Shown: piece by piece, positions 1-64,000 of the stretch
Layout: each line of letters opens with the position of its first letter
Numbering within the stretch: position 1 is the first letter of the stretch
Source of the DNA: Nevskiaceae bacterium
GTDB taxonomy: Bacteria > Pseudomonadota > Gammaproteobacteria > Nevskiales > Nevskiaceae
Assembly (NCBI GenBank): GCA_021731445.1
Contig: JAKFXK010000035.1
Span: 1 to 64,000, forward strand
Direction of reading: 5' to 3'
Length of the DNA stretch: 64,000 bases
Translations under genes and position numbers: made by a program
The notes under the pieces: generated by a model
Database searches by the model: none
Seen by the model: only the letters and a program-made list of their open reading frames with translations
Told to the model about the DNA's origin: nothing

Positions 1-1
1 G

Positions 2-247
2 ACGGCTGATCAGGTTTACGCTCAAGCCTGCGGGGCCTGCCACACGGCTGGCGTACTTAATGCACCAAAAGTGGGCGACAAGGGTGAGTGGGCCAAACGG
101 GTGGCTGCCAATGGCGGCTTGGACGGCCTCACTGCCAGTGCCATCAAGGGCAAGGCGCAAATGCCTCCCCGTGGTGGCAATCCTGATCTGAGCGACGACG
201 AGGTCAAGGCCTCCATTAAACTGATTCTGGACAAAAGCGGCGTCTGA
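2..247 (+). CDS. Cytochrome c5-like c-type cytochrome, C-terminal part
   Basis: This is the 3' end of a gene that enters the window from the left; 81 residues are visible before the TGA stop. The heme-binding motif CGACH lies about 10 residues into the visible part, and a later MPPRGG supplies the likely axial methionine (AQMPPRGG), as in the cytochrome c5/class I short cytochromes. The family carries electrons in the periplasm or at the membrane. The start and signal peptide lie outside the window. The stop is followed by an imperfect hairpin at 272-302. Family assignment is good; the electron partner cannot be told from here. Confidence 0.85.
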   Translation, partial: TADQVYAQACGACHTAGVLNAPKVGDKGEWAKRVAANGGLDGLTASAIKGKAQMPPRGGNPDLSDDEVKASIKLILDKSGV

Positions 248-271
248 CCCACACAGCGCGGCACCTTGCGA

Positions 272-310
272 GGCCATGCTCACCTTCAACGGTGGCATGG
301 CCTTTGCGTT
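272..310 (+). terminator. Possible terminator hairpin after the cytochrome gene
   Basis: The arms GGCCATGC-T-CACC and GGTG-GCATGGCC pair with one bulged T, with a six-base loop, and are followed by a short T-rich stretch (TTTGCGTTTG). It sits 25 bases past the cytochrome stop and before the next gene's promoter region. The T-run is weak, so this is only a probable terminator. Confidence 0.4.
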
Positions 311-432
311 TGTGCTTGTGGCTGCCGAATGCCGCAAAGCTTCAAGCTGAACGGCAACTGTTACAGTCTGGTGGCTTTATTCCCGCCACACTTGAAGTCA
401 ATGCAATCCAACTTTTAGGAGAGGAAGTAAAC

Positions 433-1104
433 ATGAAGATGAAGCAGATCGTCGCTTGCGCTGCCCTTGTCGCAGCAACTGGCGTTTCCGCCCCGGCATT
501 CGCAGGCGCGACCGGCAACGTGGGTGTATTCAGCGATTACATTTTCCGTGGCGTTACCCAGACCGGCGGCGGTCCTGCCGTGCAGGGCGGCCTGGATTAT
601 TCCACCGCATCTGGCTTCTACGTCGGCACCTGGGTTTCCAACTACGATTTCCCGACTGACGCAGCCACCTACGAAACCGACGTCTACGCAGGCTATGCCG
701 GCAAGGTCGGTGATGTCGGCTACGATTTTGGGGCCATCGGCTATTACTACCGCAATGCCAACGCCCTCAACACCCTGGAGTTCTATGGCGGGATCTCCGT
801 TGCCGGTCTCTCTGCCAAGCTGTTCTATACCGATGACCAAGCCAGCAGCAAGAACAGCGCTTTTTATGCCACCGCCAACTATCCGCTTGCCTTGACCAAA
901 AGCGTGTCGATCACGCCATCCATCGGCTACGCCTTCGGGGACAACTACAAGTCGCCGGGTACGGAAGTGCTCGACTATGGCGTCACGCTGACCAAGTCGA
1001 TGAACGAAGGTTTTACCTTCTCCTTCGGCCTCACCGGCACCGATCGTGATGGCACCAACGACGAAACTCTCGTCCTGGGCCTCAAGAAGAGCTTCGACCT
1101 GTAA
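433..1104 (+). CDS. Small outer-membrane beta-barrel protein (TIGR02001 / TorF-like putative porin)
   Basis: A 223-residue protein with a signal peptide ending in SAPAFA (about residue 24). The rest is alternating aromatic beta-strands, starting with the characteristic GVFSDYIFRGVTQT and ending in a C-terminal strand LGLKKSFDL. This matches the TIGR02001/TorF family of putative porins, whose substrates are mostly unknown. The start was chosen at ATG 433 because a purine-rich RBS (TAGGAGAGGAAG) lies just upstream and the signal peptide begins there; the open frame extends further upstream without an RBS. A paralogue is at 47115-47879. A strong terminator follows at 1131. Confidence 0.85.
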   Translation: MKMKQIVACAALVAATGVSAPAFAGATGNVGVFSDYIFRGVTQTGGGPAVQGGLDYSTASGFYVGTWVSNYDFPTDAATYETDVYAGYAGKVGDVGYDFGAIGYYYRNANALNTLEFYGGISVAGLSAKLFYTDDQASSKNSAFYATANYPLALTKSVSITPSIGYAFGDNYKSPGTEVLDYGVTLTKSMNEGFTFSFGLTGTDRDGTNDETLVLGLKKSFDL

Positions 1105-1130
1105 GTCGTTTTCGGGTTTTCCCGTACTGA

Positions 1131-1156
1131 AAGGGCCGTTTCGACGGCCCTTTTTT
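1131..1156 (+). terminator. Rho-independent terminator
   Basis: Perfect 9-bp stem AAGGGCCGT / ACGGCCCTT with a TTCG tetraloop, followed by a run of T. It lies 26 bases after the stop of the beta-barrel gene. Confidence 0.9.
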
Positions 1157-1346
1157 GTGGCTTGAAGTTTGTGAGAGTGCTGACTCATCCACAGGCCGGG
1201 CCGCCCATGCAGCATTCAGCAAGGGCTGGGAGACTGCGAGAACGAAGCACATCTTGCGCCTCGGCAGCTTGCGGCCGGTCAAGCCGCTCTTCGCATTACG
1301 GCTGACCTTATCATGCACTTTACGTTTATCTATCTGGAAACTCGAC

Positions 1347-2147
1347 ATGAGCCTACTCTCCCGCCAGACGCTAATCCTCGCCACGCTCGCTTGTACGCTC
1401 GTTGCTTGCGCCACCTCGCCGCTGGGCAGGCGGCAGTTCTTGCTGGTGTCCGACGCCGAGGTCAGCCAGGCGGGCGCGGCCTCGTTTCAGGCCATGCAGA
1501 AGAAAATCCCGCAGTCGAAAGATTCGCGGCAGGTGGCTTACGTCAACTGCGTCTCGGCGGCGATCGTCAACGAGATTCCGCGCCTGCAAGTGCAGGGCAG
1601 ATTGCATGTGCCCACGGGCTGGGAAGTGGCGGTGTTCGACAGCAAGGATGTCAACGCCTTCGCACTCCCTGGCGGCAAGATCGGCGTCTATAGCGGTCTC
1701 TTGAAAGTGGCCGCGACGCAAGACCAGCTGGCGGCCGTCGTCGGCCACGAAGTCAGCCATGTGTTGGCGGGCCACTCGGCGGAACGCTATTCCGAAACCG
1801 TGGCCTCGCAGATCGGCGGCGTGGTGGTGCAGGCCACCACCGGTGTCAACGGCGACCTCGTCGGCATGGCCACGCAGGCGTTCATCCTGCTGCCATTCTC
1901 GCGCGCGCACGAGACCGAGGCGGATCTTTTGGGTCTCGACCTGATGGCGGCTGCGGGCTTCGACCCACGGCAGTCGATCACGCTCTGGCAGAACATGGCG
2001 CGGGCGGGCGGGGGCAAGCCGCCGGAGTTCATGTCATCCCACCCTTCTGATGAAACCCGCATTCGCAATCTTTCGGAGCGCTTGTACACGGCGATGCCGA
2101 TCTACGAGCGGGCCCGGGCCGAAGGGCGGCAGCCGCGCTGCTCCTGA
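1347..2147 (+). CDS. M48-family zinc metalloprotease lipoprotein
   Basis: A 266-residue protein. A lipobox LVAC puts the lipidated cysteine at residue 21, so it is probably an envelope lipoprotein. The zinc motif HEVSH is at 134-138 and the third ligand is the glutamate in HETEAD (about 191), as in the M48 family (LoiP/YcaL/Oma1-like), which degrades misfolded outer-membrane proteins. The start is ATG 1347 because the signal peptide begins there; an in-frame start near 1155 would put nonsense sequence before it. It converges with the next gene on the minus strand, with one base between the stops. A periplasmic quality-control role follows from the family. Confidence 0.88.
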   Translation: MSLLSRQTLILATLACTLVACATSPLGRRQFLLVSDAEVSQAGAASFQAMQKKIPQSKDSRQVAYVNCVSAAIVNEIPRLQVQGRLHVPTGWEVAVFDSKDVNAFALPGGKIGVYSGLLKVAATQDQLAAVVGHEVSHVLAGHSAERYSETVASQIGGVVVQATTGVNGDLVGMATQAFILLPFSRAHETEADLLGLDLMAAAGFDPRQSITLWQNMARAGGGKPPEFMSSHPSDETRIRNLSERLYTAMPIYERARAEGRQPRCS

Positions 2148-2148
2148 A

Positions 2149-3138
2149 TCACATGGGTGCGGTGAAATGGCAGGCGGCGAAGTGTTCGGGGGCCGTCTTG
2201 CGCAAGGCCGGTACGCTGCTGCCGCAGTAGTCGTCGGCCACGGCACAGCGGTCGCGGTAGCGGCAGCCCAGGGTCAGGCCCTGCACGGCAGCGTTCGGTG
2301 TGCGCTCTGACTGCAACACCGACACGGCAGGTATCAGAGATGTGCCACTACCCGGTGTGGCCGCCATCAGCGCCTGTGTGTAGGGGTGCATGGGTTGGCC
2401 GAACAGCTGCTCGCGCCTGGCCTGCTCCATAACCGCGCCGCCATACATCACCAGCACCCGGGTGCATATCTGGCGCACCACCGCCAGATCATGGGCGATG
2501 AACAGCATTGCCAGACCCAGCTCGCGCTGCAGATCCGCCAACAGGTTGATCACCTGCGCCTGCACCGAGACATCGAGTGCTGAAACCGGCTCGTCGCAGA
2601 TCAGCAGTTTCGGTTCGACCACCAGCGCACGGGCCAGGCCGATGCGCTGACACTGGCCGCCGGAGAACTCGTGCACATGGCGCTGCATGTCGGCAGCACT
2701 CAGACCCACGCGCTCCAGCATGGCGGCGACCCTGAGCTGTCGCTCGGCCTTGTCGACGCCGGGGCAGAGCGCGATCAGCGGTTGTTCGATGATCCGGCCC
2801 ACGCGCATCTTCGGGTCGAGGCTGGATAGCGGATCCTGGAACACCATCTGGATGTCACGGCGCAGTGGCTTCCAGCGTTTCCGGTCGAGCTTTGCCAGGT
2901 CAGTGCCGTTGAAGATCGCCGCACCCGATGCAATTGGCTGCAAACCCAGCAGCGCCTTGGCGAGGCTGGATTTGCCGCAGCCCGACTCGCCGACCAGCCC
3001 CAGGGTCTCGCCGGCATGTAGATTGAAATCCACCCCATCCACCACATTGCGCCAATGTCGCGTACGCCAGGGCATGAGGCGTGGCTGGGGGTAGCGCACC
3101 ACCAAGCGACGGACGATCAGTAGCGGATTCTCGGACAT
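2149..3138 (-). CDS. Oligopeptide/dipeptide-type ABC transporter ATP-binding protein (OppF/DppF-like)
   Basis: A 329-residue cytoplasmic ATPase. Walker A GESGCGKSS is near residues 50-58, the signature is FSGGQCQRIGLARAL, Walker B is LLICDEPVSALD, and the Opp/Dpp C-terminal extension carries conserved cysteines (GCRYRDRCAVAD). It would energise import of peptides or nickel in a complex with two permeases and a second ATPase. None of those lies next to it: the upstream neighbour is Dps behind its own terminator. It is either an orphan subunit or the remnant of an operon. The start was set at MSENPLL (3138); an alternative is 15 bases upstream (MRKCPMSEN). Confidence 0.85.
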   Translation of the reverse strand: MSENPLLIVRRLVVRYPQPRLMPWRTRHWRNVVDGVDFNLHAGETLGLVGESGCGKSSLAKALLGLQPIASGAAIFNGTDLAKLDRKRWKPLRRDIQMVFQDPLSSLDPKMRVGRIIEQPLIALCPGVDKAERQLRVAAMLERVGLSAADMQRHVHEFSGGQCQRIGLARALVVEPKLLICDEPVSALDVSVQAQVINLLADLQRELGLAMLFIAHDLAVVRQICTRVLVMYGGAVMEQARREQLFGQPMHPYTQALMAATPGSGTSLIPAVSVLQSERTPNAAVQGLTLGCRYRDRCAVADDYCGSSVPALRKTAPEHFAACHFTAPM

Positions 3139-3161
3139 GGGGCATTTTCGCATGCGCGCAC

Positions 3162-3196
3162 AAAAAAGCCCGCCATCAAATCCCGATGGCGGGCTT
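3162..3196 (-). terminator. Rho-independent terminator of the dps gene
   Basis: A 12-bp perfect stem (GATGGCGGGCTT / AAGCCCGCCATC) with a 7-base loop, followed on the minus strand by a run of T (the A-run at 3162-3167). It lies 43 bases downstream of the dps stop and before the ABC ATPase start, so the two genes are probably transcribed separately. Confidence 0.9.
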
Positions 3197-3238
3197 CTGA
3201 GCGTCGGGCAGACTGCGCTGGCAGTCGCCCTCCACGGT

Positions 3239-3757
3239 TTATTCGAGCAGGCTGCGGAGCATCCAGGCGGTTTTCTCATGCACCTGCAAGCGCTGAGTCA
3301 GCAGATCGGCAGTCGGCTCGTCGCCCGCCTTGTCGGCGAGAGGGAAAATCGAGCGTGCCGTCTTTACGCAGGCCTCATGACCCTTGACCAGCAGACGCAC
3401 CATTTCCATGGCCTCTGGCACGCCCCCAGTTTCTTCGATGGACGATAGCCTGGAGAACGCGGCGTAGGTGCCAGGCGCCGGAAAGCCCAATGCACGGATA
3501 CGCTCGGCCACTTCATCCACGGCCAGCGCGGACTCCGTGTAATGCGTCATGAACATGAGGTGCAGCGAATTGAACATCGGCCCCGTCACGTTCCAGTGGA
3601 AGTTGTGGGTTTTCAGATACAGCGTGTATTCGTCGGCCAGAAGCCGCGACAAGCCATCGGCAATCGCGTGGCGCTGGTCGGACTTGATGCCGATGTCGAT
3701 CGGCGCGGACTTCACGGCCTTAGGCATCGGTGTGGCTTTCTTGGGGGTTTTGCTCAC
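3239..3757 (-). CDS. dps: Dps-family ferritin-like DNA-binding protein
   Basis: About 172 residues from a GTG start at 3757 (GAGG six bases upstream), or 162 from ATG 3727. The core has the Dps ferroxidase pattern: [15 protein letters not shown], then [26 protein letters not shown], and the helix ending [11 protein letters not shown]. The lysine-rich N-terminal tail ([16 protein letters not shown]) is typical for DNA binding, which favours the longer start. Dps dodecamers oxidise and store iron with peroxide and protect DNA in stationary phase or oxidative stress. It is a single gene with its own terminator. Confidence 0.92.
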
Positions 3758-3823
3758 GGCGTGCCTCGTCAGATGAAAGAATGGCGATTGAATAGTGCGG
3801 AGGTGAAGCGCCAATGAACCGGC

Positions 3824-4792
3824 TCAGGGCGAGATCAGCTTGTTCTTGCGGTAGAAGGTGAAGATGTCGTTGAGATTGCGCCTGGGTTTGAAACCGAAAG
3901 TCTCGCGGAACAAGCTGCCATCGAGCACCACCGGATACTTGAAGTAATTGATGAGATAGGGCGGAAAGAAAGCGTTCCAGTTGAGCAGGCCAGACACCAA
4001 CCTCGGCAGCGAAGGCGGAATGGAAAGGATGGGCAGCTTCCTGCAACCGCACTCTTCGACCGCCCGCTGATAGGGGCAGTAGTCATCCGGTGCGACGTTG
4101 TAGATGCCCGGTTTGTTGCCCTCGAAAGCCAGCACCATGGCGTCGGCCATGTCGTCGACATGCAGAAACTGCATCATCGGCGAGAAGCCCATCAGCACTG
4201 GAGTGTACGGGCGTGACAGCAACAGGCTCATCGAATTGCGCACCCCCGGTCCCAGCACATTGCAGGGGCGCAGGATGGTGATGTTGAGTTCCGGGTGCTT
4301 CCAGAGATAGATGTTGGCAAGCGATTCCAGCTCCACCGAATCGACCAGGTCCATCGTCACCTCGCTGGCTTTCAGGGGGTGGTCTTCGTCGAGCAGCGCC
4401 GGGTTGTAGGCCGAGGCGCCGTAGACGAAGTAGGTGGAGTGCACGATTACCTGGCCGACGCCGTATTTCTTGCACAGCTCGAACAGCCGCTTGCTGCCGA
4501 GCACGTTGGCGTTGTAGCGGCGATCGCGCGAATACTCGTGGGCAAAGATGCGGCCGATGTGCAGCACCGCGTCGATCTTGTGGTTGAGGAAGATGTCCTC
4601 GAAGCCGCGCTTCTCGATCTCCACCTTGTAACTGGGGATGCCCGCGTCGGTCTCGACCTTGCGGCGGAAGTCCACCGCCACCACGTTGTACTTGCCGTGC
4701 AGCCGCGCGATCACCCGCTTGGCCAGCGCACCGCCAGCGCCCGTGACCAGCACGGTTTTTTTGGATGCCGCGACATTCTTTGCAATCGCCAT
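3824..4792 (-). CDS. NAD-dependent epimerase/dehydratase family protein (extended SDR)
   Basis: A 322-residue protein with an N-terminal Rossmann fold: TGAGGALAK (residues 17-25) and an acidic D41 in VVAVDFRRK suit NAD binding. An HSTYFVYG segment corresponds to the active-site serine/tyrosine region. I could not find the usual YxxxK; the expected place reads ESLANIYLWKH. The third glycine of TGxxGxxG is also alanine. It may be an atypical or non-catalytic SDR. It lies 10 bases downstream of the acyltransferase gene and is almost certainly co-transcribed with it, which suggests a shared role in lipid or surface metabolism. Confidence 0.75.
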   Translation of the reverse strand: MAIAKNVAASKKTVLVTGAGGALAKRVIARLHGKYNVVAVDFRRKVETDAGIPSYKVEIEKRGFEDIFLNHKIDAVLHIGRIFAHEYSRDRRYNANVLGSKRLFELCKKYGVGQVIVHSTYFVYGASAYNPALLDEDHPLKASEVTMDLVDSVELESLANIYLWKHPELNITILRPCNVLGPGVRNSMSLLLSRPYTPVLMGFSPMMQFLHVDDMADAMVLAFEGNKPGIYNVAPDDYCPYQRAVEECGCRKLPILSIPPSLPRLVSGLLNWNAFFPPYLINYFKYPVVLDGSLFRETFGFKPRRNLNDIFTFYRKNKLISP

Positions 4793-4802
4793 CAGATCAT
4801 CC

Positions 4803-5651
4803 TCAGTACAGGCTGGGCCGTTCTTTCAGACCCTTGTCGATCAAGCGACGGATCTCGCGCTTTACCGCTTCGACCTGCGCAGTCACCTCTTCCTCGGTCT
4901 TCACCGGCTTGAAGCGGATCGGCTCGCCGAAGTTCAGTACCACCCGTGCCGGCAAGGGCAACGGTGGTGCGATCGGCGCATAGGGGATTCCCAGCACTTT
5001 CGCCAGCGGTGCGATGTTGAACACGGCCGGCATCGTCTCCTCGCAGCCCACCACGCCGCAGGGCACGATCGGTGTCTTGTGGTTAATGGCGAGATGCATG
5101 AAGCCATTGCCGAAACGCTGCAACTGGTAACGATCCTTGTAGAGCTTGCCGGAGCCGCGCACACCCTCTGGGAAGACGATGATCGCCTCGTCGGTCTCCA
5201 GCATCTTGACGCAGTTGACCGGGTCGCCGATCACCCCGCCCCAGGCATTGAGCAGGTTGCCGAGCCAGGGCACAGTGGGGAAAAACCGCTCGATCATGGC
5301 GCGCGCGGCGCGCGGCCCGTTCGGGTTGGTGGCGCAGGCGACGCCGATCAGCACGCCATCCATCGGCAGCTGGCCGGAGTGGTTGGGCACGATCAGCACG
5401 CGGCCGTTGCGCGGAATGTGCTCCAGCCCGAAAGCCTGCACTTTGAAATAGTGGTCGTAGAGCCATTTGGCCCCGGCAAGGCCAACCTTGAACTGATCTT
5501 CGTTGTAGCCCCAGGCATCAAAGCCGAAGCTGCCCACCGGCTTTGGGATCTTGGCGACGGCAGCCTCGATCTCCGGCGTGACCAGCCGCCGCAGGATTTC
5601 CTCCTTGGCGGAAAAGTTCTTCAGCGCGCCCAGCACATCGGCAGCATTCAT
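4803..5651 (-). CDS. PlsC-like lysophospholipid acyltransferase family protein
   Basis: A 282-residue protein. The acyltransferase block I reads NHSGQLPMD (N90, H91, D98), so it has the longer HX6D spacing of one PlsC-like subfamily, and block III reads FPEGVRG (160-166). The family moves an acyl chain from acyl-CoA or acyl-ACP to a lysolipid or other acceptor at the inner membrane. There is no obvious transmembrane segment. It is followed after 10 bases by the epimerase-like gene, forming a two-gene unit. The acceptor is unknown. Confidence 0.82.
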   Translation of the reverse strand: MNAADVLGALKNFSAKEEILRRLVTPEIEAAVAKIPKPVGSFGFDAWGYNEDQFKVGLAGAKWLYDHYFKVQAFGLEHIPRNGRVLIVPNHSGQLPMDGVLIGVACATNPNGPRAARAMIERFFPTVPWLGNLLNAWGGVIGDPVNCVKMLETDEAIIVFPEGVRGSGKLYKDRYQLQRFGNGFMHLAINHKTPIVPCGVVGCEETMPAVFNIAPLAKVLGIPYAPIAPPLPLPARVVLNFGEPIRFKPVKTEEEVTAQVEAVKREIRRLIDKGLKERPSLY

Positions 5652-5708
5652 TTCTTCACACCTTCGCCGGCTTGCAGCCGGTCCGCCTCCTCTTCACGAG
5701 TGGCGGGA

Positions 5709-7523
5709 TTATTCCACAGCCATCTGTTGCTGATGCCGTTGCGCCGCCCACAATTTTTCGTAACGGCCCCCGAGCGCCAGCAATGCGGCGTGGGTGCCCT
5801 GCTCGGCCACACGGCCCTGGTCGAGCACGACGATGCGATCAGCGTGCGTGACGGTGGAGAGCCGGTGCGCGATCACCAGTACCGTGCGCTGCACGGCAGC
5901 TTCGGCAAGCGCCGCGAGGATGGCCTGCTCTGAAAGCGTGTCGAGCGAGGAGGTGGCCTCGTCGAAGATCAGCACACGCGGATTTTTCAACAGCGCGCGG
6001 GCGATAGCCACCCGCTGCTTCTCGCCGCCGCTGAGCTTTAGGCCCCGCTCTCCCACCATGGTCTGCAAGCCCAGCGGCAGCCGGGCCACGAAATCGGCCA
6101 GATGCGCCAGCTGCAAGGCGCGCTGCACGCTGGCTTCATTCGCCGCCGGGTCGGCGTAACGGATGTTTTCCAGCAGGCTGTCGTTGAACAGCACCACATC
6201 CTGTGGCACCACGCCGATGGCGGCGCGCAGCTCGGCGAGCCGCAGCGCGCGCAGATCGACACCGCCAACCTTCACCGCGCCCCCTTGCGGGTCATAGAAG
6301 CGGAACAGCAAGCGCGCCAGTGTCGACTTGCCGGCCCCGGTGGCGCCGACTACGGCCACAGTCTGCCCGGCGCCGATCTCGAAATCGGTGTCGTGCAGGA
6401 TGCGCCGCGCCGGGCTGTAGCCAAAGGCCAGATGCTCGAAGCGGATCGCCAGCGGACCAGCGGGCAGGGGCTGCGGCATGGCCGGATCGGCAACCAGCGG
6501 CTTGCGGGTTTCAAGCTCGAACAGCTTGCCCATGTCGGTCAGCGCGCGGCGGATTTCGCGGTAGACAAAGCCGAGCACGTTGAGCGGCAGAAAGAGTTGG
6601 GCCATGAAGGCATTCACCGCCACGAAATCGCCCAGCGTCATCACCCCCTGCTGCACGCGCAGGGCCGAGAGCGCGGTCATGGCGGTGAGGCCGAGCGCGA
6701 TGATAAGCGCCTGCCCGCCGTTGAGCAGGCCCAGTGTGAAACGGCTTTTTCCTGCCGCTTTTTCATAGGCGGCGAGGGCGGTGTCGTAGCGACGCGCTTC
6801 CAGTGGCTCGGCACCGAAATACTTGACGGTTTCAAAGTTCAGCAGCGAGTCCAGTGCGCGGCCCGTGGCCTCACTGTCGCGGGCGTTGGCATCGCGCACG
6901 AAATGGGTGCGCCAGTCGGTCAGCACCACTGAAAACCCCACGTAGAGCGAGACGGCGGCCAGCGCGATCAGCGCAAAGCCGATCTCGTAGCGCTGCCACA
7001 GCAGCGCCGTCACCAGCACCAGCTCCAGCGCGGTGGGTGCGACCGTGAACAGCACGAAGCGCAGCAGAAAACCGATGCCTTCCACCCCCCGCTCTATGTC
7101 GCGCGACAGGGCGCCGCTCTTGCGCGAGAGATGAAACTCCAGGTCGAGTCGATGCAGGTGCTCGAACACGCTTAAGCCCGTGCGCCGCTTGGCACGCTCG
7201 GCCACGCGGCCGAAAAGCACATCGCGCAGCTCGCCGAACAGCACGTTGGCGAAGCGCAGCGCGCCATAGGCCAGCAGCAGCGCAACTGGCAATGTCAGGG
7301 CAGCTACGAGCGTGCCGCGCTGGGCATCGAGCGTATCGACAAGGCCTTTGAGAATCAGCGGCAGACCAATGCCCGCGATCTTGGCCGCCACCAGCAGCAG
7401 CATGGCGCCAGCAACCGCGAGCGGGAATTGCCGCAGCACCGGCAGCAGATGTGCCCAGGCCTGTTTCAGCGTGGCCGGCTTGGCGGCGGGGTCGCCTGGT
7501 TCTGCATTGGGATTGATGCGCAT
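5709..7523 (-). CDS. ABC transporter, fused permease and ATPase (ABCB6/7, Atm1-like)
   Basis: About 604 residues. The N-terminal half is a six-helix ABC exporter domain. The C-terminal nucleotide-binding domain has Walker A GATGAGKST, signature LSGGEKQRVAIARALL and Walker B VLIFDEATSSLD. The overall pattern (YFGAEPLEARRYD, AVNAFMAQLFLPLNVLGFVYREIRRALTDM) matches the Atm1/HMT1 class of half-transporters, which work as homodimers and export glutathione-linked or metal-linked compounds. ATG 7523 (MRINPNAEP) was taken as the start; a TTG 30 bases upstream is possible. The L,D-transpeptidase gene ends 45 bases upstream on the same strand. Confidence 0.87.
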   Translation of the reverse strand: MRINPNAEPGDPAAKPATLKQAWAHLLPVLRQFPLAVAGAMLLLVAAKIAGIGLPLILKGLVDTLDAQRGTLVAALTLPVALLLAYGALRFANVLFGELRDVLFGRVAERAKRRTGLSVFEHLHRLDLEFHLSRKSGALSRDIERGVEGIGFLLRFVLFTVAPTALELVLVTALLWQRYEIGFALIALAAVSLYVGFSVVLTDWRTHFVRDANARDSEATGRALDSLLNFETVKYFGAEPLEARRYDTALAAYEKAAGKSRFTLGLLNGGQALIIALGLTAMTALSALRVQQGVMTLGDFVAVNAFMAQLFLPLNVLGFVYREIRRALTDMGKLFELETRKPLVADPAMPQPLPAGPLAIRFEHLAFGYSPARRILHDTDFEIGAGQTVAVVGATGAGKSTLARLLFRFYDPQGGAVKVGGVDLRALRLAELRAAIGVVPQDVVLFNDSLLENIRYADPAANEASVQRALQLAHLADFVARLPLGLQTMVGERGLKLSGGEKQRVAIARALLKNPRVLIFDEATSSLDTLSEQAILAALAEAAVQRTVLVIAHRLSTVTHADRIVVLDQGRVAEQGTHAALLALGGRYEKLWAAQRHQQQMAVE

Positions 7524-7568
7524 CGACCAACAGTGAGGCCGTGGCCAGATCAATTCAACGCGCGATCA

Positions 7569-8630
7569 TCAACTCTCTTCGAGCACGATCTTCCAGCTGC
7601 CGTCTTTCTGCTGCTGCCAGAACTGCTGCTTGCGGGCGGACACCGAAAAATTGTCGCTCGTGTAGTCCTGCCGGAACTGCGCCATCACCAGGCTGGGCTC
7701 ACCGGGGTAGCGGATGAGGTCGAGGTCGTGCAGCTGCACATCGATGCGGCGCTTGCTGGCGTTGACACGCTTCTTGTAGGCACTGAAGGCGCTCTTGTTC
7801 ATGCCGTTGCTGACGAAATCCTCTGCGTAAAAATCCAGATAGGCAGGGGTGTTGATGGCCGACCAGCGTGTGCGCCATTCCTCGATGCGGGCCAGCAGCG
7901 CATCACGCTCCTTGGCGAGGATGGCGGCTGACATCCAGCTGACCGAGTCAGCCAGCACCACTGGCGTGCGGCCATTCTGCAGATAGGGCTTGAGCGCCAG
8001 CAGGTCGCTGTTGGACATGGTCACGCAGCCCTCGCTGGAGCGTGGCGCGCGCGAGCCGACATCCATCGGCACGCCATGCAGCCAGATGCCGGAGCCATCG
8101 CGGCCATGGCGGCGATCCCAGATGTTGGGATAGGTGAGCGGAAAGGCCCCGGCCCCGTATTTGTCTGGCAGTGCCGCATCGGGCGTGAAGCCGGTGATGG
8201 TGTAGATGCCGATGGGCGTTCTCAAATCACCGCGGCTCTGCTTGCCCACACCATTGCGCCCCATCGCGGCGTAATGCTCCCGCACCACCTTCAGGCTGCC
8301 GCCGGTGTTTTCCAGCACGTAGAGCCGCGCGCGCGGCAAATCCACCACGATGGCGTAGCGCTGTGCGTCCGAGAGTTTGAGCAGCGTGGTAGGCAGACTG
8401 CCGGGGACGATCCGGGGCGGAGCCAGGCGTAGCTGGGCCTCCTCGACCAGTTCTTGCAGACGCACGCTGGTGTTGATGACCACTGCCGCATCGGACCGTG
8501 CGGAAAGCGCCGGCATACCACGCAGCGCCGCCGCCCGGTGCCGTGCCGGCTCGGAAAGCGGCTTCGGGGATGCGGTCAGGGCCAGCGGTGCGAACAGCAG
8601 CGCACACGCCAGGAATCTACGATGAGCCAT
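7569..8630 (-). CDS. L,D-transpeptidase (YkuD domain) with a C-terminal NTF2-like domain
   Basis: A 353-residue periplasmic protein with a signal peptide (MAHRRFLACALLFAPLALTA). The YkuD catalytic region is clear: WLHGVPMD (H185) and SSEGCVTMSN with nucleophile C202. Such enzymes make 3-3 peptidoglycan cross-links or attach proteins to peptidoglycan. After about residue 235 there is a separate domain ending WQQQKDGSWKIVLEES, of NTF2-like/Cds6 C-terminal type. The neighbouring TPR protein ends in a related domain (GKDGWKIVREFIR). The two genes are 41 bases apart on the same strand and very likely form an operon. Confidence 0.87.
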   Translation of the reverse strand: MAHRRFLACALLFAPLALTASPKPLSEPARHRAAALRGMPALSARSDAAVVINTSVRLQELVEEAQLRLAPPRIVPGSLPTTLLKLSDAQRYAIVVDLPRARLYVLENTGGSLKVVREHYAAMGRNGVGKQSRGDLRTPIGIYTITGFTPDAALPDKYGAGAFPLTYPNIWDRRHGRDGSGIWLHGVPMDVGSRAPRSSEGCVTMSNSDLLALKPYLQNGRTPVVLADSVSWMSAAILAKERDALLARIEEWRTRWSAINTPAYLDFYAEDFVSNGMNKSAFSAYKKRVNASKRRIDVQLHDLDLIRYPGEPSLVMAQFRQDYTSDNFSVSARKQQFWQQQKDGSWKIVLEES

Positions 8631-8671
8631 TCAGGAAATCAGTTGAGCGGTCACGCCGCGGGCCTAAGTGC

Positions 8672-9667
8672 TTAGCGGATGAACTCGCGAACGATCTTCC
8701 AGCCGTCCTTGCCGCTCTTGAACTCGAGCACCTTGCTCACCTGGTCGGAGAAGCTCTCGGATTTGTATTCCTGCACGAAATTGATCCGCACGCGGTCGTC
8801 GCCAACCTTCACGAACTCCGGCCTGAGAGCCTGCACCGCAATGCGGCTGGGGCGGGTGATGCGGTCGCGGCGCTGTTGCTGCCAGGCGGCGCGGCTCAGG
8901 CCGCCTTCGGGTACGAAGTCGGCGGCGTAATGGGCAAGGTAGCCATCGACATCGCGGCTCGACCAGGCCCTGGCCCAGCTGCCCAGCAGGGTGCCCACGG
9001 CTGCCGCGTCGGCATTGGCCACGCCGACGGCGGGTGTTGCAGCAGGTTCGGCTGTGCCGGTCACTGTCGGCGCCACGGTTTCGCTGACGGGTGCCGAGCC
9101 CTTGGCCGGTGCTGCGGGGGCAAGGCTACCGTTGTTCGCCGCACCCATACCGGTATCGAGCTGGTTGATGAGGTTCTGCTTGTAGCGCACGGTCTGGTTG
9201 CCCTGGTCGAGCGTGGCGGCACGGTTGTAGGCGGCCCCGGCAAGTGCGGCGTAGATGTCGCCCAGATTCTCGTGTGCGGTGGCGTATGCCGGGTGGGTGG
9301 CGAGTGCAGCCTCCAGCGCGTCGCGCGCCTTCTCGTAGTCACCCAGTTGGGCGTAGAGCACGGCGAGGTTGTTGTACGGCTCGGGCAGCTGCGGATAGTC
9401 GCGGGTGAGGTCGGCAAACATCTTGATGGCGTCTTCCGCCTTGTTGAGCTTGACCAGTACCAGACCCCGGGTGAAGCGGGCTTCGGCATCCTGCGGCGCA
9501 CCGGCCAGATACTTGTCCAGTGTCTTCAGCGCACCCTGCAGGTCGCCGCTGGAAAGCTGCGCCTGCGCCTGCTCGACCGGCGTGGCAGAAAAGGCCGGGG
9601 CTGCAAAAGCCGCGGCGGCCGCCACGATGGCAAGGCGAGTCAGGACGCCCGACAAGGAATTGTTCAC
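8672..9667 (-). CDS. Periplasmic TPR protein with a C-terminal NTF2-like domain
   Basis: A 331-residue protein with a signal peptide ending APAFSA. Residues about 30-165 form TPR units (for example YNNLAVLYAQLGDYEKARDALEAAL and HENLGDIYAALAGAAYNRA). An Ala/Pro-rich linker of about 50 residues follows, then an NTF2-like domain (LLGSWARAWSSRDVDGYLAHYAADF to WKIVREFIR). The start is GTG 9667, with GAGG eight bases upstream. The end domain resembles that of the L,D-transpeptidase just downstream, so the two may work together at the cell wall. The precise function is not known. Confidence 0.8.
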   Translation of the reverse strand: MNNSLSGVLTRLAIVAAAAAFAAPAFSATPVEQAQAQLSSGDLQGALKTLDKYLAGAPQDAEARFTRGLVLVKLNKAEDAIKMFADLTRDYPQLPEPYNNLAVLYAQLGDYEKARDALEAALATHPAYATAHENLGDIYAALAGAAYNRAATLDQGNQTVRYKQNLINQLDTGMGAANNGSLAPAAPAKGSAPVSETVAPTVTGTAEPAATPAVGVANADAAAVGTLLGSWARAWSSRDVDGYLAHYAADFVPEGGLSRAAWQQQRRDRITRPSRIAVQALRPEFVKVGDDRVRINFVQEYKSESFSDQVSKVLEFKSGKDGWKIVREFIR

Positions 9668-9748
9668 GCCGTCAACCTCAATGTATGGATAGATTACCCG
9701 CCCAATAATAAGCCATAGGCCACGCGGCAGGCGCTATTTCAGGGTGGT

Positions 9749-10681
9749 TTAGAGGGGCTTTTGGTAAATGTCCGGCTCGCCCGGAGGTAGTGACTTGAAC
9801 CGGCGATGCACCCAGAAATACTGGGCGGGCGCATACCGGCAGATGCCTGCCTCCAGCACGGCATTGATGCGCGCGGCATCCGCGACTTCGTCCGGCCCCG
9901 GAAAACCGGCCAGCGCAGGCTCGATCACGACCCGGTAGCGCCCACCCCCCAGATAGACCGGGAAATACGGCACCACGGCGGCGCGCCCCATGGCGGCGAG
10001 CTTGCTGGTGGCGACGATGGTCGCTACTTGCTTGCCGAAAAACGGCACGTAGACGCTGATGCGCAGGTCCAGCGTCTGATCCGGCGCATACCAGACAGCG
10101 CGCCCCTCCCGCAGTGCGCGCACCAGGGGTCGCAGTTCCTCGCGCGGCAGGGCAGGCAACTTGCTGCGCCGCTGCCGCCAGTGATGCATGAGGTAGTCCA
10201 TCACCGGGTTTTCGTAGGGCCGGTACATGGCATGGAACTCGACTCCGGCCAGGGCGAGGAAGCGCGCGCCGAGTTCCAGCGTGGTGAAGTGACCGGTCAG
10301 CAGCAGCACGCCCTGCCCCTTGTCCTGCACGGCACGGAGATGCTCCAGCCCCTCGACGAGGCCGCAACTGGCGATGCGTGCATCCGAACTCCACCAGGCA
10401 ATGGCCGCCTCGAAGCCACCCCGCCCCAGCGCGCGGAAGTGCGCATGCAACAGCTGCTGGCGCTCTTCGTGGGTGGCGTTGGGGAAAGCCACCTTGAGAT
10501 TGGCCGCCACGATGCGCCTGCGCCCCGGCAGCAGCCGCGACACCAGGCTGCCCAGCCCCTCGCCAAGCTCAAGTTGCACGCGCAGCGGCAACAGATGCAG
10601 CAGGCGCAGCAGGCCCAGGCCGATCCACACCGGCCAGTGACGCGGTGCGAGGAGGGCGGGGCGAAAGGCAGGGGGCGTCAT
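9749..10681 (-). CDS. LpxL/HtrB-family lipid A acyltransferase
   Basis: A 310-residue inner-membrane protein with an N-terminal hydrophobic segment (WPVWIGLGLLRLLHLLPL). The active-site HX4E motif is HFTTLE (H131, E136). YAPDQTLDLR and VPFFGKQVATIVATSKLA also match the LpxL/LpxM family, which adds a secondary acyl chain to Kdo-lipid A or its precursor. ATG 10681 was chosen because the family N-terminus begins there; an in-frame ATG at 10717 would abut the divergent waaA start. The neighbouring waaA makes the acceptor Kdo2-lipid IVA, which supports the lipid A role. Confidence 0.88.
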   Translation of the reverse strand: MTPPAFRPALLAPRHWPVWIGLGLLRLLHLLPLRVQLELGEGLGSLVSRLLPGRRRIVAANLKVAFPNATHEERQQLLHAHFRALGRGGFEAAIAWWSSDARIASCGLVEGLEHLRAVQDKGQGVLLLTGHFTTLELGARFLALAGVEFHAMYRPYENPVMDYLMHHWRQRRSKLPALPREELRPLVRALREGRAVWYAPDQTLDLRISVYVPFFGKQVATIVATSKLAAMGRAAVVPYFPVYLGGGRYRVVIEPALAGFPGPDEVADAARINAVLEAGICRYAPAQYFWVHRRFKSLPPGEPDIYQKPL

Positions 10682-10717
10682 GGCTTTGACGATTGTAAGG
10701 GCCGCTAAGCTACCCAT

Positions 10718-12013
10718 ATGCGAATGCTCTACACCGCGCTGCTGGCGCTGCTCACTCCGCTCGTTGTGCTGCGCCTGTGGCTCAAGGGCCGTGTGCAGCC
10801 TGCCTACCGGCTGCGGATCGGTGAGCGGTTTGGGTGGGTGCCATCTCACTCCGTCGCCGTGTGGGTGCATGCGGTCAGCGTCGGCGAGTCACTGGCGGCG
10901 CTGCCCTTGATCGAAGCGCTCATCCAGCGCCACGGCGAGCGGCAGGTGTGGGTGACCACGACGACACCGACCGGCAGCGAACGCGTGCAGGCCGCGCTGG
11001 GTACACGCGTCATCCATACCTATGCGCCCTATGATCTGCCGCAGGTCGTCGCGCGCTTTCTATTGCGTGCACAACCCCGGCAGGTGGTGGTGATGGAAAC
11101 CGAGCTGTGGCCCAATCTTTTCCATGCGCTCAAGGCGCGCGGCATCCCCCTCACCATCGCCAATGCACGCCTGTCGCCGCGCTCGTTCAAGGGCTATTCG
11201 AAGGTGGCGGGATTCACCCGCAGCGTACTGGCGGCTGTCACCACCGTCGCCGCACAAAGCAGGCTGGATGCCGAACGCTTCAGCGCCCTCGGCGCGCCGA
11301 AGGTAGAGACCATCGGCAATCTCAAGTTCGACCTGGCCCTGCCCACCGAGCCGCATGCCTTGACCGCCGACATCGCGCGCCTGGGGCGCAGCAACCGTGC
11401 CGCCTGGGTCGCCGTCAGTACGCACGAAGGCGAAGAAGACATCGTGCTCGACGCCCACCAGCAAATGCTGGCGCGCGAGCCCTCCACCCTGCTCATCCTG
11501 GTACCGCGCCACCCGCAGCGGTTCGATGCCGTGGCGAAGCGCCTTGCCGCCAGAGGCTTCGCATTTCAGCGGCGTTCGACACTGGCCGAAAATCCCGGTG
11601 CTGTCGCTGGTCCGCTGCCGACGACGATCCTGCTCGGCGATTCGATGGGCGAGGTGATGGCCTACCTCGCCGCAGGACAGGTCGCCTTCGTCGGCGGCAG
11701 CCTGGTGCCGGTGGGCGGGCATAACCTGCTCGAACCTGCGGCCCTCGGCCTGCCCGTGCTGTTCGGCCCGCACATGCACAATTTTCTCGATGCCCGTGCA
11801 TTGCTGCTAGCTGCCGACTGCGCCCGTGAAATCACCGACGCCGCGAGCCTCGCCGCCGCGCTGCTCGAGTGGCTGCCGTGGGAGAAATCGCAGACTCATC
11901 CGGAGCCGGAGCATCAGGCGCGCAGCGAGCGGGCAAGGGCGGCGGTGGCAGCTAACCGGGGCGCGCTGCAAAGGTTATTGACCTTGCTCGCCGGTGATAA
12001 AATCAACACATGA
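10718..12013 (+). CDS. waaA: 3-deoxy-D-manno-octulosonic acid (Kdo) transferase
   Basis: A 431-residue inner-membrane-anchored glycosyltransferase that transfers Kdo from CMP-Kdo to lipid IVA. The N-terminal membrane segment (LYTALLALLTPLVVLRLWL) is followed by VWVHAVSVGES; E57 corresponds to the catalytic glutamate (E60 in E. coli). The C-terminal part carries FVGGSLVPVGGHNLLEPAALG and PVLFGPHMHNF, both family hallmarks. It diverges from the LpxL-type gene with only 36 bases between starts, so the two promoters must overlap or lie inside coding sequence. Its stop overlaps the next ATG by four bases (ATGA). Confidence 0.95.
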   Translation: MRMLYTALLALLTPLVVLRLWLKGRVQPAYRLRIGERFGWVPSHSVAVWVHAVSVGESLAALPLIEALIQRHGERQVWVTTTTPTGSERVQAALGTRVIHTYAPYDLPQVVARFLLRAQPRQVVVMETELWPNLFHALKARGIPLTIANARLSPRSFKGYSKVAGFTRSVLAAVTTVAAQSRLDAERFSALGAPKVETIGNLKFDLALPTEPHALTADIARLGRSNRAAWVAVSTHEGEEDIVLDAHQQMLAREPSTLLILVPRHPQRFDAVAKRLAARGFAFQRRSTLAENPGAVAGPLPTTILLGDSMGEVMAYLAAGQVAFVGGSLVPVGGHNLLEPAALGLPVLFGPHMHNFLDARALLLAADCAREITDAASLAAALLEWLPWEKSQTHPEPEHQARSERARAAVAANRGALQRLLTLLAGDKINT

Positions 12014-12210
12014 CAAACGCCGAATATTTCCGCCTGGATCGCACCGCCATCGAGATCACGACGGTGGGTGAGGAACAGGTGGAGGATTGGCTTTCGCGCC
12101 CGCCCATCGAGCGCCTTGCCGCGCAGGAGTTTCTGCGCGAAACCTGGTACGGCCATGCTGCCACTCACGCGCGAATTTCAAGAGTTCTTGAAATTGCTCA
12201 ATGCCCATGA
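12010..12210 (+). CDS. Small hypothetical protein paired with a nucleotidyltransferase
   Basis: A 66-residue, charged, soluble protein (begins MTNAEYFRLDRTAIEI, ends RISRVLEIAQCP). It starts in an ATGA overlap with waaA and overlaps the following nucleotidyltransferase gene by 56 bases in another frame. I recall small proteins with this kind of pattern (hydrophilic N-part, PxxERL, then Y/H-rich and RLxRVLEI end) preceding DUF6036-type nucleotidyltransferases. This suggests a two-gene unit, perhaps antitoxin-like. There is no direct evidence of function. Confidence 0.7.
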   Translation: MTNAEYFRLDRTAIEITTVGEEQVEDWLSRPPIERLAAQEFLRETWYGHAATHARISRVLEIAQCP

Positions 12211-12622
12211 GGTGCGTTACCTCATCGTCGGTGGTCATGCTGTCGCCTATCACGGGCATGTGCGCAACACCGGCGATCTCGATATTTTCGTCGCTGCCGA
12301 CGAGGGCAACGCGCACAAGCTGGTAGCCGCCTTGCAGGCGTTTGGCTTCGCTATGCCACAACTCGTACCGGCCTTGTTCACCCAGCCAAAATCACTGGTG
12401 CGCATGGGCCGCGAGCCTGCCAAGCTCGAATTGATGAACCACATCAGCGGCATCATTTTTGACGAGGCCTATCCACGTCGCGCGATGGTGACTGTGGATG
12501 GCGTGGACATGCCGCTGCTTGGCTACGAGGACTTGCTGATCAATAAGCAGGCCTCCGCCAGGCCAAAAGATTTGGGCGACATCGACGAATTGCAGCGCGC
12601 CCGCCGGCGGCATCGTGGCTGA
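12155..12622 (+). CDS. Nucleotidyltransferase-fold protein (DUF6036/MNT-like)
   Basis: A 155-residue protein with the minimal nucleotidyltransferase core: VGGHAVAYHG (G26, G27) followed by DLDIFV with acidic residues D41 and D43, and later LGYEDLLINKQASARPKDLGDIDEL. Proteins of this type are small NMP-transferases, often one half of toxin-antitoxin-like pairs. The start ATG 12155 lies inside the preceding 66-residue gene. The frame is open further upstream to 12068, but that part is shadowed by the other gene. It overlaps the exonuclease start by eight bases. Target unknown. Confidence 0.78.
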   Translation: MLPLTREFQEFLKLLNAHEVRYLIVGGHAVAYHGHVRNTGDLDIFVAADEGNAHKLVAALQAFGFAMPQLVPALFTQPKSLVRMGREPAKLELMNHISGIIFDEAYPRRAMVTVDGVDMPLLGYEDLLINKQASARPKDLGDIDELQRARRRHRG

Positions 12623-13598
12623 GCTCGTCATCGCCACCGAAAACGGCCTCTACTGCCCCGCAGGCGACTTCCACATCGACCCCTCCGGCAAGGTGCCGCG
12701 CGCCGTCATCACCCACGCCCATGCCGATCACGCGCGCCCCGGCATGGGCCACTACTGGGCAGCGAGGGCGGGCGAGGGCTTGATGCGGGCACGCATCGGG
12801 CGCACCAGCCCGATGACACTGCTCGACTATGGGCAGTGCATCACGATGGACAGAGCCACAGTCAGTCTGCACCCTGCGGGCCATGTGCTCGGTAGTGCAC
12901 AGCTGCGCATCGAAGTCGATGGCGAGGTGTGGGTGGTGAGCGGCGACTACAAGCGCTGTCCCGATCCGACTTGCGCACCTCTCGAGCCGGTGCGCTGCGA
13001 CACTTTCATCACCGAGGCGACGTTTGCACGGCCGACGTTTTGCTGGGATCCGCCCGCAGAGGTCGCGCAGCAAATTCACGACTGGTGGCAGCAGTGCAAA
13101 GCGCAAGAAAAAACCGCCGTGCTGTTCTGCTACGCGCTCGGCAAGGCGCAGCGCGTGCTGGCAGAGCTGACGCGCTTCACCGACGAGGTGGTGTATTTGC
13201 ACGATGCGATGACGCCGCTGGTCAAGCCCTATCGCAAGGCGGGCGTGAAGATGCTGCCGACAGAACCCGTCGGCACGCCCCCCAAGGGCAGATCGTTTGC
13301 AGGTCGATTGATCCTTGCCCCGCCGGGTGCCCGAGGCACGCCCTGGATGCGCCGTTTCGTGCCCTGCTCGACCGGCTTTGCCAGCGGCTGGATGCACGAG
13401 ACCGACTCGCGCCGCCGGGCTGCGTACGACCGTGGCTTCTGCTTGAGCGACCACGCCGATTGGCCAGGCCTGATCCGCACTATTGAAGAGACGGGCGCGC
13501 GTCGCGTGCTGGCCATGCACGGCCACAGCGATGCGCTCATCGCCACTCTCACGGCACGCGGCATCGCCGCCGCCGCATTGCCGATGACACCCGCATGA
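12615..13598 (+). CDS. Ligase-associated DNA exonuclease (metallo-beta-lactamase/SNM1-like)
   Basis: A 327-residue protein. The metal site THAHADHARPG (H34, H36, D38, H39) and the beta-CASP-type segments (HPAGHVLGSAQLRIE, VSGDYKRCPDPTC, LSDHADWPGLI, HGHSDALI) match the TIGR04122 family of putative exonucleases. These normally sit beside an ATP-dependent DNA ligase and a DEXH helicase. Neither partner is present here; instead the gene is translationally coupled (ATGA overlap) to a WYL regulator. GTG 12615 is the start, giving the usual family N-terminus (VIATENGLYCPAGDFHIDP). Confidence 0.85.
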   Translation: MAELVIATENGLYCPAGDFHIDPSGKVPRAVITHAHADHARPGMGHYWAARAGEGLMRARIGRTSPMTLLDYGQCITMDRATVSLHPAGHVLGSAQLRIEVDGEVWVVSGDYKRCPDPTCAPLEPVRCDTFITEATFARPTFCWDPPAEVAQQIHDWWQQCKAQEKTAVLFCYALGKAQRVLAELTRFTDEVVYLHDAMTPLVKPYRKAGVKMLPTEPVGTPPKGRSFAGRLILAPPGARGTPWMRRFVPCSTGFASGWMHETDSRRRAAYDRGFCLSDHADWPGLIRTIEETGARRVLAMHGHSDALIATLTARGIAAAALPMTPA

Positions 13599-14557
13599 GC
13601 ACTCTCGCCCACCTGATCCGCTGCCACCGCCTGCTCAGCAGCCGCCGCACGCCGATCCCGTTCGAGGAGTTGCGCCAGCGGCTGGAGTGCTCGACCGCCA
13701 CCTTGAAGCGCGTGCTGACGCAATTGCAGGATGAGTTCGGCGCGCCGCTGATCCGTGCGCGCAGCCACGGCGTGTTTTATGCGCGCGATGGCGTGGCGCA
13801 GTTCGAGCTGCCGGGCTTCTGGCTCAACGCGGGGGAACTCACTGCGCTGCTGGTGTTCGAGAACCTGTTGCAGGGCACCGCGCCCGGCGTGCTGGCGGAG
13901 CAGCTGGCCCCCATCCGCAACAAAGCCAAGGCGCTGCTGGGTGCAGAGAGCGGGCTGCCGGACTGGCCGCAGCGCCTGCGCCTGCTCGGCGCCACGCGCC
14001 GCGAGGCGGGTGCGGCCTTTGGCACCGTCGCCAGCGCCCTGGTGCGCCGCCGTCGTTTGAGCGTGCGCTATCACGGCCGGGAATCCAACCAGATCAGCGC
14101 ACGCGAACTGTCGCCACAGCGGCTCACCCACTACCGCGACCGCTGGTATCTGGATGCCTTCTGCCACGCGCGCGAGGCTCTACGCAGCTTCGCGGTGGAA
14201 CGCCTCAGCGAAGCCCGCGAGCTATCCGCGCCCGCGCAGGAAGAACCCGCCGCAGCACTCGATGCCGTGCTCGCCAGCAGCTATGGGATTTTTTCCGGTG
14301 CGGCGACGCAGACGGCCGAACTCAAGTTCTCGCCCAGGGCAGCGCGCTGGGTGGCGGACGAGCAATGGCATCCCGCACAAACGGGCGAGTGGCAGGCCGA
14401 TGGCTGCTGGCATTTGCGCTTTCCCTATCACCGCGAAGAAGAGCTGGTGATGGATCTGCTGCGGCATGGGGAGGATGTGGAGGTGATCGGCCCCGCCGCG
14501 CTGCGCACTGCGGTCGCCGCAAGACTCACGGCCGCGCTCGCACAGTACAGGCCCTGA
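13595..14557 (+). CDS. WYL-domain transcriptional regulator with N-terminal HTH
   Basis: A 320-residue protein. An HTH of the DeoR/HTH_11 type covers roughly residues 5-60 (IPFEELRQRLECSTATLKRVLTQLQDEF). The WYL domain follows in the middle (HYRDRWYLDAFCH, then RSFAVERLSEA), and a C-terminal WCX-like region ends the protein. WYL proteins often sense nucleic acid or nucleotide ligands and control DNA repair or defence genes. The ATGA overlap with the exonuclease gene suggests it regulates that gene or acts with it in DNA damage. A 7-bp hairpin lies just past its stop (14563-14581). Confidence 0.85.
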   Translation: MSTLAHLIRCHRLLSSRRTPIPFEELRQRLECSTATLKRVLTQLQDEFGAPLIRARSHGVFYARDGVAQFELPGFWLNAGELTALLVFENLLQGTAPGVLAEQLAPIRNKAKALLGAESGLPDWPQRLRLLGATRREAGAAFGTVASALVRRRRLSVRYHGRESNQISARELSPQRLTHYRDRWYLDAFCHAREALRSFAVERLSEARELSAPAQEEPAAALDAVLASSYGIFSGAATQTAELKFSPRAARWVADEQWHPAQTGEWQADGCWHLRFPYHREEELVMDLLRHGEDVEVIGPAALRTAVAARLTAALAQYRP

Positions 14558-14562
14558 TACTG

Positions 14563-14581
14563 CGGCTCAGGTTTTGAGCCG
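14563..14581 (+). terminator. Possible hairpin terminator after the WYL gene
   Basis: CGGCTCA and TGAGCCG pair across a five-base loop, six bases after the stop codon. There is no T-run after it, so its role as a terminator is uncertain. Confidence 0.3.
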
Positions 14582-14624
14582 GCGCGCCGCCATATTGGGG
14601 GTCCCCTCCCACGGAGAACCCAAG

Positions 14625-14798
14625 ATGACTTACGACTTCGCACCCCGCCTTGCTGCACGAGCCCGCGCCCGCCATCGCCGCCACATCTTGTTCACGGTCT
14701 GTCTGCTGGCGTTGCCGGCGCTGTCCTTCCAGACCGTGCGCGGCGCGGCGGATGCGCCGCCGCAGGCTGCCGCACAGCTCGCGCATGCCAGCCGGTAG
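14625..14798 (+). CDS. Small single-pass membrane protein, hypothetical
   Basis: A 57-residue reading frame, MTYDFAPRLAARAR at the N-terminus, then an arginine-rich stretch and a hydrophobic segment (HILFTVCLLALPALSF) that could be a membrane anchor or signal sequence, and a short Ala/Gln-rich tail. ACGGAGAACCCAAG before the ATG gives a plausible RBS. I do not recognise a family. It fills part of the space between the WYL gene and fbp. It may be a real small protein, but coding evidence is modest. Confidence 0.4.
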   Translation: MTYDFAPRLAARARARHRRHILFTVCLLALPALSFQTVRGAADAPPQAAAQLAHASR

Positions 14799-14862
14799 AT
14801 TGCCGCAGCGAGACAGATGATCCAGCGCTTAAACTGTGCGCACCACGCCAGCCGAAGCCGCC

Positions 14863-15861
14863 ATGAAAACCATCACTCTCACCCAGTTCCTGATCGAAGA
14901 GCAGCGCGCCAAGAGCTGCGTGGAGCCAGACCTGCGCCTGCTGCTGGAAGTGGTTGCCCGCGCCTGCAAGCGCATTTCGATTGCGGTCGGCAAGGGTGCT
15001 TTGGGTGGCGTGCTGGGCGATGCCGGTACCAGCAATGTCCAGGACGAGGCGCAGAAGAAACTCGATGTGCTGAGCAACGAGATTCTGTTGCAGGCCAATG
15101 CCTGGGGTGGCCATCTGGCGGGCCTCGCCTCGGAGGAGATGGAGCAACCCTCGCCGATCCCGGACGAATATCCAAAAGGCGGCTATCTGTTGCTGTTCGA
15201 TCCGCTTGATGGCTCCAGCAACATCGACGTCAACGTCAGCGTCGGCACCATTTTCAGCGTGCTGCGCTGCCCGGTGGGATTGAGTGGCAGTGACGAAAAA
15301 GCCTTCCTGCAAGCCGGCACCGCACAGGTGGCGGCGGGCTATGCGATCTACGGGCCTTCGACCATGCTGGTGCTGACGGTGGGCTGTGGCACCCACGCCT
15401 TCACGCTCGACCGCGAGCTGGGCAGCTTCGTGCTGACCGAGCGCGATGTGAAGATCCCTGAAGACACGCAGGAATACGCCATCAACGCCAGCAACGCTCG
15501 CCACTGGGAGGCCCCGGTGCAGCGCTACGTCGCCGAGTGCGTGCAGGGCAAGCAAGGTCCGCGCGGCAAAGATTTCAACACCCGCTGGGTCGCCAGCATG
15601 GTGGCTGACGTGCATCGCATCGTCACCCGTGGTGGCGTCTTCATGTATCCGCTCGATGCCAAGACGGCGAAGCAGGGTGGCAAGCTGCGGTTGATGTACG
15701 AGGCCAATCCGATGGGTTTCCTCGTCGAGCAAGCCGGTGGCGCGGCGAGCACGGGGCGCGAGCGCATCATGGACATCGTGCCCGGCAAGCTGCACCAGCG
15801 CGTGCCCGTCATCATGGGCAGCCGGAACGAGGTGGAGAAAGTGGTGAGCTACCACCGCTGA
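14863..15861 (+). CDS. fbp: Fructose-1,6-bisphosphatase, class I
   Basis: A 332-residue cytoplasmic enzyme, the same length as E. coli Fbp. It hydrolyses fructose-1,6-bisphosphate in gluconeogenesis. The sugar-phosphatase motif [10 protein letters not shown] and the preceding GGYLLLF metal-binding block are intact, as are [14 protein letters not shown] and [11 protein letters not shown] near the C-terminus. ATG 14863 gives the family N-terminus ([10 protein letters not shown]); the frame is open nine codons further upstream. It is followed six bases later by a convergent gene. Confidence 0.95.
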
Positions 15862-15867
15862 GATCAT

Positions 15868-16524
15868 TCAAGCGGCGGGCGCGTCCGCTGTAGCCCGCTG
15901 GATTTTCTCGACGATGTCGCGTCCCAGCACACTCTGGATGCGTGCCCACTGCGCGGGCTTGCGGGCGCGCAGCTGATCGAGGCCGGCCACCGCCCAGGCA
16001 CGCAGCTGCACGCTGCCCTCGCACTTCACATCGGCATTGGCGGGCTGTGCCGTCAGCAGGCTCATCTCGCCAACAAAGCTGCCGGCTGAAAGCCGGACGA
16101 GCAGCTTACCGTCCTGCTCCACCCGCACGGTTCCGCTCAGCAGATAGTGCAGCCACAGGGGACGCTCGCCGCGCCGCACCAGCAGCTCGCCATCCGGTGC
16201 AGTCTGCACCTTGCCGAGCGCCCACAGCTGCAAGAACTCCAGCGCGGAGAGCGCTGCAAAATGCGCGGCATGGAGCGGTGCCAACTCCACTGGCAGCGCC
16301 ACCGCGCGGCGCTCCCGCAGGATGCGCAAGGCCCAGAGCGTGTTGATGAGCACGAACAGCGCATTCCACGCCGCCATGCTGGGACGGCCGGTGAACCAGG
16401 CGTAGGCCGTGAGCGTCGTCTGCGCCGCCGCCAGCGCACTGCGCAACCACAGCACATCGCGCGCCAGCAGCGCCACCAGCATCAGCGCATAGCCGACATG
16501 CACCAGGTTGGCAGCGGCGAACAT
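15868..16524 (-). CDS. Cyclic-nucleotide-binding-fold membrane protein (Popeye-like)
   Basis: A 218-residue protein. The N-terminal third has two or three hydrophobic segments (HVGYALMLVALLARDVLWL and MAAWNALFVLINTLWALRIL). A cNMP-binding-type beta-barrel follows: HYLLSGTVRVEQDGKLLVRLSAGSFVGEMSLL. The phosphate-binding cassette (usually GExxxxxxRxA) reads GEMSLLTAQPANADV, so the arginine is missing and cAMP binding is doubtful. This arrangement is like bacterial Popeye-domain proteins. It starts four bases after the stop of lptF and is co-transcribed with it. Confidence 0.72.
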   Translation of the reverse strand: MFAAANLVHVGYALMLVALLARDVLWLRSALAAAQTTLTAYAWFTGRPSMAAWNALFVLINTLWALRILRERRAVALPVELAPLHAAHFAALSALEFLQLWALGKVQTAPDGELLVRRGERPLWLHYLLSGTVRVEQDGKLLVRLSAGSFVGEMSLLTAQPANADVKCEGSVQLRAWAVAGLDQLRARKPAQWARIQSVLGRDIVEKIQRATADAPAA

Positions 16525-16528
16525 GCGG

Positions 16529-17590
16529 CTACACGCGGTCGCGTCGCCAGATCAGCACGGCGGCCAAGCCCAGAAACAGTCCATGCACCCACCATAGGCC
16601 CACCACTGGCGGTAAGGTGCCCTTGGCCAGCCAGGTCTGTCCCAGGCTCAGGAGGTTCGAGTAGGCAAGGTAGGCGAGGATGCCCCACACCAGCTTGCTG
16701 TAGCGCCCCTGTCGCGGTGCGAGATAGCCCAGCGGCACGGCGAGCAGCAGCAGCACCAGCGCCGAGACCGGTGCGGCAATGCGCCAGTGCAACTCGGCAC
16801 GGTCTTTCGGGTCGGCCGAATCGATCAGCGAACGGCTGGGGCGGATCGCACGGCTGCCGCTGCTGAACTCGAAATCCGGCGGCGTGATGCGCGTGCTGAA
16901 GGCGCCAAAGTCGGTGCGCTCCGTCGCCAGATCACCTGCCGCCACCCGCGCACGCTGGCCACTGAGCAGCAGGATCTGCCGCTCGCCGTTGTCGGGATCG
17001 ATCCTTTGCGTGCCGCTTTGCGCGGTGATGAGGGTGGTGCCGCCTTTTTCTTCCACGAAGGCCAGCACTTGCCCCAGCCGGGTGCCATCGCCCGACACCT
17101 CGCTGGTGTAGAACACCGCCTGGCCATCCGAAAGCGGCTTGAAACGCCCCGATTCAAACGGTGTGTACTGCACAAGCCGCTTCGCATCCTTCAGCAGGTA
17201 GTCTGCCTGTCGCGCGGCCCAGGGGCTGATTTGAAAGGCAAGTGTCGCCGTGAATGTGGCGAGTACCACGCCAAACACCACATAGGGTCGATAGAACTCG
17301 CGCAAGCTCACGCCGCAACCGGTCAGCGCGGCCACTTCGTTGTCCTTGTAGAGCCGCCCCAGCGACAGCATCACCCCCAACAGCAGCGACACCGGCAGCA
17401 GCAGCACCAGGTAGCGCAGGCTGGAAAGTGCTACGACATTGAACAGCAGGCCCGGTGGCAGATCGCCCTTGGCCGACAGCGCGAGAAAAAACGCGAAACG
17501 GGTGGAGAGCATGATCGCCAACAGCACGATCGCGACTGCTGCCCAGGCGGCGGCGGCATCGCGGATGAGATAGCGGTCGAGGATGTTCAT
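16529..17590 (-). CDS. lptF: LPS export ABC transporter permease LptF
   Basis: A 353-residue YjgP/YjgQ-family permease. It has a cluster of transmembrane helices at each end (AAVAIVLLAIMLSTRFAFFLAL near the N-terminus; APVSALVLLLLAVPLGYLAP and later helices at the C-terminus) and a large periplasmic beta-jellyroll between them (GTTLITAQSGTQRIDPD). The N-terminus MNILDRYLIRDAAAAWAAV, with the early tyrosine-arginine pattern, favours LptF over LptG. LptB2FG extracts LPS from the inner membrane. lptG would normally be next to it but is not in this window. ATG 17590 matches the family start. Confidence 0.88.
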   Translation of the reverse strand: MNILDRYLIRDAAAAWAAVAIVLLAIMLSTRFAFFLALSAKGDLPPGLLFNVVALSSLRYLVLLLPVSLLLGVMLSLGRLYKDNEVAALTGCGVSLREFYRPYVVFGVVLATFTATLAFQISPWAARQADYLLKDAKRLVQYTPFESGRFKPLSDGQAVFYTSEVSGDGTRLGQVLAFVEEKGGTTLITAQSGTQRIDPDNGERQILLLSGQRARVAAGDLATERTDFGAFSTRITPPDFEFSSGSRAIRPSRSLIDSADPKDRAELHWRIAAPVSALVLLLLAVPLGYLAPRQGRYSKLVWGILAYLAYSNLLSLGQTWLAKGTLPPVVGLWWVHGLFLGLAAVLIWRRDRV

Positions 17591-17645
17591 GGCGCGCTTG
17601 TGGAACGGCCCGTATTGTGACGCCCTTAGCCCCGAGGAGACGATC

Positions 17646-19073
17646 ATGCTGCGCCCCCGCTATCCCTACTACCTCGCCAATGCCGCTGCCGAAGGCAGCA
17701 CCATGCTGCCCGTGATGGACAAATATTCAGGGGCCAAGGCCACTGAAGTCGCGCTGGCCAGCGCCGCCGTGCTCGATGTCGCCATTGGCTGGGCCGTGAG
17801 AGCGGCACCGGCAATGGCCGCATTTGCCGGCTACGAAAAGGCCGAGGTGCTGGAACACTGCGTCAAGCGCTTCACCGAGCGGCAGGAAGAACTGGCGGTC
17901 GCGCTCTGCATCGAAGCCGGCAAGCCCATCAAGGACGCGCGCGGCGAAGTCACGCGCCTGATCGACACCTTCAAAATTGCCATGGGCGAGGCCACACGCC
18001 AGGGTGGCGAGCTGCTGCCGCTCGACATCAGCGCCCGCGCCAAAAACTATTGGTCGATGGTCAAGCGCGTGCCGGTGGGGCCGGTGGGCTTCATCAGCCC
18101 CTTCAACTTTCCGCTCAATCTCGCCGCCCACAAGATCGCCCCCGCCATCGTTGCCGGCTGCCCCTTTGTGCTCAAGCCCGCGAGTGCCACACCCATCGGC
18201 GCGCTGGTGATCGGCGAGGTGCTCGCCGAGACCAAGCTGCCCAAGGGTGCGTTCTCGATCCTGCCCATGAACTCTGCGGACGCGGGCGCCCTCATCACCG
18301 ACGAGCGCCTGAAACTGCTCAGCTTCACCGGCTCGCCGCCCGTGGGCTGGGACATGAAGAACCGCGCGGGCAAGAAGGCCGTCATCCTCGAACTCGGCGG
18401 CAATGCCGCCTGTGTGGTGGATGAGGGTACAGATGTCGACGATGCCGTCGCCCGCATCGTGTTCGGTGCCTTCTACCAGTCCGGCCAGAGCTGCATCAGC
18501 GTGCAGCGCATCCTCGTGCATCGCTCGCTCTACACCAGCCTGCGCGACAAGCTGGTGGCGGCGACGAAGGCACTCGTCTGCGGCGACCCGCGCGATGAAA
18601 AGACCTTCATTGGCCCGATGATCTCCGAGAAGGAAGCGGTGAGACTCGAAGGCTGGATCAAGGCTGCTGTAGAGCGCGGCGGCACGCTGCTCTGCGGCGG
18701 TGGGCGCAAGGGCGCGATGCTGACGCCAACGTTGCTGGAGAACGTGCCGAGAGACTGCGACCTCGTCGCCAAGGAAGCCTTCGGCCCCGCCGCCGTGATG
18801 GATGTCTTCGATGATTTCGAGGCAGCACTCGCGCAAATCAACGACAGCGTCTTCGGCCTGCAAGCCGGCATCTTCACCCGCGACCTGCACAAGGCAAAAC
18901 ATGCCTGGGATGTGCTGCAAGTCGGCGGCGTGGTGATCGGCGACGTGCCGAGTTTCCGCGTCGACAACATGCCCTATGGCGGCGTGAAGGATTCAGGCGC
19001 GGGGCGCGAGGGCGTGCGCTGGGCGATTGAGCATCTGACTGAGCCTAGGGTGATGGTAGTACGTAGCCAGTAA
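17646..19073 (+). CDS. NAD(P)-dependent aldehyde dehydrogenase
   Basis: A 475-residue enzyme of the ALDH superfamily. The oxyanion asparagine is in FISPFNFPLN (N154), the cofactor motif is FTGSPPVGWDMK, the general base is E249 (ILELGGN) and the nucleophile is C283 (SGQSCISVQR). GAGGAG before ATG 17646 supports this start. The sequence is of the broad glyceraldehyde-3-phosphate/lactaldehyde or succinate-semialdehyde type, so the substrate is open. It diverges from lptF with 55 bases between the starts. Confidence 0.9.
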   Translation: MLRPRYPYYLANAAAEGSTMLPVMDKYSGAKATEVALASAAVLDVAIGWAVRAAPAMAAFAGYEKAEVLEHCVKRFTERQEELAVALCIEAGKPIKDARGEVTRLIDTFKIAMGEATRQGGELLPLDISARAKNYWSMVKRVPVGPVGFISPFNFPLNLAAHKIAPAIVAGCPFVLKPASATPIGALVIGEVLAETKLPKGAFSILPMNSADAGALITDERLKLLSFTGSPPVGWDMKNRAGKKAVILELGGNAACVVDEGTDVDDAVARIVFGAFYQSGQSCISVQRILVHRSLYTSLRDKLVAATKALVCGDPRDEKTFIGPMISEKEAVRLEGWIKAAVERGGTLLCGGGRKGAMLTPTLLENVPRDCDLVAKEAFGPAAVMDVFDDFEAALAQINDSVFGLQAGIFTRDLHKAKHAWDVLQVGGVVIGDVPSFRVDNMPYGGVKDSGAGREGVRWAIEHLTEPRVMVVRSQ

Positions 19074-19105
19074 GCTCCGGCAAACTAGAAAGCTGAGGAG
19101 ATGCG

Positions 19106-19795
19106 GTGAGCGATAACGTTATTTCGTATATCGAGATGTGCCAAAGAGAGCGTACGAGCCTGCAACAGGGAATGAACTTTAGCCTTGATGGAAATCACTC
19201 CGTAATTTTGATGTCTGTGCGCCCCAATGCACCTTACCGAGACCGGCTTGAGGAAAGTGGCACAACGCTGATTTATGAGGGCCACGACATGCCAAAAGGT
19301 GGGGCATGCTCAAATCCAAAGACAGTGGATCAGCCAATTGCCTATTCATCTGGAAATCCTACGCAAAACGGAAAGTTCATGGCCGCGGCACTGACAGCGA
19401 AACGCGGTCAAACGCTTCCCGAACGAGTGCGTGTTTACGAAAAGATAAAGCCAGGAATCTGGTCCTATAACGGCATATTCCATCTCGTCGACGCTTGGGT
19501 TGAGCGAGATGAGTTCCGCCAGGTCTGCAAGTTCAAGCTCATCGCTGTCGAGAGTGACGAGGACTTCAACAAGCCAGTAAGAATTGATGCTCAGCGGCGG
19601 CGAGTGATCCCTACTCACGTGAAGCTAGAGGTCTGGGCTCGAGATGAGGGTAAGTGCTCTATTTGCAATGCGCCTGATGAACTGCACTTCGACCACATCC
19701 TGCCTTTCGCGAAGGGCGGAACATCCTTAACAGCGGAGAATGTCCAGTTGCTTTGCGCACGCCATAACTTGCAAAAAAGCGACCACATCCAATAG
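19106..19795 (+). CDS. SRA(YDG)-HNH modification-dependent endonuclease
   Basis: A 229-residue protein. Residues about 30-150 fit the SRA/YDG fold: TLIYEGHD, KTVDQ, NGKFMAAAL, ERVRVYEKI, WSYNGIFHLVDAW and CKFKLIAV. The C-terminal 60 residues are an HNH nuclease with C184xxC187, H194-F-D196-H197, N212 and C217xxH220. SRA-HNH fusions (such as ScoMcrA/Sco5333-like and TagI-like enzymes) cleave DNA with 5-methylcytosine or related bases, a type IV restriction. The start is GTG 19106 with GAGGAG upstream. Its base composition is visibly lower in GC than its neighbours, which suggests horizontal transfer. Confidence 0.87.
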   Translation: MSDNVISYIEMCQRERTSLQQGMNFSLDGNHSVILMSVRPNAPYRDRLEESGTTLIYEGHDMPKGGACSNPKTVDQPIAYSSGNPTQNGKFMAAALTAKRGQTLPERVRVYEKIKPGIWSYNGIFHLVDAWVERDEFRQVCKFKLIAVESDEDFNKPVRIDAQRRRVIPTHVKLEVWARDEGKCSICNAPDELHFDHILPFAKGGTSLTAENVQLLCARHNLQKSDHIQ

Positions 19796-19799
19796 GGCC

Positions 19800-19887
19800 G
19801 TAGGCTGGGTAGAAGCGAAGCGGAAACTCAGCGACGTGCGGAGCAACGTGATGCTGGGCTTCGCCGCGCTCTAGCTAGCCAGCCTAC
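19800..19887. repeat. Palindromic interspersed repeat (MITE/REP-like)
   Basis: An 88-bp element with inverted ends GTAGGCTGG / CCAGCCTAC and imperfect internal symmetry (AGAAGCGAAGCGG against CGCGCTC and GGGCTTCGCC). It lies between the endonuclease stop and the toxin stop. The ends resemble the GTAGGxTGG...CCAxCCTAC palindromic elements scattered in many proteobacterial genomes. Confidence 0.6.
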
Positions 19888-19890
19888 TCG

Positions 19891-20226
19891 CTACGCCCCA
19901 CAACCTAGCGAGTGACAAATGCTTTTCTGAATGGTGGCAAATGCAGCGGGCTGGAGTTGCCCTGCACGGTGGACGATCAGCGCCGCATTCAATGTGAACA
20001 GCTTGTCCACACGCACCCAACTGGCCTTGGGCAGTGTGCCCAGCAGAAAGTCGCTGTCTTGCAGCCGCAGTGCGGGTGCGGTCTGTGGCTGCGAGGTGAT
20101 TTGCACGGCCAGAAAATCGCCCCTGGCATCGGGTGCTGCCACGATCAGAACCGGGCGCCGTTTCAGCGCGCTGAGGTCGGAAAACGGGAATGGCAGCAGA
20201 ACGATGTCAGACGGCTGGTAAGACAT
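19891..20226 (-). CDS. Type II toxin, PemK/MazF family
   Basis: A 111-residue protein with the MazF/PemK beta-barrel pattern: SDIVLLPFPFSD, KRRPVLIVAA, DFLAVQITS, KASWVRVDKLFTL and a final helix. Such toxins are sequence-specific ribosome-independent endoribonucleases. The start is ATG 20226 (MSYQPSD), with the frame open a little further upstream. It overlaps the antitoxin gene by 20 bases in another frame, a typical toxin-antitoxin operon arrangement (antitoxin first). Confidence 0.87.
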   Translation of the reverse strand: MSYQPSDIVLLPFPFSDLSALKRRPVLIVAAPDARGDFLAVQITSQPQTAPALRLQDSDFLLGTLPKASWVRVDKLFTLNAALIVHRAGQLQPAAFATIQKSICHSLGCGA

Positions 20227-20410
20227 TCCAGACCTCATCGGCATCGTTGGCCCATGCGGCCTCAAGGCTTTGGGCTTGTGCGGCCATCAGGTTGCTGGTT
20301 TCCGCCAAGCCGTGGCGCTCCTTGAGAAAGCTCACAAAGTCGAGCACTTCGGACGCCAGCGGTTCCGGCAGAGGGCGCACCGAGTGGTAAATCTGTTCGG
20401 CAGTGTTCAT
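20207..20410 (-). CDS. Antitoxin of the PemK/MazF-type pair (DUF2281-like)
   Basis: A 67-residue protein beginning MNTAEQIYHSVRPLPEPLA, then EVLDFVSFLKERHG. This is the N-terminal pattern of DUF2281-type antitoxins; the acidic tail (EAAWANDADEVWN) would wrap the toxin. It precedes the toxin on the minus strand and overlaps it by 20 bases. ATG 20410 is taken as start; a second ATG lies 15 bases upstream. Such antitoxins usually repress their own operon. Confidence 0.82.
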   Translation of the reverse strand: MNTAEQIYHSVRPLPEPLASEVLDFVSFLKERHGLAETSNLMAAQAQSLEAAWANDADEVWNVLPAV

Positions 20411-20442
20411 GGCTTGCTCCATCAAGACTCGACGACAGGGTA

Positions 20443-21567
20443 TCAGCCGAATAGCACCACCTGCCGCACCGCCTCACCCCGCGCCAGGCGATCAAACCCG
20501 GCATTGATCTCATCAAGCTTGAGCGTGTGCGTCAGCAGCTTCTCCACCGGCAAGCGCCCGGCAAGGTGCAGGGCGATGTAGCGGGGGATGTCACGCTGGG
20601 GCACCGCACTGCCCATGTAGCTGCCTTTCACGGTGCGTTCCTCGGCGACGAGGCTTACCGCAGGGATGGAGAACATCTTGCTCGGGTGCGGCAGGCCGGC
20701 AGTGACGGTGAGGCCGCCGCGTCGTGTGGCTTGGTAGGCCTGCAGCAGCACCGCTTCATGGCCGACGGTTTCTACCGTCACCTGCGCGCCGCCTTGGGTG
20801 GCTTCGCGCACGGCCTCGACGGTGTTGCCATCGGCGAGCACGGTGTGCGAGGCGCCGAGGGCTTTGGCGAGTGCGAGTTTCTCTGGCACGCGATCGATGG
20901 CGACGATGGGGTAAGCGCCGGCGGCTACCGCACCCAGCACGGCGGAGAGACCCACGCCGCCGAGGCCGAACACAGCCACGCTCTGGCCGGGTCTGACGCC
21001 CGCCGTGTTCACCACCGCGCCCATGCCGGTCATCACGGCGCAGCCGAACAGGGCGGCGATTTCGGGCTTGAGATCACGGTCGATCTTCACGGCGGAGCGT
21101 GCCGAGACGACGGTGGCTTCGGCAAACCCTGATACGCCGAGGTGGTGGTAGGGCTGTGTGCCGTTCAGTGACCAGCGCATGCCACCGGTGAGCAGCGTGC
21201 CCGCGCCATTGGCCTTGGCACCCGGCTCGCAGAGCGCGGCGCGGCCTTCGGCACAGGGTGCGCAGTGGCCGCAGCTGGGCACGAAGGAGAACACCACCGC
21301 ATCGCCGATGGCGAAGTCGTGCACGTGCTCACCCAAGCCCTCGACGATGCCGGTGGCCTCGTGGCCCAGCACCATCGGCATCGGCCGTGGGCGATTGCCT
21401 TCGATCACCGAGAGGTCGCTGTGGCACAAGCCTGCAGCGGTGATGCGCACCAGGAGTTCGCCGGGGCCGGGCGGAGCGAGTTCGACGGTTTCGATCTGCA
21501 AGGGTGTGCTCTGCGCATAGGGCGCAGGCAGACCCATCTCGCGCAACACGGCGGCTTTGACTTTCAT
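20443..21567 (-). CDS. Zinc-dependent alcohol dehydrogenase (class III/MDR type)
   Basis: A 374-residue medium-chain dehydrogenase. Catalytic zinc ligands lie in GLCHSDLSVIEG and GHEATGIVEG, the structural zinc loop is CGHCAPCAEGRAALC, and the NAD-binding loop is VFGLGGVGLSAVLG followed by AIDRVPEKL (acidic residue for NAD). It oxidises alcohols to aldehydes; the substrate is unknown. The frame continues open upstream past the start, but MKVKAAVLREMG at 21567 is the family N-terminus. It overlaps the thioesterase stop by four bases and so belongs to the three-gene operon with the acyl-CoA dehydrogenase. Confidence 0.9.
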   Translation of the reverse strand: MKVKAAVLREMGLPAPYAQSTPLQIETVELAPPGPGELLVRITAAGLCHSDLSVIEGNRPRPMPMVLGHEATGIVEGLGEHVHDFAIGDAVVFSFVPSCGHCAPCAEGRAALCEPGAKANGAGTLLTGGMRWSLNGTQPYHHLGVSGFAEATVVSARSAVKIDRDLKPEIAALFGCAVMTGMGAVVNTAGVRPGQSVAVFGLGGVGLSAVLGAVAAGAYPIVAIDRVPEKLALAKALGASHTVLADGNTVEAVREATQGGAQVTVETVGHEAVLLQAYQATRRGGLTVTAGLPHPSKMFSIPAVSLVAEERTVKGSYMGSAVPQRDIPRYIALHLAGRLPVEKLLTHTLKLDEINAGFDRLARGEAVRQVVLFG

Positions 21568-21995
21568 GGCGTGGGCCCGACTTGCAGGGCGGCGAGTGCT
21601 GCGCGCAGCGCATCCGGCAGCGGGGCGGATTTGCGCGTGACGCGATCGACGAACACATGCACGAACCAGCCCTGCGCGGCAGGTGTGTCTTCGTCCTCCG
21701 CGAAGAGGCCAATCTCGTAGCGCACGCTGCTGCGGCCGAGATGCACCACTCGCAGGGCAGCATCGACGGCCATGGGGAAGGCGAGCGAGTCGAGAAACTT
21801 GCAGTGCGATTCCGCACACAGGCCGATTACCGTGCCGGTGTGGATGTCGAGCGCATCGCAGTCGATGAGATAGGCGTTGATGACGGTGTCGAAGTAGCTG
21901 TAGTACTCGACGTTGTTCACATGGCCATAGATGTCGTTGTCCTTCCAGCGCGTGTTGATGCGCATCAGGTGCTTGTAGGCGGCGCGACTGCTCAT
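21564..21995 (-). CDS. Acyl-CoA thioesterase (4HBT, hotdog fold)
   Basis: A 143-residue single hotdog-domain protein. The active-site pattern TRWKDNDIYGHVNNVEYYSYFD (its D and the HVNN turn) matches the 4-hydroxybenzoyl-CoA thioesterase/YbgC-like family. It hydrolyses acyl-CoA to free acid and CoA. It overlaps both neighbours by four bases (acyl-CoA dehydrogenase upstream, alcohol dehydrogenase downstream), so the three are translationally coupled. This suggests a role in fatty-acid-like catabolism. Confidence 0.87.
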   Translation of the reverse strand: MSSRAAYKHLMRINTRWKDNDIYGHVNNVEYYSYFDTVINAYLIDCDALDIHTGTVIGLCAESHCKFLDSLAFPMAVDAALRVVHLGRSSVRYEIGLFAEDEDTPAAQGWFVHVFVDRVTRKSAPLPDALRAALAALQVGPTP

Positions 21996-23791
21996 AGCGA
22001 GGCCACGTCAACCGCCAGTAAAGTGTCGTCGAGTTGCAGCAGCAGCTCGGCCCAGGTCGTGGTTTTGGGCAGTTCGTAGCGATAGAAGTAGCGGCAGGCG
22101 GCGAGCTTGCCTTGGTAGAAGCCCTGATCGCTGCTGTCCGCAGCGCGCAAAGCAGTCTGTGCGACCAGCGCCTGCGCAAGCCACTGCCAGGCGATGACGG
22201 TGTGGCCGAACAGCTCAAGGTAGGCGCTGCTGTTCGCCATCGCCAAATCCATCTTGCCCTGCGCGGCGGTGCCACCGAGTGTCACGGTGACGGTCTGGAT
22301 GCGCGCCATCGCTGCCTTCAGGGACATGGCGTATTCCAGCAGCAGCGGGTCGGTCTGCGCGGTGACCACCGTGGTCTGCATGCGCGTGAACAGCAGCTGC
22401 AGTGCCTTGCCGCCGTCGCTCAGCACCTTGCGGCCCAGCAGATCCAGACCCTGGATGCCGTTGGTGCCCTCGTGGATGGGGTTGAGGCGGTTGTCGCGGT
22501 AGAGGCGCTCGACCGGATAATCACGGGTATATCCATAGCCGCCGAGGCATTGGATGGCCAGATCATTTGCTTTCAGGCACCACTCGCTGGGCCAGGCCTT
22601 GGCGATGGGGGTGAGCAGATCGAGCAGGGCGTGCGCATGCACCTTGGTCATCGCATCGGGGCTGGCGAGCTCCTCATCGACCAGACGTGCGCAGTAGAGA
22701 CAGAGCGAGAGCGCGCCTTCGACATAGCTTTTCTGCGCCAGCAGCATGCGGCGCACATCCGGGTGCTCGCTGATGTTGATGGGCGGCGAGCCGGGATTCT
22801 TGTTGCTGAGTGCACGGCCCTGTGGCCGCTGCTGCGTGTAGTCCAGCGCATACCGATAGCCCGCCATGGCAAGTGCCACTGCGCCGGCGCCGACCGCGAT
22901 GCGCGCCTCGTTCATCATGTGGAACATGTAGGCGAGGCCCTTGTGCGGCTCGCCGATCAGCTCGCCGATGCAGGGCTCGCCATCGCCAAAGGCGAGCGCG
23001 GTGTTGGTGGTGCCGCGATAGCCCATCTTGTGGTTGAGGCCGATCAGGCGGATGCCGTTGCGCCCGCCCAGCGAGCCATCGTCGTTGACCGTATGCCTGG
23101 GGACGATGAACAGCGAGATGCCCTTCACGCCCGCCGGGGCGCCTTCGATCTTCGCCAGCACCAGCTGTACGATGTTCTCGCTCAAATCATGCTCGCCGCC
23201 GCTGATCCACATCTTGCGGCCGCTGATGTCGTAGCGGCCATCGGCACGCGGGATCGCCTTGGTCTTGATGTCGGCGAGGCTGGAACCGGCCTGCGGTTCG
23301 GACAGGCACATGGTGCCGAAGAAGCGGCCTTCCAGCATCGGCAGCAGGTATTTTTTCTGCTGCGCGTCGCTGCCATGCGCACGCAGCAGATTGGCGGCAG
23401 CGACGGTGAGAAAGAGGTAACCCATGGTGCCGATGTTGGCGGCGGTGAAGAGGGCCGCCATCGACGAATAGACCATTTGCGGCAGTTGCAGGCCGCCGAT
23501 GTCTTCATCAAATGCGGCTTTCAGGAAACCGCCGGCGATGAAGGCATCAATTGCAGGTTTCACCTCTTTTGGCAGATGCACGCGCTTGCCGTCGAAGTGC
23601 GGCTCCTGTGCATCCGATATCGCCGCGTGCGGCAGAAAGGCGTCGCTTGCCAAGGTGTGCGCGGCATCGAGAATCGCGTCGCAGGTCTCGCGGTCGTGCA
23701 TCGCGTAGCGAGGGTGGCTCAGCACCTCGCCCAGACCATGCAACTCATGCAGCTGGAATGCCAGTTCGCGCAACGGGAAGAAATCGTTCAT
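21992..23791 (-). CDS. Acyl-CoA dehydrogenase with extended C-terminal domain
   Basis: A 599-residue flavoenzyme. The FAD/substrate region has MCLSEPQAGSSLADIKTKA and ISGRKMWISGGEHD. The mid-region AHALLDLLTPIAKAWPSE and QCLGGYGYTRDYPVERLYRDNRLNPIHEGTNGIQ includes the catalytic glutamate (HEGTNGIQ). The length of about 600 and the C-terminal extension match the AcdA/DmdC-like subfamily rather than the 380-residue classical enzymes. It catalyses the first step of beta-oxidation for a particular acyl-CoA. First gene of the operon with the thioesterase and the alcohol dehydrogenase. Confidence 0.92.
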   Translation of the reverse strand: MNDFFPLRELAFQLHELHGLGEVLSHPRYAMHDRETCDAILDAAHTLASDAFLPHAAISDAQEPHFDGKRVHLPKEVKPAIDAFIAGGFLKAAFDEDIGGLQLPQMVYSSMAALFTAANIGTMGYLFLTVAAANLLRAHGSDAQQKKYLLPMLEGRFFGTMCLSEPQAGSSLADIKTKAIPRADGRYDISGRKMWISGGEHDLSENIVQLVLAKIEGAPAGVKGISLFIVPRHTVNDDGSLGGRNGIRLIGLNHKMGYRGTTNTALAFGDGEPCIGELIGEPHKGLAYMFHMMNEARIAVGAGAVALAMAGYRYALDYTQQRPQGRALSNKNPGSPPINISEHPDVRRMLLAQKSYVEGALSLCLYCARLVDEELASPDAMTKVHAHALLDLLTPIAKAWPSEWCLKANDLAIQCLGGYGYTRDYPVERLYRDNRLNPIHEGTNGIQGLDLLGRKVLSDGGKALQLLFTRMQTTVVTAQTDPLLLEYAMSLKAAMARIQTVTVTLGGTAAQGKMDLAMANSSAYLELFGHTVIAWQWLAQALVAQTALRAADSSDQGFYQGKLAACRYFYRYELPKTTTWAELLLQLDDTLLAVDVASL

Positions 23792-23872
23792 CGGGCCTCC
23801 ATCGGCACGGGGTTTTGGCGATGCCGCTTCTTGCAGAGCGGGTGCATGGGATTGTAGGGCGACAGGCCGCCG

Positions 23873-25138
23873 CTATCCTGCAAACATCTTGTGTGCGTGC
23901 ACACCCAGGCCTCTGGCGACGCTGGCAAGCGCCTCGCCCACTACCAGCTCTGCCTGCGGGAAACCCTCGGCAATCGCCGCCCGCAAGCCTGCCAGGCCCG
24001 TCGAGCCGCCGGTGAAATAGATCGCCTGCACCGCATCGGGTGCAAGGCCCGCGTCACGCACGGTCTGCAGGGCGGTGTGGGAGATTTTGGTCAAGGCCTG
24101 GGCGAGGGCCTGCTGCAATTGCGCCGCATCGAGATGTGCGCTGAGTGCGTGCTCGACAAAGCCCAGGTCGATCTCTGCCGTGCCGGTGTCAGCGACAGCC
24201 ATCTTTGCAGCTTCGACACCGCCCGCCAGCCGATGCCCCTCGCGCTCGCGCAGCACGCGCATCAGCCGTGTGTGCGCACGCTCATCCTTGAAGATGGTGC
24301 GCATCGCCTCGGATGCCGCCAGCGTCTGCGGCGTGTAGAGCAGGTTGATGCGGTGCCAGGTCGCCAGTTCGAAGTAGGTATGCGCCGGGATCGGCTTGCC
24401 GTTTCGGGTGAGGCCGCCGTAGCCCAGATGCGGCATGACGGTGGCGAGGCTCAACTGCTGGTCGAAATCGGTGCCGGCGATATGCACACCGCCGTTGGCG
24501 AGCACATCGGCGGTGCGATCCCGGTGCTTGGCGCGATCCGGACCCAGGCGGATCAGGGAGAAGTCCGAGGTGCCGCCGCCGATATCGGCCACCAGCACCA
24601 GCGTCTCGCGGGCGAGCTGGCTCTCGTAGTCGAGTGCCGCTGCGATGGGCTCGTACTGAAACTGCACGTCGGTGTAGCCCACGCTCCGGGCGATGTCGGC
24701 CAGCGTGCTCTGGGCATCGGCATCACGCACTGGATCGTCATCGACGAAGAACACCGGACGGCCGAGCACCAGTTGTTTCAGCTCACTGCCAATTTCAGCT
24801 TCGGCGCGCTGCTTCAGGTGGGCGAGAAAGTGCGCGAGGATGTCCTTGTAGGCAACGGCCTTGCCGTTGACGAGCGTGGTTTCGCGCATCAGCTCGCTGC
24901 CGAGCAGGCTCTTGAGCGACCGCATCAGACGGCCGGGATAGGCGGCTTGGTACTCCGTGATCGCCTGCCGGCCAAAGACGATGCTGCGCTCTTCGGCATT
25001 GAAGAACACTGCCGTGGGCATGGTCTGCCTGCCCTGTTCCAGCGTGATGAGCATGCTGTGCCTGGGGGAGCCGACGAAGACGGCGGAGTTGGAGGTGCCA
25101 AAGTCGATTGCGGCGTAGGCGGGCATGAAGGTCGGCAT
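23873..25138 (-). CDS. YegD-like Hsp70-family ATPase domain protein
   Basis: About 421 residues containing only the actin-like ATPase part of Hsp70. Phosphate loop 1 is AIDFGTSNSAV, the connect/phosphate 2 region is VADIGGGTSDFSLIRL and the adenosine motif is FTGGSTGLAGLRAAI. There is no substrate-binding domain and no KFERQ-like linker, as in E. coli YegD, whose role is unclear. The start could be 25138 (MPTFMPAYAA) or 25126 (MPAYAA); neither has a strong RBS. It diverges from the first sulfatase gene across 113 bases. Confidence 0.85.
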   Translation of the reverse strand: MPTFMPAYAAIDFGTSNSAVFVGSPRHSMLITLEQGRQTMPTAVFFNAEERSIVFGRQAITEYQAAYPGRLMRSLKSLLGSELMRETTLVNGKAVAYKDILAHFLAHLKQRAEAEIGSELKQLVLGRPVFFVDDDPVRDADAQSTLADIARSVGYTDVQFQYEPIAAALDYESQLARETLVLVADIGGGTSDFSLIRLGPDRAKHRDRTADVLANGGVHIAGTDFDQQLSLATVMPHLGYGGLTRNGKPIPAHTYFELATWHRINLLYTPQTLAASEAMRTIFKDERAHTRLMRVLREREGHRLAGGVEAAKMAVADTGTAEIDLGFVEHALSAHLDAAQLQQALAQALTKISHTALQTVRDAGLAPDAVQAIYFTGGSTGLAGLRAAIAEGFPQAELVVGEALASVARGLGVHAHKMFAG

Positions 25139-25215
25139 CGATGCGGCCCGCGATTTTACCGTTCTCGCAGGCTGGCTTGTCTTGCATGTGGTGCGCTGCC
25201 AACATCGCGCCACAA

Positions 25216-25232
25216 TTAGACAACCTGTCAAA
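25216..25232. promoter_or_regulatory. Variant TetR-type operator before the first sulfatase
   Basis: TTAGACA-ACC-TGTCAAA is a 7-bp inverted repeat with one mismatch and a three-base spacer, 20 bases upstream of the sulfatase ATG. Its right half is the reverse complement of TTTGACA, the half-site found at 37362. It has the same geometry as the four better sites in this locus but diverges at the fourth base, so assignment is tentative. Confidence 0.4.
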
Positions 25233-25251
25233 CCGGTGAGGACGCCCCGTC

Positions 25252-27057
25252 ATGCAGCTCAACAACACGCGATTCATCACCTGCTTGCAGCAGCTGGGCA
25301 CATCGCTGCTGGGTCTCTCTTTGAGTGCGCTGTTCTGCACGGCACTGGCCCAATCCCACCCCGAAGCAGCCGTGCAAAAGCCCAACTTCGTGCTGCTGCT
25401 GATCGACGACGCCGGCTTCACCGACCTCGGCAGCTACGGTGGTGAGGCACGCACACCCAACATCGACGCGCTGGCCCAGCGCGGCGCGATGTTCACCAGC
25501 TATCACAGCTCGCCGCTGTGCTCGCCCTCGCGGGCGATGCTGCTGACTGGTATCGACAACCACCGCACGGGTGTGGCGACCATCCCCGAAACCCTGCCGG
25601 CCGAGCAGCAGGGCAAGCCTGGCTACAGCCTGCATCTGGAAAGCGGCGTGCAGACGGTGGCGACCAGGCTGAAAGCCGAGGGCTACCGCAACTACATGAC
25701 CGGCAAGTGGCATCTGGGGCATGGCCCCGGCGAGCTGCCGGATGCGCATGGCTTCGACCGTTCCTTCGTACTCGATGCCTCTGGCGCCGACAACTGGGAG
25801 CAGAAGCCCTACATGCCCTATTACACCAGCGCCGATTGGTACGAGGATGGCAAGCTTTCGAAACTGCCGGACGATTTCTACTCCTCGAAGTTCATGGTCG
25901 ACCAGATGATGGCCTACCTCGAACGCGACAAGAGCCGCAGCGAGCCGTTCTTCGCCTACATCGGTTTCCAGGCCCTGCACATCCCGGTGCAGGCGCCACG
26001 CGAACTCACCGCGCACTATGCGGGTGTCTACGATGGTGGCTGGGAGGCGTTGCGGCAGGCACGCTGGCAACGCGCGCAGGAGCGCGGGCTGATCCCCCGA
26101 GATGCGCCGCTCGCGCCGGCGCATGACAAGCTGCGCAGCTGGGATTCACTCGACGCCGACGAGCGTGCGCTCTACAGCAAGAGCATGGCCGTCCACGCCG
26201 GCATGCTGGAGGCGATGGATCAGCACATTGGCCGTCTCATCGCCTACCTCAAGGAGCGCGGGCAGCTCGACAACACCATCTTCCTCATCACCTCCGACAA
26301 CGGCCCCGAGCCAAGCGACCCCATCGCACAGACCGGCTTCAGCACCTGGATGTCGCAGAACGGCTACCGCCGCGAGCTGGAGACACTGGGCGAGAAGGGC
26401 AGCATGAACTTTATCGGTGCCGAGTGGGCCAATGCCACCGCCTCACCGGGAAACCTTTTCAAGTTCCATGCCTCGGAAGGCGGCATGCGTGTGCCGCTGA
26501 TTGCGGCTGGCCCCGGCATCGTGCCGGGGGCGCGCATCGCCAGCACCAGCTTCGTCACCGATGTGACGCCGACCATCTATGACTATGCGGGCATCGAGCC
26601 GGAGCGCTGGAGCGGCCCGGTCGCCATCACCGGCAAAAGCCTCAAGCCCACACTCGCGGGGGCTGCCACGCATACCTATGATTCCGAGACGCCGGTGGGC
26701 ATGGAGGTCGGCGGCAATGCGGCGCTGTTCAAGGGCGACTACAAGCTGACCAGGAACACCCTGCCCTGGGGCGATGCGAAGTGGCGGCTCTACAACCTGG
26801 CCAGCGATCCCGGCGAAACCAAAGACCTGGGCGCTGACGATGCCGCGCGCTACCAGGCCATGCTCGCCGACTACGCCCGCTACGAGCAGGAGATGGGTGT
26901 GCTGAAACTGCCGGACGACTTCAACCCGCACCAACAGGTGAGGATCAATGCCATCAAGAAACAGCTGCATCACTTCCGCTACCGGATTGCGATGGGTGTG
27001 TTGCTGATGGTGCTGATTGCGGTTTGGCTGGTGCGTCGTCGCAAGACGCGCGCTTGA
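25252..27057 (+). CDS. Arylsulfatase-family sulfatase, membrane-anchored at its C-terminus
   Basis: A 601-residue sulfatase with an N-terminal signal peptide (cleavage near ALA/Q at about 33). D52-D53 (LLIDDAG) bind the metal. LCSPSRAMLLTG carries the C90 that is converted to formylglycine, and GKWHLGHG (K152, H154) and TSDNGPE complete the active site. A C-terminal hydrophobic helix (YRIAMGVLLMVLIAVWLV) followed by RRRKTRA anchors it in the inner membrane, facing the periplasm. It hydrolyses sulfate esters. The maturation enzyme is encoded at 37441 and a second sulfatase at 38325. GGTGAGG precedes the ATG. Confidence 0.92.
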   Translation: MQLNNTRFITCLQQLGTSLLGLSLSALFCTALAQSHPEAAVQKPNFVLLLIDDAGFTDLGSYGGEARTPNIDALAQRGAMFTSYHSSPLCSPSRAMLLTGIDNHRTGVATIPETLPAEQQGKPGYSLHLESGVQTVATRLKAEGYRNYMTGKWHLGHGPGELPDAHGFDRSFVLDASGADNWEQKPYMPYYTSADWYEDGKLSKLPDDFYSSKFMVDQMMAYLERDKSRSEPFFAYIGFQALHIPVQAPRELTAHYAGVYDGGWEALRQARWQRAQERGLIPRDAPLAPAHDKLRSWDSLDADERALYSKSMAVHAGMLEAMDQHIGRLIAYLKERGQLDNTIFLITSDNGPEPSDPIAQTGFSTWMSQNGYRRELETLGEKGSMNFIGAEWANATASPGNLFKFHASEGGMRVPLIAAGPGIVPGARIASTSFVTDVTPTIYDYAGIEPERWSGPVAITGKSLKPTLAGAATHTYDSETPVGMEVGGNAALFKGDYKLTRNTLPWGDAKWRLYNLASDPGETKDLGADDAARYQAMLADYARYEQEMGVLKLPDDFNPHQQVRINAIKKQLHHFRYRIAMGVLLMVLIAVWLVRRRKTRA

Positions 27058-27075
27058 GCGGGCATCACCGAATCA

Positions 27076-27171
27076 GTCATTCCCGCGAAGGCGGGAATCC
27101 AGGCTCCCGTTTCTGTTGCTGACTTGCCTTGCGCTTCGTGCCAACTGGATTCCCGCCTTCGCGGGAATGAC
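27076..27171. repeat. Inverted-repeat element with perfect 27-bp arms (REP/MITE-like)
   Basis: The arms at 27076-27102 and 27145-27171 are exact reverse complements (start GTCATTCCCGCGAAGGC, end with its complement ...GCGGGAATGAC), and each arm itself contains the palindrome TTCCCGCGAAGGCGGGAA. The 42-base centre is unrelated. TCATTCCCGCGAAGGCGGGAATC repeats are widely scattered in beta- and gammaproteobacterial genomes. Lying between convergent genes it may also act as a transcription terminator for both. Confidence 0.85.
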
Positions 27172-27180
27172 CGCGTCTAC

Positions 27181-27876
27181 TTATCGACTCGTCGCTTTCG
27201 ACTTTGCAGTGCTGGATTTCTTGTTGACGGCTGCTTTCTGCTTTGAGGCGACCGGCACATCCTCCACGCCACTCACCTGCGGCTGCATCAGCTTCATCAG
27301 CATCCAGGTAAACAGCTCGTTGCCGCTCTTGCGGCTGATCTCGCCATCGTGGACGAGCTGGTGCGTGCCCCAGAAAGCCATGTGCAGCATCCACGCCAGT
27401 GCCCGGGCCTGGGCTTCGCTGAGCGCGAACTGCCGCATCACCACGGGCGTCCACAGCTTGGTCAGCAGGTGCCGCAGGCGCATCCCCATGCGGCTGGTCT
27501 CGGCGTTGTCGGAGTAGGTGGCGGTGATCATCTGCCAGAGCGCGCGCACCCGCGCCGGGTTCTCGGCAAAGGTCTCCTGCTCGACGATGCGCATCAGGCC
27601 CGCCAGGTCGTTGCCGTTGTCGCCGATGCTGCTGCGGATGTTTTCGTAGCGGCTGCGGAACAGGTGCGACATGGTGTCGGCCATCAGCTCGTCGACCGAG
27701 GCGAAGTGCTGGTAGACCAGCTGGCGGCTGACCTTGGCCGTCTCAGCCACCGAGATCATGCTCAGTGCCGGCCAGCCCTGCGTCTCCACCACGGTCGCGG
27801 CCACGTCCAGCAGCGCCAGCCTGCGGTCGTCGCGGGCGAGATAGGCGCGTTTCTCGGTCGGCTTCTTGCGGGTCAT
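27181..27876 (-). CDS. TetR-family transcriptional regulator
   Basis: A 231-residue repressor. The N-terminal HTH is clear (ALLDVAATVVETQGW, then SMISVAETAKVSRQLVYQHFASVDELMADTM), followed by an all-helical ligand domain and a lysine/serine-rich tail (KQKAAVNKKSSTAKSKATSR). ATG 27876 gives MTRKKPTEKRAYLARDDRR. It lies 37 bases after the stop of the tandem DsbA-fold gene and is probably in its operon. It is the only regulator in the 25-44 kb block, so it is the best candidate to bind the repeated TTkACA-N3-TGTAAA palindromes there (inference). Confidence 0.88.
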   Translation of the reverse strand: MTRKKPTEKRAYLARDDRRLALLDVAATVVETQGWPALSMISVAETAKVSRQLVYQHFASVDELMADTMSHLFRSRYENIRSSIGDNGNDLAGLMRIVEQETFAENPARVRALWQMITATYSDNAETSRMGMRLRHLLTKLWTPVVMRQFALSEAQARALAWMLHMAFWGTHQLVHDGEISRKSGNELFTWMLMKLMQPQVSGVEDVPVASKQKAAVNKKSSTAKSKATSR

Positions 27877-27913
27877 GGCGGCATCTTGGTGGGATATCCA
27901 CGCGCTGTAAACA

Positions 27914-29233
27914 TCACTGTGCAATCAGTCGGCGCATGATTTCCTCCTCGATCAACCAGATTCGATCCTGCCCCCAGACGGTGAATGCAGGTTCGCCATC
28001 GCCCGCCACCAGCCGCAGGGTCGGCACGCCCCAGGAGCCAGCGGCAATCATGTCCTGCACATTGGCTTCCATCTCGGCTTCCCAATCCTTGCTGTCGAGA
28101 TGCTCCAGCGCTTTTGCCCAGTCCAGCCCCGCGCGTTCGACGATGCCGCGCAAGCCCGACAGCGCTTGCGCATTGACCCCTTCACTCCACACCGCCTGGC
28201 TGTAGACGTGAAGGTATTCGAAGCCGCAGCCCTGCTCCCGCGCCCAGGGAAACAGCGAGTAGGCGCGCAAGATCGGCTTGCCGAACGGATCCCAGATGTT
28301 GCCGAAAGCGATGCTCAGCGTCTCGGCCTCGCGTTGTGTGTCCTGCAGGATGTACATGCCCTTGCGCCGGTCGGCCTTCACGCCACGCATCATCATTGGC
28401 AGCACGGGGCGCAGTACCAGGTCAATCGGGTAGCGCTGACAGAGCGCGGCCACGCGCGCATATGAGAGATGCGTGTAAGGGCTGCGCAGCGAGGGGAAGA
28501 ACTCCAGCGTCAGGCGGCGGCTGGCAATGGATGCGGCGGGTCTCGTCTGACGCCGCATGACGCTGGGGCTGATCAGCGCGCCGGCGCGCCGCGCACCCAG
28601 CGCATCCAGCCTTTGCTCCAGGTAATGCAGGCGGTCGATGCCCCAGTACCACTCGCCTTCGTAATGGAACATGCCACCGAGGTAATGGCCGAGCCGGTGG
28701 CGCAGGTCGAAGTGTTTCTGCAGGTGCTCTGCGGCCACGGCCTCGCTCGGCAGTACGCGGCCCAGGCCTAAGGCTTCGAGCGCGGTGGACGAACCCTGGT
28801 GCAGTGCCGTGTTCACGCGCATTGCCTGCTGTGCGAAGTCGCGCGGCTCGTCGCATGCAAGCAGCACGCGGCGAGCGAGAATCAAGTCTGCCGACGCGGC
28901 CGGCGCATCGAAGCTGAGGCCGTAAAACGGCGCTATCGCCGCGCACTCGCGTGTTGCCCATTGATCCCACAAGGCCTGCTCGTGGATGGCGATCGGTGTG
29001 GGCCGGGCCACGACCTTTGGCACCAGCTGGATGTCGTAGCGGTCGAGCAGGGGGGCTATGGCCTGTACCGCCAGCTGGCTGTAAGGGTCGTCCACCTGAT
29101 GGAAATACAGCACGGTGTGTGCGCGGCCTTGTCGTTGCCGCGCCGCTTCGGCGCGCAGGCGCTGCTGGGTGCGGCGTGCCGGGTCGGCAAGGCGCCGCAT
29201 TACGGCGCTGCGGATGGTGCGGATCAGGTCCAT
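27914..29233 (-). CDS. Tandem DsbA-fold protein (2-hydroxychromene-2-carboxylate isomerase-like)
   Basis: A 439-residue protein made of two thioredoxin/DsbA-like halves. The first begins VLYFHQVDDPYSQLA and the second LEFFPSLRSPYTHLSY; both lack a CxxC at the usual place, so neither is a disulfide oxidase. The second half ends with the cis-proline region GSWGVPTLRLV. This pattern is of the HCCA-isomerase/GST-kappa type, which uses glutathione as cofactor. There is no signal peptide, so it is probably cytoplasmic. It is the first gene of an operon with tetR; the operator at 29282 lies 49 bases upstream of its start. Confidence 0.8.
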   Translation of the reverse strand: MDLIRTIRSAVMRRLADPARRTQQRLRAEAARQRQGRAHTVLYFHQVDDPYSQLAVQAIAPLLDRYDIQLVPKVVARPTPIAIHEQALWDQWATRECAAIAPFYGLSFDAPAASADLILARRVLLACDEPRDFAQQAMRVNTALHQGSSTALEALGLGRVLPSEAVAAEHLQKHFDLRHRLGHYLGGMFHYEGEWYWGIDRLHYLEQRLDALGARRAGALISPSVMRRQTRPAASIASRRLTLEFFPSLRSPYTHLSYARVAALCQRYPIDLVLRPVLPMMMRGVKADRRKGMYILQDTQREAETLSIAFGNIWDPFGKPILRAYSLFPWAREQGCGFEYLHVYSQAVWSEGVNAQALSGLRGIVERAGLDWAKALEHLDSKDWEAEMEANVQDMIAAGSWGVPTLRLVAGDGEPAFTVWGQDRIWLIEEEIMRRLIAQ

Positions 29234-29281
29234 GCGGTTTTCCTCGAAAGCGCAACTTCAGGCGGTGATGCGGCAATTCTA

Positions 29282-29296
29282 TTTACAACGTGTAAA
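29282..29296. promoter_or_regulatory. TetR-type operator, site 1 (TTTACA-ACG-TGTAAA)
   Basis: A perfect 6-bp inverted repeat with a three-base spacer, in the divergent promoter region between the DsbA-fold/tetR operon (minus) and the MBL-fold gene (plus). The same palindrome recurs at 36003, 37363 and 40017. If tetR binds here it would control itself and the MBL gene. Confidence 0.7.
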
Positions 29297-29357
29297 ATTT
29301 GTTGCAGGGCAGGAACCTACCCGGTAACGCGCCTGCCATGTATCGAGGAGAGACGCC

Positions 29358-30434
29358 ATGTGGAAAAAGATCGGCATTGGACTCATTGCGCTCATCACCA
29401 TCGCTGTCTTACTCAACCGCACCGTGGGCGACAGGCTGATGCTGAAGATGATGCAGAAGCAGGTGGTGGCGAACCTTTCCGGTGCCAGTTTCGCGGAGTT
29501 TGGCGATGGCCTCAACATCGTGCTCTGCGGTGCAGGCTCGCCCTTTCCTGATGTGAAACGCGCCGGTCCCTGCGTTGCGGTGATCGCCGGCCAGCAAATC
29601 CTGATCATCGACGCCGGCTCCGGCTCCGCACGCAACCTCGCACCCTCCGGCATCCCGGCCGGCAAGATCGCGGCGGTGCTGCTCACCCACTATCACTCCG
29701 ATCACATCGACGGCCTCGGCGAGCTGCTGCTGCAACGCTGGGGCAATGCCGCGCACACCACGCCGACGCCGGTGATCGGGCCCACCGGTGTGGAGCAGGT
29801 CGTGGCAGGCTTCAACCTGGCCTACACGCAGGACTTCAGCTATCGCGTCGCCCATCACGGGCCGAAGATCATCCCGCCCGGTGGCGCAGGCGGCGTTGCA
29901 CAGCCCTTTGACCTGCCCGCGCCCGGCGTCGGCAGCGTGGTCTACGACGTGGAGGGCCTCAAGGTCACCGCCTTCGCAGTCGACCACCGCCCCATCGTCC
30001 CCGCCGTCGGCTATCGCATCGACTACCAGGGCCGCAGCGCCGTGATCTCCGGCGACACCGTGAAGTCCACCAACTTGGCGCAGTTCGCCAAGGGGGTAGA
30101 CCTGCTGGTGCACGAGGCGCTCTCGCCCGAGCTGGTGGGCCTCATTGCCGGGGGCGCAAAGCAGGCGGGGGCCGCCAACATCGAGCAGATCAGCCACGAC
30201 ATCATCAACTACCACACGACGCCGGTGGAGGCTGCGGAAATCGCCCAGGCAGCGGGTGCCAGGCACCTGCTGTTCTACCACCTCGTCCCGGTGCTGCCGC
30301 TCAAGCGGCTGGAACCGATTTTTCTGCGCGGGGTGAGCAAGGCCTACGACGGCGAGGTGACGGTGGGGCAGGATCAGAGCTGGATCAGCATGCCCGCCAA
30401 CAGCCGCGAGGTGAAAGTGGGCCGCCGTGGCTAG
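29358..30434 (+). CDS. MBL-fold metallo-hydrolase (RNase Z/arylsulfatase-like), membrane-anchored
   Basis: A 358-residue protein with an N-terminal hydrophobic anchor (IGIGLIALITIAVLL). The dizinc site is THYHSDHIDG (H111, H113, D115, H116), with ISGDTVKS and HEALS supplying further ligands and FYHLVP near the end. This is the RNase Z-like subgroup that includes some arylsulfatases; with a membrane anchor a tRNA-processing role is unlikely. It would act in the periplasm on a small ester or sulfate ester. Its stop TAG lies in the CTAG at the left end of the MITE-like element. Confidence 0.85.
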   Translation: MWKKIGIGLIALITIAVLLNRTVGDRLMLKMMQKQVVANLSGASFAEFGDGLNIVLCGAGSPFPDVKRAGPCVAVIAGQQILIIDAGSGSARNLAPSGIPAGKIAAVLLTHYHSDHIDGLGELLLQRWGNAAHTTPTPVIGPTGVEQVVAGFNLAYTQDFSYRVAHHGPKIIPPGGAGGVAQPFDLPAPGVGSVVYDVEGLKVTAFAVDHRPIVPAVGYRIDYQGRSAVISGDTVKSTNLAQFAKGVDLLVHEALSPELVGLIAGGAKQAGAANIEQISHDIINYHTTPVEAAEIAQAAGARHLLFYHLVPVLPLKRLEPIFLRGVSKAYDGEVTVGQDQSWISMPANSREVKVGRRG

Positions 30435-30691
30435 GGTGTGTTGACACATGAATGGTCGCTGCGTTGCAGGTCAAAATCGCGTCAGGCTAGGCGCAGGCCG
30501 ACGCGAAGGCTGTACGCCTTCGCTGGGCTTATAACGACGCATGGCCAGCAACCCTCCGGGGCGGGACTGTTTTGGGGCATTGCTACGTCAGCAAGTGCTT
30601 CAATACCGACGTATTGCGCGCACTTGCTTCCTTGCACTGCCCCAAAACAGCCTTCCGCCGCAGCGATCATTCATATGTCAACACACCCTAG
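30431..30691. mobile_element. MITE-like element with 33-bp terminal inverted repeats
   Basis: The ends CTAGGGTGTGTTGACA... (30431-30463) and ...TGTCAACACACCCTAG (30659-30691) are inverted copies with two mismatches over 33 bases. Inside are a GCGAAGGC/GCCTTCGC hairpin and a second inverted pair, CTGTTTTGGGGCA / TGCCCCAAAACAG. It has no coding sequence of its own. CTAG stands at both borders and may include a target duplication. The left border holds the stop codon of the MBL gene and the right end carries the ATG used by the GST gene. Confidence 0.75.
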
Positions 30692-31859
30692 GCCCCCGAA
30701 AGACTGGTTCATCTGGGGTTCCGAGCTTTCGCCCTACGCGCTCAAGCTTGCACTCTGCTGCCGCTATTCCAATCTGCCGCACCGCTTTCTGCCGGATCAA
30801 GGCAGTTGGGCCGAGAACTGGCGCTGCGTGCTGCGGCTGGAAAAACTCAAGCGCCGCCGGCTGCCGCTCACCTGGCCGGTGATGAGCGAAGACGATGAAC
30901 TGCCACTGGTGCCGTACCTGTTCGGGCCGGAGGGCGAGAACCTCTACGACTCCAGCGCCATCGCCGAGTGGCTGGATCACAGCTTGCCGGGGGAACACAC
31001 GCTCATCCCTGCTGATCCACTCGCCGGTTTCGTCGCGCGCCTCATCGACGACTACGCCGACGAGTTCCTGCTCTACGCCGTGCATCATCAACGCTGGAAA
31101 GTCTCCGCTCACGACAACGATGCCGGTCAGCGTCTCGCCCGCGAATACCGCTTCCAGCTCGGCCCCCTGCAGCCATTGATGGTGCGCTGGTTCAGCGCAA
31201 GGCAGACGCGGCGCCTGCCTTATCTCTTCAGCGTCGCACCAACAGGCTTCCACATCGCAGGCCTGCCGCGGCGTCGCCAGCCACTGGCGCGCGAGGGTTT
31301 TCCGCCCACTCATGCGCTGCTCGAAGAGGCCTTCGCACGGCTGACGGCGCTGCTCGACGTGCTGCTGGGTGGGCGCAGCTATCTGCTCGGTGAGCGGTTC
31401 ACCCTCGCCGACGCCGCGCTCTATGGACAGCTCGGCATGAACCTCGCCGACCCGAGCACCGCGCGCGACCTGCGCGAGCGCACGCCTCAGCTGTATCGCT
31501 GGCTGAATGTGCTGCACCGCGGCACGCCATTGCGCGTCGATGCACCGCTGTGCATCGACTCTGCCCTCAAGCCCCTGCTGGCCGAGATCAGCCGCACCCA
31601 CCTGCCGCTGATGCAGCAGAACGCCGCAGCGCACCAGCGCTTCAAACAGCAAGGCCAGCGACGCTTCAATGAGCGCGCCTTCAATGCCGGTGAAGCGCTC
31701 TACGACGGTGTGCTCGATGGCCAGCCGTATCGCAGCGTTGCCAGGAGTTTTCAGGCGCGCAGCTGGCGCGATTGCCAGGTGCGCTGGGCGGCATTGACCG
31801 TGCCCGTGCGTGCAGAACTTGCGGCCCTGCTGCCGGCCGCGCACACATTCAGCACCTGA
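30675..31859 (+). CDS. Glutathione S-transferase family protein, long form
   Basis: A 394-residue protein. The N-terminal thioredoxin-like GST domain starts WFIWGSELSPYALKL and carries the VPYLF and EGENLYDSSAIAEWLDH glutathione-binding region. The all-helical C-terminal domain has SYLLGERFTLADAALYGQL, the GST N-capping box. About 120 extra residues follow, ending AALLPAAHTFST. The ATG at 30675 belongs to the right end of the MITE-like element, so the element supplies the start codon. Substrate unknown; the context suggests glutathione-dependent processing of a hydrophobic compound. Confidence 0.83.
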   Translation: MSTHPRPPKDWFIWGSELSPYALKLALCCRYSNLPHRFLPDQGSWAENWRCVLRLEKLKRRRLPLTWPVMSEDDELPLVPYLFGPEGENLYDSSAIAEWLDHSLPGEHTLIPADPLAGFVARLIDDYADEFLLYAVHHQRWKVSAHDNDAGQRLAREYRFQLGPLQPLMVRWFSARQTRRLPYLFSVAPTGFHIAGLPRRRQPLAREGFPPTHALLEEAFARLTALLDVLLGGRSYLLGERFTLADAALYGQLGMNLADPSTARDLRERTPQLYRWLNVLHRGTPLRVDAPLCIDSALKPLLAEISRTHLPLMQQNAAAHQRFKQQGQRRFNERAFNAGEALYDGVLDGQPYRSVARSFQARSWRDCQVRWAALTVPVRAELAALLPAAHTFST

Positions 31860-31873
31860 GCAGGATTTAAGCC

Positions 31874-31892
31874 GCATCACGCCGGGTGATGC
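31874..31892 (+). terminator. Small hairpin after the GST gene
   Basis: GCATCAC and GTGATGC pair across a five-base loop, 15 bases past the GST stop, without a T-run. It may be a weak or Rho-assisted terminator. I see no operator palindrome in the rest of the 31860-32000 gap. Confidence 0.3.
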
Positions 31893-32000
31893 CAATCCCT
31901 GCCACAGCCATCTTTACCACTTCGCGTCCGCACCACGCCTGACATACATTGCCCGTGCCGCCGTGAGCGCGGTGCAAATGTTCTTGAGGCAGGAGCCGTC

Positions 32001-34214
32001 ATGCGCTGGATCGCACATCAAGCTTGGGTTGCAACACTGCTCGTCACGGCGGCACTGGTCGGCTGCGGCAATTCATCCGGGCCGGGTGGAACCACCCCCA
32101 TCGGCAGCAACCCCGACAGCGTGAACAACACGCCACCGGTGTCGAAGTTCGATCTCGCCAACCGCTGCTTCGTGCTGAAGACCAATGGCAAGTACGTGGT
32201 GCGCGATGCAACGGGTTTCATCGCCAATGGCAGCAGTGCTAATGGCGCCGAGGCGTTCTACATGAAGCCTGCAGGCCTGGGCCGCTATCTGTTCTACACC
32301 AAGGGCCGGGCGCTGATGACCGGCGCTGGCACCGCCGTGACGGCACAGGCCACGCCTGCCGACGGTGCCGACATCACGCTCAGTGGCGACAACGGCCTCT
32401 ACACCGCCAAGTCACTCGGCATGGCGCTGGCGGTCGATGGCACGGGGCGTCTGCTGCTGGGCAGCACCGCAGCACCTTTGGTGTTCGAGCCGGCGACGGG
32501 ATGCAGCGTGTATCCCGAAATGCCTGTGGGCATCGCGGCGGCGACATTCAAGAACGCACTCGGCAAGCCGGTGATCGGCTTTGCCGAAGTGCATTCACAC
32601 ATGGGCATGGGTAGCGAGATGTCCGACGGCAGTGGCGATGTCGGCCCCTCGGCGGGCGGCGTGCTGTACGGGCAGGCGATCAACCGCTTCGGCGTGCTGG
32701 CCGCACTGGAGAGCTGCGAAGTGATGCATGGCCCCGACGGCACGCTCAGCGCCGAGAACATCATCCTCGACCAGAACCCCACCGAAACGCATGACGTGGT
32801 GGGCTGGCCGAGTTTCATCGACTGGCCGAAAAACGATTCCTTCCTGCACCAGCAGATGTATTACAAGTGGATCGAGCGCGCCTGGAAAGCGGGCCTGCGC
32901 ACCATGACCATCCACGGCACCACCATCGAGGCCTTGTGCAACATCGCAGCGGCCAGCTATGGCGACAAGATGGCCGAGTGCGTGGACATGGAGGTGGGCG
33001 TCCAGCAGGTGCAGTACATGTATGACGTGCAGAACTACGTCGATGCGCAGGAAGGCGGGCCGGGCAAGGGCTGGTTTCGCATCGTCAAGGACCCCGCCGA
33101 AGCACGTGCAGTGATTGCCGAAGGCAAGCTGGCGGTGATCCTGGGGCTTGAGTTCTCCAACATCTTCCACTGCCGCGTGCAGTTTCTGCCCGGCGGCAGA
33201 GAGACCAGCGACTGCGACGAGGCCGAGATCGACAGCGAGATCGACCGCGCCTGGAACCTGGGTGTGCGGCAGATCTTCCCCTATCACGATGTGGATTCAG
33301 CACTCGGTGGCACCGGCATCTTCAGCTCGGTACTGAACTACGTGGGCTACAGCGACATCCATGGCTTCTGGAAAACCTATGCCTGCCCGGATGTGGAGTA
33401 CTTCACCGGCGAGGGCGTGTTCGTCGCAGGTGCAGAGCTTGAAACCGCGCCGTTCATGCTGGGCAGTGATCCGCTCAGCCAGGCCATCATCGCCAATGGC
33501 GGCGGTACCTTGCCGGTGTATCCGCCGGGTCGTCAGTGCAATGCGCGCGGCGTGACGCCGCTGGGCAAGTACGCGATCGACAAGATCCTGAAGAAGGGCT
33601 TCATCCTCGACATCGACCACGCCGAACTGTCGATCAAGCAGTACATGCTCGACGAGGGCGCGAAGCTGACACCCAACTACCCGGCGGTGTCGGGCCACGG
33701 CGGCCACGGCGGCATCAGCACGGCGCAGGCCGAGCAGATGTTCCGGCAGGGCGGCATCATTTATCCGGCGCTACCCAACGGCAAGGACTTTGCGCGCTAC
33801 ATCAGCCAGATCAAGCCGGTGTGGGCGCGTTCGACCAGCCGCCCGCTGGCAGTGGGCTATGGCGCGGATTCAAACGGACTGCGCACCCTGCCGGGATCAC
33901 GCGGCGCAGGCTCAACGGCAATCCAATATCCCTTCACCCTGTTCCAGGGTGCGGGCTGGGGGCCGCAGTACGCGGCGGCGGGCATCGCGCCGCTGAAGGT
34001 CGACATGCTGTCGATCCCCGGCGGCAAGAGCTGGAATATGGATGAGGAAGGCATGTCCCACTACGGCCTGATGGCAGACATCGTCGAGGAAATCCGCATC
34101 GAAGGCGGCGAGGAGGCGACCACGGCGCTCTACAACTCCGCCGAAACCTTCCTGCAGCTTTGGGAGCAGACGCTCAGGGCCTCTGCCGATGCGAGAACCA
34201 AGCCGGTGCCGTAA
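32001..34214 (+). CDS. Large lipoprotein with a TIM-barrel amidohydrolase/dipeptidase-like domain
   Basis: A 737-residue lipoprotein: the lipobox is LVGC with C22. Residues about 50-170 look like a beta-trefoil/fascin-type carbohydrate-like domain (DLANRCFVLKTNGKYVVRDATG, GLYTAKSLGMALAV). The catalytic part starts at VIGFAEVHSHMGMG (H198, H200), and continues with GLRTMTIHGTT, QIFPYHDVDSALGG, FILDIDHAEL and NYPAVSGHGGHGGIS. This is a metal-dependent TIM-barrel pattern related to peptidase M19 or amidohydrolases. Substrate unknown. It overlaps the following membrane-protein gene by 26 bases, so the two are coupled. Confidence 0.78.
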   Translation: MRWIAHQAWVATLLVTAALVGCGNSSGPGGTTPIGSNPDSVNNTPPVSKFDLANRCFVLKTNGKYVVRDATGFIANGSSANGAEAFYMKPAGLGRYLFYTKGRALMTGAGTAVTAQATPADGADITLSGDNGLYTAKSLGMALAVDGTGRLLLGSTAAPLVFEPATGCSVYPEMPVGIAAATFKNALGKPVIGFAEVHSHMGMGSEMSDGSGDVGPSAGGVLYGQAINRFGVLAALESCEVMHGPDGTLSAENIILDQNPTETHDVVGWPSFIDWPKNDSFLHQQMYYKWIERAWKAGLRTMTIHGTTIEALCNIAAASYGDKMAECVDMEVGVQQVQYMYDVQNYVDAQEGGPGKGWFRIVKDPAEARAVIAEGKLAVILGLEFSNIFHCRVQFLPGGRETSDCDEAEIDSEIDRAWNLGVRQIFPYHDVDSALGGTGIFSSVLNYVGYSDIHGFWKTYACPDVEYFTGEGVFVAGAELETAPFMLGSDPLSQAIIANGGGTLPVYPPGRQCNARGVTPLGKYAIDKILKKGFILDIDHAELSIKQYMLDEGAKLTPNYPAVSGHGGHGGISTAQAEQMFRQGGIIYPALPNGKDFARYISQIKPVWARSTSRPLAVGYGADSNGLRTLPGSRGAGSTAIQYPFTLFQGAGWGPQYAAAGIAPLKVDMLSIPGGKSWNMDEEGMSHYGLMADIVEEIRIEGGEEATTALYNSAETFLQLWEQTLRASADARTKPVP

Positions 34215-35688
34215 CCGGATATCTGCCTTGCGGACTGCTGGCCTGCGCAGCTTCTCTGTACTGCTCGCGTTGAGTGCGCCGCTCGGCGCGGGTGCGCATG
34301 GCTTTGGCCGGCTCTACAACCTGCCGGTACCGTTCTGGCTCTACGGCTGGGGCGCGGCTGCGGCACTGCTGCTGTCCTTCCTGCTCGTGGCGCTGTTCAC
34401 GGCTTCACCAGGGGCTACAGGGCAGGCTCCGGTGCGCGACATCAGCGAGGCCAGCTGCGTGCGAGCGCTGCGTCGCGCGCTACCGGCACTCAAGGCGCTG
34501 AGTGTGTTCCTGCTGCTGCTCTGTATCGCCACGGCGCTGCTCGGCAACCGCGACCCCTACCGCAACTTCAGCATGACCTTTTTCTGGGTCGTGTTTCTGC
34601 TCGGCTTCACCTATCTCACGGCGCTGCTTGGCAATCTCTATGCCGCGCTCAACCCCTGGCGTGTGATGACGGCTGTACTCGGCCGCCACGGGCAAGGCCG
34701 CCTGCCTTACCCCGCATGGCTGGGAGACTGGCCTGCGCTCGCGCTGTATCTGGGCTTCATCTGGTTCGAGCTATTCGGCCTCGGCAGGCCGGTGCCGCTC
34801 GGCCAGATGCTGCTCGCCTATACCGCGCTCAATGTCGTGGGTGTCTGGCTTCTTGGCCGTCGCAGCTGGTTTACACACTGTGAGTTCTTCTCGGTGTTCC
34901 TGCGGCTGGTGGCACTGCACTCGCCGTTCGCCTATCAACGCGACGCCGCTGGCGGGCGCGGCACTCTGCAGCTGCGCAAGCCTTTTGCTGGACTGCTGCA
35001 GGAGCGCCCCGTGCACCTCAGCACCGTCGTGTTTGCACTCGCCATGCTCTCCACCACCGCCTTCGACGGCCTGCGCGCCACGCAGTGGTGGGTGCGCCTG
35101 TTCTGGAGCGACCCGACCGGCCTCGTCACCTTCCTCGCCGGTACCCGCCCCATGCTCGCTGTGGCCAGCCTGCGCAGCTGGTACATCGCCTGGGAGACGA
35201 TCTGCCTCATCGCCTCGCCGTTCCTGTATCTCGGTGCTTATCTGGTCTGCATCGCACTGGCGAAGCGGCTCACGCGCAGCACGCGGCCGTTGCGTGAATT
35301 CGCCCTCGACTTCGGCCACAGCCTGCTACCCATCGCGCTGGTCTATCACGTCACCCATTACGCGACGCTGCTGCTCACACAGGGCCTGAAGATCGTCAGC
35401 CTCGCCTCCGATCCCTTCGGTTGGGGTTGGGACCTGTTCGGCACCGCCATGCTGTGGCGCGCGCCGATCCTGCCCGGCATGGGGCTGGTGTGGCACACGC
35501 AGGTGGGGCTAATCTTGTTCGGCCACATCGTCAGCGTCACCATCGCGCATCGCGTTGCGCTGCGGGTGCTCCCGACGCGCCGCGCGGCGCTGCTGAGTCA
35601 GCTGCCGATGCTTGCTTTCATGGTGCTGCTGACCGTCGCGGGTCTGTGGATCATCGCGCAACCGCTGACGACCGAGTTGATGCGTTAG
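34189..35688 (+). CDS. Polytopic membrane protein, function unknown
   Basis: A 499-residue protein with about 10-12 hydrophobic helices (for example AAALLLSFLLVALF, FFWVVFLLGFTYLTALLGNLYAA, MLLAYTALNVVGVWLL, PILPGMGLVWHTQVGLILFGHIVSVTIAHRVAL). It resembles proteins annotated as hypothetical fenitrothion hydrolase in other bacteria, an annotation I would not trust as function. Conserved-looking histidines (ALVYHVTHYATLL, LVWHTQ, GHIVSVTIAHR) could bind metal or heme. It is coupled to the TIM-barrel lipoprotein by a 26-base overlap and converges with a small membrane protein (four-base overlap of the 3' ends). Confidence 0.75.
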   Translation: MREPSRCRNRISALRTAGLRSFSVLLALSAPLGAGAHGFGRLYNLPVPFWLYGWGAAAALLLSFLLVALFTASPGATGQAPVRDISEASCVRALRRALPALKALSVFLLLLCIATALLGNRDPYRNFSMTFFWVVFLLGFTYLTALLGNLYAALNPWRVMTAVLGRHGQGRLPYPAWLGDWPALALYLGFIWFELFGLGRPVPLGQMLLAYTALNVVGVWLLGRRSWFTHCEFFSVFLRLVALHSPFAYQRDAAGGRGTLQLRKPFAGLLQERPVHLSTVVFALAMLSTTAFDGLRATQWWVRLFWSDPTGLVTFLAGTRPMLAVASLRSWYIAWETICLIASPFLYLGAYLVCIALAKRLTRSTRPLREFALDFGHSLLPIALVYHVTHYATLLLTQGLKIVSLASDPFGWGWDLFGTAMLWRAPILPGMGLVWHTQVGLILFGHIVSVTIAHRVALRVLPTRRAALLSQLPMLAFMVLLTVAGLWIIAQPLTTELMR

Positions 35689-35957
35689 CGCACCGCGAAA
35701 ATGCCGCGCCTGGCCGGCACCCACCAGATCAGGCCGAACAAAAGCGTGCCGAGAATCACCCGCAAGGGATTGGCACCGCGACCCTTGAGCAGCAGAAAAG
35801 CCACCGGGATTTCGAGCACATGCAGACCCAGGATGATGGTGGCGACCAGCACCGAGCGGTGGCCGCTGTCGCCCGTGGCTACGTGCAGCGCCGCCCAGGT
35901 GTAGAAGGCGATGAGACCCACCATGCTGGCGATCCAGAAGGCTTTGCTGTTGGTCAT
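35685..35957 (-). CDS. Small membrane protein with three predicted helices
   Basis: A 90-residue protein: MTNSKAFWIASMVGLIAFYTWAALH, then VLVATIILGLHVLEIPVAFLLL and LRVILGTLLFGLIWWVPARRG. I do not recognise a defined family beyond small DUF1145-like membrane proteins. ATG 35957 has GGGAG five bases upstream; a GTG six bases earlier is an alternative. The operator palindrome at 36003 is 46 bases upstream of its start, so it is probably part of the same regulon. Confidence 0.7.
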   Translation of the reverse strand: MTNSKAFWIASMVGLIAFYTWAALHVATGDSGHRSVLVATIILGLHVLEIPVAFLLLKGRGANPLRVILGTLLFGLIWWVPARRGIFAVR

Positions 35958-36002
35958 GCGCACTCCCGAGCGGTGGCGGCGCAGCGGTGCGCCTGCAAAT
36001 AC

Positions 36003-36017
36003 TTTACATCATGTAAA
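36003..36017. promoter_or_regulatory. TetR-type operator, site 2 (TTTACA-TCA-TGTAAA)
   Basis: A perfect 6-bp inverted repeat with a three-base spacer. It lies between the small membrane protein gene (minus) and the short reading frame at 36061 (plus), matching sites at 29282, 37363 and 40017. Confidence 0.7.
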
Positions 36018-36060
36018 TCAATCCAGACAAAAGCGCATCGACATTCCCGGAGAAGAACCC

Positions 36061-36120
36061 ATGATCGAGCGCTGCGCTCACGCCCAACCGCCACAAGGCT
36101 TCGATCCGCAGGCCTGGTAG
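36061..36120 (+). pseudogene. 19-codon orphan gene start, probably a truncated gene
   Basis: ATG 36061 follows a good RBS (CGGAGAAGAACCC) that closely resembles the one before the FGE gene (CGGAGGAGAACCC), and an operator palindrome lies 44 bases further upstream. The frame MIERCAHAQPPQGFDPQAW then meets TAG. This looks like an intact promoter, operator, RBS and N-terminus of a regulon gene whose body has been deleted. A genuine short peptide is possible but less likely. Confidence 0.45.
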
Positions 36121-36122
36121 AG

Positions 36123-36740
36123 CTACAGCGGCTGGCAGCGTTGCCGCGCCTGAAAATCCGCCTGCAGCTGTGGCAGTTCTGCCTCGTTGGGGATCAGCGA
36201 GCGGAACAGGATCAGGCCGCGTGTGCTGGGTGACAGCAGCACGCGTGCACCAGCGGGCGCAGCCTGCCTGGCATCGCGCGTCAGCAGCAGATCAAGATGC
36301 TTGCGGCCCTCGGCATCCACCATTGCATCGCGGTCGTTGATGGCGAAGAAGTTGCTACTGTCGGCAGCGAAGCCGGAGACCGACACATAGCCTTGCTGTA
36401 CGGGTGCGGTGATGTGCAATGCGCCCTTGGAGAGATCGAACACGCAGGCGGTATAGAGCAGGTCTGGGCTGGGCCGTACCACAGTGCGCGCGCTGGCATC
36501 GACGCGCGGTGCAGGCAGCGCGACGTTGATGCCCTTGCGCGCGATGATCTCGGCCTTGCGGCGCTGCGCTTCTGGCCGTGTATCGGGCACCGATGCCCCC
36601 TCGACACCCTTGGCCGCGATGCGGTGCATCACCAAGTGGCTGATGGCTGTCGGCAGCGCCAGCACGGTCAGCAGGTTGAACACGGGCACCAGCACGAGAA
36701 ACAGCAGCAGAGCTTTCGTCAGACTCAGGTTCGTCGTCAT
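36123..36740 (-). CDS. DUF1254 domain protein (half of a split DUF1254/DUF1214 pair)
   Basis: A 205-residue protein with an N-terminal membrane anchor (LTKALLLFLVLVPVFNLLTVLALP), then VVRPSPDLLYTACVFDLSKGALHITAPVQQGYVSVSGFAADSSNFFAIND, the DUF1254 pattern. In most bacteria DUF1254 is joined to DUF1214 in one polypeptide; here DUF1214 is the preceding gene, with which it overlaps by four bases. ATG 36740 was taken as start, since further upstream the frame runs antisense to the DUF1214 gene's codons. The molecular role of the family is unknown; the anchor suggests a periplasmic location. Confidence 0.8.
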   Translation of the reverse strand: MTTNLSLTKALLLFLVLVPVFNLLTVLALPTAISHLVMHRIAAKGVEGASVPDTRPEAQRRKAEIIARKGINVALPAPRVDASARTVVRPSPDLLYTACVFDLSKGALHITAPVQQGYVSVSGFAADSSNFFAINDRDAMVDAEGRKHLDLLLTRDARQAAPAGARVLLSPSTRGLILFRSLIPNEAELPQLQADFQARQRCQPL

Positions 36741-37333
36741 GGGCAGCCTTCGCGCACGATGGTGGGCAGCGGCAGCGTCGCCAGCTGGGCGAGCACCTCC
36801 GGTGCCGGGTTGTAGACGCGCAGGGTCAGTGAATAAGGGCCTTTTGCGGGCGTGGGCAGACTGCCCTCTGCCATGGCCTGCGGGGCGAGTGAGATATCGA
36901 AGCGGCCATCCGGCGAAGGCGGCAGATTGCCGGCGTGGCGCGCATAAAGACCTGCAGGATTCGGCACCAGATAATGGTCGGCACCATAGGCGGTGAGGCT
37001 CCACCAGCGCGCGGGTGGCGGCACGCCGCTGACGCGGTAGCGGCACTCGCCGCGCAGCACCTCGCCGCTGCTGTCGGTGAAGGCGGTGTAGTAGACCGCC
37101 TCCTGCGGCGTCAGCGCATAAAGTCCGGCGAGTGCGACGGCGGCGCGCTCCCAGGGATTGGCGGCACTGCTGCCCGTGGTCGCACTGGTGCGCCAGGGGC
37201 CATTATGGGTGGCGTGCCGGTCAATGAGATAGCGCAGCAAGGGCTTGGTGGTGAGCGCCCCCGTCAGCGCGGCGGCAAGGATCACGCCCGTCCACGCCAG
37301 CATCCTGCGCAGCGGCGACGTTTGGGTAGTCAT
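36737..37333 (-). CDS. DUF1214 domain protein (other half of the split pair)
   Basis: A 198-residue protein with an N-terminal membrane anchor (MLAWTGVILAAALTGALTTKPLL). The DUF1214 region reads AVYYTAFTDSSGEVLRGECRYRVSG, RWWSLTAYGADHYLVPNPAGLYA and SLTLRVYNPAPEVLAQLATLPLP. It is the first gene of the two-gene operon with DUF1254 and diverges from the FGE gene. The operator palindrome at 37363 is 30 bases upstream of its start, so both directions are likely controlled together. Confidence 0.8.
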   Translation of the reverse strand: MTTQTSPLRRMLAWTGVILAAALTGALTTKPLLRYLIDRHATHNGPWRTSATTGSSAANPWERAAVALAGLYALTPQEAVYYTAFTDSSGEVLRGECRYRVSGVPPPARWWSLTAYGADHYLVPNPAGLYARHAGNLPPSPDGRFDISLAPQAMAEGSLPTPAKGPYSLTLRVYNPAPEVLAQLATLPLPTIVREGCP

Positions 37334-37362
37334 GGGCGTCACTCCTGCGCGATGGATATTAT

Positions 37363-37377
37363 TTGACATCGTGTAAA
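37363..37377. promoter_or_regulatory. TetR-type operator, site 3 (TTGACA-TCG-TGTAAA)
   Basis: The palindrome with one mismatch (TTGACA against TTTACA) lies between the divergent DUF1214 and FGE genes. Its left half coincides with the -35 box of the FGE promoter described next, so a bound repressor would block RNA polymerase. Confidence 0.7.
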
Positions 37378-37392
37378 TATCACTCCGATAAT
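37363..37392 (+). promoter_or_regulatory. Sigma-70 promoter for the FGE/sulfatase operon
   Basis: A consensus -35 TTGACA (37363-37368) and a -10 GATAAT (37387-37392) with 18-base spacing, 48 bases before the GTG start. It overlaps operator site 3. Confidence 0.6.
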
Positions 37393-37440
37393 CAATCCAC
37401 AAGCTCTACCACAAATTACAGAGCACACGGAGGAGAACCC

Positions 37441-38328
37441 GTGGCTACGTCGCCTCTGACGACTCTGATTGCGCTGTTGTTGCTGGCTGGCCTCAGGCCA
37501 TGCAGCGCGGGGGTGACTGCCAAGCCGGAGATGGTGCGCGTGCCTGCGGGCGAGGCGCACATCGGCAGCGACAAGGGACGTGCCGACGAAGCGCCGCCCT
37601 TCAAGACTGCGCTCGCAGCCTTCGATCTCGACCGCACGCCGGTGACGGTGGCGGCGTTCGCGCACTTTGCCAGGCAGAACGGCTTCGTCACCGAAGCCGA
37701 GAAGCTGGGCGGCGGTGCGGTGATGACTTTCGGCACCGGCCAGTGGAAGCTCGTGCCCGGTGCGATCTGGCGCCAGCCGCTGGGGCCGAAGGCCGAAGCC
37801 GCTGCGCCGACGCATCCCGTCACGCAGGTCTCGTGGAACGATGCCAGCGCCTACTGCGCCGCGCAGGGCAAGCGCCTGCCGAGCGAGGTGGAATACGAAT
37901 ACGCCTCGCGCCTGGGTGCGCCGGACGGTAGCGCCCATGCCTTCGGTGACGCGCTGGTAAAGGACGGCCGCTACCGCGCCAATGTCTGGACTGGTGTGTT
38001 CCCCATGCTCAACACCGCCAAGGACGGCTATCGCACCACCTCACCGGTCGGTGCGTTTGGCGAAGACCCACTGGGCTTCACCGATCTTGCGGGCAACGTG
38101 TGGGAGTGGACCAGCGACTGGTACCGCCCCTACTCCGAGCGCGAGCAGCCCTGGCCACCGGGCAAGCCCGGTGAAAAGGTGCAGCGCGGCGGCTCCTTCC
38201 TCTGCGATCCCAGCTTCTGCTACGGCTTCAAGGTCACGGCACGCGGGCATTCCGCGCCGGACTCCTCCCACATGCATGTCGGCTTTCGCTGCGCGCGCAG
38301 CCTCGCCGACACACGGAAATCCGCATGA
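37441..38328 (+). CDS. Formylglycine-generating enzyme (sulfatase-maturating, FGE type)
   Basis: A 295-residue protein with an N-terminal signal-like hydrophobic segment (LTTLIALLLLAGLRPCSA). The FGE fold pattern is complete: EMVRVPAGEAHIGSD, HPVTQVSWNDASAYCAAQGKRLPSE, FTDLAGNVWEWTSDWY and RGGSFLCDPSFCYGFKVTARG. C255 and C260 match the two copper-binding active-site cysteines of aerobic FGE (C336/C341 in human). It oxidises the CxPSR cysteine of sulfatases to formylglycine. The start is GTG 37441 behind GGAGGAG. It is coupled by ATGA to the second sulfatase gene. Confidence 0.92.
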   Translation: MATSPLTTLIALLLLAGLRPCSAGVTAKPEMVRVPAGEAHIGSDKGRADEAPPFKTALAAFDLDRTPVTVAAFAHFARQNGFVTEAEKLGGGAVMTFGTGQWKLVPGAIWRQPLGPKAEAAAPTHPVTQVSWNDASAYCAAQGKRLPSEVEYEYASRLGAPDGSAHAFGDALVKDGRYRANVWTGVFPMLNTAKDGYRTTSPVGAFGEDPLGFTDLAGNVWEWTSDWYRPYSEREQPWPPGKPGEKVQRGGSFLCDPSFCYGFKVTARGHSAPDSSHMHVGFRCARSLADTRKSA

Positions 38329-39965
38329 AAAAACGCCTGCTGATCCCACTGCTCGTTGTCATCGGTGCAGCTGCGCTGTATGCGCTGCGCCTGCCGATCC
38401 TGCTGCATGCCACGGGCTGGATTTCCGATTTCAAGAATCCCCGCGCACCCAACCGTGTCGTGCCGTGGCAGCAGGGGCCGACAACAGCGAGTGCCGGCGC
38501 GCGACCGCCGAACGTGATCGTGATTCTCATCGACGACATGGGCATCAACGATGTGTCGAGCTATGGGGCCGGCATGCCGCAAGTGCCAACGCCGAACATC
38601 GACCGTCTCGCCGCCGAAGGTGTGCGCTTTGATCGCGGCTACTCGGCCAACGCCGTGTGCTCACCCTCGCGCGCCTCGCTGATGACGGGCCGCTATGCCA
38701 CTCGCTTCGGCTTCGAGTTCACGCCCACGCCCGGCAACATGGCGAAAGTCGCGCCACTGCTCTCGTCGCCGGATCGCCTGCGCCCGGTGATCGTCCACCG
38801 CGATCGCGCGGCCGATATCGCGCCTTTCAACCAGCTGGGTATGCCGACTTCCGAAGTCACCATTGCCGAAGTGCTGAAAACGAAGGGCTATCACACGGCA
38901 CACATCGGCAAGTGGCACCTGGGTGGCACGCCGGAGTTCCGCCCCAACAACCAGGGCTTTGACGAAACCCTGTTCATGGAGAACGGCCTGCACCTGCCGG
39001 AGGGCAGTCCCGATGTCGAAAACGCCAAGCAGGATTTCGACCCCATTGATCGCTTCCTCTGGCCCAACATGCGCTATGCCGCCAGCTACAACGGCAGTGA
39101 CTGGTTCGAGCCACGCGGCTATCTCGCCGACTACTACACCGACGAGGCGATCAAGGTCATCGAGGCCAACCGCAACCGGCCGTTTTTCCTGTATCTGGCG
39201 CACTGGGGCATCCACACTCCCTTGCAGGCGCTGAAGAGCGATTACGAAGCCCTGCCCGCGACGATGAGCCACCGCGAGCGCGTGTACGGTGCGATGGTGC
39301 TGTCCATCGACCGCAGTGTCGGGCGCATCCTGCAGGCACTGAAGGCGCAGGGGCTGGATGAGAACACGCTGGTGGTGTTCACCAGCGATAACGGCGCGCC
39401 CGGATACATCGGCCTGCCGGATGTCAACAAGCCCTATCGCGGCTTCAAGCTCACGCTGTTCGAGGGTGGTGTGCGCGTGCCCTATCTCGCGCGCTGGCCG
39501 GGCCAGCTGCCAGCAGGGTTGCAGTATCCCTATCCGGTATCGAGTCTTGACCTCATGCCCACCATCGCCGCCGCAGCGGGGGCTGCGCCGCCGGCGGATC
39601 GCGTCATTGACGGCGTCAACCTGTTGCCGCATCTCACTGGCAGAGAGGCCGCTGCACCGCACGATGTGCTTTTCTGGCGCGATGGCAGCTACGAGATGGT
39701 GATGGCGAAAGGCTGGAAGCTGCAACAGTCACAACGGCCTGCCAAAACCTGGCTGTTCCATCTCGACGAAGATCCCACCGAGCAGCGCAATCTGGCCGAT
39801 GGCAATCCCGGCAAGGTGGCGGAGCTGAAAGCCCTGCTCACCGCCCACAACGGCGGGATGAAGCCCGCGCTCTGGCCGTCCTTCGTCGAGTTCCCGGTGA
39901 TGGTGGACAAGACGCTCGACCAGCCCGAAGAGCCTGACGACGAGTATGTGTACTGGCAGAACTGA
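38325..39965 (+). CDS. Sulfatase, N-terminally membrane-anchored
   Basis: A 546-residue sulfatase. An N-terminal helix (LLIPLLVVIGAAALYALRLPILL) anchors it or exports it. Metal ligands D70-D71 (ILIDDMG), the formylglycine site NAVCSPSRASLMTGRY (C112), GKWHLGG (K196, H198) and FTSDNGAP are all present, so the enzyme should be active after maturation by the FGE encoded just upstream (four-base overlap). It differs from the first sulfatase in having its anchor at the N-terminus. Substrate unknown; arylsulfatase-A type. Confidence 0.93.
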   Translation: MKKRLLIPLLVVIGAAALYALRLPILLHATGWISDFKNPRAPNRVVPWQQGPTTASAGARPPNVIVILIDDMGINDVSSYGAGMPQVPTPNIDRLAAEGVRFDRGYSANAVCSPSRASLMTGRYATRFGFEFTPTPGNMAKVAPLLSSPDRLRPVIVHRDRAADIAPFNQLGMPTSEVTIAEVLKTKGYHTAHIGKWHLGGTPEFRPNNQGFDETLFMENGLHLPEGSPDVENAKQDFDPIDRFLWPNMRYAASYNGSDWFEPRGYLADYYTDEAIKVIEANRNRPFFLYLAHWGIHTPLQALKSDYEALPATMSHRERVYGAMVLSIDRSVGRILQALKAQGLDENTLVVFTSDNGAPGYIGLPDVNKPYRGFKLTLFEGGVRVPYLARWPGQLPAGLQYPYPVSSLDLMPTIAAAAGAAPPADRVIDGVNLLPHLTGREAAAPHDVLFWRDGSYEMVMAKGWKLQQSQRPAKTWLFHLDEDPTEQRNLADGNPGKVAELKALLTAHNGGMKPALWPSFVEFPVMVDKTLDQPEEPDDEYVYWQN

Positions 39966-40016
39966 CAGCCCCCCCGGCACGTCGGCGTGTCGTGGTGTTC
40001 CAGCGCGATCAAAAAC

Positions 40017-40031
40017 TTGACATCATGTAAA
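40017..40031. promoter_or_regulatory. TetR-type operator, site 4 (TTGACA-TCA-TGTAAA), overlapping a promoter
   Basis: Same palindrome as at 29282, 36003 and 37363, about 190 bases upstream of the DUF1302 gene. TTGACA can serve as a -35 box, with TAGGGT (40039-40044) as a poor -10 at 16 bases spacing. The remaining gap up to 40217 shows no other feature I can support. Confidence 0.65.
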
Positions 40032-40217
40032 AAATTGATAGGGTGCTTTCGGCTTTTCACTCCAGCCAAGCGTTTCGCTAGGGATGCACATCACGGCAAG
40101 GCGCGGGCTTAAAGGGCGCATCGTCAGGTGGTTGAAACAGTCAGGGTTGCGGCAGATCGCCTTCGAGAGCGGTCGCCGGAATGTCCTTAACAGTGTTTGG
40201 AGGAGAGAGGCCGCAGC

Positions 40218-42365
40218 ATGTTCGAGCACCCCGCCGGTGTGAGGGCGCGCACTTTGCCGCGCGCAAGACCTCAGTTGGTTTTTGCAGCCAGCCTGCTGGC
40301 GCTGCCACTGCCGGTGTTCGCCATCGATTTTTCGCTGGACAGCCTCAATCTCACCGGCAAGTTCGCGGCCCAGGTTTCAGCGGGTGCGACGCTGCGCACC
40401 GAAGAGCGGGCCCGCGACCTCGTCGGCAAGCTCAACCTGCCAGGGCAGGAGCAGTTCTGCGAGGACAAGCCCGCGCTGCCGCCCGGTGCGGCGCCGGGCA
40501 TCAATTGCACCAATGTCCCGGGCAATGCCGCCTATCTCGCGCTGCCTGGTACAGCCACACACAACACCGACAACGGCAACCTCAACTACGACAAGGGCGA
40601 TGTGGTCAATACGGTGTTCCGTTTCGCGCCGCGCCTGCAGTTCACCCATCCGCGCTTTGGCATCGACATCAGCGCAGTGGCCTTCTACGACCCGATCAAC
40701 TACGACTTCACCGAGTACCACCCGAACAACTTCGAGGACAACAACGGCTTCCAGCCGCGCCATACCAAACGCAGCAAGGAGGCACGCAAGGACATCAGCG
40801 GCGGCGTGAACCTGCTTGACGCCTTCATCTCCACCGACCTGCCGCTGCCCGGCGGCCGTGAGTTGTCGGTGAAGCTCGGCAACCAGATTCTGAGTCTGGG
40901 CACCACGACGACGCTCATCCTCAATGGCTTGAACACGGTGAATCCGCCGGATGCGAACCTGCGCTTTCTGCCCGGCTCGGACTTGCGCGACGTGTTCCAG
41001 CGCGTACCGCTGGCGGTGCTCAGCACCTCGCTGACCGACTCGATGGCGGTGACGGGCTTCTATCAATTGCTGTGGAAGCCGGTGACGCTGCCCCCCATCG
41101 GCAGCTATTACTCCAGCAGCGATTTTCTCGGCGCGGGCGATCCCTACATCGGCCTCCTGTTCGGCAAGCCGCGCGAAGACCCGGACAATCTCGTCGGCGT
41201 GCAGGAGCGCACGCAGGGTAATGCCAACCTGCTCTCAGATGCGGGACGCACACTGTATTTCGGCAAGACGCAAAAGGCTGGCAACGGTGGCCAGCACGGT
41301 TTCAATTTCAACTACCTCGCCAGCTGGCTCAACAGCACCAGCTTCGATTTCAGCTATCTCAACCTGCACTCGCGCCTGCCGACGATCAGCTTCGTCGCCG
41401 CAGAAGAAGGCTGCACCAACCGCGCCGCCAACCAAGCCGAGGCGCTGGCGGCGTGCAGGGGGTTTACCGCAGTGCCCGGCGGGGTTGAGCCGCTGCCCCT
41501 GGATACCGTCAAACCAACGGTGGTGTATGCGGAAAACATCAAAACCTTCGGTGCGAGCTTCAGCACCAACCTGGGCTCGGTGGCCTGGACGGGCGAAGTC
41601 ACCTACCGGCCCAACCAGCCTTTCCAGATTGACGCAGTGGACGTGGGCTATGCCGCCCTGCTGCCAGTATTCCCCAGCACCTCGCTCAACTTCGGCGTGG
41701 TCACGGTACCGGGTGATCGTGTCGCCATCCCGGACTATGTCGAGACGGTTTATCGCCGCAACACCAATGTGCAGCCGGGTGATTTGATCCAGGGCTTCGA
41801 GCGCCTGCAATCGCTGGCTTACAACACGTCCTTCCTGTTCCTGCTGGGGGCCAGCGACAACTCTTTCGGCGCGGACCAGGTCACGGCCTTGGTCGAGTTG
41901 GGCGGGCAGCAGATATTGAATATGCCGCGTCTCGACCAGTTGCAGATCGCCACCCCCGGTACGCAGTTCCACCGCAGCGCCGGCGTCGATGGCACCGGCA
42001 CGCCGACACCGGAGCAGACCCAGACCGGTGCCGAAGCACGCCTGAATGCGAGCTTTCAGGAAGACGGTTTCGCCACCGCGTTTTCCTGGGGCTATCGCGT
42101 GCTGGGGCAGCTGGCGTACGAAAACGTGTTGCCGGGCGTAAAGCTGTCTCCGCAGATCACTTTCTTCCATGACGTGAATGGCCGCTCGCCCCTGCCCAGC
42201 GGCGAGTTTTTTGAAGACCGCAAGCAGGCCACGGCGGGCTTGAACGTGCTCATCGAAAACAGCCTCTCCAGCACGCTGCGCTACTCATGGTTCTTCGATG
42301 GCGGCCGCCGCAACATGCTGCACGACCGCGACAACTTGCAGTTCAACATCAGCTACGACTTTTGA
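40218..42365 (+). CDS. DUF1302-family outer-membrane protein
   Basis: A 715-residue protein with a signal peptide after a basic N-region (LVFAASLLALPLPVFA). The mature part begins IDFSLDSLNLTGKFAAQVSAGATLRTEERARDL and shows long stretches of beta-strands, ending NLQFNISYDF, a typical outer-membrane C-terminus. DUF1302 proteins are usually paired with DUF1329 proteins and occur in gammaproteobacteria that use hydrophobic substrates such as steroids; transport is suspected, not proven. GGAGGAGAGAGG precedes ATG 40218. It is followed 17 bases later by DUF1329. Confidence 0.85.
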   Translation: MFEHPAGVRARTLPRARPQLVFAASLLALPLPVFAIDFSLDSLNLTGKFAAQVSAGATLRTEERARDLVGKLNLPGQEQFCEDKPALPPGAAPGINCTNVPGNAAYLALPGTATHNTDNGNLNYDKGDVVNTVFRFAPRLQFTHPRFGIDISAVAFYDPINYDFTEYHPNNFEDNNGFQPRHTKRSKEARKDISGGVNLLDAFISTDLPLPGGRELSVKLGNQILSLGTTTTLILNGLNTVNPPDANLRFLPGSDLRDVFQRVPLAVLSTSLTDSMAVTGFYQLLWKPVTLPPIGSYYSSSDFLGAGDPYIGLLFGKPREDPDNLVGVQERTQGNANLLSDAGRTLYFGKTQKAGNGGQHGFNFNYLASWLNSTSFDFSYLNLHSRLPTISFVAAEEGCTNRAANQAEALAACRGFTAVPGGVEPLPLDTVKPTVVYAENIKTFGASFSTNLGSVAWTGEVTYRPNQPFQIDAVDVGYAALLPVFPSTSLNFGVVTVPGDRVAIPDYVETVYRRNTNVQPGDLIQGFERLQSLAYNTSFLFLLGASDNSFGADQVTALVELGGQQILNMPRLDQLQIATPGTQFHRSAGVDGTGTPTPEQTQTGAEARLNASFQEDGFATAFSWGYRVLGQLAYENVLPGVKLSPQITFFHDVNGRSPLPSGEFFEDRKQATAGLNVLIENSLSSTLRYSWFFDGGRRNMLHDRDNLQFNISYDF

Positions 42366-42382
42366 TGCACCGAGGATCCGCC

Positions 42383-43741
42383 ATGCACACAATCCCCAAG
42401 CTGTTGACGGTCTGCGCACTGCTGGCCACACACAGCGCCATCGCAAAAGTGCCTGCGGAAAAGGCCGCCCAGCTCGGCACCACGCTCACCCCCGTGGGTG
42501 CGGTGGAGGCCGCCAACAAGGAGGGCACCATTCCGGCGTGGAAAGGTGGCGTGCCCAAGCTGCCGCCGATGTTCGACAACTATCAGCGCGGCGCGGGCGA
42601 GTACTACCCGGACCCGTTTCCGCAGGACAAGCCCAAGTTCAAGATCGACGCCGGCAACATCAAGCAATATTCGGCGATGCTGCCCGCTGGTGCGGCACGG
42701 CGTCTGGTGCTGAACCCAAAGCTTTACTACAACGTCTACCCGACACGCCGCACCGCGACCTTTCCCGATGCGATCTACGCCGCCACCAAGGCCAACGCAC
42801 TGAGCGCCGAGCTGACCGGCGACGATGGCGTGCAGAACGCCACGCTCGGCTTCCCGTTTCCCATCCCGGCCACGGGCGCGGAGGCCATCGTCAACCATCG
42901 TGTGCGCTATCGCGGCGACTCGGCGGTGCAGACCGGCAATACCATCGTCGTCAATCGCAACGGCCAGTACAACGTCAATGGCTATGAGCTGTCGGTGCAG
43001 TTCGTCTACGGCAACACCAGCAAGCTGGCCGCAAAGGGCAGTGATCTCATCTTTCAGTTGATCCGCAAGGACATCTCACCGCCCCGCCTCGCCGGCAATG
43101 TCACGCTGGTGTGGGACAAGCTCGATGGCGGCCGTGAAGCCTGGCAGTTCTCGCCCGGCACCGGCCGCGTGCGGCAGGCGCCGAACGTGGCCTTCGACAA
43201 CCCTTCAGCCGGCACTGATGCGCTGCAGAACATCGACCAGCAGGACATGTTCAACGGCTCGCAGAGCCGCTACAGCTGGAAGCTGGTGGGCAAGAAGGAG
43301 ATGTTCATCGCCTACAACAACTACCGCCTGGTGCGGCCTGAGCTGAAGCTCAAGGACATCATCCAGCCCGGCCACCTCAATCCGGAGCACCTGCGCTACG
43401 AACTGCATCGCGTCTGGATCGTCGAGGCCGATCTCAAGCCCGGCTCCGGCAATGTCTACAGGAAACGCCGCTTCTATATCGACGAGGACAGCTGGAACAT
43501 CGCGGCGGTGGATTGCTACGACTCGCGCAACACGCTTTGGCGCTATCAGGAGGGCTTCGTGATTCCACTCATCGTCGACAAGGCGGTGGTCTCGGCGCCG
43601 CAGGTGACGTATGACCTGTTCGCGGGCCGCTACGCCATCAACAACCTGCCCAACGAGCAGGGCTACATCGCCAGGTTCGGGATGAATTTCGCACCCGGCT
43701 ATTTCACACCGCAGAACCTGAAGAAGATGGGCCGCACCTGA
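42383..43741 (+). CDS. DUF1329-family periplasmic/outer-membrane protein
   Basis: A 452-residue protein with a signal peptide (MHTIPKLLTVCALLATHSAIA). KVPAEKAAQLGTTLTPVGAVEAANKEGTIPAW is the family N-terminus, and FQLIRKDISPPRLAGNVTLVWDKLDG, GRVRQAPNVAFDNP and YRKRRFYIDEDSWNIAAVDCYD follow. The fold is like LolA/LolB-type lipid-binding proteins, so it may carry a hydrophobic substrate between membranes. It forms an operon with the DUF1302 gene. Its stop is six bases from the stop of the convergent YgjP-like gene. Confidence 0.86.
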   Translation: MHTIPKLLTVCALLATHSAIAKVPAEKAAQLGTTLTPVGAVEAANKEGTIPAWKGGVPKLPPMFDNYQRGAGEYYPDPFPQDKPKFKIDAGNIKQYSAMLPAGAARRLVLNPKLYYNVYPTRRTATFPDAIYAATKANALSAELTGDDGVQNATLGFPFPIPATGAEAIVNHRVRYRGDSAVQTGNTIVVNRNGQYNVNGYELSVQFVYGNTSKLAAKGSDLIFQLIRKDISPPRLAGNVTLVWDKLDGGREAWQFSPGTGRVRQAPNVAFDNPSAGTDALQNIDQQDMFNGSQSRYSWKLVGKKEMFIAYNNYRLVRPELKLKDIIQPGHLNPEHLRYELHRVWIVEADLKPGSGNVYRKRRFYIDEDSWNIAAVDCYDSRNTLWRYQEGFVIPLIVDKAVVSAPQVTYDLFAGRYAINNLPNEQGYIARFGMNFAPGYFTPQNLKKMGRT

Positions 43742-43747
43742 GGTGCG

Positions 43748-44269
43748 CTATGTCACCGTGCTGACGGCCCTGTGCAACAACAGCAGGCGCAGGTCGAACT
43801 CGATCTGGTGGTACTGCGGCAAGAGGTGCTCGCACAGCTGGTAGAACGCCTTGTTGTGCTCTCGTTCGCGCAGGTGCGCCAGCTCGTGCACCACCACCAT
43901 CTCCAGAAACTCCGGCGCGGTGCTCTTGAACAGGCTCGCGATGCGGATCTCGGCCTTGGCCTTGAGCCGGCTGCCCTGCACACGCGAAATGCTGGTGTGC
44001 AGGCCGAGCACGTTCTGCAGCACGTCCATCTTGTTCTGCCAGATGACCTTGTGCAGCGGGCCAGAGCTGCGCAGGTGCGCGCTCTTCAAGATCATCACGT
44101 AGTCGAACAGTGCGCCATCGGTCTGTATGAGATGACGCTCCGGATACTTTCTCTCCAGATACTTGCCCAGTCGATTCGTGGTCAGTAAATCCTGCACTTC
44201 CATCAGCACCGCCAGCGGGTATGCGCCGATGAAACGCTGGACATGCGGAGCGTAATGCGAGGCGGTCAT
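43748..44269 (-). CDS. YgjP-like metallopeptidase domain protein (short)
   Basis: A 173-residue protein. The zinc motif HELAH is in FLEMVVVHELAHLREREHNKAFYQLCEHLLPQY, which is the YgjP/DUF45 pattern (HELxH, then H and W/Y). The family is near M48/SprT-like peptidases; substrates are unknown. The N-terminal part (MTASHYAPHVQRFIGAYPLAVLMEVQDLL) is helical and not part of the standard domain. No signal peptide, so cytoplasmic. It is not obviously part of the sulfatase regulon. Confidence 0.8.
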   Translation of the reverse strand: MTASHYAPHVQRFIGAYPLAVLMEVQDLLTTNRLGKYLERKYPERHLIQTDGALFDYVMILKSAHLRSSGPLHKVIWQNKMDVLQNVLGLHTSISRVQGSRLKAKAEIRIASLFKSTAPEFLEMVVVHELAHLREREHNKAFYQLCEHLLPQYHQIEFDLRLLLLHRAVSTVT

Positions 44270-44330
44270 GCAAGCCCTTGGGATTTGTATGGTGGTATTA
44301 GCAGTCTGAAGCTATACCGTCTGTAACGAC

Positions 44331-44362
44331 ATTCCCTGCGAACAGGGAAGCTTGCAGGGAAT
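44331..44362. repeat. ATTCCCTGC inverted repeat cluster
   Basis: ATTCCCTGC (44331-44339) pairs with GCAGGGAAT (44354-44362), while the first arm can also pair with the nearer CAGGGAA (44342-44348), giving two mutually exclusive hairpins. A third copy of ATTCCCTGC is at 44431. The cluster sits in the gap between the YgjP-like gene and the 3' end of the subtilase gene. Apart from this I see no gene in 44270-44469. Confidence 0.45.
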
Positions 44363-44469
44363 TCCAAGCTTGCCGCTGTCCATTGCAGTTTGATGCGATG
44401 AGGCCTACAAAACCCAGAACGATCGCGGTTATTCCCTGCGCAGCATTTTTTCTCCTTAAGTTTCTCGTA

Positions 44470-45795
44470 TCAATTGCCGGTTTTGTCCCGCACGCCACGT
44501 GCCTGTTTGGCATCGACCGGCTGACGCGCCCCAAGATCCGCACAGCCTTCGCGGCGCAGCAGCCGGGCCAGTGCCCGGCAGGCGCTCAGGCCCTGTTGAT
44601 TGGTGCCGGTGTTCGTCGCTACCTCCATTAACAGCGGTTCCAGCTCGGCAGGACTCAAACGGGGACGCTGTTCCCGCAACAACGCGGCGACGCCGCTGAC
44701 ATGGGCGGCGGCCATCGAGCTGCCGGACTGGAAGTCGTAGGTAGCACCCGGCGCGGGGGCGAGTACGTGCTGGCCGGGGGCTGGTACAACGCCAAGGCTC
44801 GCCCGTGTGGTTTCGCTGGCGTGCACGGCGATGACGCCGGGCACCGAAGCCGGAAAGATCGACTGACCGCTGCGCGTCCAGGCTTGAGGGACTGCAGCCA
44901 CCACCAGGATTCCTCGCGCGATGGCCACTTGCACCATGCGACTCAGCAACGGGTCCGCAGGACCTGCAAGACTCAGGTTGAGAATGTCGGCGTTCAAATC
45001 GATCGCCGCAGCGAGCGCACGCGCCAGCGTGAAGCTGTTGCAGGTGGCTTCGGCAGCACCGGGGGATAGCGGCCAGCAGGCTTTCAGCACCAAGAGATCA
45101 GCGGCGGGGGCAACACCCACGATGCCCTCGCGATTGTTGGCGCGTGCGCCGATGATCCCGGCCACCGCCGTGCCGTGACGCTCGCGGTGCGGCACGGCAC
45201 CCGGCTGCAACACGAAATCGTGCTCGGCCTTGATGCGGCCCTTGAGTTCCGGATGCTCGACGTCGACGCCGGTATCGATCACCGCGACCCGCACGCCACG
45301 ACCCTGCGACCAGCGATGCGCGGCTTCGAGTTGCATCGCCTCGAGACTGGTCTGCAAGTCGCGCTGACTGTCGTCATAGCCGGCCGCGAGCGAGCGGAAC
45401 TGGTGCAGCGGCTGTGCCGATTCCACGCGCGGATCGGCGCGCAGCTTTTGCAACATCGCCTCGCGCGACTGCAGGGGATTGAGCGCGAACACCACGCAGT
45501 GCACGTCGAGCACCCGGATCGGCCAGGCATCCACCGTGCTCAAGGCATAGGTCTTCGCGAGCTCGCTGGCCATGCGCTCGACGCTGCCGGTCAGTTGATA
45601 CTGGCCGCCCCAGTCCCAGCCGCGCCAGGTCGAGCCGCCGCCGCGCAGGCCCGGTGCGAGTGGATTGCGGAGCGTGACGATCAGCAGGCGCTCCGCGTTC
45701 TGCGCCAGCGTCGGTGCGCCAGCGCTGGCGGGCAGCTGTGGGGTCGCACAGCCCGCCAGCCACAGCAGGGCGAACAGGACCAAGGCAGCCTTCAC
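44470..45795 (-). CDS. S8 (subtilisin-like) serine protease lipoprotein
   Basis: A 441-residue protein starting at GTG 45795, with lipobox LAGC. The triad is D174 (VAVIDTGVD), H207 (RHGTAVAG) and S360 (SGSSMAAAHVSG). The usual oxyanion asparagine in the VVAAxGN block is missing: the sequence reads LVVAAVPQAW. The N-terminal 150 residues look like a propeptide-type domain. It overlaps the anti-sigma gene by four bases and is the third gene of the ECF sigma operon, which suggests a role in envelope signalling or regulated proteolysis. Confidence 0.85.
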   Translation of the reverse strand: MKAALVLFALLWLAGCATPQLPASAGAPTLAQNAERLLIVTLRNPLAPGLRGGGSTWRGWDWGGQYQLTGSVERMASELAKTYALSTVDAWPIRVLDVHCVVFALNPLQSREAMLQKLRADPRVESAQPLHQFRSLAAGYDDSQRDLQTSLEAMQLEAAHRWSQGRGVRVAVIDTGVDVEHPELKGRIKAEHDFVLQPGAVPHRERHGTAVAGIIGARANNREGIVGVAPAADLLVLKACWPLSPGAAEATCNSFTLARALAAAIDLNADILNLSLAGPADPLLSRMVQVAIARGILVVAAVPQAWTRSGQSIFPASVPGVIAVHASETTRASLGVVPAPGQHVLAPAPGATYDFQSGSSMAAAHVSGVAALLREQRPRLSPAELEPLLMEVATNTGTNQQGLSACRALARLLRREGCADLGARQPVDAKQARGVRDKTGN

Positions 45796-46472
45796 GGCGC
45801 AAGCACCGGCTGCGGCGGGACAGCGACGAAACGCACGCCGGGCGTGGCCCGCAGGACCTTCGCCACCTCGTTGATGCTGGCCTGCTGCGCATCGGCAGGG
45901 CCGGCGAGAGCCACCAGGAACAGGCCGACCGGCGACGGCCCCTCGATGATCTGACCCTGCACGCGGCTCAGGATCGCCCGTTGCTCGGCGATGCTGAGCG
46001 CATCGCCGAATACCACCTGCAAGTGTGGGGGGCGCGGCAACAGCGCACTGCTGCTCAAGGTGCGGTACTCCGCTGCGGGCGCAACGGTCGGGCTCTGCGC
46101 AAGCCAGGCCAGCGTCACCATCAGCACTGCGACGACGGCGGTCTGGGCCATGAAGGCATAGGCCCAGGGCGAACGCGGGCGCCGCTGCCGCGCACGTGGC
46201 AGCACGCCCGACTGATCCGCCAGCGGCGTGCTGTCGATGCGCTGCATCAGCTTGGCGAACGAGGCCTGTGGGGCATAGTCCACCACCGGCACGGCGGCCA
46301 GCCGCTGGGCCAGGCTCTGCTCGAAGGCATGGTCGGCGCGACAGGCCGCGCAGACCTCGAAATGCGCCTGCAGGCGCAGCGTCTCCGCGCGTGGCAAGGT
46401 GCCGTTGACCAGCCAGGGCAGCGCCTGCTGCGCCCAATCGTGGTCGGTGCGGTGCTGGGACTCGACGCTCAT
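45792..46472 (-). CDS. Zinc-finger anti-sigma factor
   Basis: A 226-residue membrane protein. The cytoplasmic N-terminal part has the ZAS motif HFEVCAAC (HxxxCxxC) preceded by LPWLVNGTLP. One transmembrane helix follows (AFMAQTAVVAVLMVTLAWLA), then a periplasmic domain of about 100 residues. It is translationally coupled (four-base overlaps) to the ECF sigma gene upstream and the subtilase downstream, so it should hold that sigma factor inactive until an envelope signal arrives. Confidence 0.88.
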   Translation of the reverse strand: MSVESQHRTDHDWAQQALPWLVNGTLPRAETLRLQAHFEVCAACRADHAFEQSLAQRLAAVPVVDYAPQASFAKLMQRIDSTPLADQSGVLPRARQRRPRSPWAYAFMAQTAVVAVLMVTLAWLAQSPTVAPAAEYRTLSSSALLPRPPHLQVVFGDALSIAEQRAILSRVQGQIIEGPSPVGLFLVALAGPADAQQASINEVAKVLRATPGVRFVAVPPQPVLAP

Positions 46473-47080
46473 GACGCATCTCCGGACTGGAACTTCGACG
46501 TGGGCAGAGCCAGCTCGGGCAGCAGCTCCTTCAGCTTGCCGCGCGCCTGGTGCATGCGCGACTTGACGGTGTTGACCGGGCAGGACGTGATCTCGGCGAT
46601 CTCCTCGCAGGAATGGCCGAAGAAATAGGCGAGCTCCAGCGCCATGCGCTGCTCCAGCGGCAGCAGGGCGAGGCCGCTGGCGAGCCAGTCGCGGCTCTCG
46701 CGCTGATGGTCCTGCTCGGCACTGTGGGTCATGTCGTCCGAGGCGTCTTCGAGCGATCTCGCCTCGGCGCGCATCTGCACGTTGACGTGCTGCAGCGACT
46801 TCAGCGCGCGGCGGTAGGCGATGCCGATGATCCAGGTCGATACCTCGGAGCCGCCTCGGAACTCGCCGGCTTTCTGCCAGACCACGAACAGGGTGTCGTT
46901 GACGATTTCCTCGACGAGGTTGTAGCGGCCGGCGACGCGAATGAGGAAGCGCGACAGCCGGCGGTGATAGGCAACGTACAGCTGCTCGAAGGCCTGGCGA
47001 TCCTGCAGGGCGACGCGGCGCAGCAGTTCCAGGTCGCTGACTGCGGTCTTGGCGCGCGGGCTGTTGATCGGCAGGGTCAT
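46469..47080 (-). CDS. ECF-type RNA polymerase sigma factor
   Basis: A 203-residue sigma-70 family protein with region 2 (FEQLYVAYHRRLSRFLIRVAG, EEIVNDTLFVVWQKAGEFRG, STWIIGIAYRRALKSL) and region 4 (LPLEQRMALELAYFFGHSCEEIAEITSCPVNTVKSRMHQARGKL). ATG 47080 gives a normal start (MTLPINSPRAKT). It heads the sigma/anti-sigma/subtilase operon. Likely targets are the flanking beta-barrel and DUF4394 genes and its own operon, but I could not identify a shared ECF promoter by eye. Confidence 0.9.
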   Translation of the reverse strand: MTLPINSPRAKTAVSDLELLRRVALQDRQAFEQLYVAYHRRLSRFLIRVAGRYNLVEEIVNDTLFVVWQKAGEFRGGSEVSTWIIGIAYRRALKSLQHVNVQMRAEARSLEDASDDMTHSAEQDHQRESRDWLASGLALLPLEQRMALELAYFFGHSCEEIAEITSCPVNTVKSRMHQARGKLKELLPELALPTSKFQSGDAS

Positions 47081-47114
47081 GGAGTGCTCGGTGTGCTTTC
47101 TCTTGAGTGCCTTC

Positions 47115-47879
47115 TCAGCGCGATCCGGTTGTATCGAAGCCGAAAGCCGCTGCGAGATTGACCACCACCCGGTCATCGGCGCGGCCGTCGGGCCAGCGGC
47201 GGCGGGCGCCGCCATCGGTGCCGTAGTGCGTCACGCCGAGGGCCAGACCACGCCACCGCAGGTTCACGCCCGCGCTGTGAAAGCTGTGGCTGACTTCGGA
47301 GACCGCCTGCGCATCCTGGTAGCCGAAACCGCCTGTCGCAGAGAGCCAGCGGGTCAGCGGCCATTCGAGCGCGACCTCGGCCGCGTAACGCGCGCCGGAG
47401 AGTGGGGTGTCGTCTCGCCGGTGATCGGTCGAATCGGGCGAATAGGCAAGGCCGACGCGCAGCCGCTGGCGCCAGCCGAGTGAGCCCTGGAACTCGGTGT
47501 AGTCGTAGTCCAGCACGCTGCGGTTGTCGGCATAGCTGTAGCGCCCTGCGCTCAAGCCCCAGCTCCAGTCGGCGTTGAGCGGCCGGTCGATGCCCAGCAA
47601 GACGTCGATCTCGTAGCCGTCGCCATCGCCGAAATCGGGGGCGAGGCGACTGGTGTCGAGGGTGGAACCCCACACGCCCGCATAGACGCCCTGCGGGATT
47701 CTCAGACTCAGGCCCGCCTGCACGGCCGGTTCGCCGCTGGACTGGCTCAAGCCCCGGTGCACGTAGTCGCTGGTCAGCCCCAGGCTCGCGAGCACGCCCA
47801 CTTCAACGGCTGCGGCCGCCGGACAGCATGCTGCGAGTGCTACGGCCAAGGCTAGGTTGGAGAGCGATCGTTGCGCCAT
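47115..47879 (-). CDS. Outer-membrane beta-barrel protein (TIGR02001-like)
   Basis: A 254-residue protein with a signal peptide ending PAAAA and the pattern VLASLGLTSDYVHRGLSQSSGEPAVQAGL, the same opening as the protein at 433 (GVFSDYIFRGVTQTGGGPAVQGGL). The rest is alternating aromatic strands (GSLGWRQRLRVGLAYSPD, WLSATGGFGYQDAQ). It ends 34 bases before the sigma factor start on the same strand, so it may be the first gene of that operon. Porin-like, substrate unknown. Confidence 0.82.
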   Translation of the reverse strand: MAQRSLSNLALAVALAACCPAAAAVEVGVLASLGLTSDYVHRGLSQSSGEPAVQAGLSLRIPQGVYAGVWGSTLDTSRLAPDFGDGDGYEIDVLLGIDRPLNADWSWGLSAGRYSYADNRSVLDYDYTEFQGSLGWRQRLRVGLAYSPDSTDHRRDDTPLSGARYAAEVALEWPLTRWLSATGGFGYQDAQAVSEVSHSFHSAGVNLRWRGLALGVTHYGTDGGARRRWPDGRADDRVVVNLAAAFGFDTTGSR

Positions 47880-48092
47880 ATGGTTCGTTTGCTGAGGCCC
47901 ATGTTCTTGAACTGCGGTGTTCTCCCGCTACCGCACATCTTCGTCCGGTTTGTGCCGGCTTGACAGGTGAGTGCCCGCCCAAGGTCATCCGGTTGTCTGC
48001 CGCCGAAGTTTTTTTGCATGACCGGGGCCGCTACAACCGGATCGGGACGACAGGGCACCCAATGACGACACCCACGGCACCTGGAGATTCCC

Positions 48093-50714
48093 ATGCAACG
48101 TTCCACCGGCTTGTTCCGCTACTCCCTCCTCGCACTCGCTGCCTCAACCTTGTTGGTCGCCTGCGGCAACGGCTCGTCTCAAGACTCGCCGTCGGCACCG
48201 GGCTCACCCGCGCCTGCGCCGACGGTCGTCCCCGACACCTACGTGCTGACCAGCGCCAACAAGCTGGTCGGGTTCGCCGCGAATGCGCCGACGCAGGTGA
48301 ACACCGTGAATCTCGCGGTGCCTTTGACCGAAACGCTGCTGGGCGGTGATTTCCGCCCGGCCGATGGCCAGTTCTACATCGTCACCCGGATCAGCATCGG
48401 CAATGCGCTCAAGGTCTACACGATCAATCTCTCGACGGGCGCCTTGGGCACTGCGATCCCGCTGCTCAACAACGGTCTCGGCGCAGGGGGTGGGGCGGCC
48501 GGCAGCCCGGTGACGCTTGCAGGCAGCAAGGTCGGCATCGACTTCAATCCCGTTGCCAATGCCCTGCGCATCGTCGACATCACGGGTGCGAGCGTGCGCA
48601 CGCCCTTAAGCGCTGGCAACAACACCTTCGTGGATGCCGCGATCCCGGCCGGCATTACCGAGACCGGCTACACCAATGGCTTCGCCAACGCCTGCAACAC
48701 CGGCCTCTGGCACATCAACCGCAGCCAACTGCTGCTGGCGGCGGTGCCCAACGGCCTGACCACGAGTCCGGGGGCCGGTGCGCGCTTCATCGGCAACTTC
48801 GGTGTCACAGCTGACGATTTCAGCGGCTACGACAACCGCAGCACCGCGACCGGCGACGTGTTCCTCGCCGCACTCCGCGTCAGCGGGGTCTACAACCTCT
48901 ACACCTTGAACGCCGCGACCGGCGCCGCGACGGCGACTGCGGGCGCAATCCCCATTGCCAGCGGCGAAAATGTGCTCGGTCTAGTGACGACGCTGCCGAC
49001 GACAGCACCGACCTTAAGCCCTGGCAACACGCTGGCGATCACTGGCGGCGCGAGCCCCGCAGTGCTGACCTTCAACCGGCCGCCTTCCGGCACGCCGGGC
49101 CGTCTGTGCAGCAATACGTCGATCACTGGCATCCCGGCTGCGGAGTCGATCATCGGCGCCGACATCCGGCCAGCTGATGGCTTGATTTACGCCGTGACCC
49201 GCGATGCCGGCAGTTCTGGACGGCTCTACAACATCGCGGCGGATGGCGCTGCCACGCTCGTCGCCAGCCTTACCGCCGATCCCAACGACACCAGCACCCC
49301 CTACAGCAGGCTCGACGGCAGCAGTTTCGCGCTGGACTTCAACCCCATCCCGGATCGCCTGCGGTTGATCTCCAACACCGGCCAGAACCTGCGACTGACG
49401 GTGGCCGCCGTCGCTGCCAACATGACCACCATGCCGCCGACGCTGGCCGCGCCTGCGGCAGGGGTCACCACCGACACCACGCTGACCACGGCAGGCGGCA
49501 CCACCACCCGTACCGGCGTCACTGCGGCGGCCTACACCAACAGCCTGGCGGGTGGTAACGGTGCTTCGCTCAACACCACGCTCTACGCGCTGGACTCGAC
49601 GCTCAATACGCTGACCCGCCTCGGTGCCGATCCCGGCAACGGCACGGCGGGCGATGCGGGCAACCCCAACAGCGGCGTGATCAACCCGGTGGCGGAGTTG
49701 CGCCTCGCCAATCCCGACGGTACGCCTTCGGCCACCGTCGTCGACATCGGCGATGCTACCGGTTTCGAGGTGGTGGGCACCACCGGCCAGGCGCTGCTGG
49801 CGACGACCGTGGGCGCGAACACCTCGCTCTTCACCGTCAACGTCGCCGGCCCCAACGCCGGTGCGACCGTGAGCGTCGGCAACTTCGCGGCACCGCTGGT
49901 GGCGCTCACCAGCAATAGCCGGCAGACCGCCACCGTATTCGGCGTGACCACGGCCAATAATCTGGTGAGCTTCGCGCCCTCGGCACCGGGCACTGTGACG
50001 GCCTTGGGGCCGATCACGGTCGGCGCCGGCGAGACGGTAGTGGGCATTGATTTCCGTCCCTCGATCGCCAGCAAGAACAACGTGCTGACGGCCGTCACCA
50101 CCGCTGCGGGTGGTGTGGCCAGACACTATGTGGTGAATCCGGCAAATGGCAGCGCGACGCTGCTCAGCGCCTTCGCAGCCAATCCGGCGGACGCCTCGAT
50201 GCCCTACACCGCAGTGAACGGTGCCAGTTTCGGGATCGACTTCAATCCCGTGCCCGACGCCCTGCGCACCGTCAGCGACAGCCAACAGAACCTGCGCGGC
50301 AATCCGGACTCGGGCCTGATCTTCACCGACACCAACCTGAGCCTGGCGGGCGTGCACGGCGCGGCCTACACCAACAGCTTCACCTCGACGCCAGCGACCT
50401 CGCTGTTCTACCTGGCGGATGCTGCCGGCACCGGCAACTCGACGCTGCAGACCACGGCGGCACCCAACGACGGCACACTCACGGTGGTGGGTACAGATCT
50501 CGGTGCCAATTATTCGCGGGTCGGCGACATCGATTTCGCGGGCGGGCAGAACGGGTTTGCGCTGGCAGCACTGCAACCAGCAGCAGGTGGCGCGTCGAGC
50601 CTGTTCCGGATCAACCTTTCAGCCGGCGTGCCTACCGGCACGGTGACCAGCATCGGAACGATCAGCACCGCCGGCAACGAGGCCGTCCGCGGGATTGCCA
50701 TCCGCCTGCAGTAA
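48093..50714 (+). CDS. DUF4394 repeat lipoprotein
   Basis: An 873-residue lipoprotein (lipobox LVAC, then GNGSSQDSPSAPGSPAPAPT, a low-complexity linker). Three DUF4394-like units follow. Each contains a GxDFRP block (GGDFRPADGQ, GADIRPADGL, GIDFRPSIAS) and a later IDFNPVxDxLR or LDFNPIPDRLR block (GIDFNPVANALRIVD, ALDFNPIPDRLRLIS, GIDFNPVPDALRTVS). The repeats probably form beta-propellers. The function of DUF4394 is unknown. It diverges from the beta-barrel/sigma operon across 213 bases, which suggests shared control. A nested hairpin follows the gene. Confidence 0.83.
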   Translation: MQRSTGLFRYSLLALAASTLLVACGNGSSQDSPSAPGSPAPAPTVVPDTYVLTSANKLVGFAANAPTQVNTVNLAVPLTETLLGGDFRPADGQFYIVTRISIGNALKVYTINLSTGALGTAIPLLNNGLGAGGGAAGSPVTLAGSKVGIDFNPVANALRIVDITGASVRTPLSAGNNTFVDAAIPAGITETGYTNGFANACNTGLWHINRSQLLLAAVPNGLTTSPGAGARFIGNFGVTADDFSGYDNRSTATGDVFLAALRVSGVYNLYTLNAATGAATATAGAIPIASGENVLGLVTTLPTTAPTLSPGNTLAITGGASPAVLTFNRPPSGTPGRLCSNTSITGIPAAESIIGADIRPADGLIYAVTRDAGSSGRLYNIAADGAATLVASLTADPNDTSTPYSRLDGSSFALDFNPIPDRLRLISNTGQNLRLTVAAVAANMTTMPPTLAAPAAGVTTDTTLTTAGGTTTRTGVTAAAYTNSLAGGNGASLNTTLYALDSTLNTLTRLGADPGNGTAGDAGNPNSGVINPVAELRLANPDGTPSATVVDIGDATGFEVVGTTGQALLATTVGANTSLFTVNVAGPNAGATVSVGNFAAPLVALTSNSRQTATVFGVTTANNLVSFAPSAPGTVTALGPITVGAGETVVGIDFRPSIASKNNVLTAVTTAAGGVARHYVVNPANGSATLLSAFAANPADASMPYTAVNGASFGIDFNPVPDALRTVSDSQQNLRGNPDSGLIFTDTNLSLAGVHGAAYTNSFTSTPATSLFYLADAAGTGNSTLQTTAAPNDGTLTVVGTDLGANYSRVGDIDFAGGQNGFALAALQPAAGGASSLFRINLSAGVPTGTVTSIGTISTAGNEAVRGIAIRLQ

Positions 50715-50729
50715 TCAAGCAATACGGCC

Positions 50730-50776
50730 GCAGCAGCCAAAAAGCCGTCGAAGATCGGCTGTTACTTGGCTGCTGC
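50730..50776 (+). terminator. Nested hairpin after the DUF4394 gene
   Basis: An 11-bp perfect outer stem (GCAGCAGCCAA / TTGGCTGCTGC) encloses an inner stem AGCCG / CGGCT. It lies 15 bases after the stop. It has no T-run, so it may be a Rho-dependent end or an mRNA-protecting structure. Confidence 0.45.
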
Positions 50777-50871
50777 TCCGTCCTGCTCAGTATTTGTAAC
50801 TCTCTAGTCGTGAAGCAGTTGAAGAGGATTGAGAGCACTGGATCGAAGGCGACGACGCAATAACTGGCGGG

Positions 50872-51546
50872 TCAGCCCGATACACTCGACCCATTAAGAG
50901 CAGTTTTCTTGAGCTGCTGGATAACGGCCGCGAACACGCCATGGCAGTGAGCAACCATGACTTCTTGAGGTTCTCGATAGCCTCCTAGAAACCAACGCAT
51001 TGCGAGATGAGATGCCGCACCCAACAGGGCCGTTGCCAGTAGGTCAGCGTCCAGTTTCGGGCTGCTTGCCGGGGTCATTGCATCCGCCAAGACTAATTTG
51101 ATCTTGTTGGCAAATTGCAGCACGCCGCGTCGGTAGAGCTTGCTGATATTGGTGGCTGTGCCATAGACCTCGATGATGAGGATGCGGGCGAGTTTGGGGT
51201 CGGCTCGCAGCAGACCGAAATAGGCTTCGGTCAAGGCAAGTGCCAAGGTTTCAGGCGCCCTGGACGCGCCGGCAATGGCCGCGTCCAGGGTCTCGTTCAG
51301 AACCTCTAACTCGCGGTCGTAGACGGCCTCGAACAAGGCCACCGGGTTGTCGAATGATTCATAGAAATAGCGTTCGGTCAGGCCTGCTTCAGCGCAGATC
51401 TGGCGCACGGTGGAACCCTGAAAGCCGTGCTCGCCGAATACGGTTTTGGCGGCATCCATGAATTGTTCGTATCGACGTGCTTGCCGCGCCTGAGGGCTTT
51501 CTCCCCGATAGCTGCGCCGCTGATCCAGCTTGCTGATTGTGCTCAT
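50872..51546 (-). CDS. TetR-family transcriptional regulator
   Basis: A 224-residue repressor with an N-terminal HTH (FMDAAKTVFGEHGFQGSTVRQICAEAGLTERYFYESFDN) and a helical ligand domain. It diverges from the monooxygenase gene, and a 22-bp palindrome lies between the two starts (51581-51602). By position it should repress both itself and the monooxygenase/SDR operon, released by a substrate of the pathway (inference). Confidence 0.9.
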   Translation of the reverse strand: MSTISKLDQRRSYRGESPQARQARRYEQFMDAAKTVFGEHGFQGSTVRQICAEAGLTERYFYESFDNPVALFEAVYDRELEVLNETLDAAIAGASRAPETLALALTEAYFGLLRADPKLARILIIEVYGTATNISKLYRRGVLQFANKIKLVLADAMTPASSPKLDADLLATALLGAASHLAMRWFLGGYREPQEVMVAHCHGVFAAVIQQLKKTALNGSSVSG

Positions 51547-51580
51547 GGCTGATGTTGACAGCGCATATTGTTAGATGCAA

Positions 51581-51602
51581 AGTGACAATACACATTGTCA
51601 CT
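51581..51602. promoter_or_regulatory. Palindromic operator between tetR and the monooxygenase gene
   Basis: AGTGACAAT-ACAC-ATTGTCACT is a perfect 9-bp inverted repeat with a four-base spacer. It lies 34 bases from the tetR start and 15 bases before the monooxygenase ATG. A related single half-site TTGACA occurs at 51555. Typical TetR operator geometry. Confidence 0.75.
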
Positions 51603-51617
51603 AAGTGAGCTTAACGC

Positions 51618-53117
51618 ATGGCTGACATCGCAATTGCAGACGCCAACGCCACGCCCGATTTCGCGGTAGTCATCATCGGCACGGGCTTTTCAGGCCTGGG
51701 CATGGCGATTCGGCTCAAGCAGCAGGGCCGCAGCGACTTTGCAGTATTCGAGCGCGAGGCCGGATTGGGTGGTGCCTGGTACGCCAATACCTACCCTGGG
51801 TGCGCCTGTGATGTGCCTTCGCACTTGTATTCGTTTTCGTTTGAGCCAAACCCTGCTTGGTCGCGCTTGTTCTCGCCGCAGGCCGAGATCAAGACTTATC
51901 TCGAACGCTGCGCCGACAAATACGACGTCCGCAAACACATCCGCTTCAACAGCGAGATCGTCGAAGCCCGCTTTGATGAGCCGAGTGGCTTGTGGCGCGT
52001 GGGCACGGCCAACGGCGAAACGGTCACCGCTCGTAGCGTGGTCGCAGGGCTGGGGCCATTGAGCCGCCCTGCGTTTCCGGATATCCCCGGCATTGCTCAG
52101 TTCAAGGGCAAGATTTTTCATTCGCAGCAGTGGGATCACGGTTACGACCTGAGCGGAAAGCGGGTCGCCAGCATTGGCACCGGTGCCAGTGCCATTCAGT
52201 TCGTACCAGAGATCGCGCCCAAAGTCGCGCAACTGCATTTGTTTCAGCGCACGCCGCCATGGATCGTGCCCAAGCCCGACAAGCCGATCAGTGAAAAAGA
52301 ACGCGCGCAGTTTCGCCGCCACCCAGGGCTGCAACGTTTCGCCCGCAACTTTATCTACTGGTTTTTGGAGCTGCGGGTGTTTGGTTTTGTACTCAACCCG
52401 AAGCTATTGATGTCGATGCAGCGCCAGGGTGAGCGATTGTTGCAAAAGCAGATCCAGGATCCAGCACTGCGCGCCAAGCTCACACCGAGTTACGCGCTGG
52501 GCTGCAAGCGGGTGCTGATCTCGAACAACTACTACCCGGCCTTGAACCGCAGCAATGTCACGCTGCACACCATTGGCATCCGTGAGTTCACGGCCAATGG
52601 CCTGACCACCAGCGAGGGTCACGAGCTGGCACTCGATGCAGTCATTCTCGGCACCGGCTTTCATGTAACCGATGGGGTGCCCAAGGGCATGATCTTCGGG
52701 CGTGGTGGCCGCGATCTGGTGGACGCCTGGGCTGAGGGCACCGAAGCCTACAAGGGCACCACCATCGCGGGCTATCCCAATTTCTACCTGATGACCGGTG
52801 CCAATACCGGCGTCGGTCATACCTCACTGGTGTTCATGATCGAGTGCCAGCTCAACTACGTGCTCGATGGCTTGAAGACGCTCGCAGCCAAGAAGCTGAA
52901 ATTCATGGACGTGCGGCCCCAAGTGCAGCGCGCCTTCAACCAGCGGCTGCAAGCACGCATGAGCGGCACCATCTGGAACACCGGCGGCTGCAAGAGCTGG
53001 TACTTCGACAAGAACGGCAAGAACGCCACCCAGTGGCCGGGCTTCAGCTGGCAGTTCCACCGCCAGACCCGTCGTTTTGACGCCGCCCAATACGAGCAGG
53101 TACCGCTTTCCAAATAA
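51618..53117 (+). CDS. Flavin-dependent Baeyer-Villiger-type monooxygenase
   Basis: A 499-residue flavoprotein. FAD binding: IGTGFSGLGMA (20-30), then GLGGAWYANTYPGCACDVPSHLYSFSF. The BVMO fingerprint FKGKIFHSQQWDH (162-174) is intact, ending in D rather than P. The NADPH Rossmann motif is IGTGASAIQ (186-194). Enzymes of this group insert oxygen next to a ketone, using NADPH and O2, and occur in cyclic-ketone and steroid catabolism. It is followed 21 bases later by an SDR, which could supply the ketone from an alcohol. Confidence 0.9.
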   Translation: MADIAIADANATPDFAVVIIGTGFSGLGMAIRLKQQGRSDFAVFEREAGLGGAWYANTYPGCACDVPSHLYSFSFEPNPAWSRLFSPQAEIKTYLERCADKYDVRKHIRFNSEIVEARFDEPSGLWRVGTANGETVTARSVVAGLGPLSRPAFPDIPGIAQFKGKIFHSQQWDHGYDLSGKRVASIGTGASAIQFVPEIAPKVAQLHLFQRTPPWIVPKPDKPISEKERAQFRRHPGLQRFARNFIYWFLELRVFGFVLNPKLLMSMQRQGERLLQKQIQDPALRAKLTPSYALGCKRVLISNNYYPALNRSNVTLHTIGIREFTANGLTTSEGHELALDAVILGTGFHVTDGVPKGMIFGRGGRDLVDAWAEGTEAYKGTTIAGYPNFYLMTGANTGVGHTSLVFMIECQLNYVLDGLKTLAAKKLKFMDVRPQVQRAFNQRLQARMSGTIWNTGGCKSWYFDKNGKNATQWPGFSWQFHRQTRRFDAAQYEQVPLSK

Positions 53118-53138
53118 TACTCAGCGAGGAGAAAACGC

Positions 53139-53957
53139 ATGAGCAACTATTACAAAAATAAAATCGCAGTCGTCACCGGGGCGGGCTCTGGCATTGGCCG
53201 GTCCATCGCCAGACTCTTGGCCAGCCACGGCGCGCGCGTGCACTGTGTTGACATCAACCTCGCTGCGGCCCGTGCGGTTGCGACAGAAATTGGCAACGCC
53301 ACAGCGCACCAAGTCAATGTGACGGATGCTGCCGCACTGGTCGCGCTGGCCGATGCGGTCTATAGCGCCGATGGCCGTGTGGACTTGCTGTTCAACAACG
53401 CCGGCATTGCCCACGGCGGCAAGATTGCTGATAGCGAAGTGAGCGACTGGAAGAAGTTGCTTGATGTGAATGTGATGGGCGTTGTGCACGGCATCCACGC
53501 CTTTTTACCGCGCATGCAGGCCCAGAGCGGCCCAGCGCATATCGTCAATACCGCCTCCGGAGCCGGGCTGTTCGCTACGGCTGGCATGGGGCCGTATTGC
53601 GCCTCAAAGCATGCGGTGGTGGGCCTCTCGCAAGTTCTGGCGGCCGAGCTGCACGGCAGTCACATCGCCGTCACCATTCTCTGCCCGGGAATCGTCAACA
53701 CGCCGATTCTGGAAGCCGCACAGCTGCGTGGCGAGATGATTGGCCGCAAGAAAAAGACCCAGGCCTTCTACGAAAAAAAGGGTGCCTCGCCAGACAAGGT
53801 TGCTGCTGATGCGCTGGCAGATATCGAGAAGCGCAAGCTGTTTTGCCTCACGCCCAGAGCAGAGGTTGGCGTGGGCTGGCTGGCACAGCGCATCTCGCCA
53901 CTGCTGTCGCAGGCGCTGATGCGAAAGGTGATGAGCAAGGTGCTGGAGTCCGGCTGA
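53139..53957 (+). CDS. Short-chain dehydrogenase/reductase
   Basis: A 272-residue classical SDR with the cofactor motif TGAGSGIG (13-20), the NNAG motif at 86-89, and the S140/Y153/K157 catalytic set (TASGAG, YCASK). D38 (HCVDINL) suggests NAD preference. AGCGAGGAG precedes the ATG. Its C-terminal tail (WLAQRISPLLSQALMRKVMSK) is of the longer kind seen in substrate-specific SDRs. It is in the monooxygenase operon and probably oxidises an alcohol or reduces a ketone of the same substrate. Confidence 0.9.
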   Translation: MSNYYKNKIAVVTGAGSGIGRSIARLLASHGARVHCVDINLAAARAVATEIGNATAHQVNVTDAAALVALADAVYSADGRVDLLFNNAGIAHGGKIADSEVSDWKKLLDVNVMGVVHGIHAFLPRMQAQSGPAHIVNTASGAGLFATAGMGPYCASKHAVVGLSQVLAAELHGSHIAVTILCPGIVNTPILEAAQLRGEMIGRKKKTQAFYEKKGASPDKVAADALADIEKRKLFCLTPRAEVGVGWLAQRISPLLSQALMRKVMSKVLESG

Positions 53958-54019
53958 AGCCAGCCGCGTTACCACGCCGCCGATTTCAGCTTTTTCACCC
54001 TGATCACCGAGGTGTCGAA

Positions 54020-56542
54020 ATGATCATTTCTTTTCTGCGCGCATTGCTTTCTGGTTGGATGTCGCCCCGCCGCTTGGCGATGGTTTGGCTTGGTCTCGCC
54101 AGCGGCATGTTCCAGAGCGTGAACGCCCAGAACCAGACGGCCGACCCCAAGGCAGATGAAGCGCCTCAGGCCGAACTCGCAACAATCCCTGTGGATGCGC
54201 TGCCGCAGCAGACGGAGGCTGAAACGCAAAGCACCGGCGCGCAGCTCGAGACGGTCATTGTGACGGCGCAAAAGCGCAGCGATCCTTTGCAAGATGTGCC
54301 GGCATCGGTAACTGCATTCACAGCCAAAGACCTCGAACGGATTTCATTCAACGATGTGAGTGATCTGGTCGCCTATGTGCCGGCGCTGAGCGTAGGCACC
54401 AACGTCTCGCCCCTGTCGACCAGCTTCAGATTAAGAAATGTCGGCAAGTTCTCTGCCATCCCCTCGTTCGAGCCGGCAGTGGGCCTGTTCATTGACGGCG
54501 CGTTCCGGGCGCGCTCTGGTTTGGGCTTGGGCGACATCGTCGATGTCACGTCCGTGGAGGTTTTGAAAGGGCCGCAGAGCACGCTGTATGGAAAGAATGT
54601 CAGCGCCGGTGTCATCAGCATCGCTACCGAAGGCCCCACCGAGAGCTTCGAGGCGATGACCGAGGCCAGTGTGGGTAACTACAACCTGCGGCAGTTCAAG
54701 GGCTATGTCAGCGGCCCATTGCTTGGCGGGCTCAAGGGTCGGCTGAGCGGCATCTACACCAAGTCAGGGCCGTTCATGAAAAACCTGGTCGGCGTCGATC
54801 ATGATGATCGTGGCTCAAAGGCCGTGCGAGGACAGCTCGCCTACGACTTCAGCAATGGCTTGAGCAGCCGGTTGATTGTTGGCTATGTCGACAAGGATCT
54901 GCACCCCAAGCAGGGAGATACCTTTGCCAGCGATGCGAATATCGAGATCATCCGTAACGCAGGCGGGCAGGTCACCAACAATAATCCTCGTGATGGCATC
55001 GTCGAATACGACGATTTCAACCGCTTCACGCTCACTGCCACCGATGTGATTTTCAATAACACCTACAAGGCAGAAAACTGGTCGCTGACATCGATTTCCA
55101 GTTACGACGAATATGATGCGCTCAGTGCCCTGCGCGATGCCGAGCAAATGAGCCTGAGCACCGCGATCTATGACGACACTCAAATCGGCAGCAACATTTC
55201 ACAAGAGTTGCGGTTGGATACGCGAGTGACTGACCGGGTCAAGTTCCTGGGCGGCCTCTTTCTGCTCAAGAGCCATTTCCGCCAAGGAGATCCCAATCGT
55301 CCGGAGTTCGTGCTTGAAGACCAGGTGGAAGAGCTGGGCAACTCCATTGCCAGCTACATTGCTGCGCATCCTGAAGGCCAGGCAGATGGTGCGCCGGGTT
55401 TGCCAGTAACGCCGACGATACCCATTGTTCCCGGCATGCCGCTGCCATTGATTGGCGTTGAGGGTGATCAGGGTAATTTTCTGGCAATCCTCAACACCAG
55501 GGCCTACGGCATTTTCAGCAAGATCGATATCGAGCTGACCGATGCTTTGGACGTGTCGCTGGGCGTGCGCTATTCGGCAGAGCGCAAGGCCGGTTCGCTG
55601 GTGCAGTCCTACACGTTGTCGCCGCTGGGCTGTGTGCCACCCGTCAACGCCAACTTCATTTGTGCAGTGACCCCGCAGGGTAATGATTTCGCCAAGACCC
55701 GAACCTTCAGTGGGCTGACCGGCGCTTTTCAGGCCAGCTATCACTTCACCAAAAATTTCATGGTTTACGGCACTCTGTCCAACGGCTTTAAGTCCGGTGG
55801 TTACAGCTTGCAAAATGGCACGGCACCCGCTGATTTCCGTCCCTATGGAAGCGAGCGCATCATCAATGTCGATGCCGGCTTCAAGTCGGAGTTCTTCAAG
55901 AAACGTGTGCGCATCAATGCAGCCGTCTTTCGCACCCGTTACAAGGACTATCAGGAAGCCAGCTATCGCGGCCTGTTCTTTGTAGTCAACTCCGCCGAAT
56001 CGGTTTCAGTGACGGGCATGGAGCTTGATACGGAGTTCTTGCTAGCCAAAAGTCTCACCGCCAGCCTGGGGCTGCAATACGTGGACTCGAAGTACGACAC
56101 TTACACCAGCGGCCAGTGCTTTTATGGACGCACGCCTGACAACGACCGTGGGCAGTGCGATCTCAGCGGCCAAAAGTTGCCCACAGCAGCCACAGTCAAG
56201 GGACTAGCCTCATTGGAATGGGAGCGTCGGCTCGGCCAGGGCAAGTTCTATTCGCGCGGTGACTACAGCCATACCGGCAAGGCGAACTCAAGCTCTGAAC
56301 TGGATCCGCGCTTCAATCAACCGGCGCTGGGGCTGATCAATGTCAAGCTAGGCTGGAGAACCTCTCAGGCAGATGTCTCAGTGGGCGCTAAGAACCTCAC
56401 CGACCAAAAATATGTGGACCAATCTGCCAATGCCAACGTATTGACGCCGATTGATACAGCTGTCGGCTCGCCAGTCGGCTCGTATCAAAATTACGTCGGC
56501 ACACCGCGCGAAATCGAGCTGAGCTTGAAGCTGACTTTCTGA
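54020..56542 (+). CDS. TonB-dependent outer-membrane receptor
   Basis: An 840-residue protein. A signal peptide (AMVWLGLASGMFQSVNA) and a short acidic stretch precede the TonB box/plug: LETVIVTAQKRSDPLQDVPASVTAFTAKDLERISFNDVSDLVAYVPALSVG, with VEVLKGPQSTLYGKNVSAGVISI. The barrel ends RELxL-type (TPREIELSLKLTF). It imports a substrate across the outer membrane with TonB energy. Next to a BVMO, SDR and MFS gene it probably imports the substrate of this catabolic locus rather than iron (inference). ATG 54020 starts the signal peptide; the frame runs open upstream. Confidence 0.9.
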   Translation: MIISFLRALLSGWMSPRRLAMVWLGLASGMFQSVNAQNQTADPKADEAPQAELATIPVDALPQQTEAETQSTGAQLETVIVTAQKRSDPLQDVPASVTAFTAKDLERISFNDVSDLVAYVPALSVGTNVSPLSTSFRLRNVGKFSAIPSFEPAVGLFIDGAFRARSGLGLGDIVDVTSVEVLKGPQSTLYGKNVSAGVISIATEGPTESFEAMTEASVGNYNLRQFKGYVSGPLLGGLKGRLSGIYTKSGPFMKNLVGVDHDDRGSKAVRGQLAYDFSNGLSSRLIVGYVDKDLHPKQGDTFASDANIEIIRNAGGQVTNNNPRDGIVEYDDFNRFTLTATDVIFNNTYKAENWSLTSISSYDEYDALSALRDAEQMSLSTAIYDDTQIGSNISQELRLDTRVTDRVKFLGGLFLLKSHFRQGDPNRPEFVLEDQVEELGNSIASYIAAHPEGQADGAPGLPVTPTIPIVPGMPLPLIGVEGDQGNFLAILNTRAYGIFSKIDIELTDALDVSLGVRYSAERKAGSLVQSYTLSPLGCVPPVNANFICAVTPQGNDFAKTRTFSGLTGAFQASYHFTKNFMVYGTLSNGFKSGGYSLQNGTAPADFRPYGSERIINVDAGFKSEFFKKRVRINAAVFRTRYKDYQEASYRGLFFVVNSAESVSVTGMELDTEFLLAKSLTASLGLQYVDSKYDTYTSGQCFYGRTPDNDRGQCDLSGQKLPTAATVKGLASLEWERRLGQGKFYSRGDYSHTGKANSSSELDPRFNQPALGLINVKLGWRTSQADVSVGAKNLTDQKYVDQSANANVLTPIDTAVGSPVGSYQNYVGTPREIELSLKLTF

Positions 56543-56548
56543 CGCATT

Positions 56549-56815
56549 TTGCGAGCGCGGCCGCAGCAATTTGCTCACCACGATGCCGCGTCCGCCTATC
56601 GCAGCGCCTTGGCCGCGAAGAATGTCGAACGACCAGGGAGCTTGCAGATGCAGATCGGCAATGCGCTCTACAACGAGAAAAAATATCTCGAGGCACGCAG
56701 CGAGTTCCAGAGTGCAGTGCAGTACGCCGAGATCGTGAAAGAGGGCGCGATCTGGGTCAACTTCATGGACAAGGAAATCGCGCGCCGAAAAGCGCTCGAG
56801 CAGCCGGCGAGCTGA
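56549..56815 (+). pseudogene. C-terminal fragment of a TPR protein
   Basis: The frame has no ATG near its 5' end and no RBS, yet codes for a plausible TPR ending: AASAYRSALAAKNVERPGSLQMQIGNALYNEKKYLEARSEFQSAVQYAEIVKEGAIWVNFMDKEIARRKAL. It begins immediately after the receptor stop. It reads like the last 80 or so residues of a larger TPR protein whose 5' part is gone. A short translated protein from TTG 56549 cannot be excluded. Confidence 0.5.
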
Positions 56816-56863
56816 GTCGAATCTCGTCACCCCCAGACCATTGCAAGGCCATTGAGCGTCCCG

Positions 56864-58165
56864 ATGAAATCCAAAAACCAGAAACCCATCCGCGGCGCGT
56901 GGCTGCTGCTGCTGATTCTCACCCTGCTAAACATCCTCAACTTTGCAGACCGCTACGTGATCGTGGCGTTCTCAACCACCATCGTGCGCGAGTTGGGGCT
57001 GAGCAACTTCCAGTTCGGGCTGATGACGGGCTTGATCTTCCTCGCGGTCTACATGGTTGCAGGCATCGCCGCCGGCACCCTGGCGGATCGCATGCACAGG
57101 CCTCGCCTGATTGCGATGGGTGTCGCCGTCTGGAGCTTGTTGACCGCCGTCACCGGCATGACCCAGAGCTTTGTGCAGATGGCCTTGGCGCGGGTCTTCA
57201 TCGGCGTGGGCGAAGCCTCACTGACACCTGCCGCCACCAGCCTGATCGCCGATGCCTATCCGCCATCTCGCCGCGCCCTGCCGTACGGCATTTTCTACTG
57301 GGGTATTCCGGTCGGGGTCGGTGGCGCCTATATCTACGCGGCGGCGCTCGGGCCGGTACTCGGCTGGCGCGCCTGTTTCTATGTGCTGGGTGCGGTCGGC
57401 GTCGCACTGGCACTACTGCTGCTGTTGATGAAGGACATCCCCCGCGCGCGCTATGACGAGCCCATCGATCAGCAGGTGCAGGACGGTGTGCCCAACAGCA
57501 TCTCCAAAAGCCTCGGAGCCATCTGGCTTCTCGCCAGATCGAACCCAGCGTTTGCGCTGACGCTAATCGGCGCCTGTGCCACCACTTTCGTGCAAGGCGC
57601 TTCGGTGCTCGACCTTATGTGGTGGGTGAAAGAGCGCGGCTACGCGGAGGCACAGGCTCAGCAGTACACCGGGCTCATGTTTCTCGTGGGCGGTCTCTTG
57701 GGCGGTGTTCTCGGTGGTGTCGGTGGAGATATCGCGCGACGGATGAGCCCTGCCGGCGATCTCAAGTTTCTCGCCTGGGCCATGGTCGTCGCCATCCCGA
57801 TGAGCATCGTGTATCGCTACGTCGCTCCAGCAACGCCGCTGTTTTACCTGCTCGGCTTCAGCGGCAGCGTTTTGTTCATGTTCTATTTTGGGCCCATTTC
57901 GTCCGCCTTCCAGGAGCAGATCCCCACTCATCTTCGGGGCACGGCAACGGGCGTCATCGTCGTGGTCACCACGCTGACCAGTGCGATCGGTTCGGCCGTG
58001 GTGGGACTGCTCGCCGACCTGATGCCGGGCTGGGGCAGCGAAACGCCGATCACCTCCGCCATTCGCATCTGCCAATGCGTGGGATTGATTGCTATCCCCT
58101 GCTATTTGCTGGCCGCAAAGATAATCACGAAACAATCGCTTACTCGTGCCGGTGTTGGCCGTTGA
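56864..58165 (+). CDS. MFS transporter (spinster-type)
   Basis: A 433-residue 12-helix permease. The N-terminal half has LNFADRYVIVAF, a GTLADRMHRPRLIAMG loop (the MFS A-motif) and GVGEASLTPAATSLIADAYPPSRRALPYGIFYWGIPVGVG. These patterns match the spinster-like MFS group found in catabolic gene clusters. It moves a small organic compound across the inner membrane. ATG 56864 was taken as start; a TTG 12 bases upstream is an alternative. Confidence 0.9.
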   Translation: MKSKNQKPIRGAWLLLLILTLLNILNFADRYVIVAFSTTIVRELGLSNFQFGLMTGLIFLAVYMVAGIAAGTLADRMHRPRLIAMGVAVWSLLTAVTGMTQSFVQMALARVFIGVGEASLTPAATSLIADAYPPSRRALPYGIFYWGIPVGVGGAYIYAAALGPVLGWRACFYVLGAVGVALALLLLLMKDIPRARYDEPIDQQVQDGVPNSISKSLGAIWLLARSNPAFALTLIGACATTFVQGASVLDLMWWVKERGYAEAQAQQYTGLMFLVGGLLGGVLGGVGGDIARRMSPAGDLKFLAWAMVVAIPMSIVYRYVAPATPLFYLLGFSGSVLFMFYFGPISSAFQEQIPTHLRGTATGVIVVVTTLTSAIGSAVVGLLADLMPGWGSETPITSAIRICQCVGLIAIPCYLLAAKIITKQSLTRAGVGR

Positions 58166-58228
58166 ACGCGCCCCAAATTGGGAACGCGGCTTGCTTCGAT
58201 CGACGCCCTCCAATGAATAGGAAGCCGC

Positions 58229-59320
58229 ATGAGTGACGACCTGTTGGACGAGCCCGGTGCGGTGCGAGAAGAAAACGCATTCGATCCAGAGTTGATCCTG
58301 CCGTTTCTGCGCTCACAGATTGCCGACCTCCCGTTCGGCCCCGTGGAGCTCAGGCAGTTTGCAGGGGGTTCTTCGAATATCACCTATCTGCTTAAGGTGG
58401 GTGGCCGCGAGATGATCCTGCGTCGTCCACCTCCGGGCACTAAGGCGGAATCCGCGCACGACATGGACCGGGAATTCCGCATCATGCGGCGGCTCAGGCC
58501 ACATTTTCCCTGTCCCATACCGCTAGCCCATTGCGACGACGAATCCATCATTGGGAGCTCCTTCTACGTGATGGAAAAGCTGACCGGGGTGATCATGCGC
58601 CGCGATCCGCCTACGGGCTTGAGCTATACGCCTACCGAGGCGAGACAGCTCTGCCGCAATCTGTTCGATACCCAGATCAAGCTGCACCTGCTCGACTACC
58701 AGGCGGCAGGTCTCAGCGATCTTGGAAAGCCGCAAGGCTATGTATCCCGCCAGATCAAAGGCTGGTGCGAGCGCTTCGAGAAGACCTGGACCGATGACGC
58801 GCCGCGCTGCGAAGATCTGATGGCCTGGCTCAAGGCCAACGAGCCTCAGGATTGCCCGCGCTCGGCACTGATCCACAACGATTTCCGCTTCGATAACGTC
58901 GTGCTTTCCGCGAAGGACAACATGAGCGTGATCGGCGTGATCGGCGTGCTCGACTGGGAGATGGCCACGCTCGGCGACCCCTTGATGGATCTGGGCTCCT
59001 CGCTGGCCTACTGGGTGCAGGCAGACGACGAACCCCGGATGCAGACGCTGAGAATGCAGCCCAGCCAGTTGGCTGGAATGATGAGCCGCAAAGAGATCCT
59101 GGACTATTACGCCGAAAAAGCCGGCATCGCGATCCCCAATCCTGATTTCTACTATGTGTTCGGTCTGTTTCGTTTGGGCGTCATCGCCCAGCAGATCTAC
59201 TACCGCTGGAAGCTAGGGCAAACGAACAATCCGCGGGTGCAGGCTTTCGGCATGTTCGTCACTGTCCTCTCCGAGGTGGCGAGCAAAGTGATTGACAAAG
59301 CCGCTAATTCGCATATCTGA
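58229..59320 (+). CDS. Phosphotransferase family protein (APH-like, ACAD10/11 N-domain type)
   Basis: A 363-residue kinase-like protein. ELRQFAGGSSNITYLLKVGGREMILRRPP binds the nucleotide, HNDFRFDN is the catalytic Brenner-type loop, and LDWEMATLGDPLMDLG supplies the metal-binding aspartate. It is like the N-terminal domain of ACAD10/11, whose kinase phosphorylates 4-hydroxyacyl-CoAs on the way to beta-oxidation. A short duplication (SVIGVIGVLDW) lies just before the DFG-like block. Together with the MFS gene it probably takes part in degradation of a hydroxylated acid. Confidence 0.87.
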   Translation: MSDDLLDEPGAVREENAFDPELILPFLRSQIADLPFGPVELRQFAGGSSNITYLLKVGGREMILRRPPPGTKAESAHDMDREFRIMRRLRPHFPCPIPLAHCDDESIIGSSFYVMEKLTGVIMRRDPPTGLSYTPTEARQLCRNLFDTQIKLHLLDYQAAGLSDLGKPQGYVSRQIKGWCERFEKTWTDDAPRCEDLMAWLKANEPQDCPRSALIHNDFRFDNVVLSAKDNMSVIGVIGVLDWEMATLGDPLMDLGSSLAYWVQADDEPRMQTLRMQPSQLAGMMSRKEILDYYAEKAGIAIPNPDFYYVFGLFRLGVIAQQIYYRWKLGQTNNPRVQAFGMFVTVLSEVASKVIDKAANSHI

Positions 59321-59502
59321 CGCGAACTGTTCTGGTACCTCTCACCGTCTGCTTTTGGCACCTCTGAGACGATCACTCGACAGTCTCAAATGACCGCTTG
59401 GTGATTGGACGAGGGACGGGACTACCACGTATCGGGGTGGATGGCTTGTCCCCGTTATGTCCGGGGGATCTTCGAGAAGATCGGCATCGAATCCGTCAAA
59501 CG

Positions 59503-60255
59503 CTACAAGCCTCCCGCGACATCTATAAAGCTACCCGTCACGAACGACGCATGCATTGAAGCAAGCCACAAAACGGCCTCGGCAACCTCGCTTGGCTGCC
59601 CACCTCTTTGCAGCGGGATATTCGACTTGAGCCTTTCCAGCCGGTTTGACTCACCGCCGGAAGCATGCATTTCAGTATGGATGAAGCCAGGGCGAACCCC
59701 ATTCACTCGAATGCCTTCAGAAGCCAGCTCTGCAGCCAGTCCGCGCGTCAGCGTGTCGATTGCGCCTTTGGATGCCGCGTAGTCGACATATTCATTCGGC
59801 GCACCGCTGACCGCGGCTCTCGATGAGATATTTACGATAGATCCACCGATGCCGCCGCCTTTCAATGACATCCGTTTCGATGCTTCCTTGCAGCAGAGGA
59901 AAGTGCTCAAAACGTTCGTCTTCAGCATCTCCATAAATCGAGATTCGGAGATATCGGCAAACTTGCTTTGAGGCCTCAAGATCGCTGCGTTATTCACAAG
60001 AACCGACAATCGCCCAAGCTGAGCATCCAAAGCCTCAAACAGCCGCTCGACATCTTCAGAAGCCGAAACGTCGGCCTGCACGACGATGCACCTGCCACCT
60101 GCCTTCGATATTTCTTGCCTCACGCTTTCGGCAGCTGCCACATTCGAAAGGTAATTTATGCAGACTGCAAATCCCTGTCTTGCAAACAGTTTTGCCGTCT
60201 CTGCACCGATGCCTCTGCTCGCCCCTGTAATCAGGGCCACGTTGTTCGACGGCAT
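59503..60255 (-). CDS. Short-chain dehydrogenase/reductase
   Basis: A 250-residue classical SDR. The cofactor motif is TGASRGIG (10-17), NNAA is at 88-91, and the catalytic set is S144/S145 (NISSRA), Y159 and K163 (YAASK). The C-terminus VTGSFIDVAGGL is the standard SDR ending. ATG 60255 has GAGGAG at 12 bases; a GTG 12 bases upstream overlaps that site and is less likely. Base composition is lower in GC than the rest of the window, which hints at a different origin. The 182 bases before its stop (59321-59502) hold nothing I can identify. Confidence 0.88.
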   Translation of the reverse strand: MPSNNVALITGASRGIGAETAKLFARQGFAVCINYLSNVAAAESVRQEISKAGGRCIVVQADVSASEDVERLFEALDAQLGRLSVLVNNAAILRPQSKFADISESRFMEMLKTNVLSTFLCCKEASKRMSLKGGGIGGSIVNISSRAAVSGAPNEYVDYAASKGAIDTLTRGLAAELASEGIRVNGVRPGFIHTEMHASGGESNRLERLKSNIPLQRGGQPSEVAEAVLWLASMHASFVTGSFIDVAGGL

Positions 60256-60306
60256 CAGCGTGTGCACTCCTCAGTAAAAGTGAAGAAACCCCAACTGCCC
60301 GAGATG

Positions 60307-60338
60307 GGCGGTCAGGCACACCACGGCAAGTGACCGCC
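60307..60338. repeat. Stem-loop between two minus-strand genes
   Basis: GGCGGTCA (60307-60314) and TGACCGCC (60331-60338) can pair across a 16-base loop, in the gap between the ABM-fold gene and the SDR. There is no T-run; it could be a weak terminator or operator. Confidence 0.3.
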
Positions 60339-60359
60339 ATGACCTGTCTCTGGGCGAGC

Positions 60360-60650
60360 TCAAACCGCATGCAATGACCCTTGCTCCAATAGATGCAAAT
60401 AGTGGAACTCAGGCGCTTCAACGCCTGCGAGGCGACGAATTTCCACCAACTTGGGCGACTCAAAAAATGCCTTGGCATTGGCGATTGAATCCCACCGCGA
60501 GAAATGGACGATGCTGTTGGGATCGCTTTCGTCGCTCAGCACGTAATAGCTTTGTTCCCCCGCCTTCCTTCGGATGGAAGCGGCATTGTCGAAGACCTTC
60601 TTCCAGGCTGGATAGTCCTTCACTGCATGGATGATGAGAACGTGGCTCAT
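60360..60650 (-). CDS. ABM-like (dimeric alpha/beta barrel) small protein
   Basis: A 96-residue protein (MSHVLIIHAVKDYPAWKKVFDNAASIRRKAGEQ at the N-terminus, then SIVHFSRWDSIANAKAFFES). The length and the alternating strand/helix pattern fit the antibiotic-biosynthesis-monooxygenase/DUF1330-like ferredoxin fold. Such proteins are small cofactor-free monooxygenases or isomerases. An ATG 15 bases upstream (60665) is an alternative start. Next to PanB and SDR genes it may act on a pathway intermediate. Confidence 0.7.
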   Translation of the reverse strand: MSHVLIIHAVKDYPAWKKVFDNAASIRRKAGEQSYYVLSDESDPNSIVHFSRWDSIANAKAFFESPKLVEIRRLAGVEAPEFHYLHLLEQGSLHAV

Positions 60651-60676
60651 GGTGATTTCAATCATTTGGTCGCGGA

Positions 60677-61528
60677 CTAGAAACAGTGTTCGGGTGCAGG
60701 GAAGGTCTGCGCCTTAACTGCCGTGACATAGGCTTTGACGGCGTTCTGAATGCTGAATTGGCCTGCCATGAAGTTCTTCACGAACCGAGGCTTGTTGCCT
60801 GGGAACACGTCGAGCAGATCGTGCAGAACCAAGACCTGGCCGGAGCAACCCGGCCCTGCGCCGATTCCGATGGTGGGTATGCGCAGCGCTTCGGTCACCT
60901 GCTGGCCCAGGGCGGCTGGAACCGCTTCAAGCAGTAGCATGGCGGCCCCGGCGGCTTCCAGCGCAAGGGCATCGGCCTTTAGTGCGGTCGCGCTTTCAAT
61001 GGTCTTGCCTTGAATCTTGTATCCACCCAACTGATGGATGGATTGCGGCATCAACCCGAGATGCCCGCACACCAAGATGCCGCGCTGGGTCAAGAACCGA
61101 ATCGTATCCGCCATCCATGCACCGCCTTCCAGCTTTACCATGTGAGCGCCGGCCTGCATCAGCTGAGTGGCTTGCCGGTAGGTTTCCTGTGGTGAGGCAA
61201 ACGCCCCCACTGGCAGATCGGCCATTAGCAGCGCGCTGCGGTTTCCGCGGGCCACGCTTGCCGTGTGATAAGCGATGTCAGCAAGTGTCACCGGCAGGGT
61301 GCTGCTGTGCCCTTGGCAGACCATGCCCAGCGAATCTCCGATCAGCAGCACTTCGACTCCGCACTCGTTGAGTAGTGCGGCAAAGCTGGCGTCGTAGCAG
61401 GTGAGCACCGCAATCTTTTCGCCTTTCGCGTGCTGCGCATTCAGGCGGCTGATGGTGACGGGCTTTTGCGCCTGCGAGACGCCCGCATCTTGCAGGTAAC
61501 CAACGGCTGGTCTGATGCCCTGCGTCAT
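60677..61528 (-). CDS. panB: 3-methyl-2-oxobutanoate hydroxymethyltransferase-like enzyme
   Basis: A 283-residue TIM-barrel enzyme with the PanB signatures: KIAVLTCYDASFAALLNECGVEVLLIGDSLGMV (metal ligand in GDS), GHSSTLPVTLADIAYHTASVARG, KLEGGAWMADTIRFL, LGLMPQSIHQLGGYKIQG and LLLEAVPAALGQQVTEAL (catalytic glutamate). It makes ketopantoate from ketoisovalerate and methylene-THF. It is 20 residues longer at the N-terminus than E. coli PanB. panC is not nearby, and the gene overlaps an HCCA-isomerase-like gene by four bases, so it may be a paralogue with a catabolic role rather than the vitamin enzyme. Confidence 0.9.
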   Translation of the reverse strand: MTQGIRPAVGYLQDAGVSQAQKPVTISRLNAQHAKGEKIAVLTCYDASFAALLNECGVEVLLIGDSLGMVCQGHSSTLPVTLADIAYHTASVARGNRSALLMADLPVGAFASPQETYRQATQLMQAGAHMVKLEGGAWMADTIRFLTQRGILVCGHLGLMPQSIHQLGGYKIQGKTIESATALKADALALEAAGAAMLLLEAVPAALGQQVTEALRIPTIGIGAGPGCSGQVLVLHDLLDVFPGNKPRFVKNFMAGQFSIQNAVKAYVTAVKAQTFPAPEHCF

Positions 61529-62145
61529 GAGCCTGCCTCTGTGCAAGCGGCCAAGGCATCGTCGAGCCGGTCATTTCCCCAGAACATTTCACCCTTCACG
61601 AAGAAGGTGGGGGCACCAAAAACACCTTTGGCTCTGGCCAGATCGATCTGTGCGCGAAAGTGCTGTCTGTTCGCATCGGACTGTGCTTCGGCGATCAGTT
61701 GCAGCGCGGGCAGGCGGAACTCCTCAAGCACGCTGGCGACTTGTTCTACGGTGTCGATCTCGCGGTCTTCAGCAAAGTTCAACCGCATGATGCGTTGGCA
61801 GTAAGCACCGATCCACGGCTGTTCCGAGCCCAGCAAAGCAACCCGAAGGGGTAGGGTCGAGCGGCGCGGAAAGATGCCGGGTTGCCGCCAAGGCAGCCCA
61901 TATTTTTGGCATTGACGCTGCATGTCTTTCCAGACGTATTCGCCCTTGAGCTTCTGCAAGACAAAGGGCGACGTGTTCCAGCCCAGGCTTTCGAAAATCG
62001 GCCCCAGCAGAAAAGGCTGCCAGATCACCTTCACGCCGCACTGTGCCGCTGCGGCCTCGATGCGCATGACGCTGAGGTAGCTGTAGTTGCTGGCGAACTC
62101 GAACCAGAACTCGATGCAGGGCTGGACTGTCTGGTGCGTTGTCAT
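61525..62145 (-). CDS. DsbA-fold protein, 2-hydroxychromene-2-carboxylate isomerase-like
   Basis: A 206-residue protein with a GST-kappa/HCCA-isomerase N-terminus (IEFWFEFASNYSYLSVMRIE; serine in place of the DsbA cysteine) and the ending GVFGAPTFFVKGEMFWGNDRLDD. Such enzymes use glutathione to isomerise aromatic-ring cleavage products. It overlaps the cupin gene upstream and panB downstream by four bases each, so the three are coupled. It shares the fold with the tandem protein at 27914. Confidence 0.87.
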   Translation of the reverse strand: MTTHQTVQPCIEFWFEFASNYSYLSVMRIEAAAAQCGVKVIWQPFLLGPIFESLGWNTSPFVLQKLKGEYVWKDMQRQCQKYGLPWRQPGIFPRRSTLPLRVALLGSEQPWIGAYCQRIMRLNFAEDREIDTVEQVASVLEEFRLPALQLIAEAQSDANRQHFRAQIDLARAKGVFGAPTFFVKGEMFWGNDRLDDALAACTEAGS

Positions 62146-62618
62146 GGGTAGGGTGCACCGTCTTTATGGGTGAATCGCCACTGACCCTGTAGAAGAACGG
62201 CTTGTAGATCGTCGTCGGGGTAGCTCGCTGCATCCCCCGGCGTGCGATCACCCATTTCGAGGTAGAGAACGTCATGCGGCGTCTCGTTGATCAAGCGGTG
62301 ACCATTGCCGCTGCCGGCCTTGAAGCCTGCACACATCCCCGGTGAGAGTGTCTTGTAGCCCTCATCGGTATGCAGCGTGGGATGGCCTTCGAGGATGTAG
62401 ATGAACTCGTCCTGCAGGCTGTGCGCGTGCCGGAGTGCCGACATGGCATGTGGCGCAAGACGGGTGAGGTTGACGCCGAAATGGGTGAGGCCGAACAAAT
62501 CACCTAAGGGCCTCTTCTCGCGGCCCGCCATGCGGCTGGCAAACGGCTCTGGATAGTTCGATGGCTTGGTGCGGGCCGGGACCGTCTCGGCAGCGATGGC
62601 TATAGGCATGGTGATCAT
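62142..62618 (-). CDS. Cupin-domain protein
   Basis: A 158-residue protein with one cupin barrel: HAHSLQDEFIYILEGHPTLHTDEGYKTLSPGMCAGFKAGSGNGHRLINETPHDVLYLEMGDRTPGD contains the first-motif histidines and glutamate (HAHSLQDEF) and a second-motif histidine (NGHRLIN). Metal binding is likely; activity could be an isomerase, oxygenase or binding protein. ATG 62618 or 62609 may be the start. First gene of the coupled cupin/HCCA-isomerase/PanB set. Confidence 0.8.
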   Translation of the reverse strand: MITMPIAIAAETVPARTKPSNYPEPFASRMAGREKRPLGDLFGLTHFGVNLTRLAPHAMSALRHAHSLQDEFIYILEGHPTLHTDEGYKTLSPGMCAGFKAGSGNGHRLINETPHDVLYLEMGDRTPGDAASYPDDDLQAVLLQGQWRFTHKDGAPYP

Positions 62619-62639
62619 GGGTCTGAGCAGTAGGTTTTG

Positions 62640-63012
62640 GTGGGTTGGTAGCTCAATGTGACTCGCGGCTGATGTCCTCAGCCGTTCCGGTGCCCAATGC
62701 AGCCATGCAGCGGGCTGCTGCCATGCGCGCCCGGGCATCGTGGCGCGAAAGAATCCGAAGAGGCCAATCGCGCCCAGCGCCCTCCATGCCGCATTTGCAT
62801 GGCGTGCGCGTCGAGCGGCGCCGTATTCCTGTTACCGGCAATACCGCGATAGTCATAGCTGACCACCCTGAGCCCCTGCGATGCCATGAATCGCGCATAG
62901 GCCGCTTAGTGCTTGCGCGGCACTGCCGTCGCTGCACGGATGAGGACGACAGCCCTCGGCATGGATGGAGGCTCCAACAGCGTAGCCGTAGCTGCCAAAA
63001 GGTAGCCACAGT
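62640..63012 (-). pseudogene. Broken alpha/beta hydrolase
   Basis: The minus strand holds pieces of an alpha/beta hydrolase N-terminal half. VVLIRAATAVPRKH is followed by an in-frame TAA and then AAYARFMASQGLRVVSYDYRGIAGNRN in the same frame, followed by HANAAWRALGAIGLFGFFRATMPG. An upstream piece (LPFGSYGYAVGASIHAEG) is in a different frame. No nucleophile elbow (GxSxG) follows before the cupin gene. So it has a stop, at least one frameshift and a 3' truncation. Confidence 0.65.
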
Positions 63013-63834
63013 TCACGGTCGGAGGCGGTGCGTGAAGAACGCGAGGATTTCGTCACGCGCCGCAATCGTTGGCTGGCCCGCTTCATCAATCAGATGTGCG
63101 GTCACCACGCTGTGGGGGCTCGCCACCACGTGCTCGAAGAATGGTGCAAGCCCTTCTTTATTTGCGGCACTATCCGGCAGTACGCGTCCGATGAATCGTT
63201 CCCCGAGCGCCTGCGAATAGGCTGCAAAACGTTCTGCCTTGCAGAAGCGATCACCTGCAAATCGATAGGCCAATACCGTCAGGTCTTCGTGCTCCAGCCG
63301 CTGGCGCACCAGGGCGATTTCCTCGGGCGCAATTTCAAGGCCAGCCGGGTCGTTCAAGGGCAGGGTGGGTTGCGACAGCACGGGCGCAATCATTGCGGGC
63401 TCCAGCATCATGGTCAGTGCAAAGTTGCCGGTAAAGCACATGCCGATAGCGCCCACGCCCGGCCCACCGCACTCAGCGTGGGCGAGCCGCGCCAACGCGC
63501 GTAGCCATTGAGTGACGGGGCTGGACTGATTAGCGCTGAGGGCGCGGAACTCCGCACTCACGCAGGCGCGCTGGAATACAGCCTTGCCCTCATCGGCACT
63601 CGGCACTGCACCATCGCGCCCGAACAGTGACGGCATATAGACGGTGAAGCCTGCATCACGCACCCAGCGGGCAAAGCGCGCCACATGAGGGCTGATGCCA
63701 GGCATCTCGGTCATCACGATCACTGCCGGGCCGCTGCCGGTGACGTGCACGACTTTGCTGCTGTCGTTGAGCGTGATGTGACGAGCGGTGAAGTCGCTGA
63801 GGCTGTCTGCCTCATTCATGCTTTGTTTTGACAT
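63013..63834 (-). CDS. Dienelactone hydrolase family protein
   Basis: A 273-residue alpha/beta hydrolase. The nucleophile is cysteine in GAIGMCFTGNFAL, the dienelactone-hydrolase variant of the elbow (GxCxG). TEMPGISPHVARFARWVRDAGFTVYMPSLFGRDG and HSVVTAHLIDEAG (catalytic histidine region) fit. It would open a lactone, for example one made by the BVMO or from a ring-cleavage pathway. ATG 63834 (MSKQSMNEAD) was taken as start; ATG 63819 is also possible. Confidence 0.87.
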   Translation of the reverse strand: MSKQSMNEADSLSDFTARHITLNDSSKVVHVTGSGPAVIVMTEMPGISPHVARFARWVRDAGFTVYMPSLFGRDGAVPSADEGKAVFQRACVSAEFRALSANQSSPVTQWLRALARLAHAECGGPGVGAIGMCFTGNFALTMMLEPAMIAPVLSQPTLPLNDPAGLEIAPEEIALVRQRLEHEDLTVLAYRFAGDRFCKAERFAAYSQALGERFIGRVLPDSAANKEGLAPFFEHVVASPHSVVTAHLIDEAGQPTIAARDEILAFFTHRLRP

Positions 63835-63857
63835 AGCTGGGCTCTGCGGACGTGCGT

Positions 63858-64000
63858 TCAAAGGAAAGGGACGAATTGCGTGGGCACTGCGCTTTCAGTG
63901 GGCATGGACCACAGCCCATAGATAATCAGGCTTAGGGTGATGCCACTGAGGCAGATCAGTGATCCCCACATCAGGCACTGCGCGAACAGGCCCCATGAAC
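63858..64000 (-). CDS. C-terminal end of a membrane protein, cut by the window
   Basis: The last 46 codons of a gene that continues to the right. The residues FAQCLMWGSLICLSGITLSLIIYGLWSMP form a transmembrane helix, followed by the tail TESAVPTQFVPFL. The stop is 24 bases before the dienelactone hydrolase start, so both probably belong to one operon. Family unknown. Confidence 0.6.
   Translation of the reverse strand, partial: SWGLFAQCLMWGSLICLSGITLSLIIYGLWSMPTESAVPTQFVPFL

Follow-up and report, generated by a model that had tools for sequence, protein, structure and literature searches.

The window, the whole stretch of 64,000 nucleotides that was analyzed, contains a block of sulfatase, GST-like and DUF-family genes in which a gene for a TetR-family regulator is embedded. 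The host is a freshwater bacterium. Sulfatase 1 (25252-27057, + strand) resembles the P. aeruginosa arylsulfatase (PDB 1hdh). It is followed on the − strand by the TetR-family gene (27181-27876), whose product is the proposed repressor of the regulon described below, and by a tandem DSBA-fold protein of the HCCA-isomerase/GST-kappa type (27914-29233; HCCA, 2-hydroxychromene-2-carboxylate), tetR being the second gene of this DsbA-fold/tetR operon. The TetR protein matches the Pfam TetR_N helix-turn-helix domain at 32.2 bits (curated cut-off 24), it falls below the cut-off of every NCBIfam TetR equivalog, and a structure model built from two sequences is all-helical with a mean pLDDT of just 42.9, too poor for use. 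We ruled out that the tandem protein is a DsbA thiol oxidase, given that it has no CxxC, displays a SPYTHL motif, and has an HCCA isomerase as its nearest solved structure.

On the + strand lie the gene for a metallo-beta-lactamase-fold (MBL) hydrolase, RNase Z/arylsulfatase-like (29358-30434), whose family belongs to the regulon in 15 genomes, and, downstream of it, a GST-like gene (GSTc, 30675-31859). A terminator-like stem-loop is present 3′ of this GST at 31859; such matches are no commoner than in shuffles. The genes at 32001 and 34189 are missing between the corresponding genes of G001, the genome of a Stagnimonas sp. MAG, and were therefore left out of the regulon. The − strand then carries the genes for a small membrane protein of no family (35685-35957; orthologues in G001, G037 and G072), a DUF1254 protein (36123-36740) and a DUF1214 protein (36737-37333), and the + strand those for a formylglycine-generating enzyme (FGE, 37441-38328), the sole strong FGE match in the assembly, and for sulfatase 2 (38325-39965), whose closest solved relative is an exo-4S-kappa-carrageenan S1 sulfatase. 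In agreement with the CxPSR requirement for type I (formylglycine) sulfatases, both sulfatases contain CSPSR, and the FGE harbors FLCDPSFC, with its paired cysteines. The block ends, on the same strand, with a DUF1302 outer-membrane barrel (40218-42365), placed by its tree in a sulfatase-cluster clade, and its LolA-like periplasmic partner DUF1329 (42380-43741).

A rare palindrome at the promoters of the block

Scanning the window for TTKACA-N3-TGTMAA, we found four perfect 15-bp sites within 11 kb, at 29282, 36003, 37363 and 40017, the very positions at which the first-pass annotation had reported its palindromes. Genome-wide motif scans were pattern searches: in the whole 2.86 Mb assembly, the symmetric form of the motif, TTKACANNNTGTMAA, has five perfect matches and a reversed control pattern has none. 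The frequent occurrence elsewhere in the genome that the annotation had named as evidence against a regulon was thus not seen, since four of the five sites lie here; the fifth, outside the window, is at position 11338 of contig 29, directly 5′ of a GSTa-GSTb operon. Within the window, matches with at most two mismatches number 14 over the two strands versus 1.56 (sd 1.72) in shuffles, and 0 of 100 shuffles reach 14. Using a scoring matrix trained on the sites of relatives alone, the four perfect sites score 26-30 bits, a variant at 25217 follows with 14.4 bits (E about 0.04 across the window), and the remaining positions are all at noise level; a match at 34870, with such a score and inside a coding sequence, was rejected as an operator.

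Operator 1 (TTTACAACGTGTAAA, 29282-29296) lies between the divergent DsbA-fold/tetR and MBL/GST operons, with a counterpart site in G001, and operator 3 (TTGACATCGTGTAAA, 37363-37377) between DUF1214/DUF1254 and FGE/sulfatase 2, an arrangement that is the same in G001. The left half of operator 3 is the −35 box of a sigma-70 promoter, TTGACA-N18-GATAAT (11/12 match), as the annotation had noticed. Operator 4 (TTGACATCATGTAAA, 40017-40031), which also has a counterpart in G001, is upstream of DUF1302/DUF1329 and sits between co-directional genes, those for the sulfatase and DUF1302. Operator 2 (TTTACATCATGTAAA, 36003-36017) serves the small membrane protein only, because DUF1254 ends there and does not start. 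The earlier claim was that three sites separate divergent starts; among the perfect sites, 29282 and 37363 alone do so. The variant operator (TAGACAACCTGTCAA, reverse complement TTGACAGGTTGTCTA) occupies 25217-25231, its start having initially been given as 25216, and is located 20 bp before the ATG of the AtsA-like sulfatase 1, likewise between divergent genes. A TGTCTA variant also precedes the orthologous sulfatase in G043, and in both G043 and G049 a one-mismatch TGTCTA/TGTCCA-type site separates sulfatase 1 from a divergent MBL-GSTb-FGE-sulfatase 2 operon, which supports the variant at 25217 being real.

Co-occurrence of the TetR and the palindrome in the order Nevskiales

We compared 85 genomes of the order Nevskiales. 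A TetR orthologue is present in 17 of them and, among 369 sampled genomes of the class, is confined to members of this order; its recognition helix, SRQL(V/I)YxHF, is near-invariant across the orthologues. The results show 47 perfect sites in the 17 genomes with TetR versus 16 in the 68 genomes without it (mean 2.8 versus 0.24), and at least two sites in 12/17 versus 0/68 genomes (Fisher 5e-11; Mann-Whitney 8e-10), these counts ignoring kinship, such that related genomes are not independent. Given that the contrast persists inside genus g11 (p = 0.005), the association is not only due to shared ancestry; it is partly due to linkage, as the sites and TetR share gene clusters. Nearly all sites of the TetR-containing genomes (44 of 47) abut the same gene families, namely DUF1302|DUF1329, GST operon|DsbA-fold, MBL, and a PPIase-HupE-DUF3604-SDR operon; two of the other three are in rRNA spacers and one is in an unrelated context (G002 C54). 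We dropped TTTACAGGATGTAAA, a site common to G011 and G022, as a chance match owing to its location in the 16S-23S rRNA spacer, and excluded from the regulon the TTGACA-N3-TGTCAA sites of TetR-less genomes, mostly of genus g3, which probably belong to another factor.

The position of tetR relative to the sites varies: a site lies 54 bp before the gene in G037, a one-mismatch site directly precedes it in G043, and in G000 and G001 it belongs to an operon that a site precedes. No obvious site accompanies tetR itself in G002-G004 and genus g8, so that autoregulation would not be universal. The TetR-containing G039 and G043 have one-mismatch sites only and no perfect one, and regulon-type sites occur in G010, a 79% complete bin, and G016, in which no TetR was detected.

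Since the genome has 13 TetR_N hits, the palindrome could be bound by another regulator, for instance a second TetR of the window (50872-51546), about 11 kb from operator 4, or one of 11 other TetR-type proteins. We consider this highly improbable. The second TetR is divergent from a Baeyer-Villiger-type monooxygenase-like gene with a palindrome of its own, GTGACAAT-N4-ATTGTCAC, between them, and its relatives, found in 65 of the 85 genomes, do not track the motif and are missing from the site-bearing G001, G005 and G077; it was rejected as the regulator on the basis of this palindrome and distribution. Moreover, the TetR encoded at 27181-27876 is the sole regulator among the gene families that recur in site-bearing clusters. 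The initial prediction of one TetR governing one regulon is strongly supported by the co-occurrence over the 85 genomes, by the recurrence of the same families at the sites, and by the half-sites in −35 position described below, and this comparative evidence likewise strongly supports this TetR as the probable regulator and the predicted assignment of its regulon.

What emerges is a well-supported candidate for a new TetR local regulon, of a kind already known. It resembles such repressor systems in the TetR_N helix-turn-helix, in a short palindrome typical of dimer binding, in the location of tetR inside or beside the target cluster, and in an operator that overlaps the −35 box (at 37363 and others), and differs in the three-base spacer and the TTKACA arms.

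Operator overlap with −35 boxes and proposed mode of action

We found −10 hexamers (at least 5/6 matches to TATAAT) exactly at spacer 18 from the half-site TTKACA in 10 cases versus 0.04 expected from the flanks, and −10 hexamers in register (at least 4/6, 16-18 bp) at 12 of 22 TTGACA half-sites versus 7 of 62 TTTACA half-sites, both counts coming from related genomes and being not fully independent. This suggests that the operator serves at the same time as a −35 box where the third base of the half-site has changed from T to G. Because the half-site often has this double role, the arrangement reads most naturally as promoter occlusion by a repressor. Some TetR-family proteins are activators, and most TTTACA half-sites are without a clear −10 at 16-18 bp, as would suit a TetR that activates rather than represses, or sites that bind an activator; yet the overlap at spacer 18 in many promoters, including that at 37363, and the in-register −10 at over half of the TTGACA half-sites fit occlusion, and we regard activation as very unlikely.

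We therefore favor repression, and propose that the TetR of 27181-27876 would be a local repressor binding TTKACA-N3-TGTMAA as a dimer. Bound at a half-site that overlaps or adjoins the −35 box, it would block RNA polymerase, and it would be released by an inducer, probably a hydrophobic substrate or a breakdown product. The regulon is predicted to comprise DsbA-fold(HCCA-isomerase-like)-tetR, MBL-GSTc, the small membrane protein, DUF1214-DUF1254, FGE-sulfatase 2 and DUF1302-DUF1329, to which are added the GSTa-GSTb operon of contig 29 and sulfatase 1, the latter by way of the variant site. Of their products, DUF1302/1329 would take up a hydrophobic molecule, the FGE-activated sulfatases would remove its sulfate ester, and the glutathione-dependent enzymes (GSTs and the HCCA-isomerase-like protein) and the MBL hydrolase would process it, possibly with the SDR encoded upstream of GSTa. 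Taken as a whole, from TetR to glutathione processing, this proposal is likely to be correct. Such a model would unite a poorly understood set of genes, those for DUF1302, DUF1329, DUF1254, DUF1214, DUF3604, unusual GSTs and tandem HCCA-isomerase-like proteins, in a single regulon that has a defined operator and can be tested, and the nature of the TetR inducer should give a lead on the substrate.

Gene content across relatives and candidate substrate

Across relatives, the conserved core beside the sites consists of GSTa with two or three GSTb, the tandem HCCA-isomerase-like DsbA-fold protein, the MBL hydrolase, an SDR, and DUF1302/DUF1329, a divergent pair at which two operators often lie 16 bp from each other. 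In 13 of the 17 TetR-containing genomes, the regulon clusters include genes of DUF3604 type along with those for HupE/UreJ and PPIase, while only four regulons (G000, G001, G077 and G043) contain FGE and sulfatases; in the TetR-less G049, FGE and sulfatase 2 are also beside a site. Being site-adjacent in these five genomes, FGE and the sulfatases look like genuine members in these lineages: G077 has a GSTb-FGE-sulfatase operon, G043 and G049 combine sulfatases, FGE, GSTb and MBL in one motif-bearing cluster, and G001 has a perfect site ahead of a fatty-acid-hydroxylase-like gene and sulfatase 1. The regulons of the other 13 TetR-containing genomes lack FGE and sulfatases. The sulfate-ester function that the first-pass annotation had attributed to the regulon is hence plausible for this lineage and not for the regulon as a whole.

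No cluster among the 17 TetR-containing genomes has both full modules, FGE/sulfatase and DUF3604. A strict choice of one or the other per genome was rejected, as DUF3604 genes are located elsewhere in G077 and are of an unrelated type in G043. That the FGE/sulfatase and DUF3604-HupE-PPIase modules feed the same TetR-controlled glutathione pathway and can stand in for each other seems unlikely; if they did, DUF3604 would be a hydrolase analogous to the sulfatase, releasing for example sulfate or another ester group.

The conserved core is dominated by GSTs, TetR proteins often control defense against toxic compounds, and no complete carbon-degradation pathway is under the motif. All of this would suit a regulon that serves detoxification or stress response, through the GSTs and the MBL hydrolase, instead of catabolism. 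Nutrient use is nevertheless suggested by FGE and the two sulfatases, and by the cluster of G072, where a similar set neighbors an alkyl-sulfatase-type MBL and an FA_desaturase-rubredoxin protein. Growth on Tween 20 and monoterpenes, to which the DUF1302/DUF1329 pair is tied, also argues against detoxification: DUF1302/DUF1329 proteins are required for Tween 20 metabolism in P. putida (PMC10866462), and a DUF1329 protein for monoterpene growth in Castellaniella (PMC6394551). Detoxification is on balance a somewhat unlikely, although not negligible, reading. For this lineage, the combination of DUF1302/1329, FGE-dependent sulfatases, GSTs and the HCCA-isomerase-like protein suggests as the most probable substrate a hydrophobic sulfate ester, which would lose its sulfate before glutathione-dependent processing.

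A literature search found no paper on this combination of TetR, operator and GST genes, and parts of it have known counterparts. As in the transport pairs of P. putida (PP_0765/0766) and Castellaniella (AmeA/AmeB), Pfam DUF1302 and DUF1329 are neighbors here, an outer-membrane barrel with its LolA-like partner, but here the pair has a TetR-type operator and sulfatase or GST genes as neighbors, and no RND transporter was recognized among the recurrent regulon families. The isoprene- and styrene-oxide GST pathways (IsoI, StyI) similarly bring GSTs and an SDR together, and GSTb is weakly similar to IsoI and StyI; however, GSTb was rejected as an IsoI isoprene-epoxide GST (37.3 bits versus an NCBIfam equivalog cut-off of 300), and no monooxygenase operon is under the motif in this genome.

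The cluster of G072 encodes GSTb, SDR, the small membrane protein, a single-domain HCCA-isomerase-like protein, DUF1214, DUF1254, sulfatases, DUF1302, DUF1329 and FGE, to which AraC regulators are added besides the two proteins named above. It has no motif, indicating that sulfatases are tied to this enzyme set independently of TetR. In the trees, the DUF1302 of the window groups with the copy from this TetR-less cluster (support 100/99), apart from the DUF1302 of G002-G004, genomes of the same genus, whose copy falls with the core regulon; the DUF1329 of the window is also outside the core-regulon clade, its nearest relatives being the G072 and G015 copies. These trees therefore suggest that a sulfatase-type uptake pair, carrying the operator, replaced the core-type pair in the lineage of the window. 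The regulon is thereby seen changing its cargo: DUF1302/1329 of sulfatase-cluster type, FGE and sulfatase carry the same operator here, and close relatives use a different version.

A second TetR gene and its neighbourhood

In the window, a palindrome, GTGACAAT-ACAC-ATTGTCAC (51582-51601), lies between a second TetR gene (50872-51546, minus strand) and a plus-strand gene at 51618, which reads as a Baeyer-Villiger-type monooxygenase. This palindrome is likely the operator of the second TetR. The SDR at 53139-53957, which adjoins this monooxygenase gene and belongs to the sequence cluster common to the regulon SDRs, lacks the TTKACA-N3-TGTMAA motif.

Further operator-like sites

On contig 29 of the same assembly, TTGCCATCGTGTAAA (locus L008, 13281-13295), an operator with one mismatch scoring 12.1 bits, lies immediately 3′ of the GSTa-GSTb operon. 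TTGACA-N3-TGTCAA occurs once per genome in G006, G033, G062, G065, G066, G067 and G073, genomes of genus g3 that have no orthologue of the first TetR, where it possibly serves another regulator.

Other gene arrangements

Genome G072, also TetR-less, carries a cluster (L128, 588-18734) encoding an alkyl-sulfatase-type MBL, two sulfatases, FGE, DUF1302/1329, a GST and an FA_desaturase-rubredoxin protein, with AraC regulators close by; it looks like one for alkyl-sulfate utilisation. In G077, a TonB-dependent receptor and a DSBA-fold domain share a single 1301-aa open frame (L103, 4397-8302) adjoining an operator, reflecting either a fusion or a lost stop. The gap from sulfatase 1 to tetR in the window (27060-27180) contains a TTCCCGCGAAGGCGGGAATCCAG-type inverted repeat, which is probably a small intergenic repeat element.
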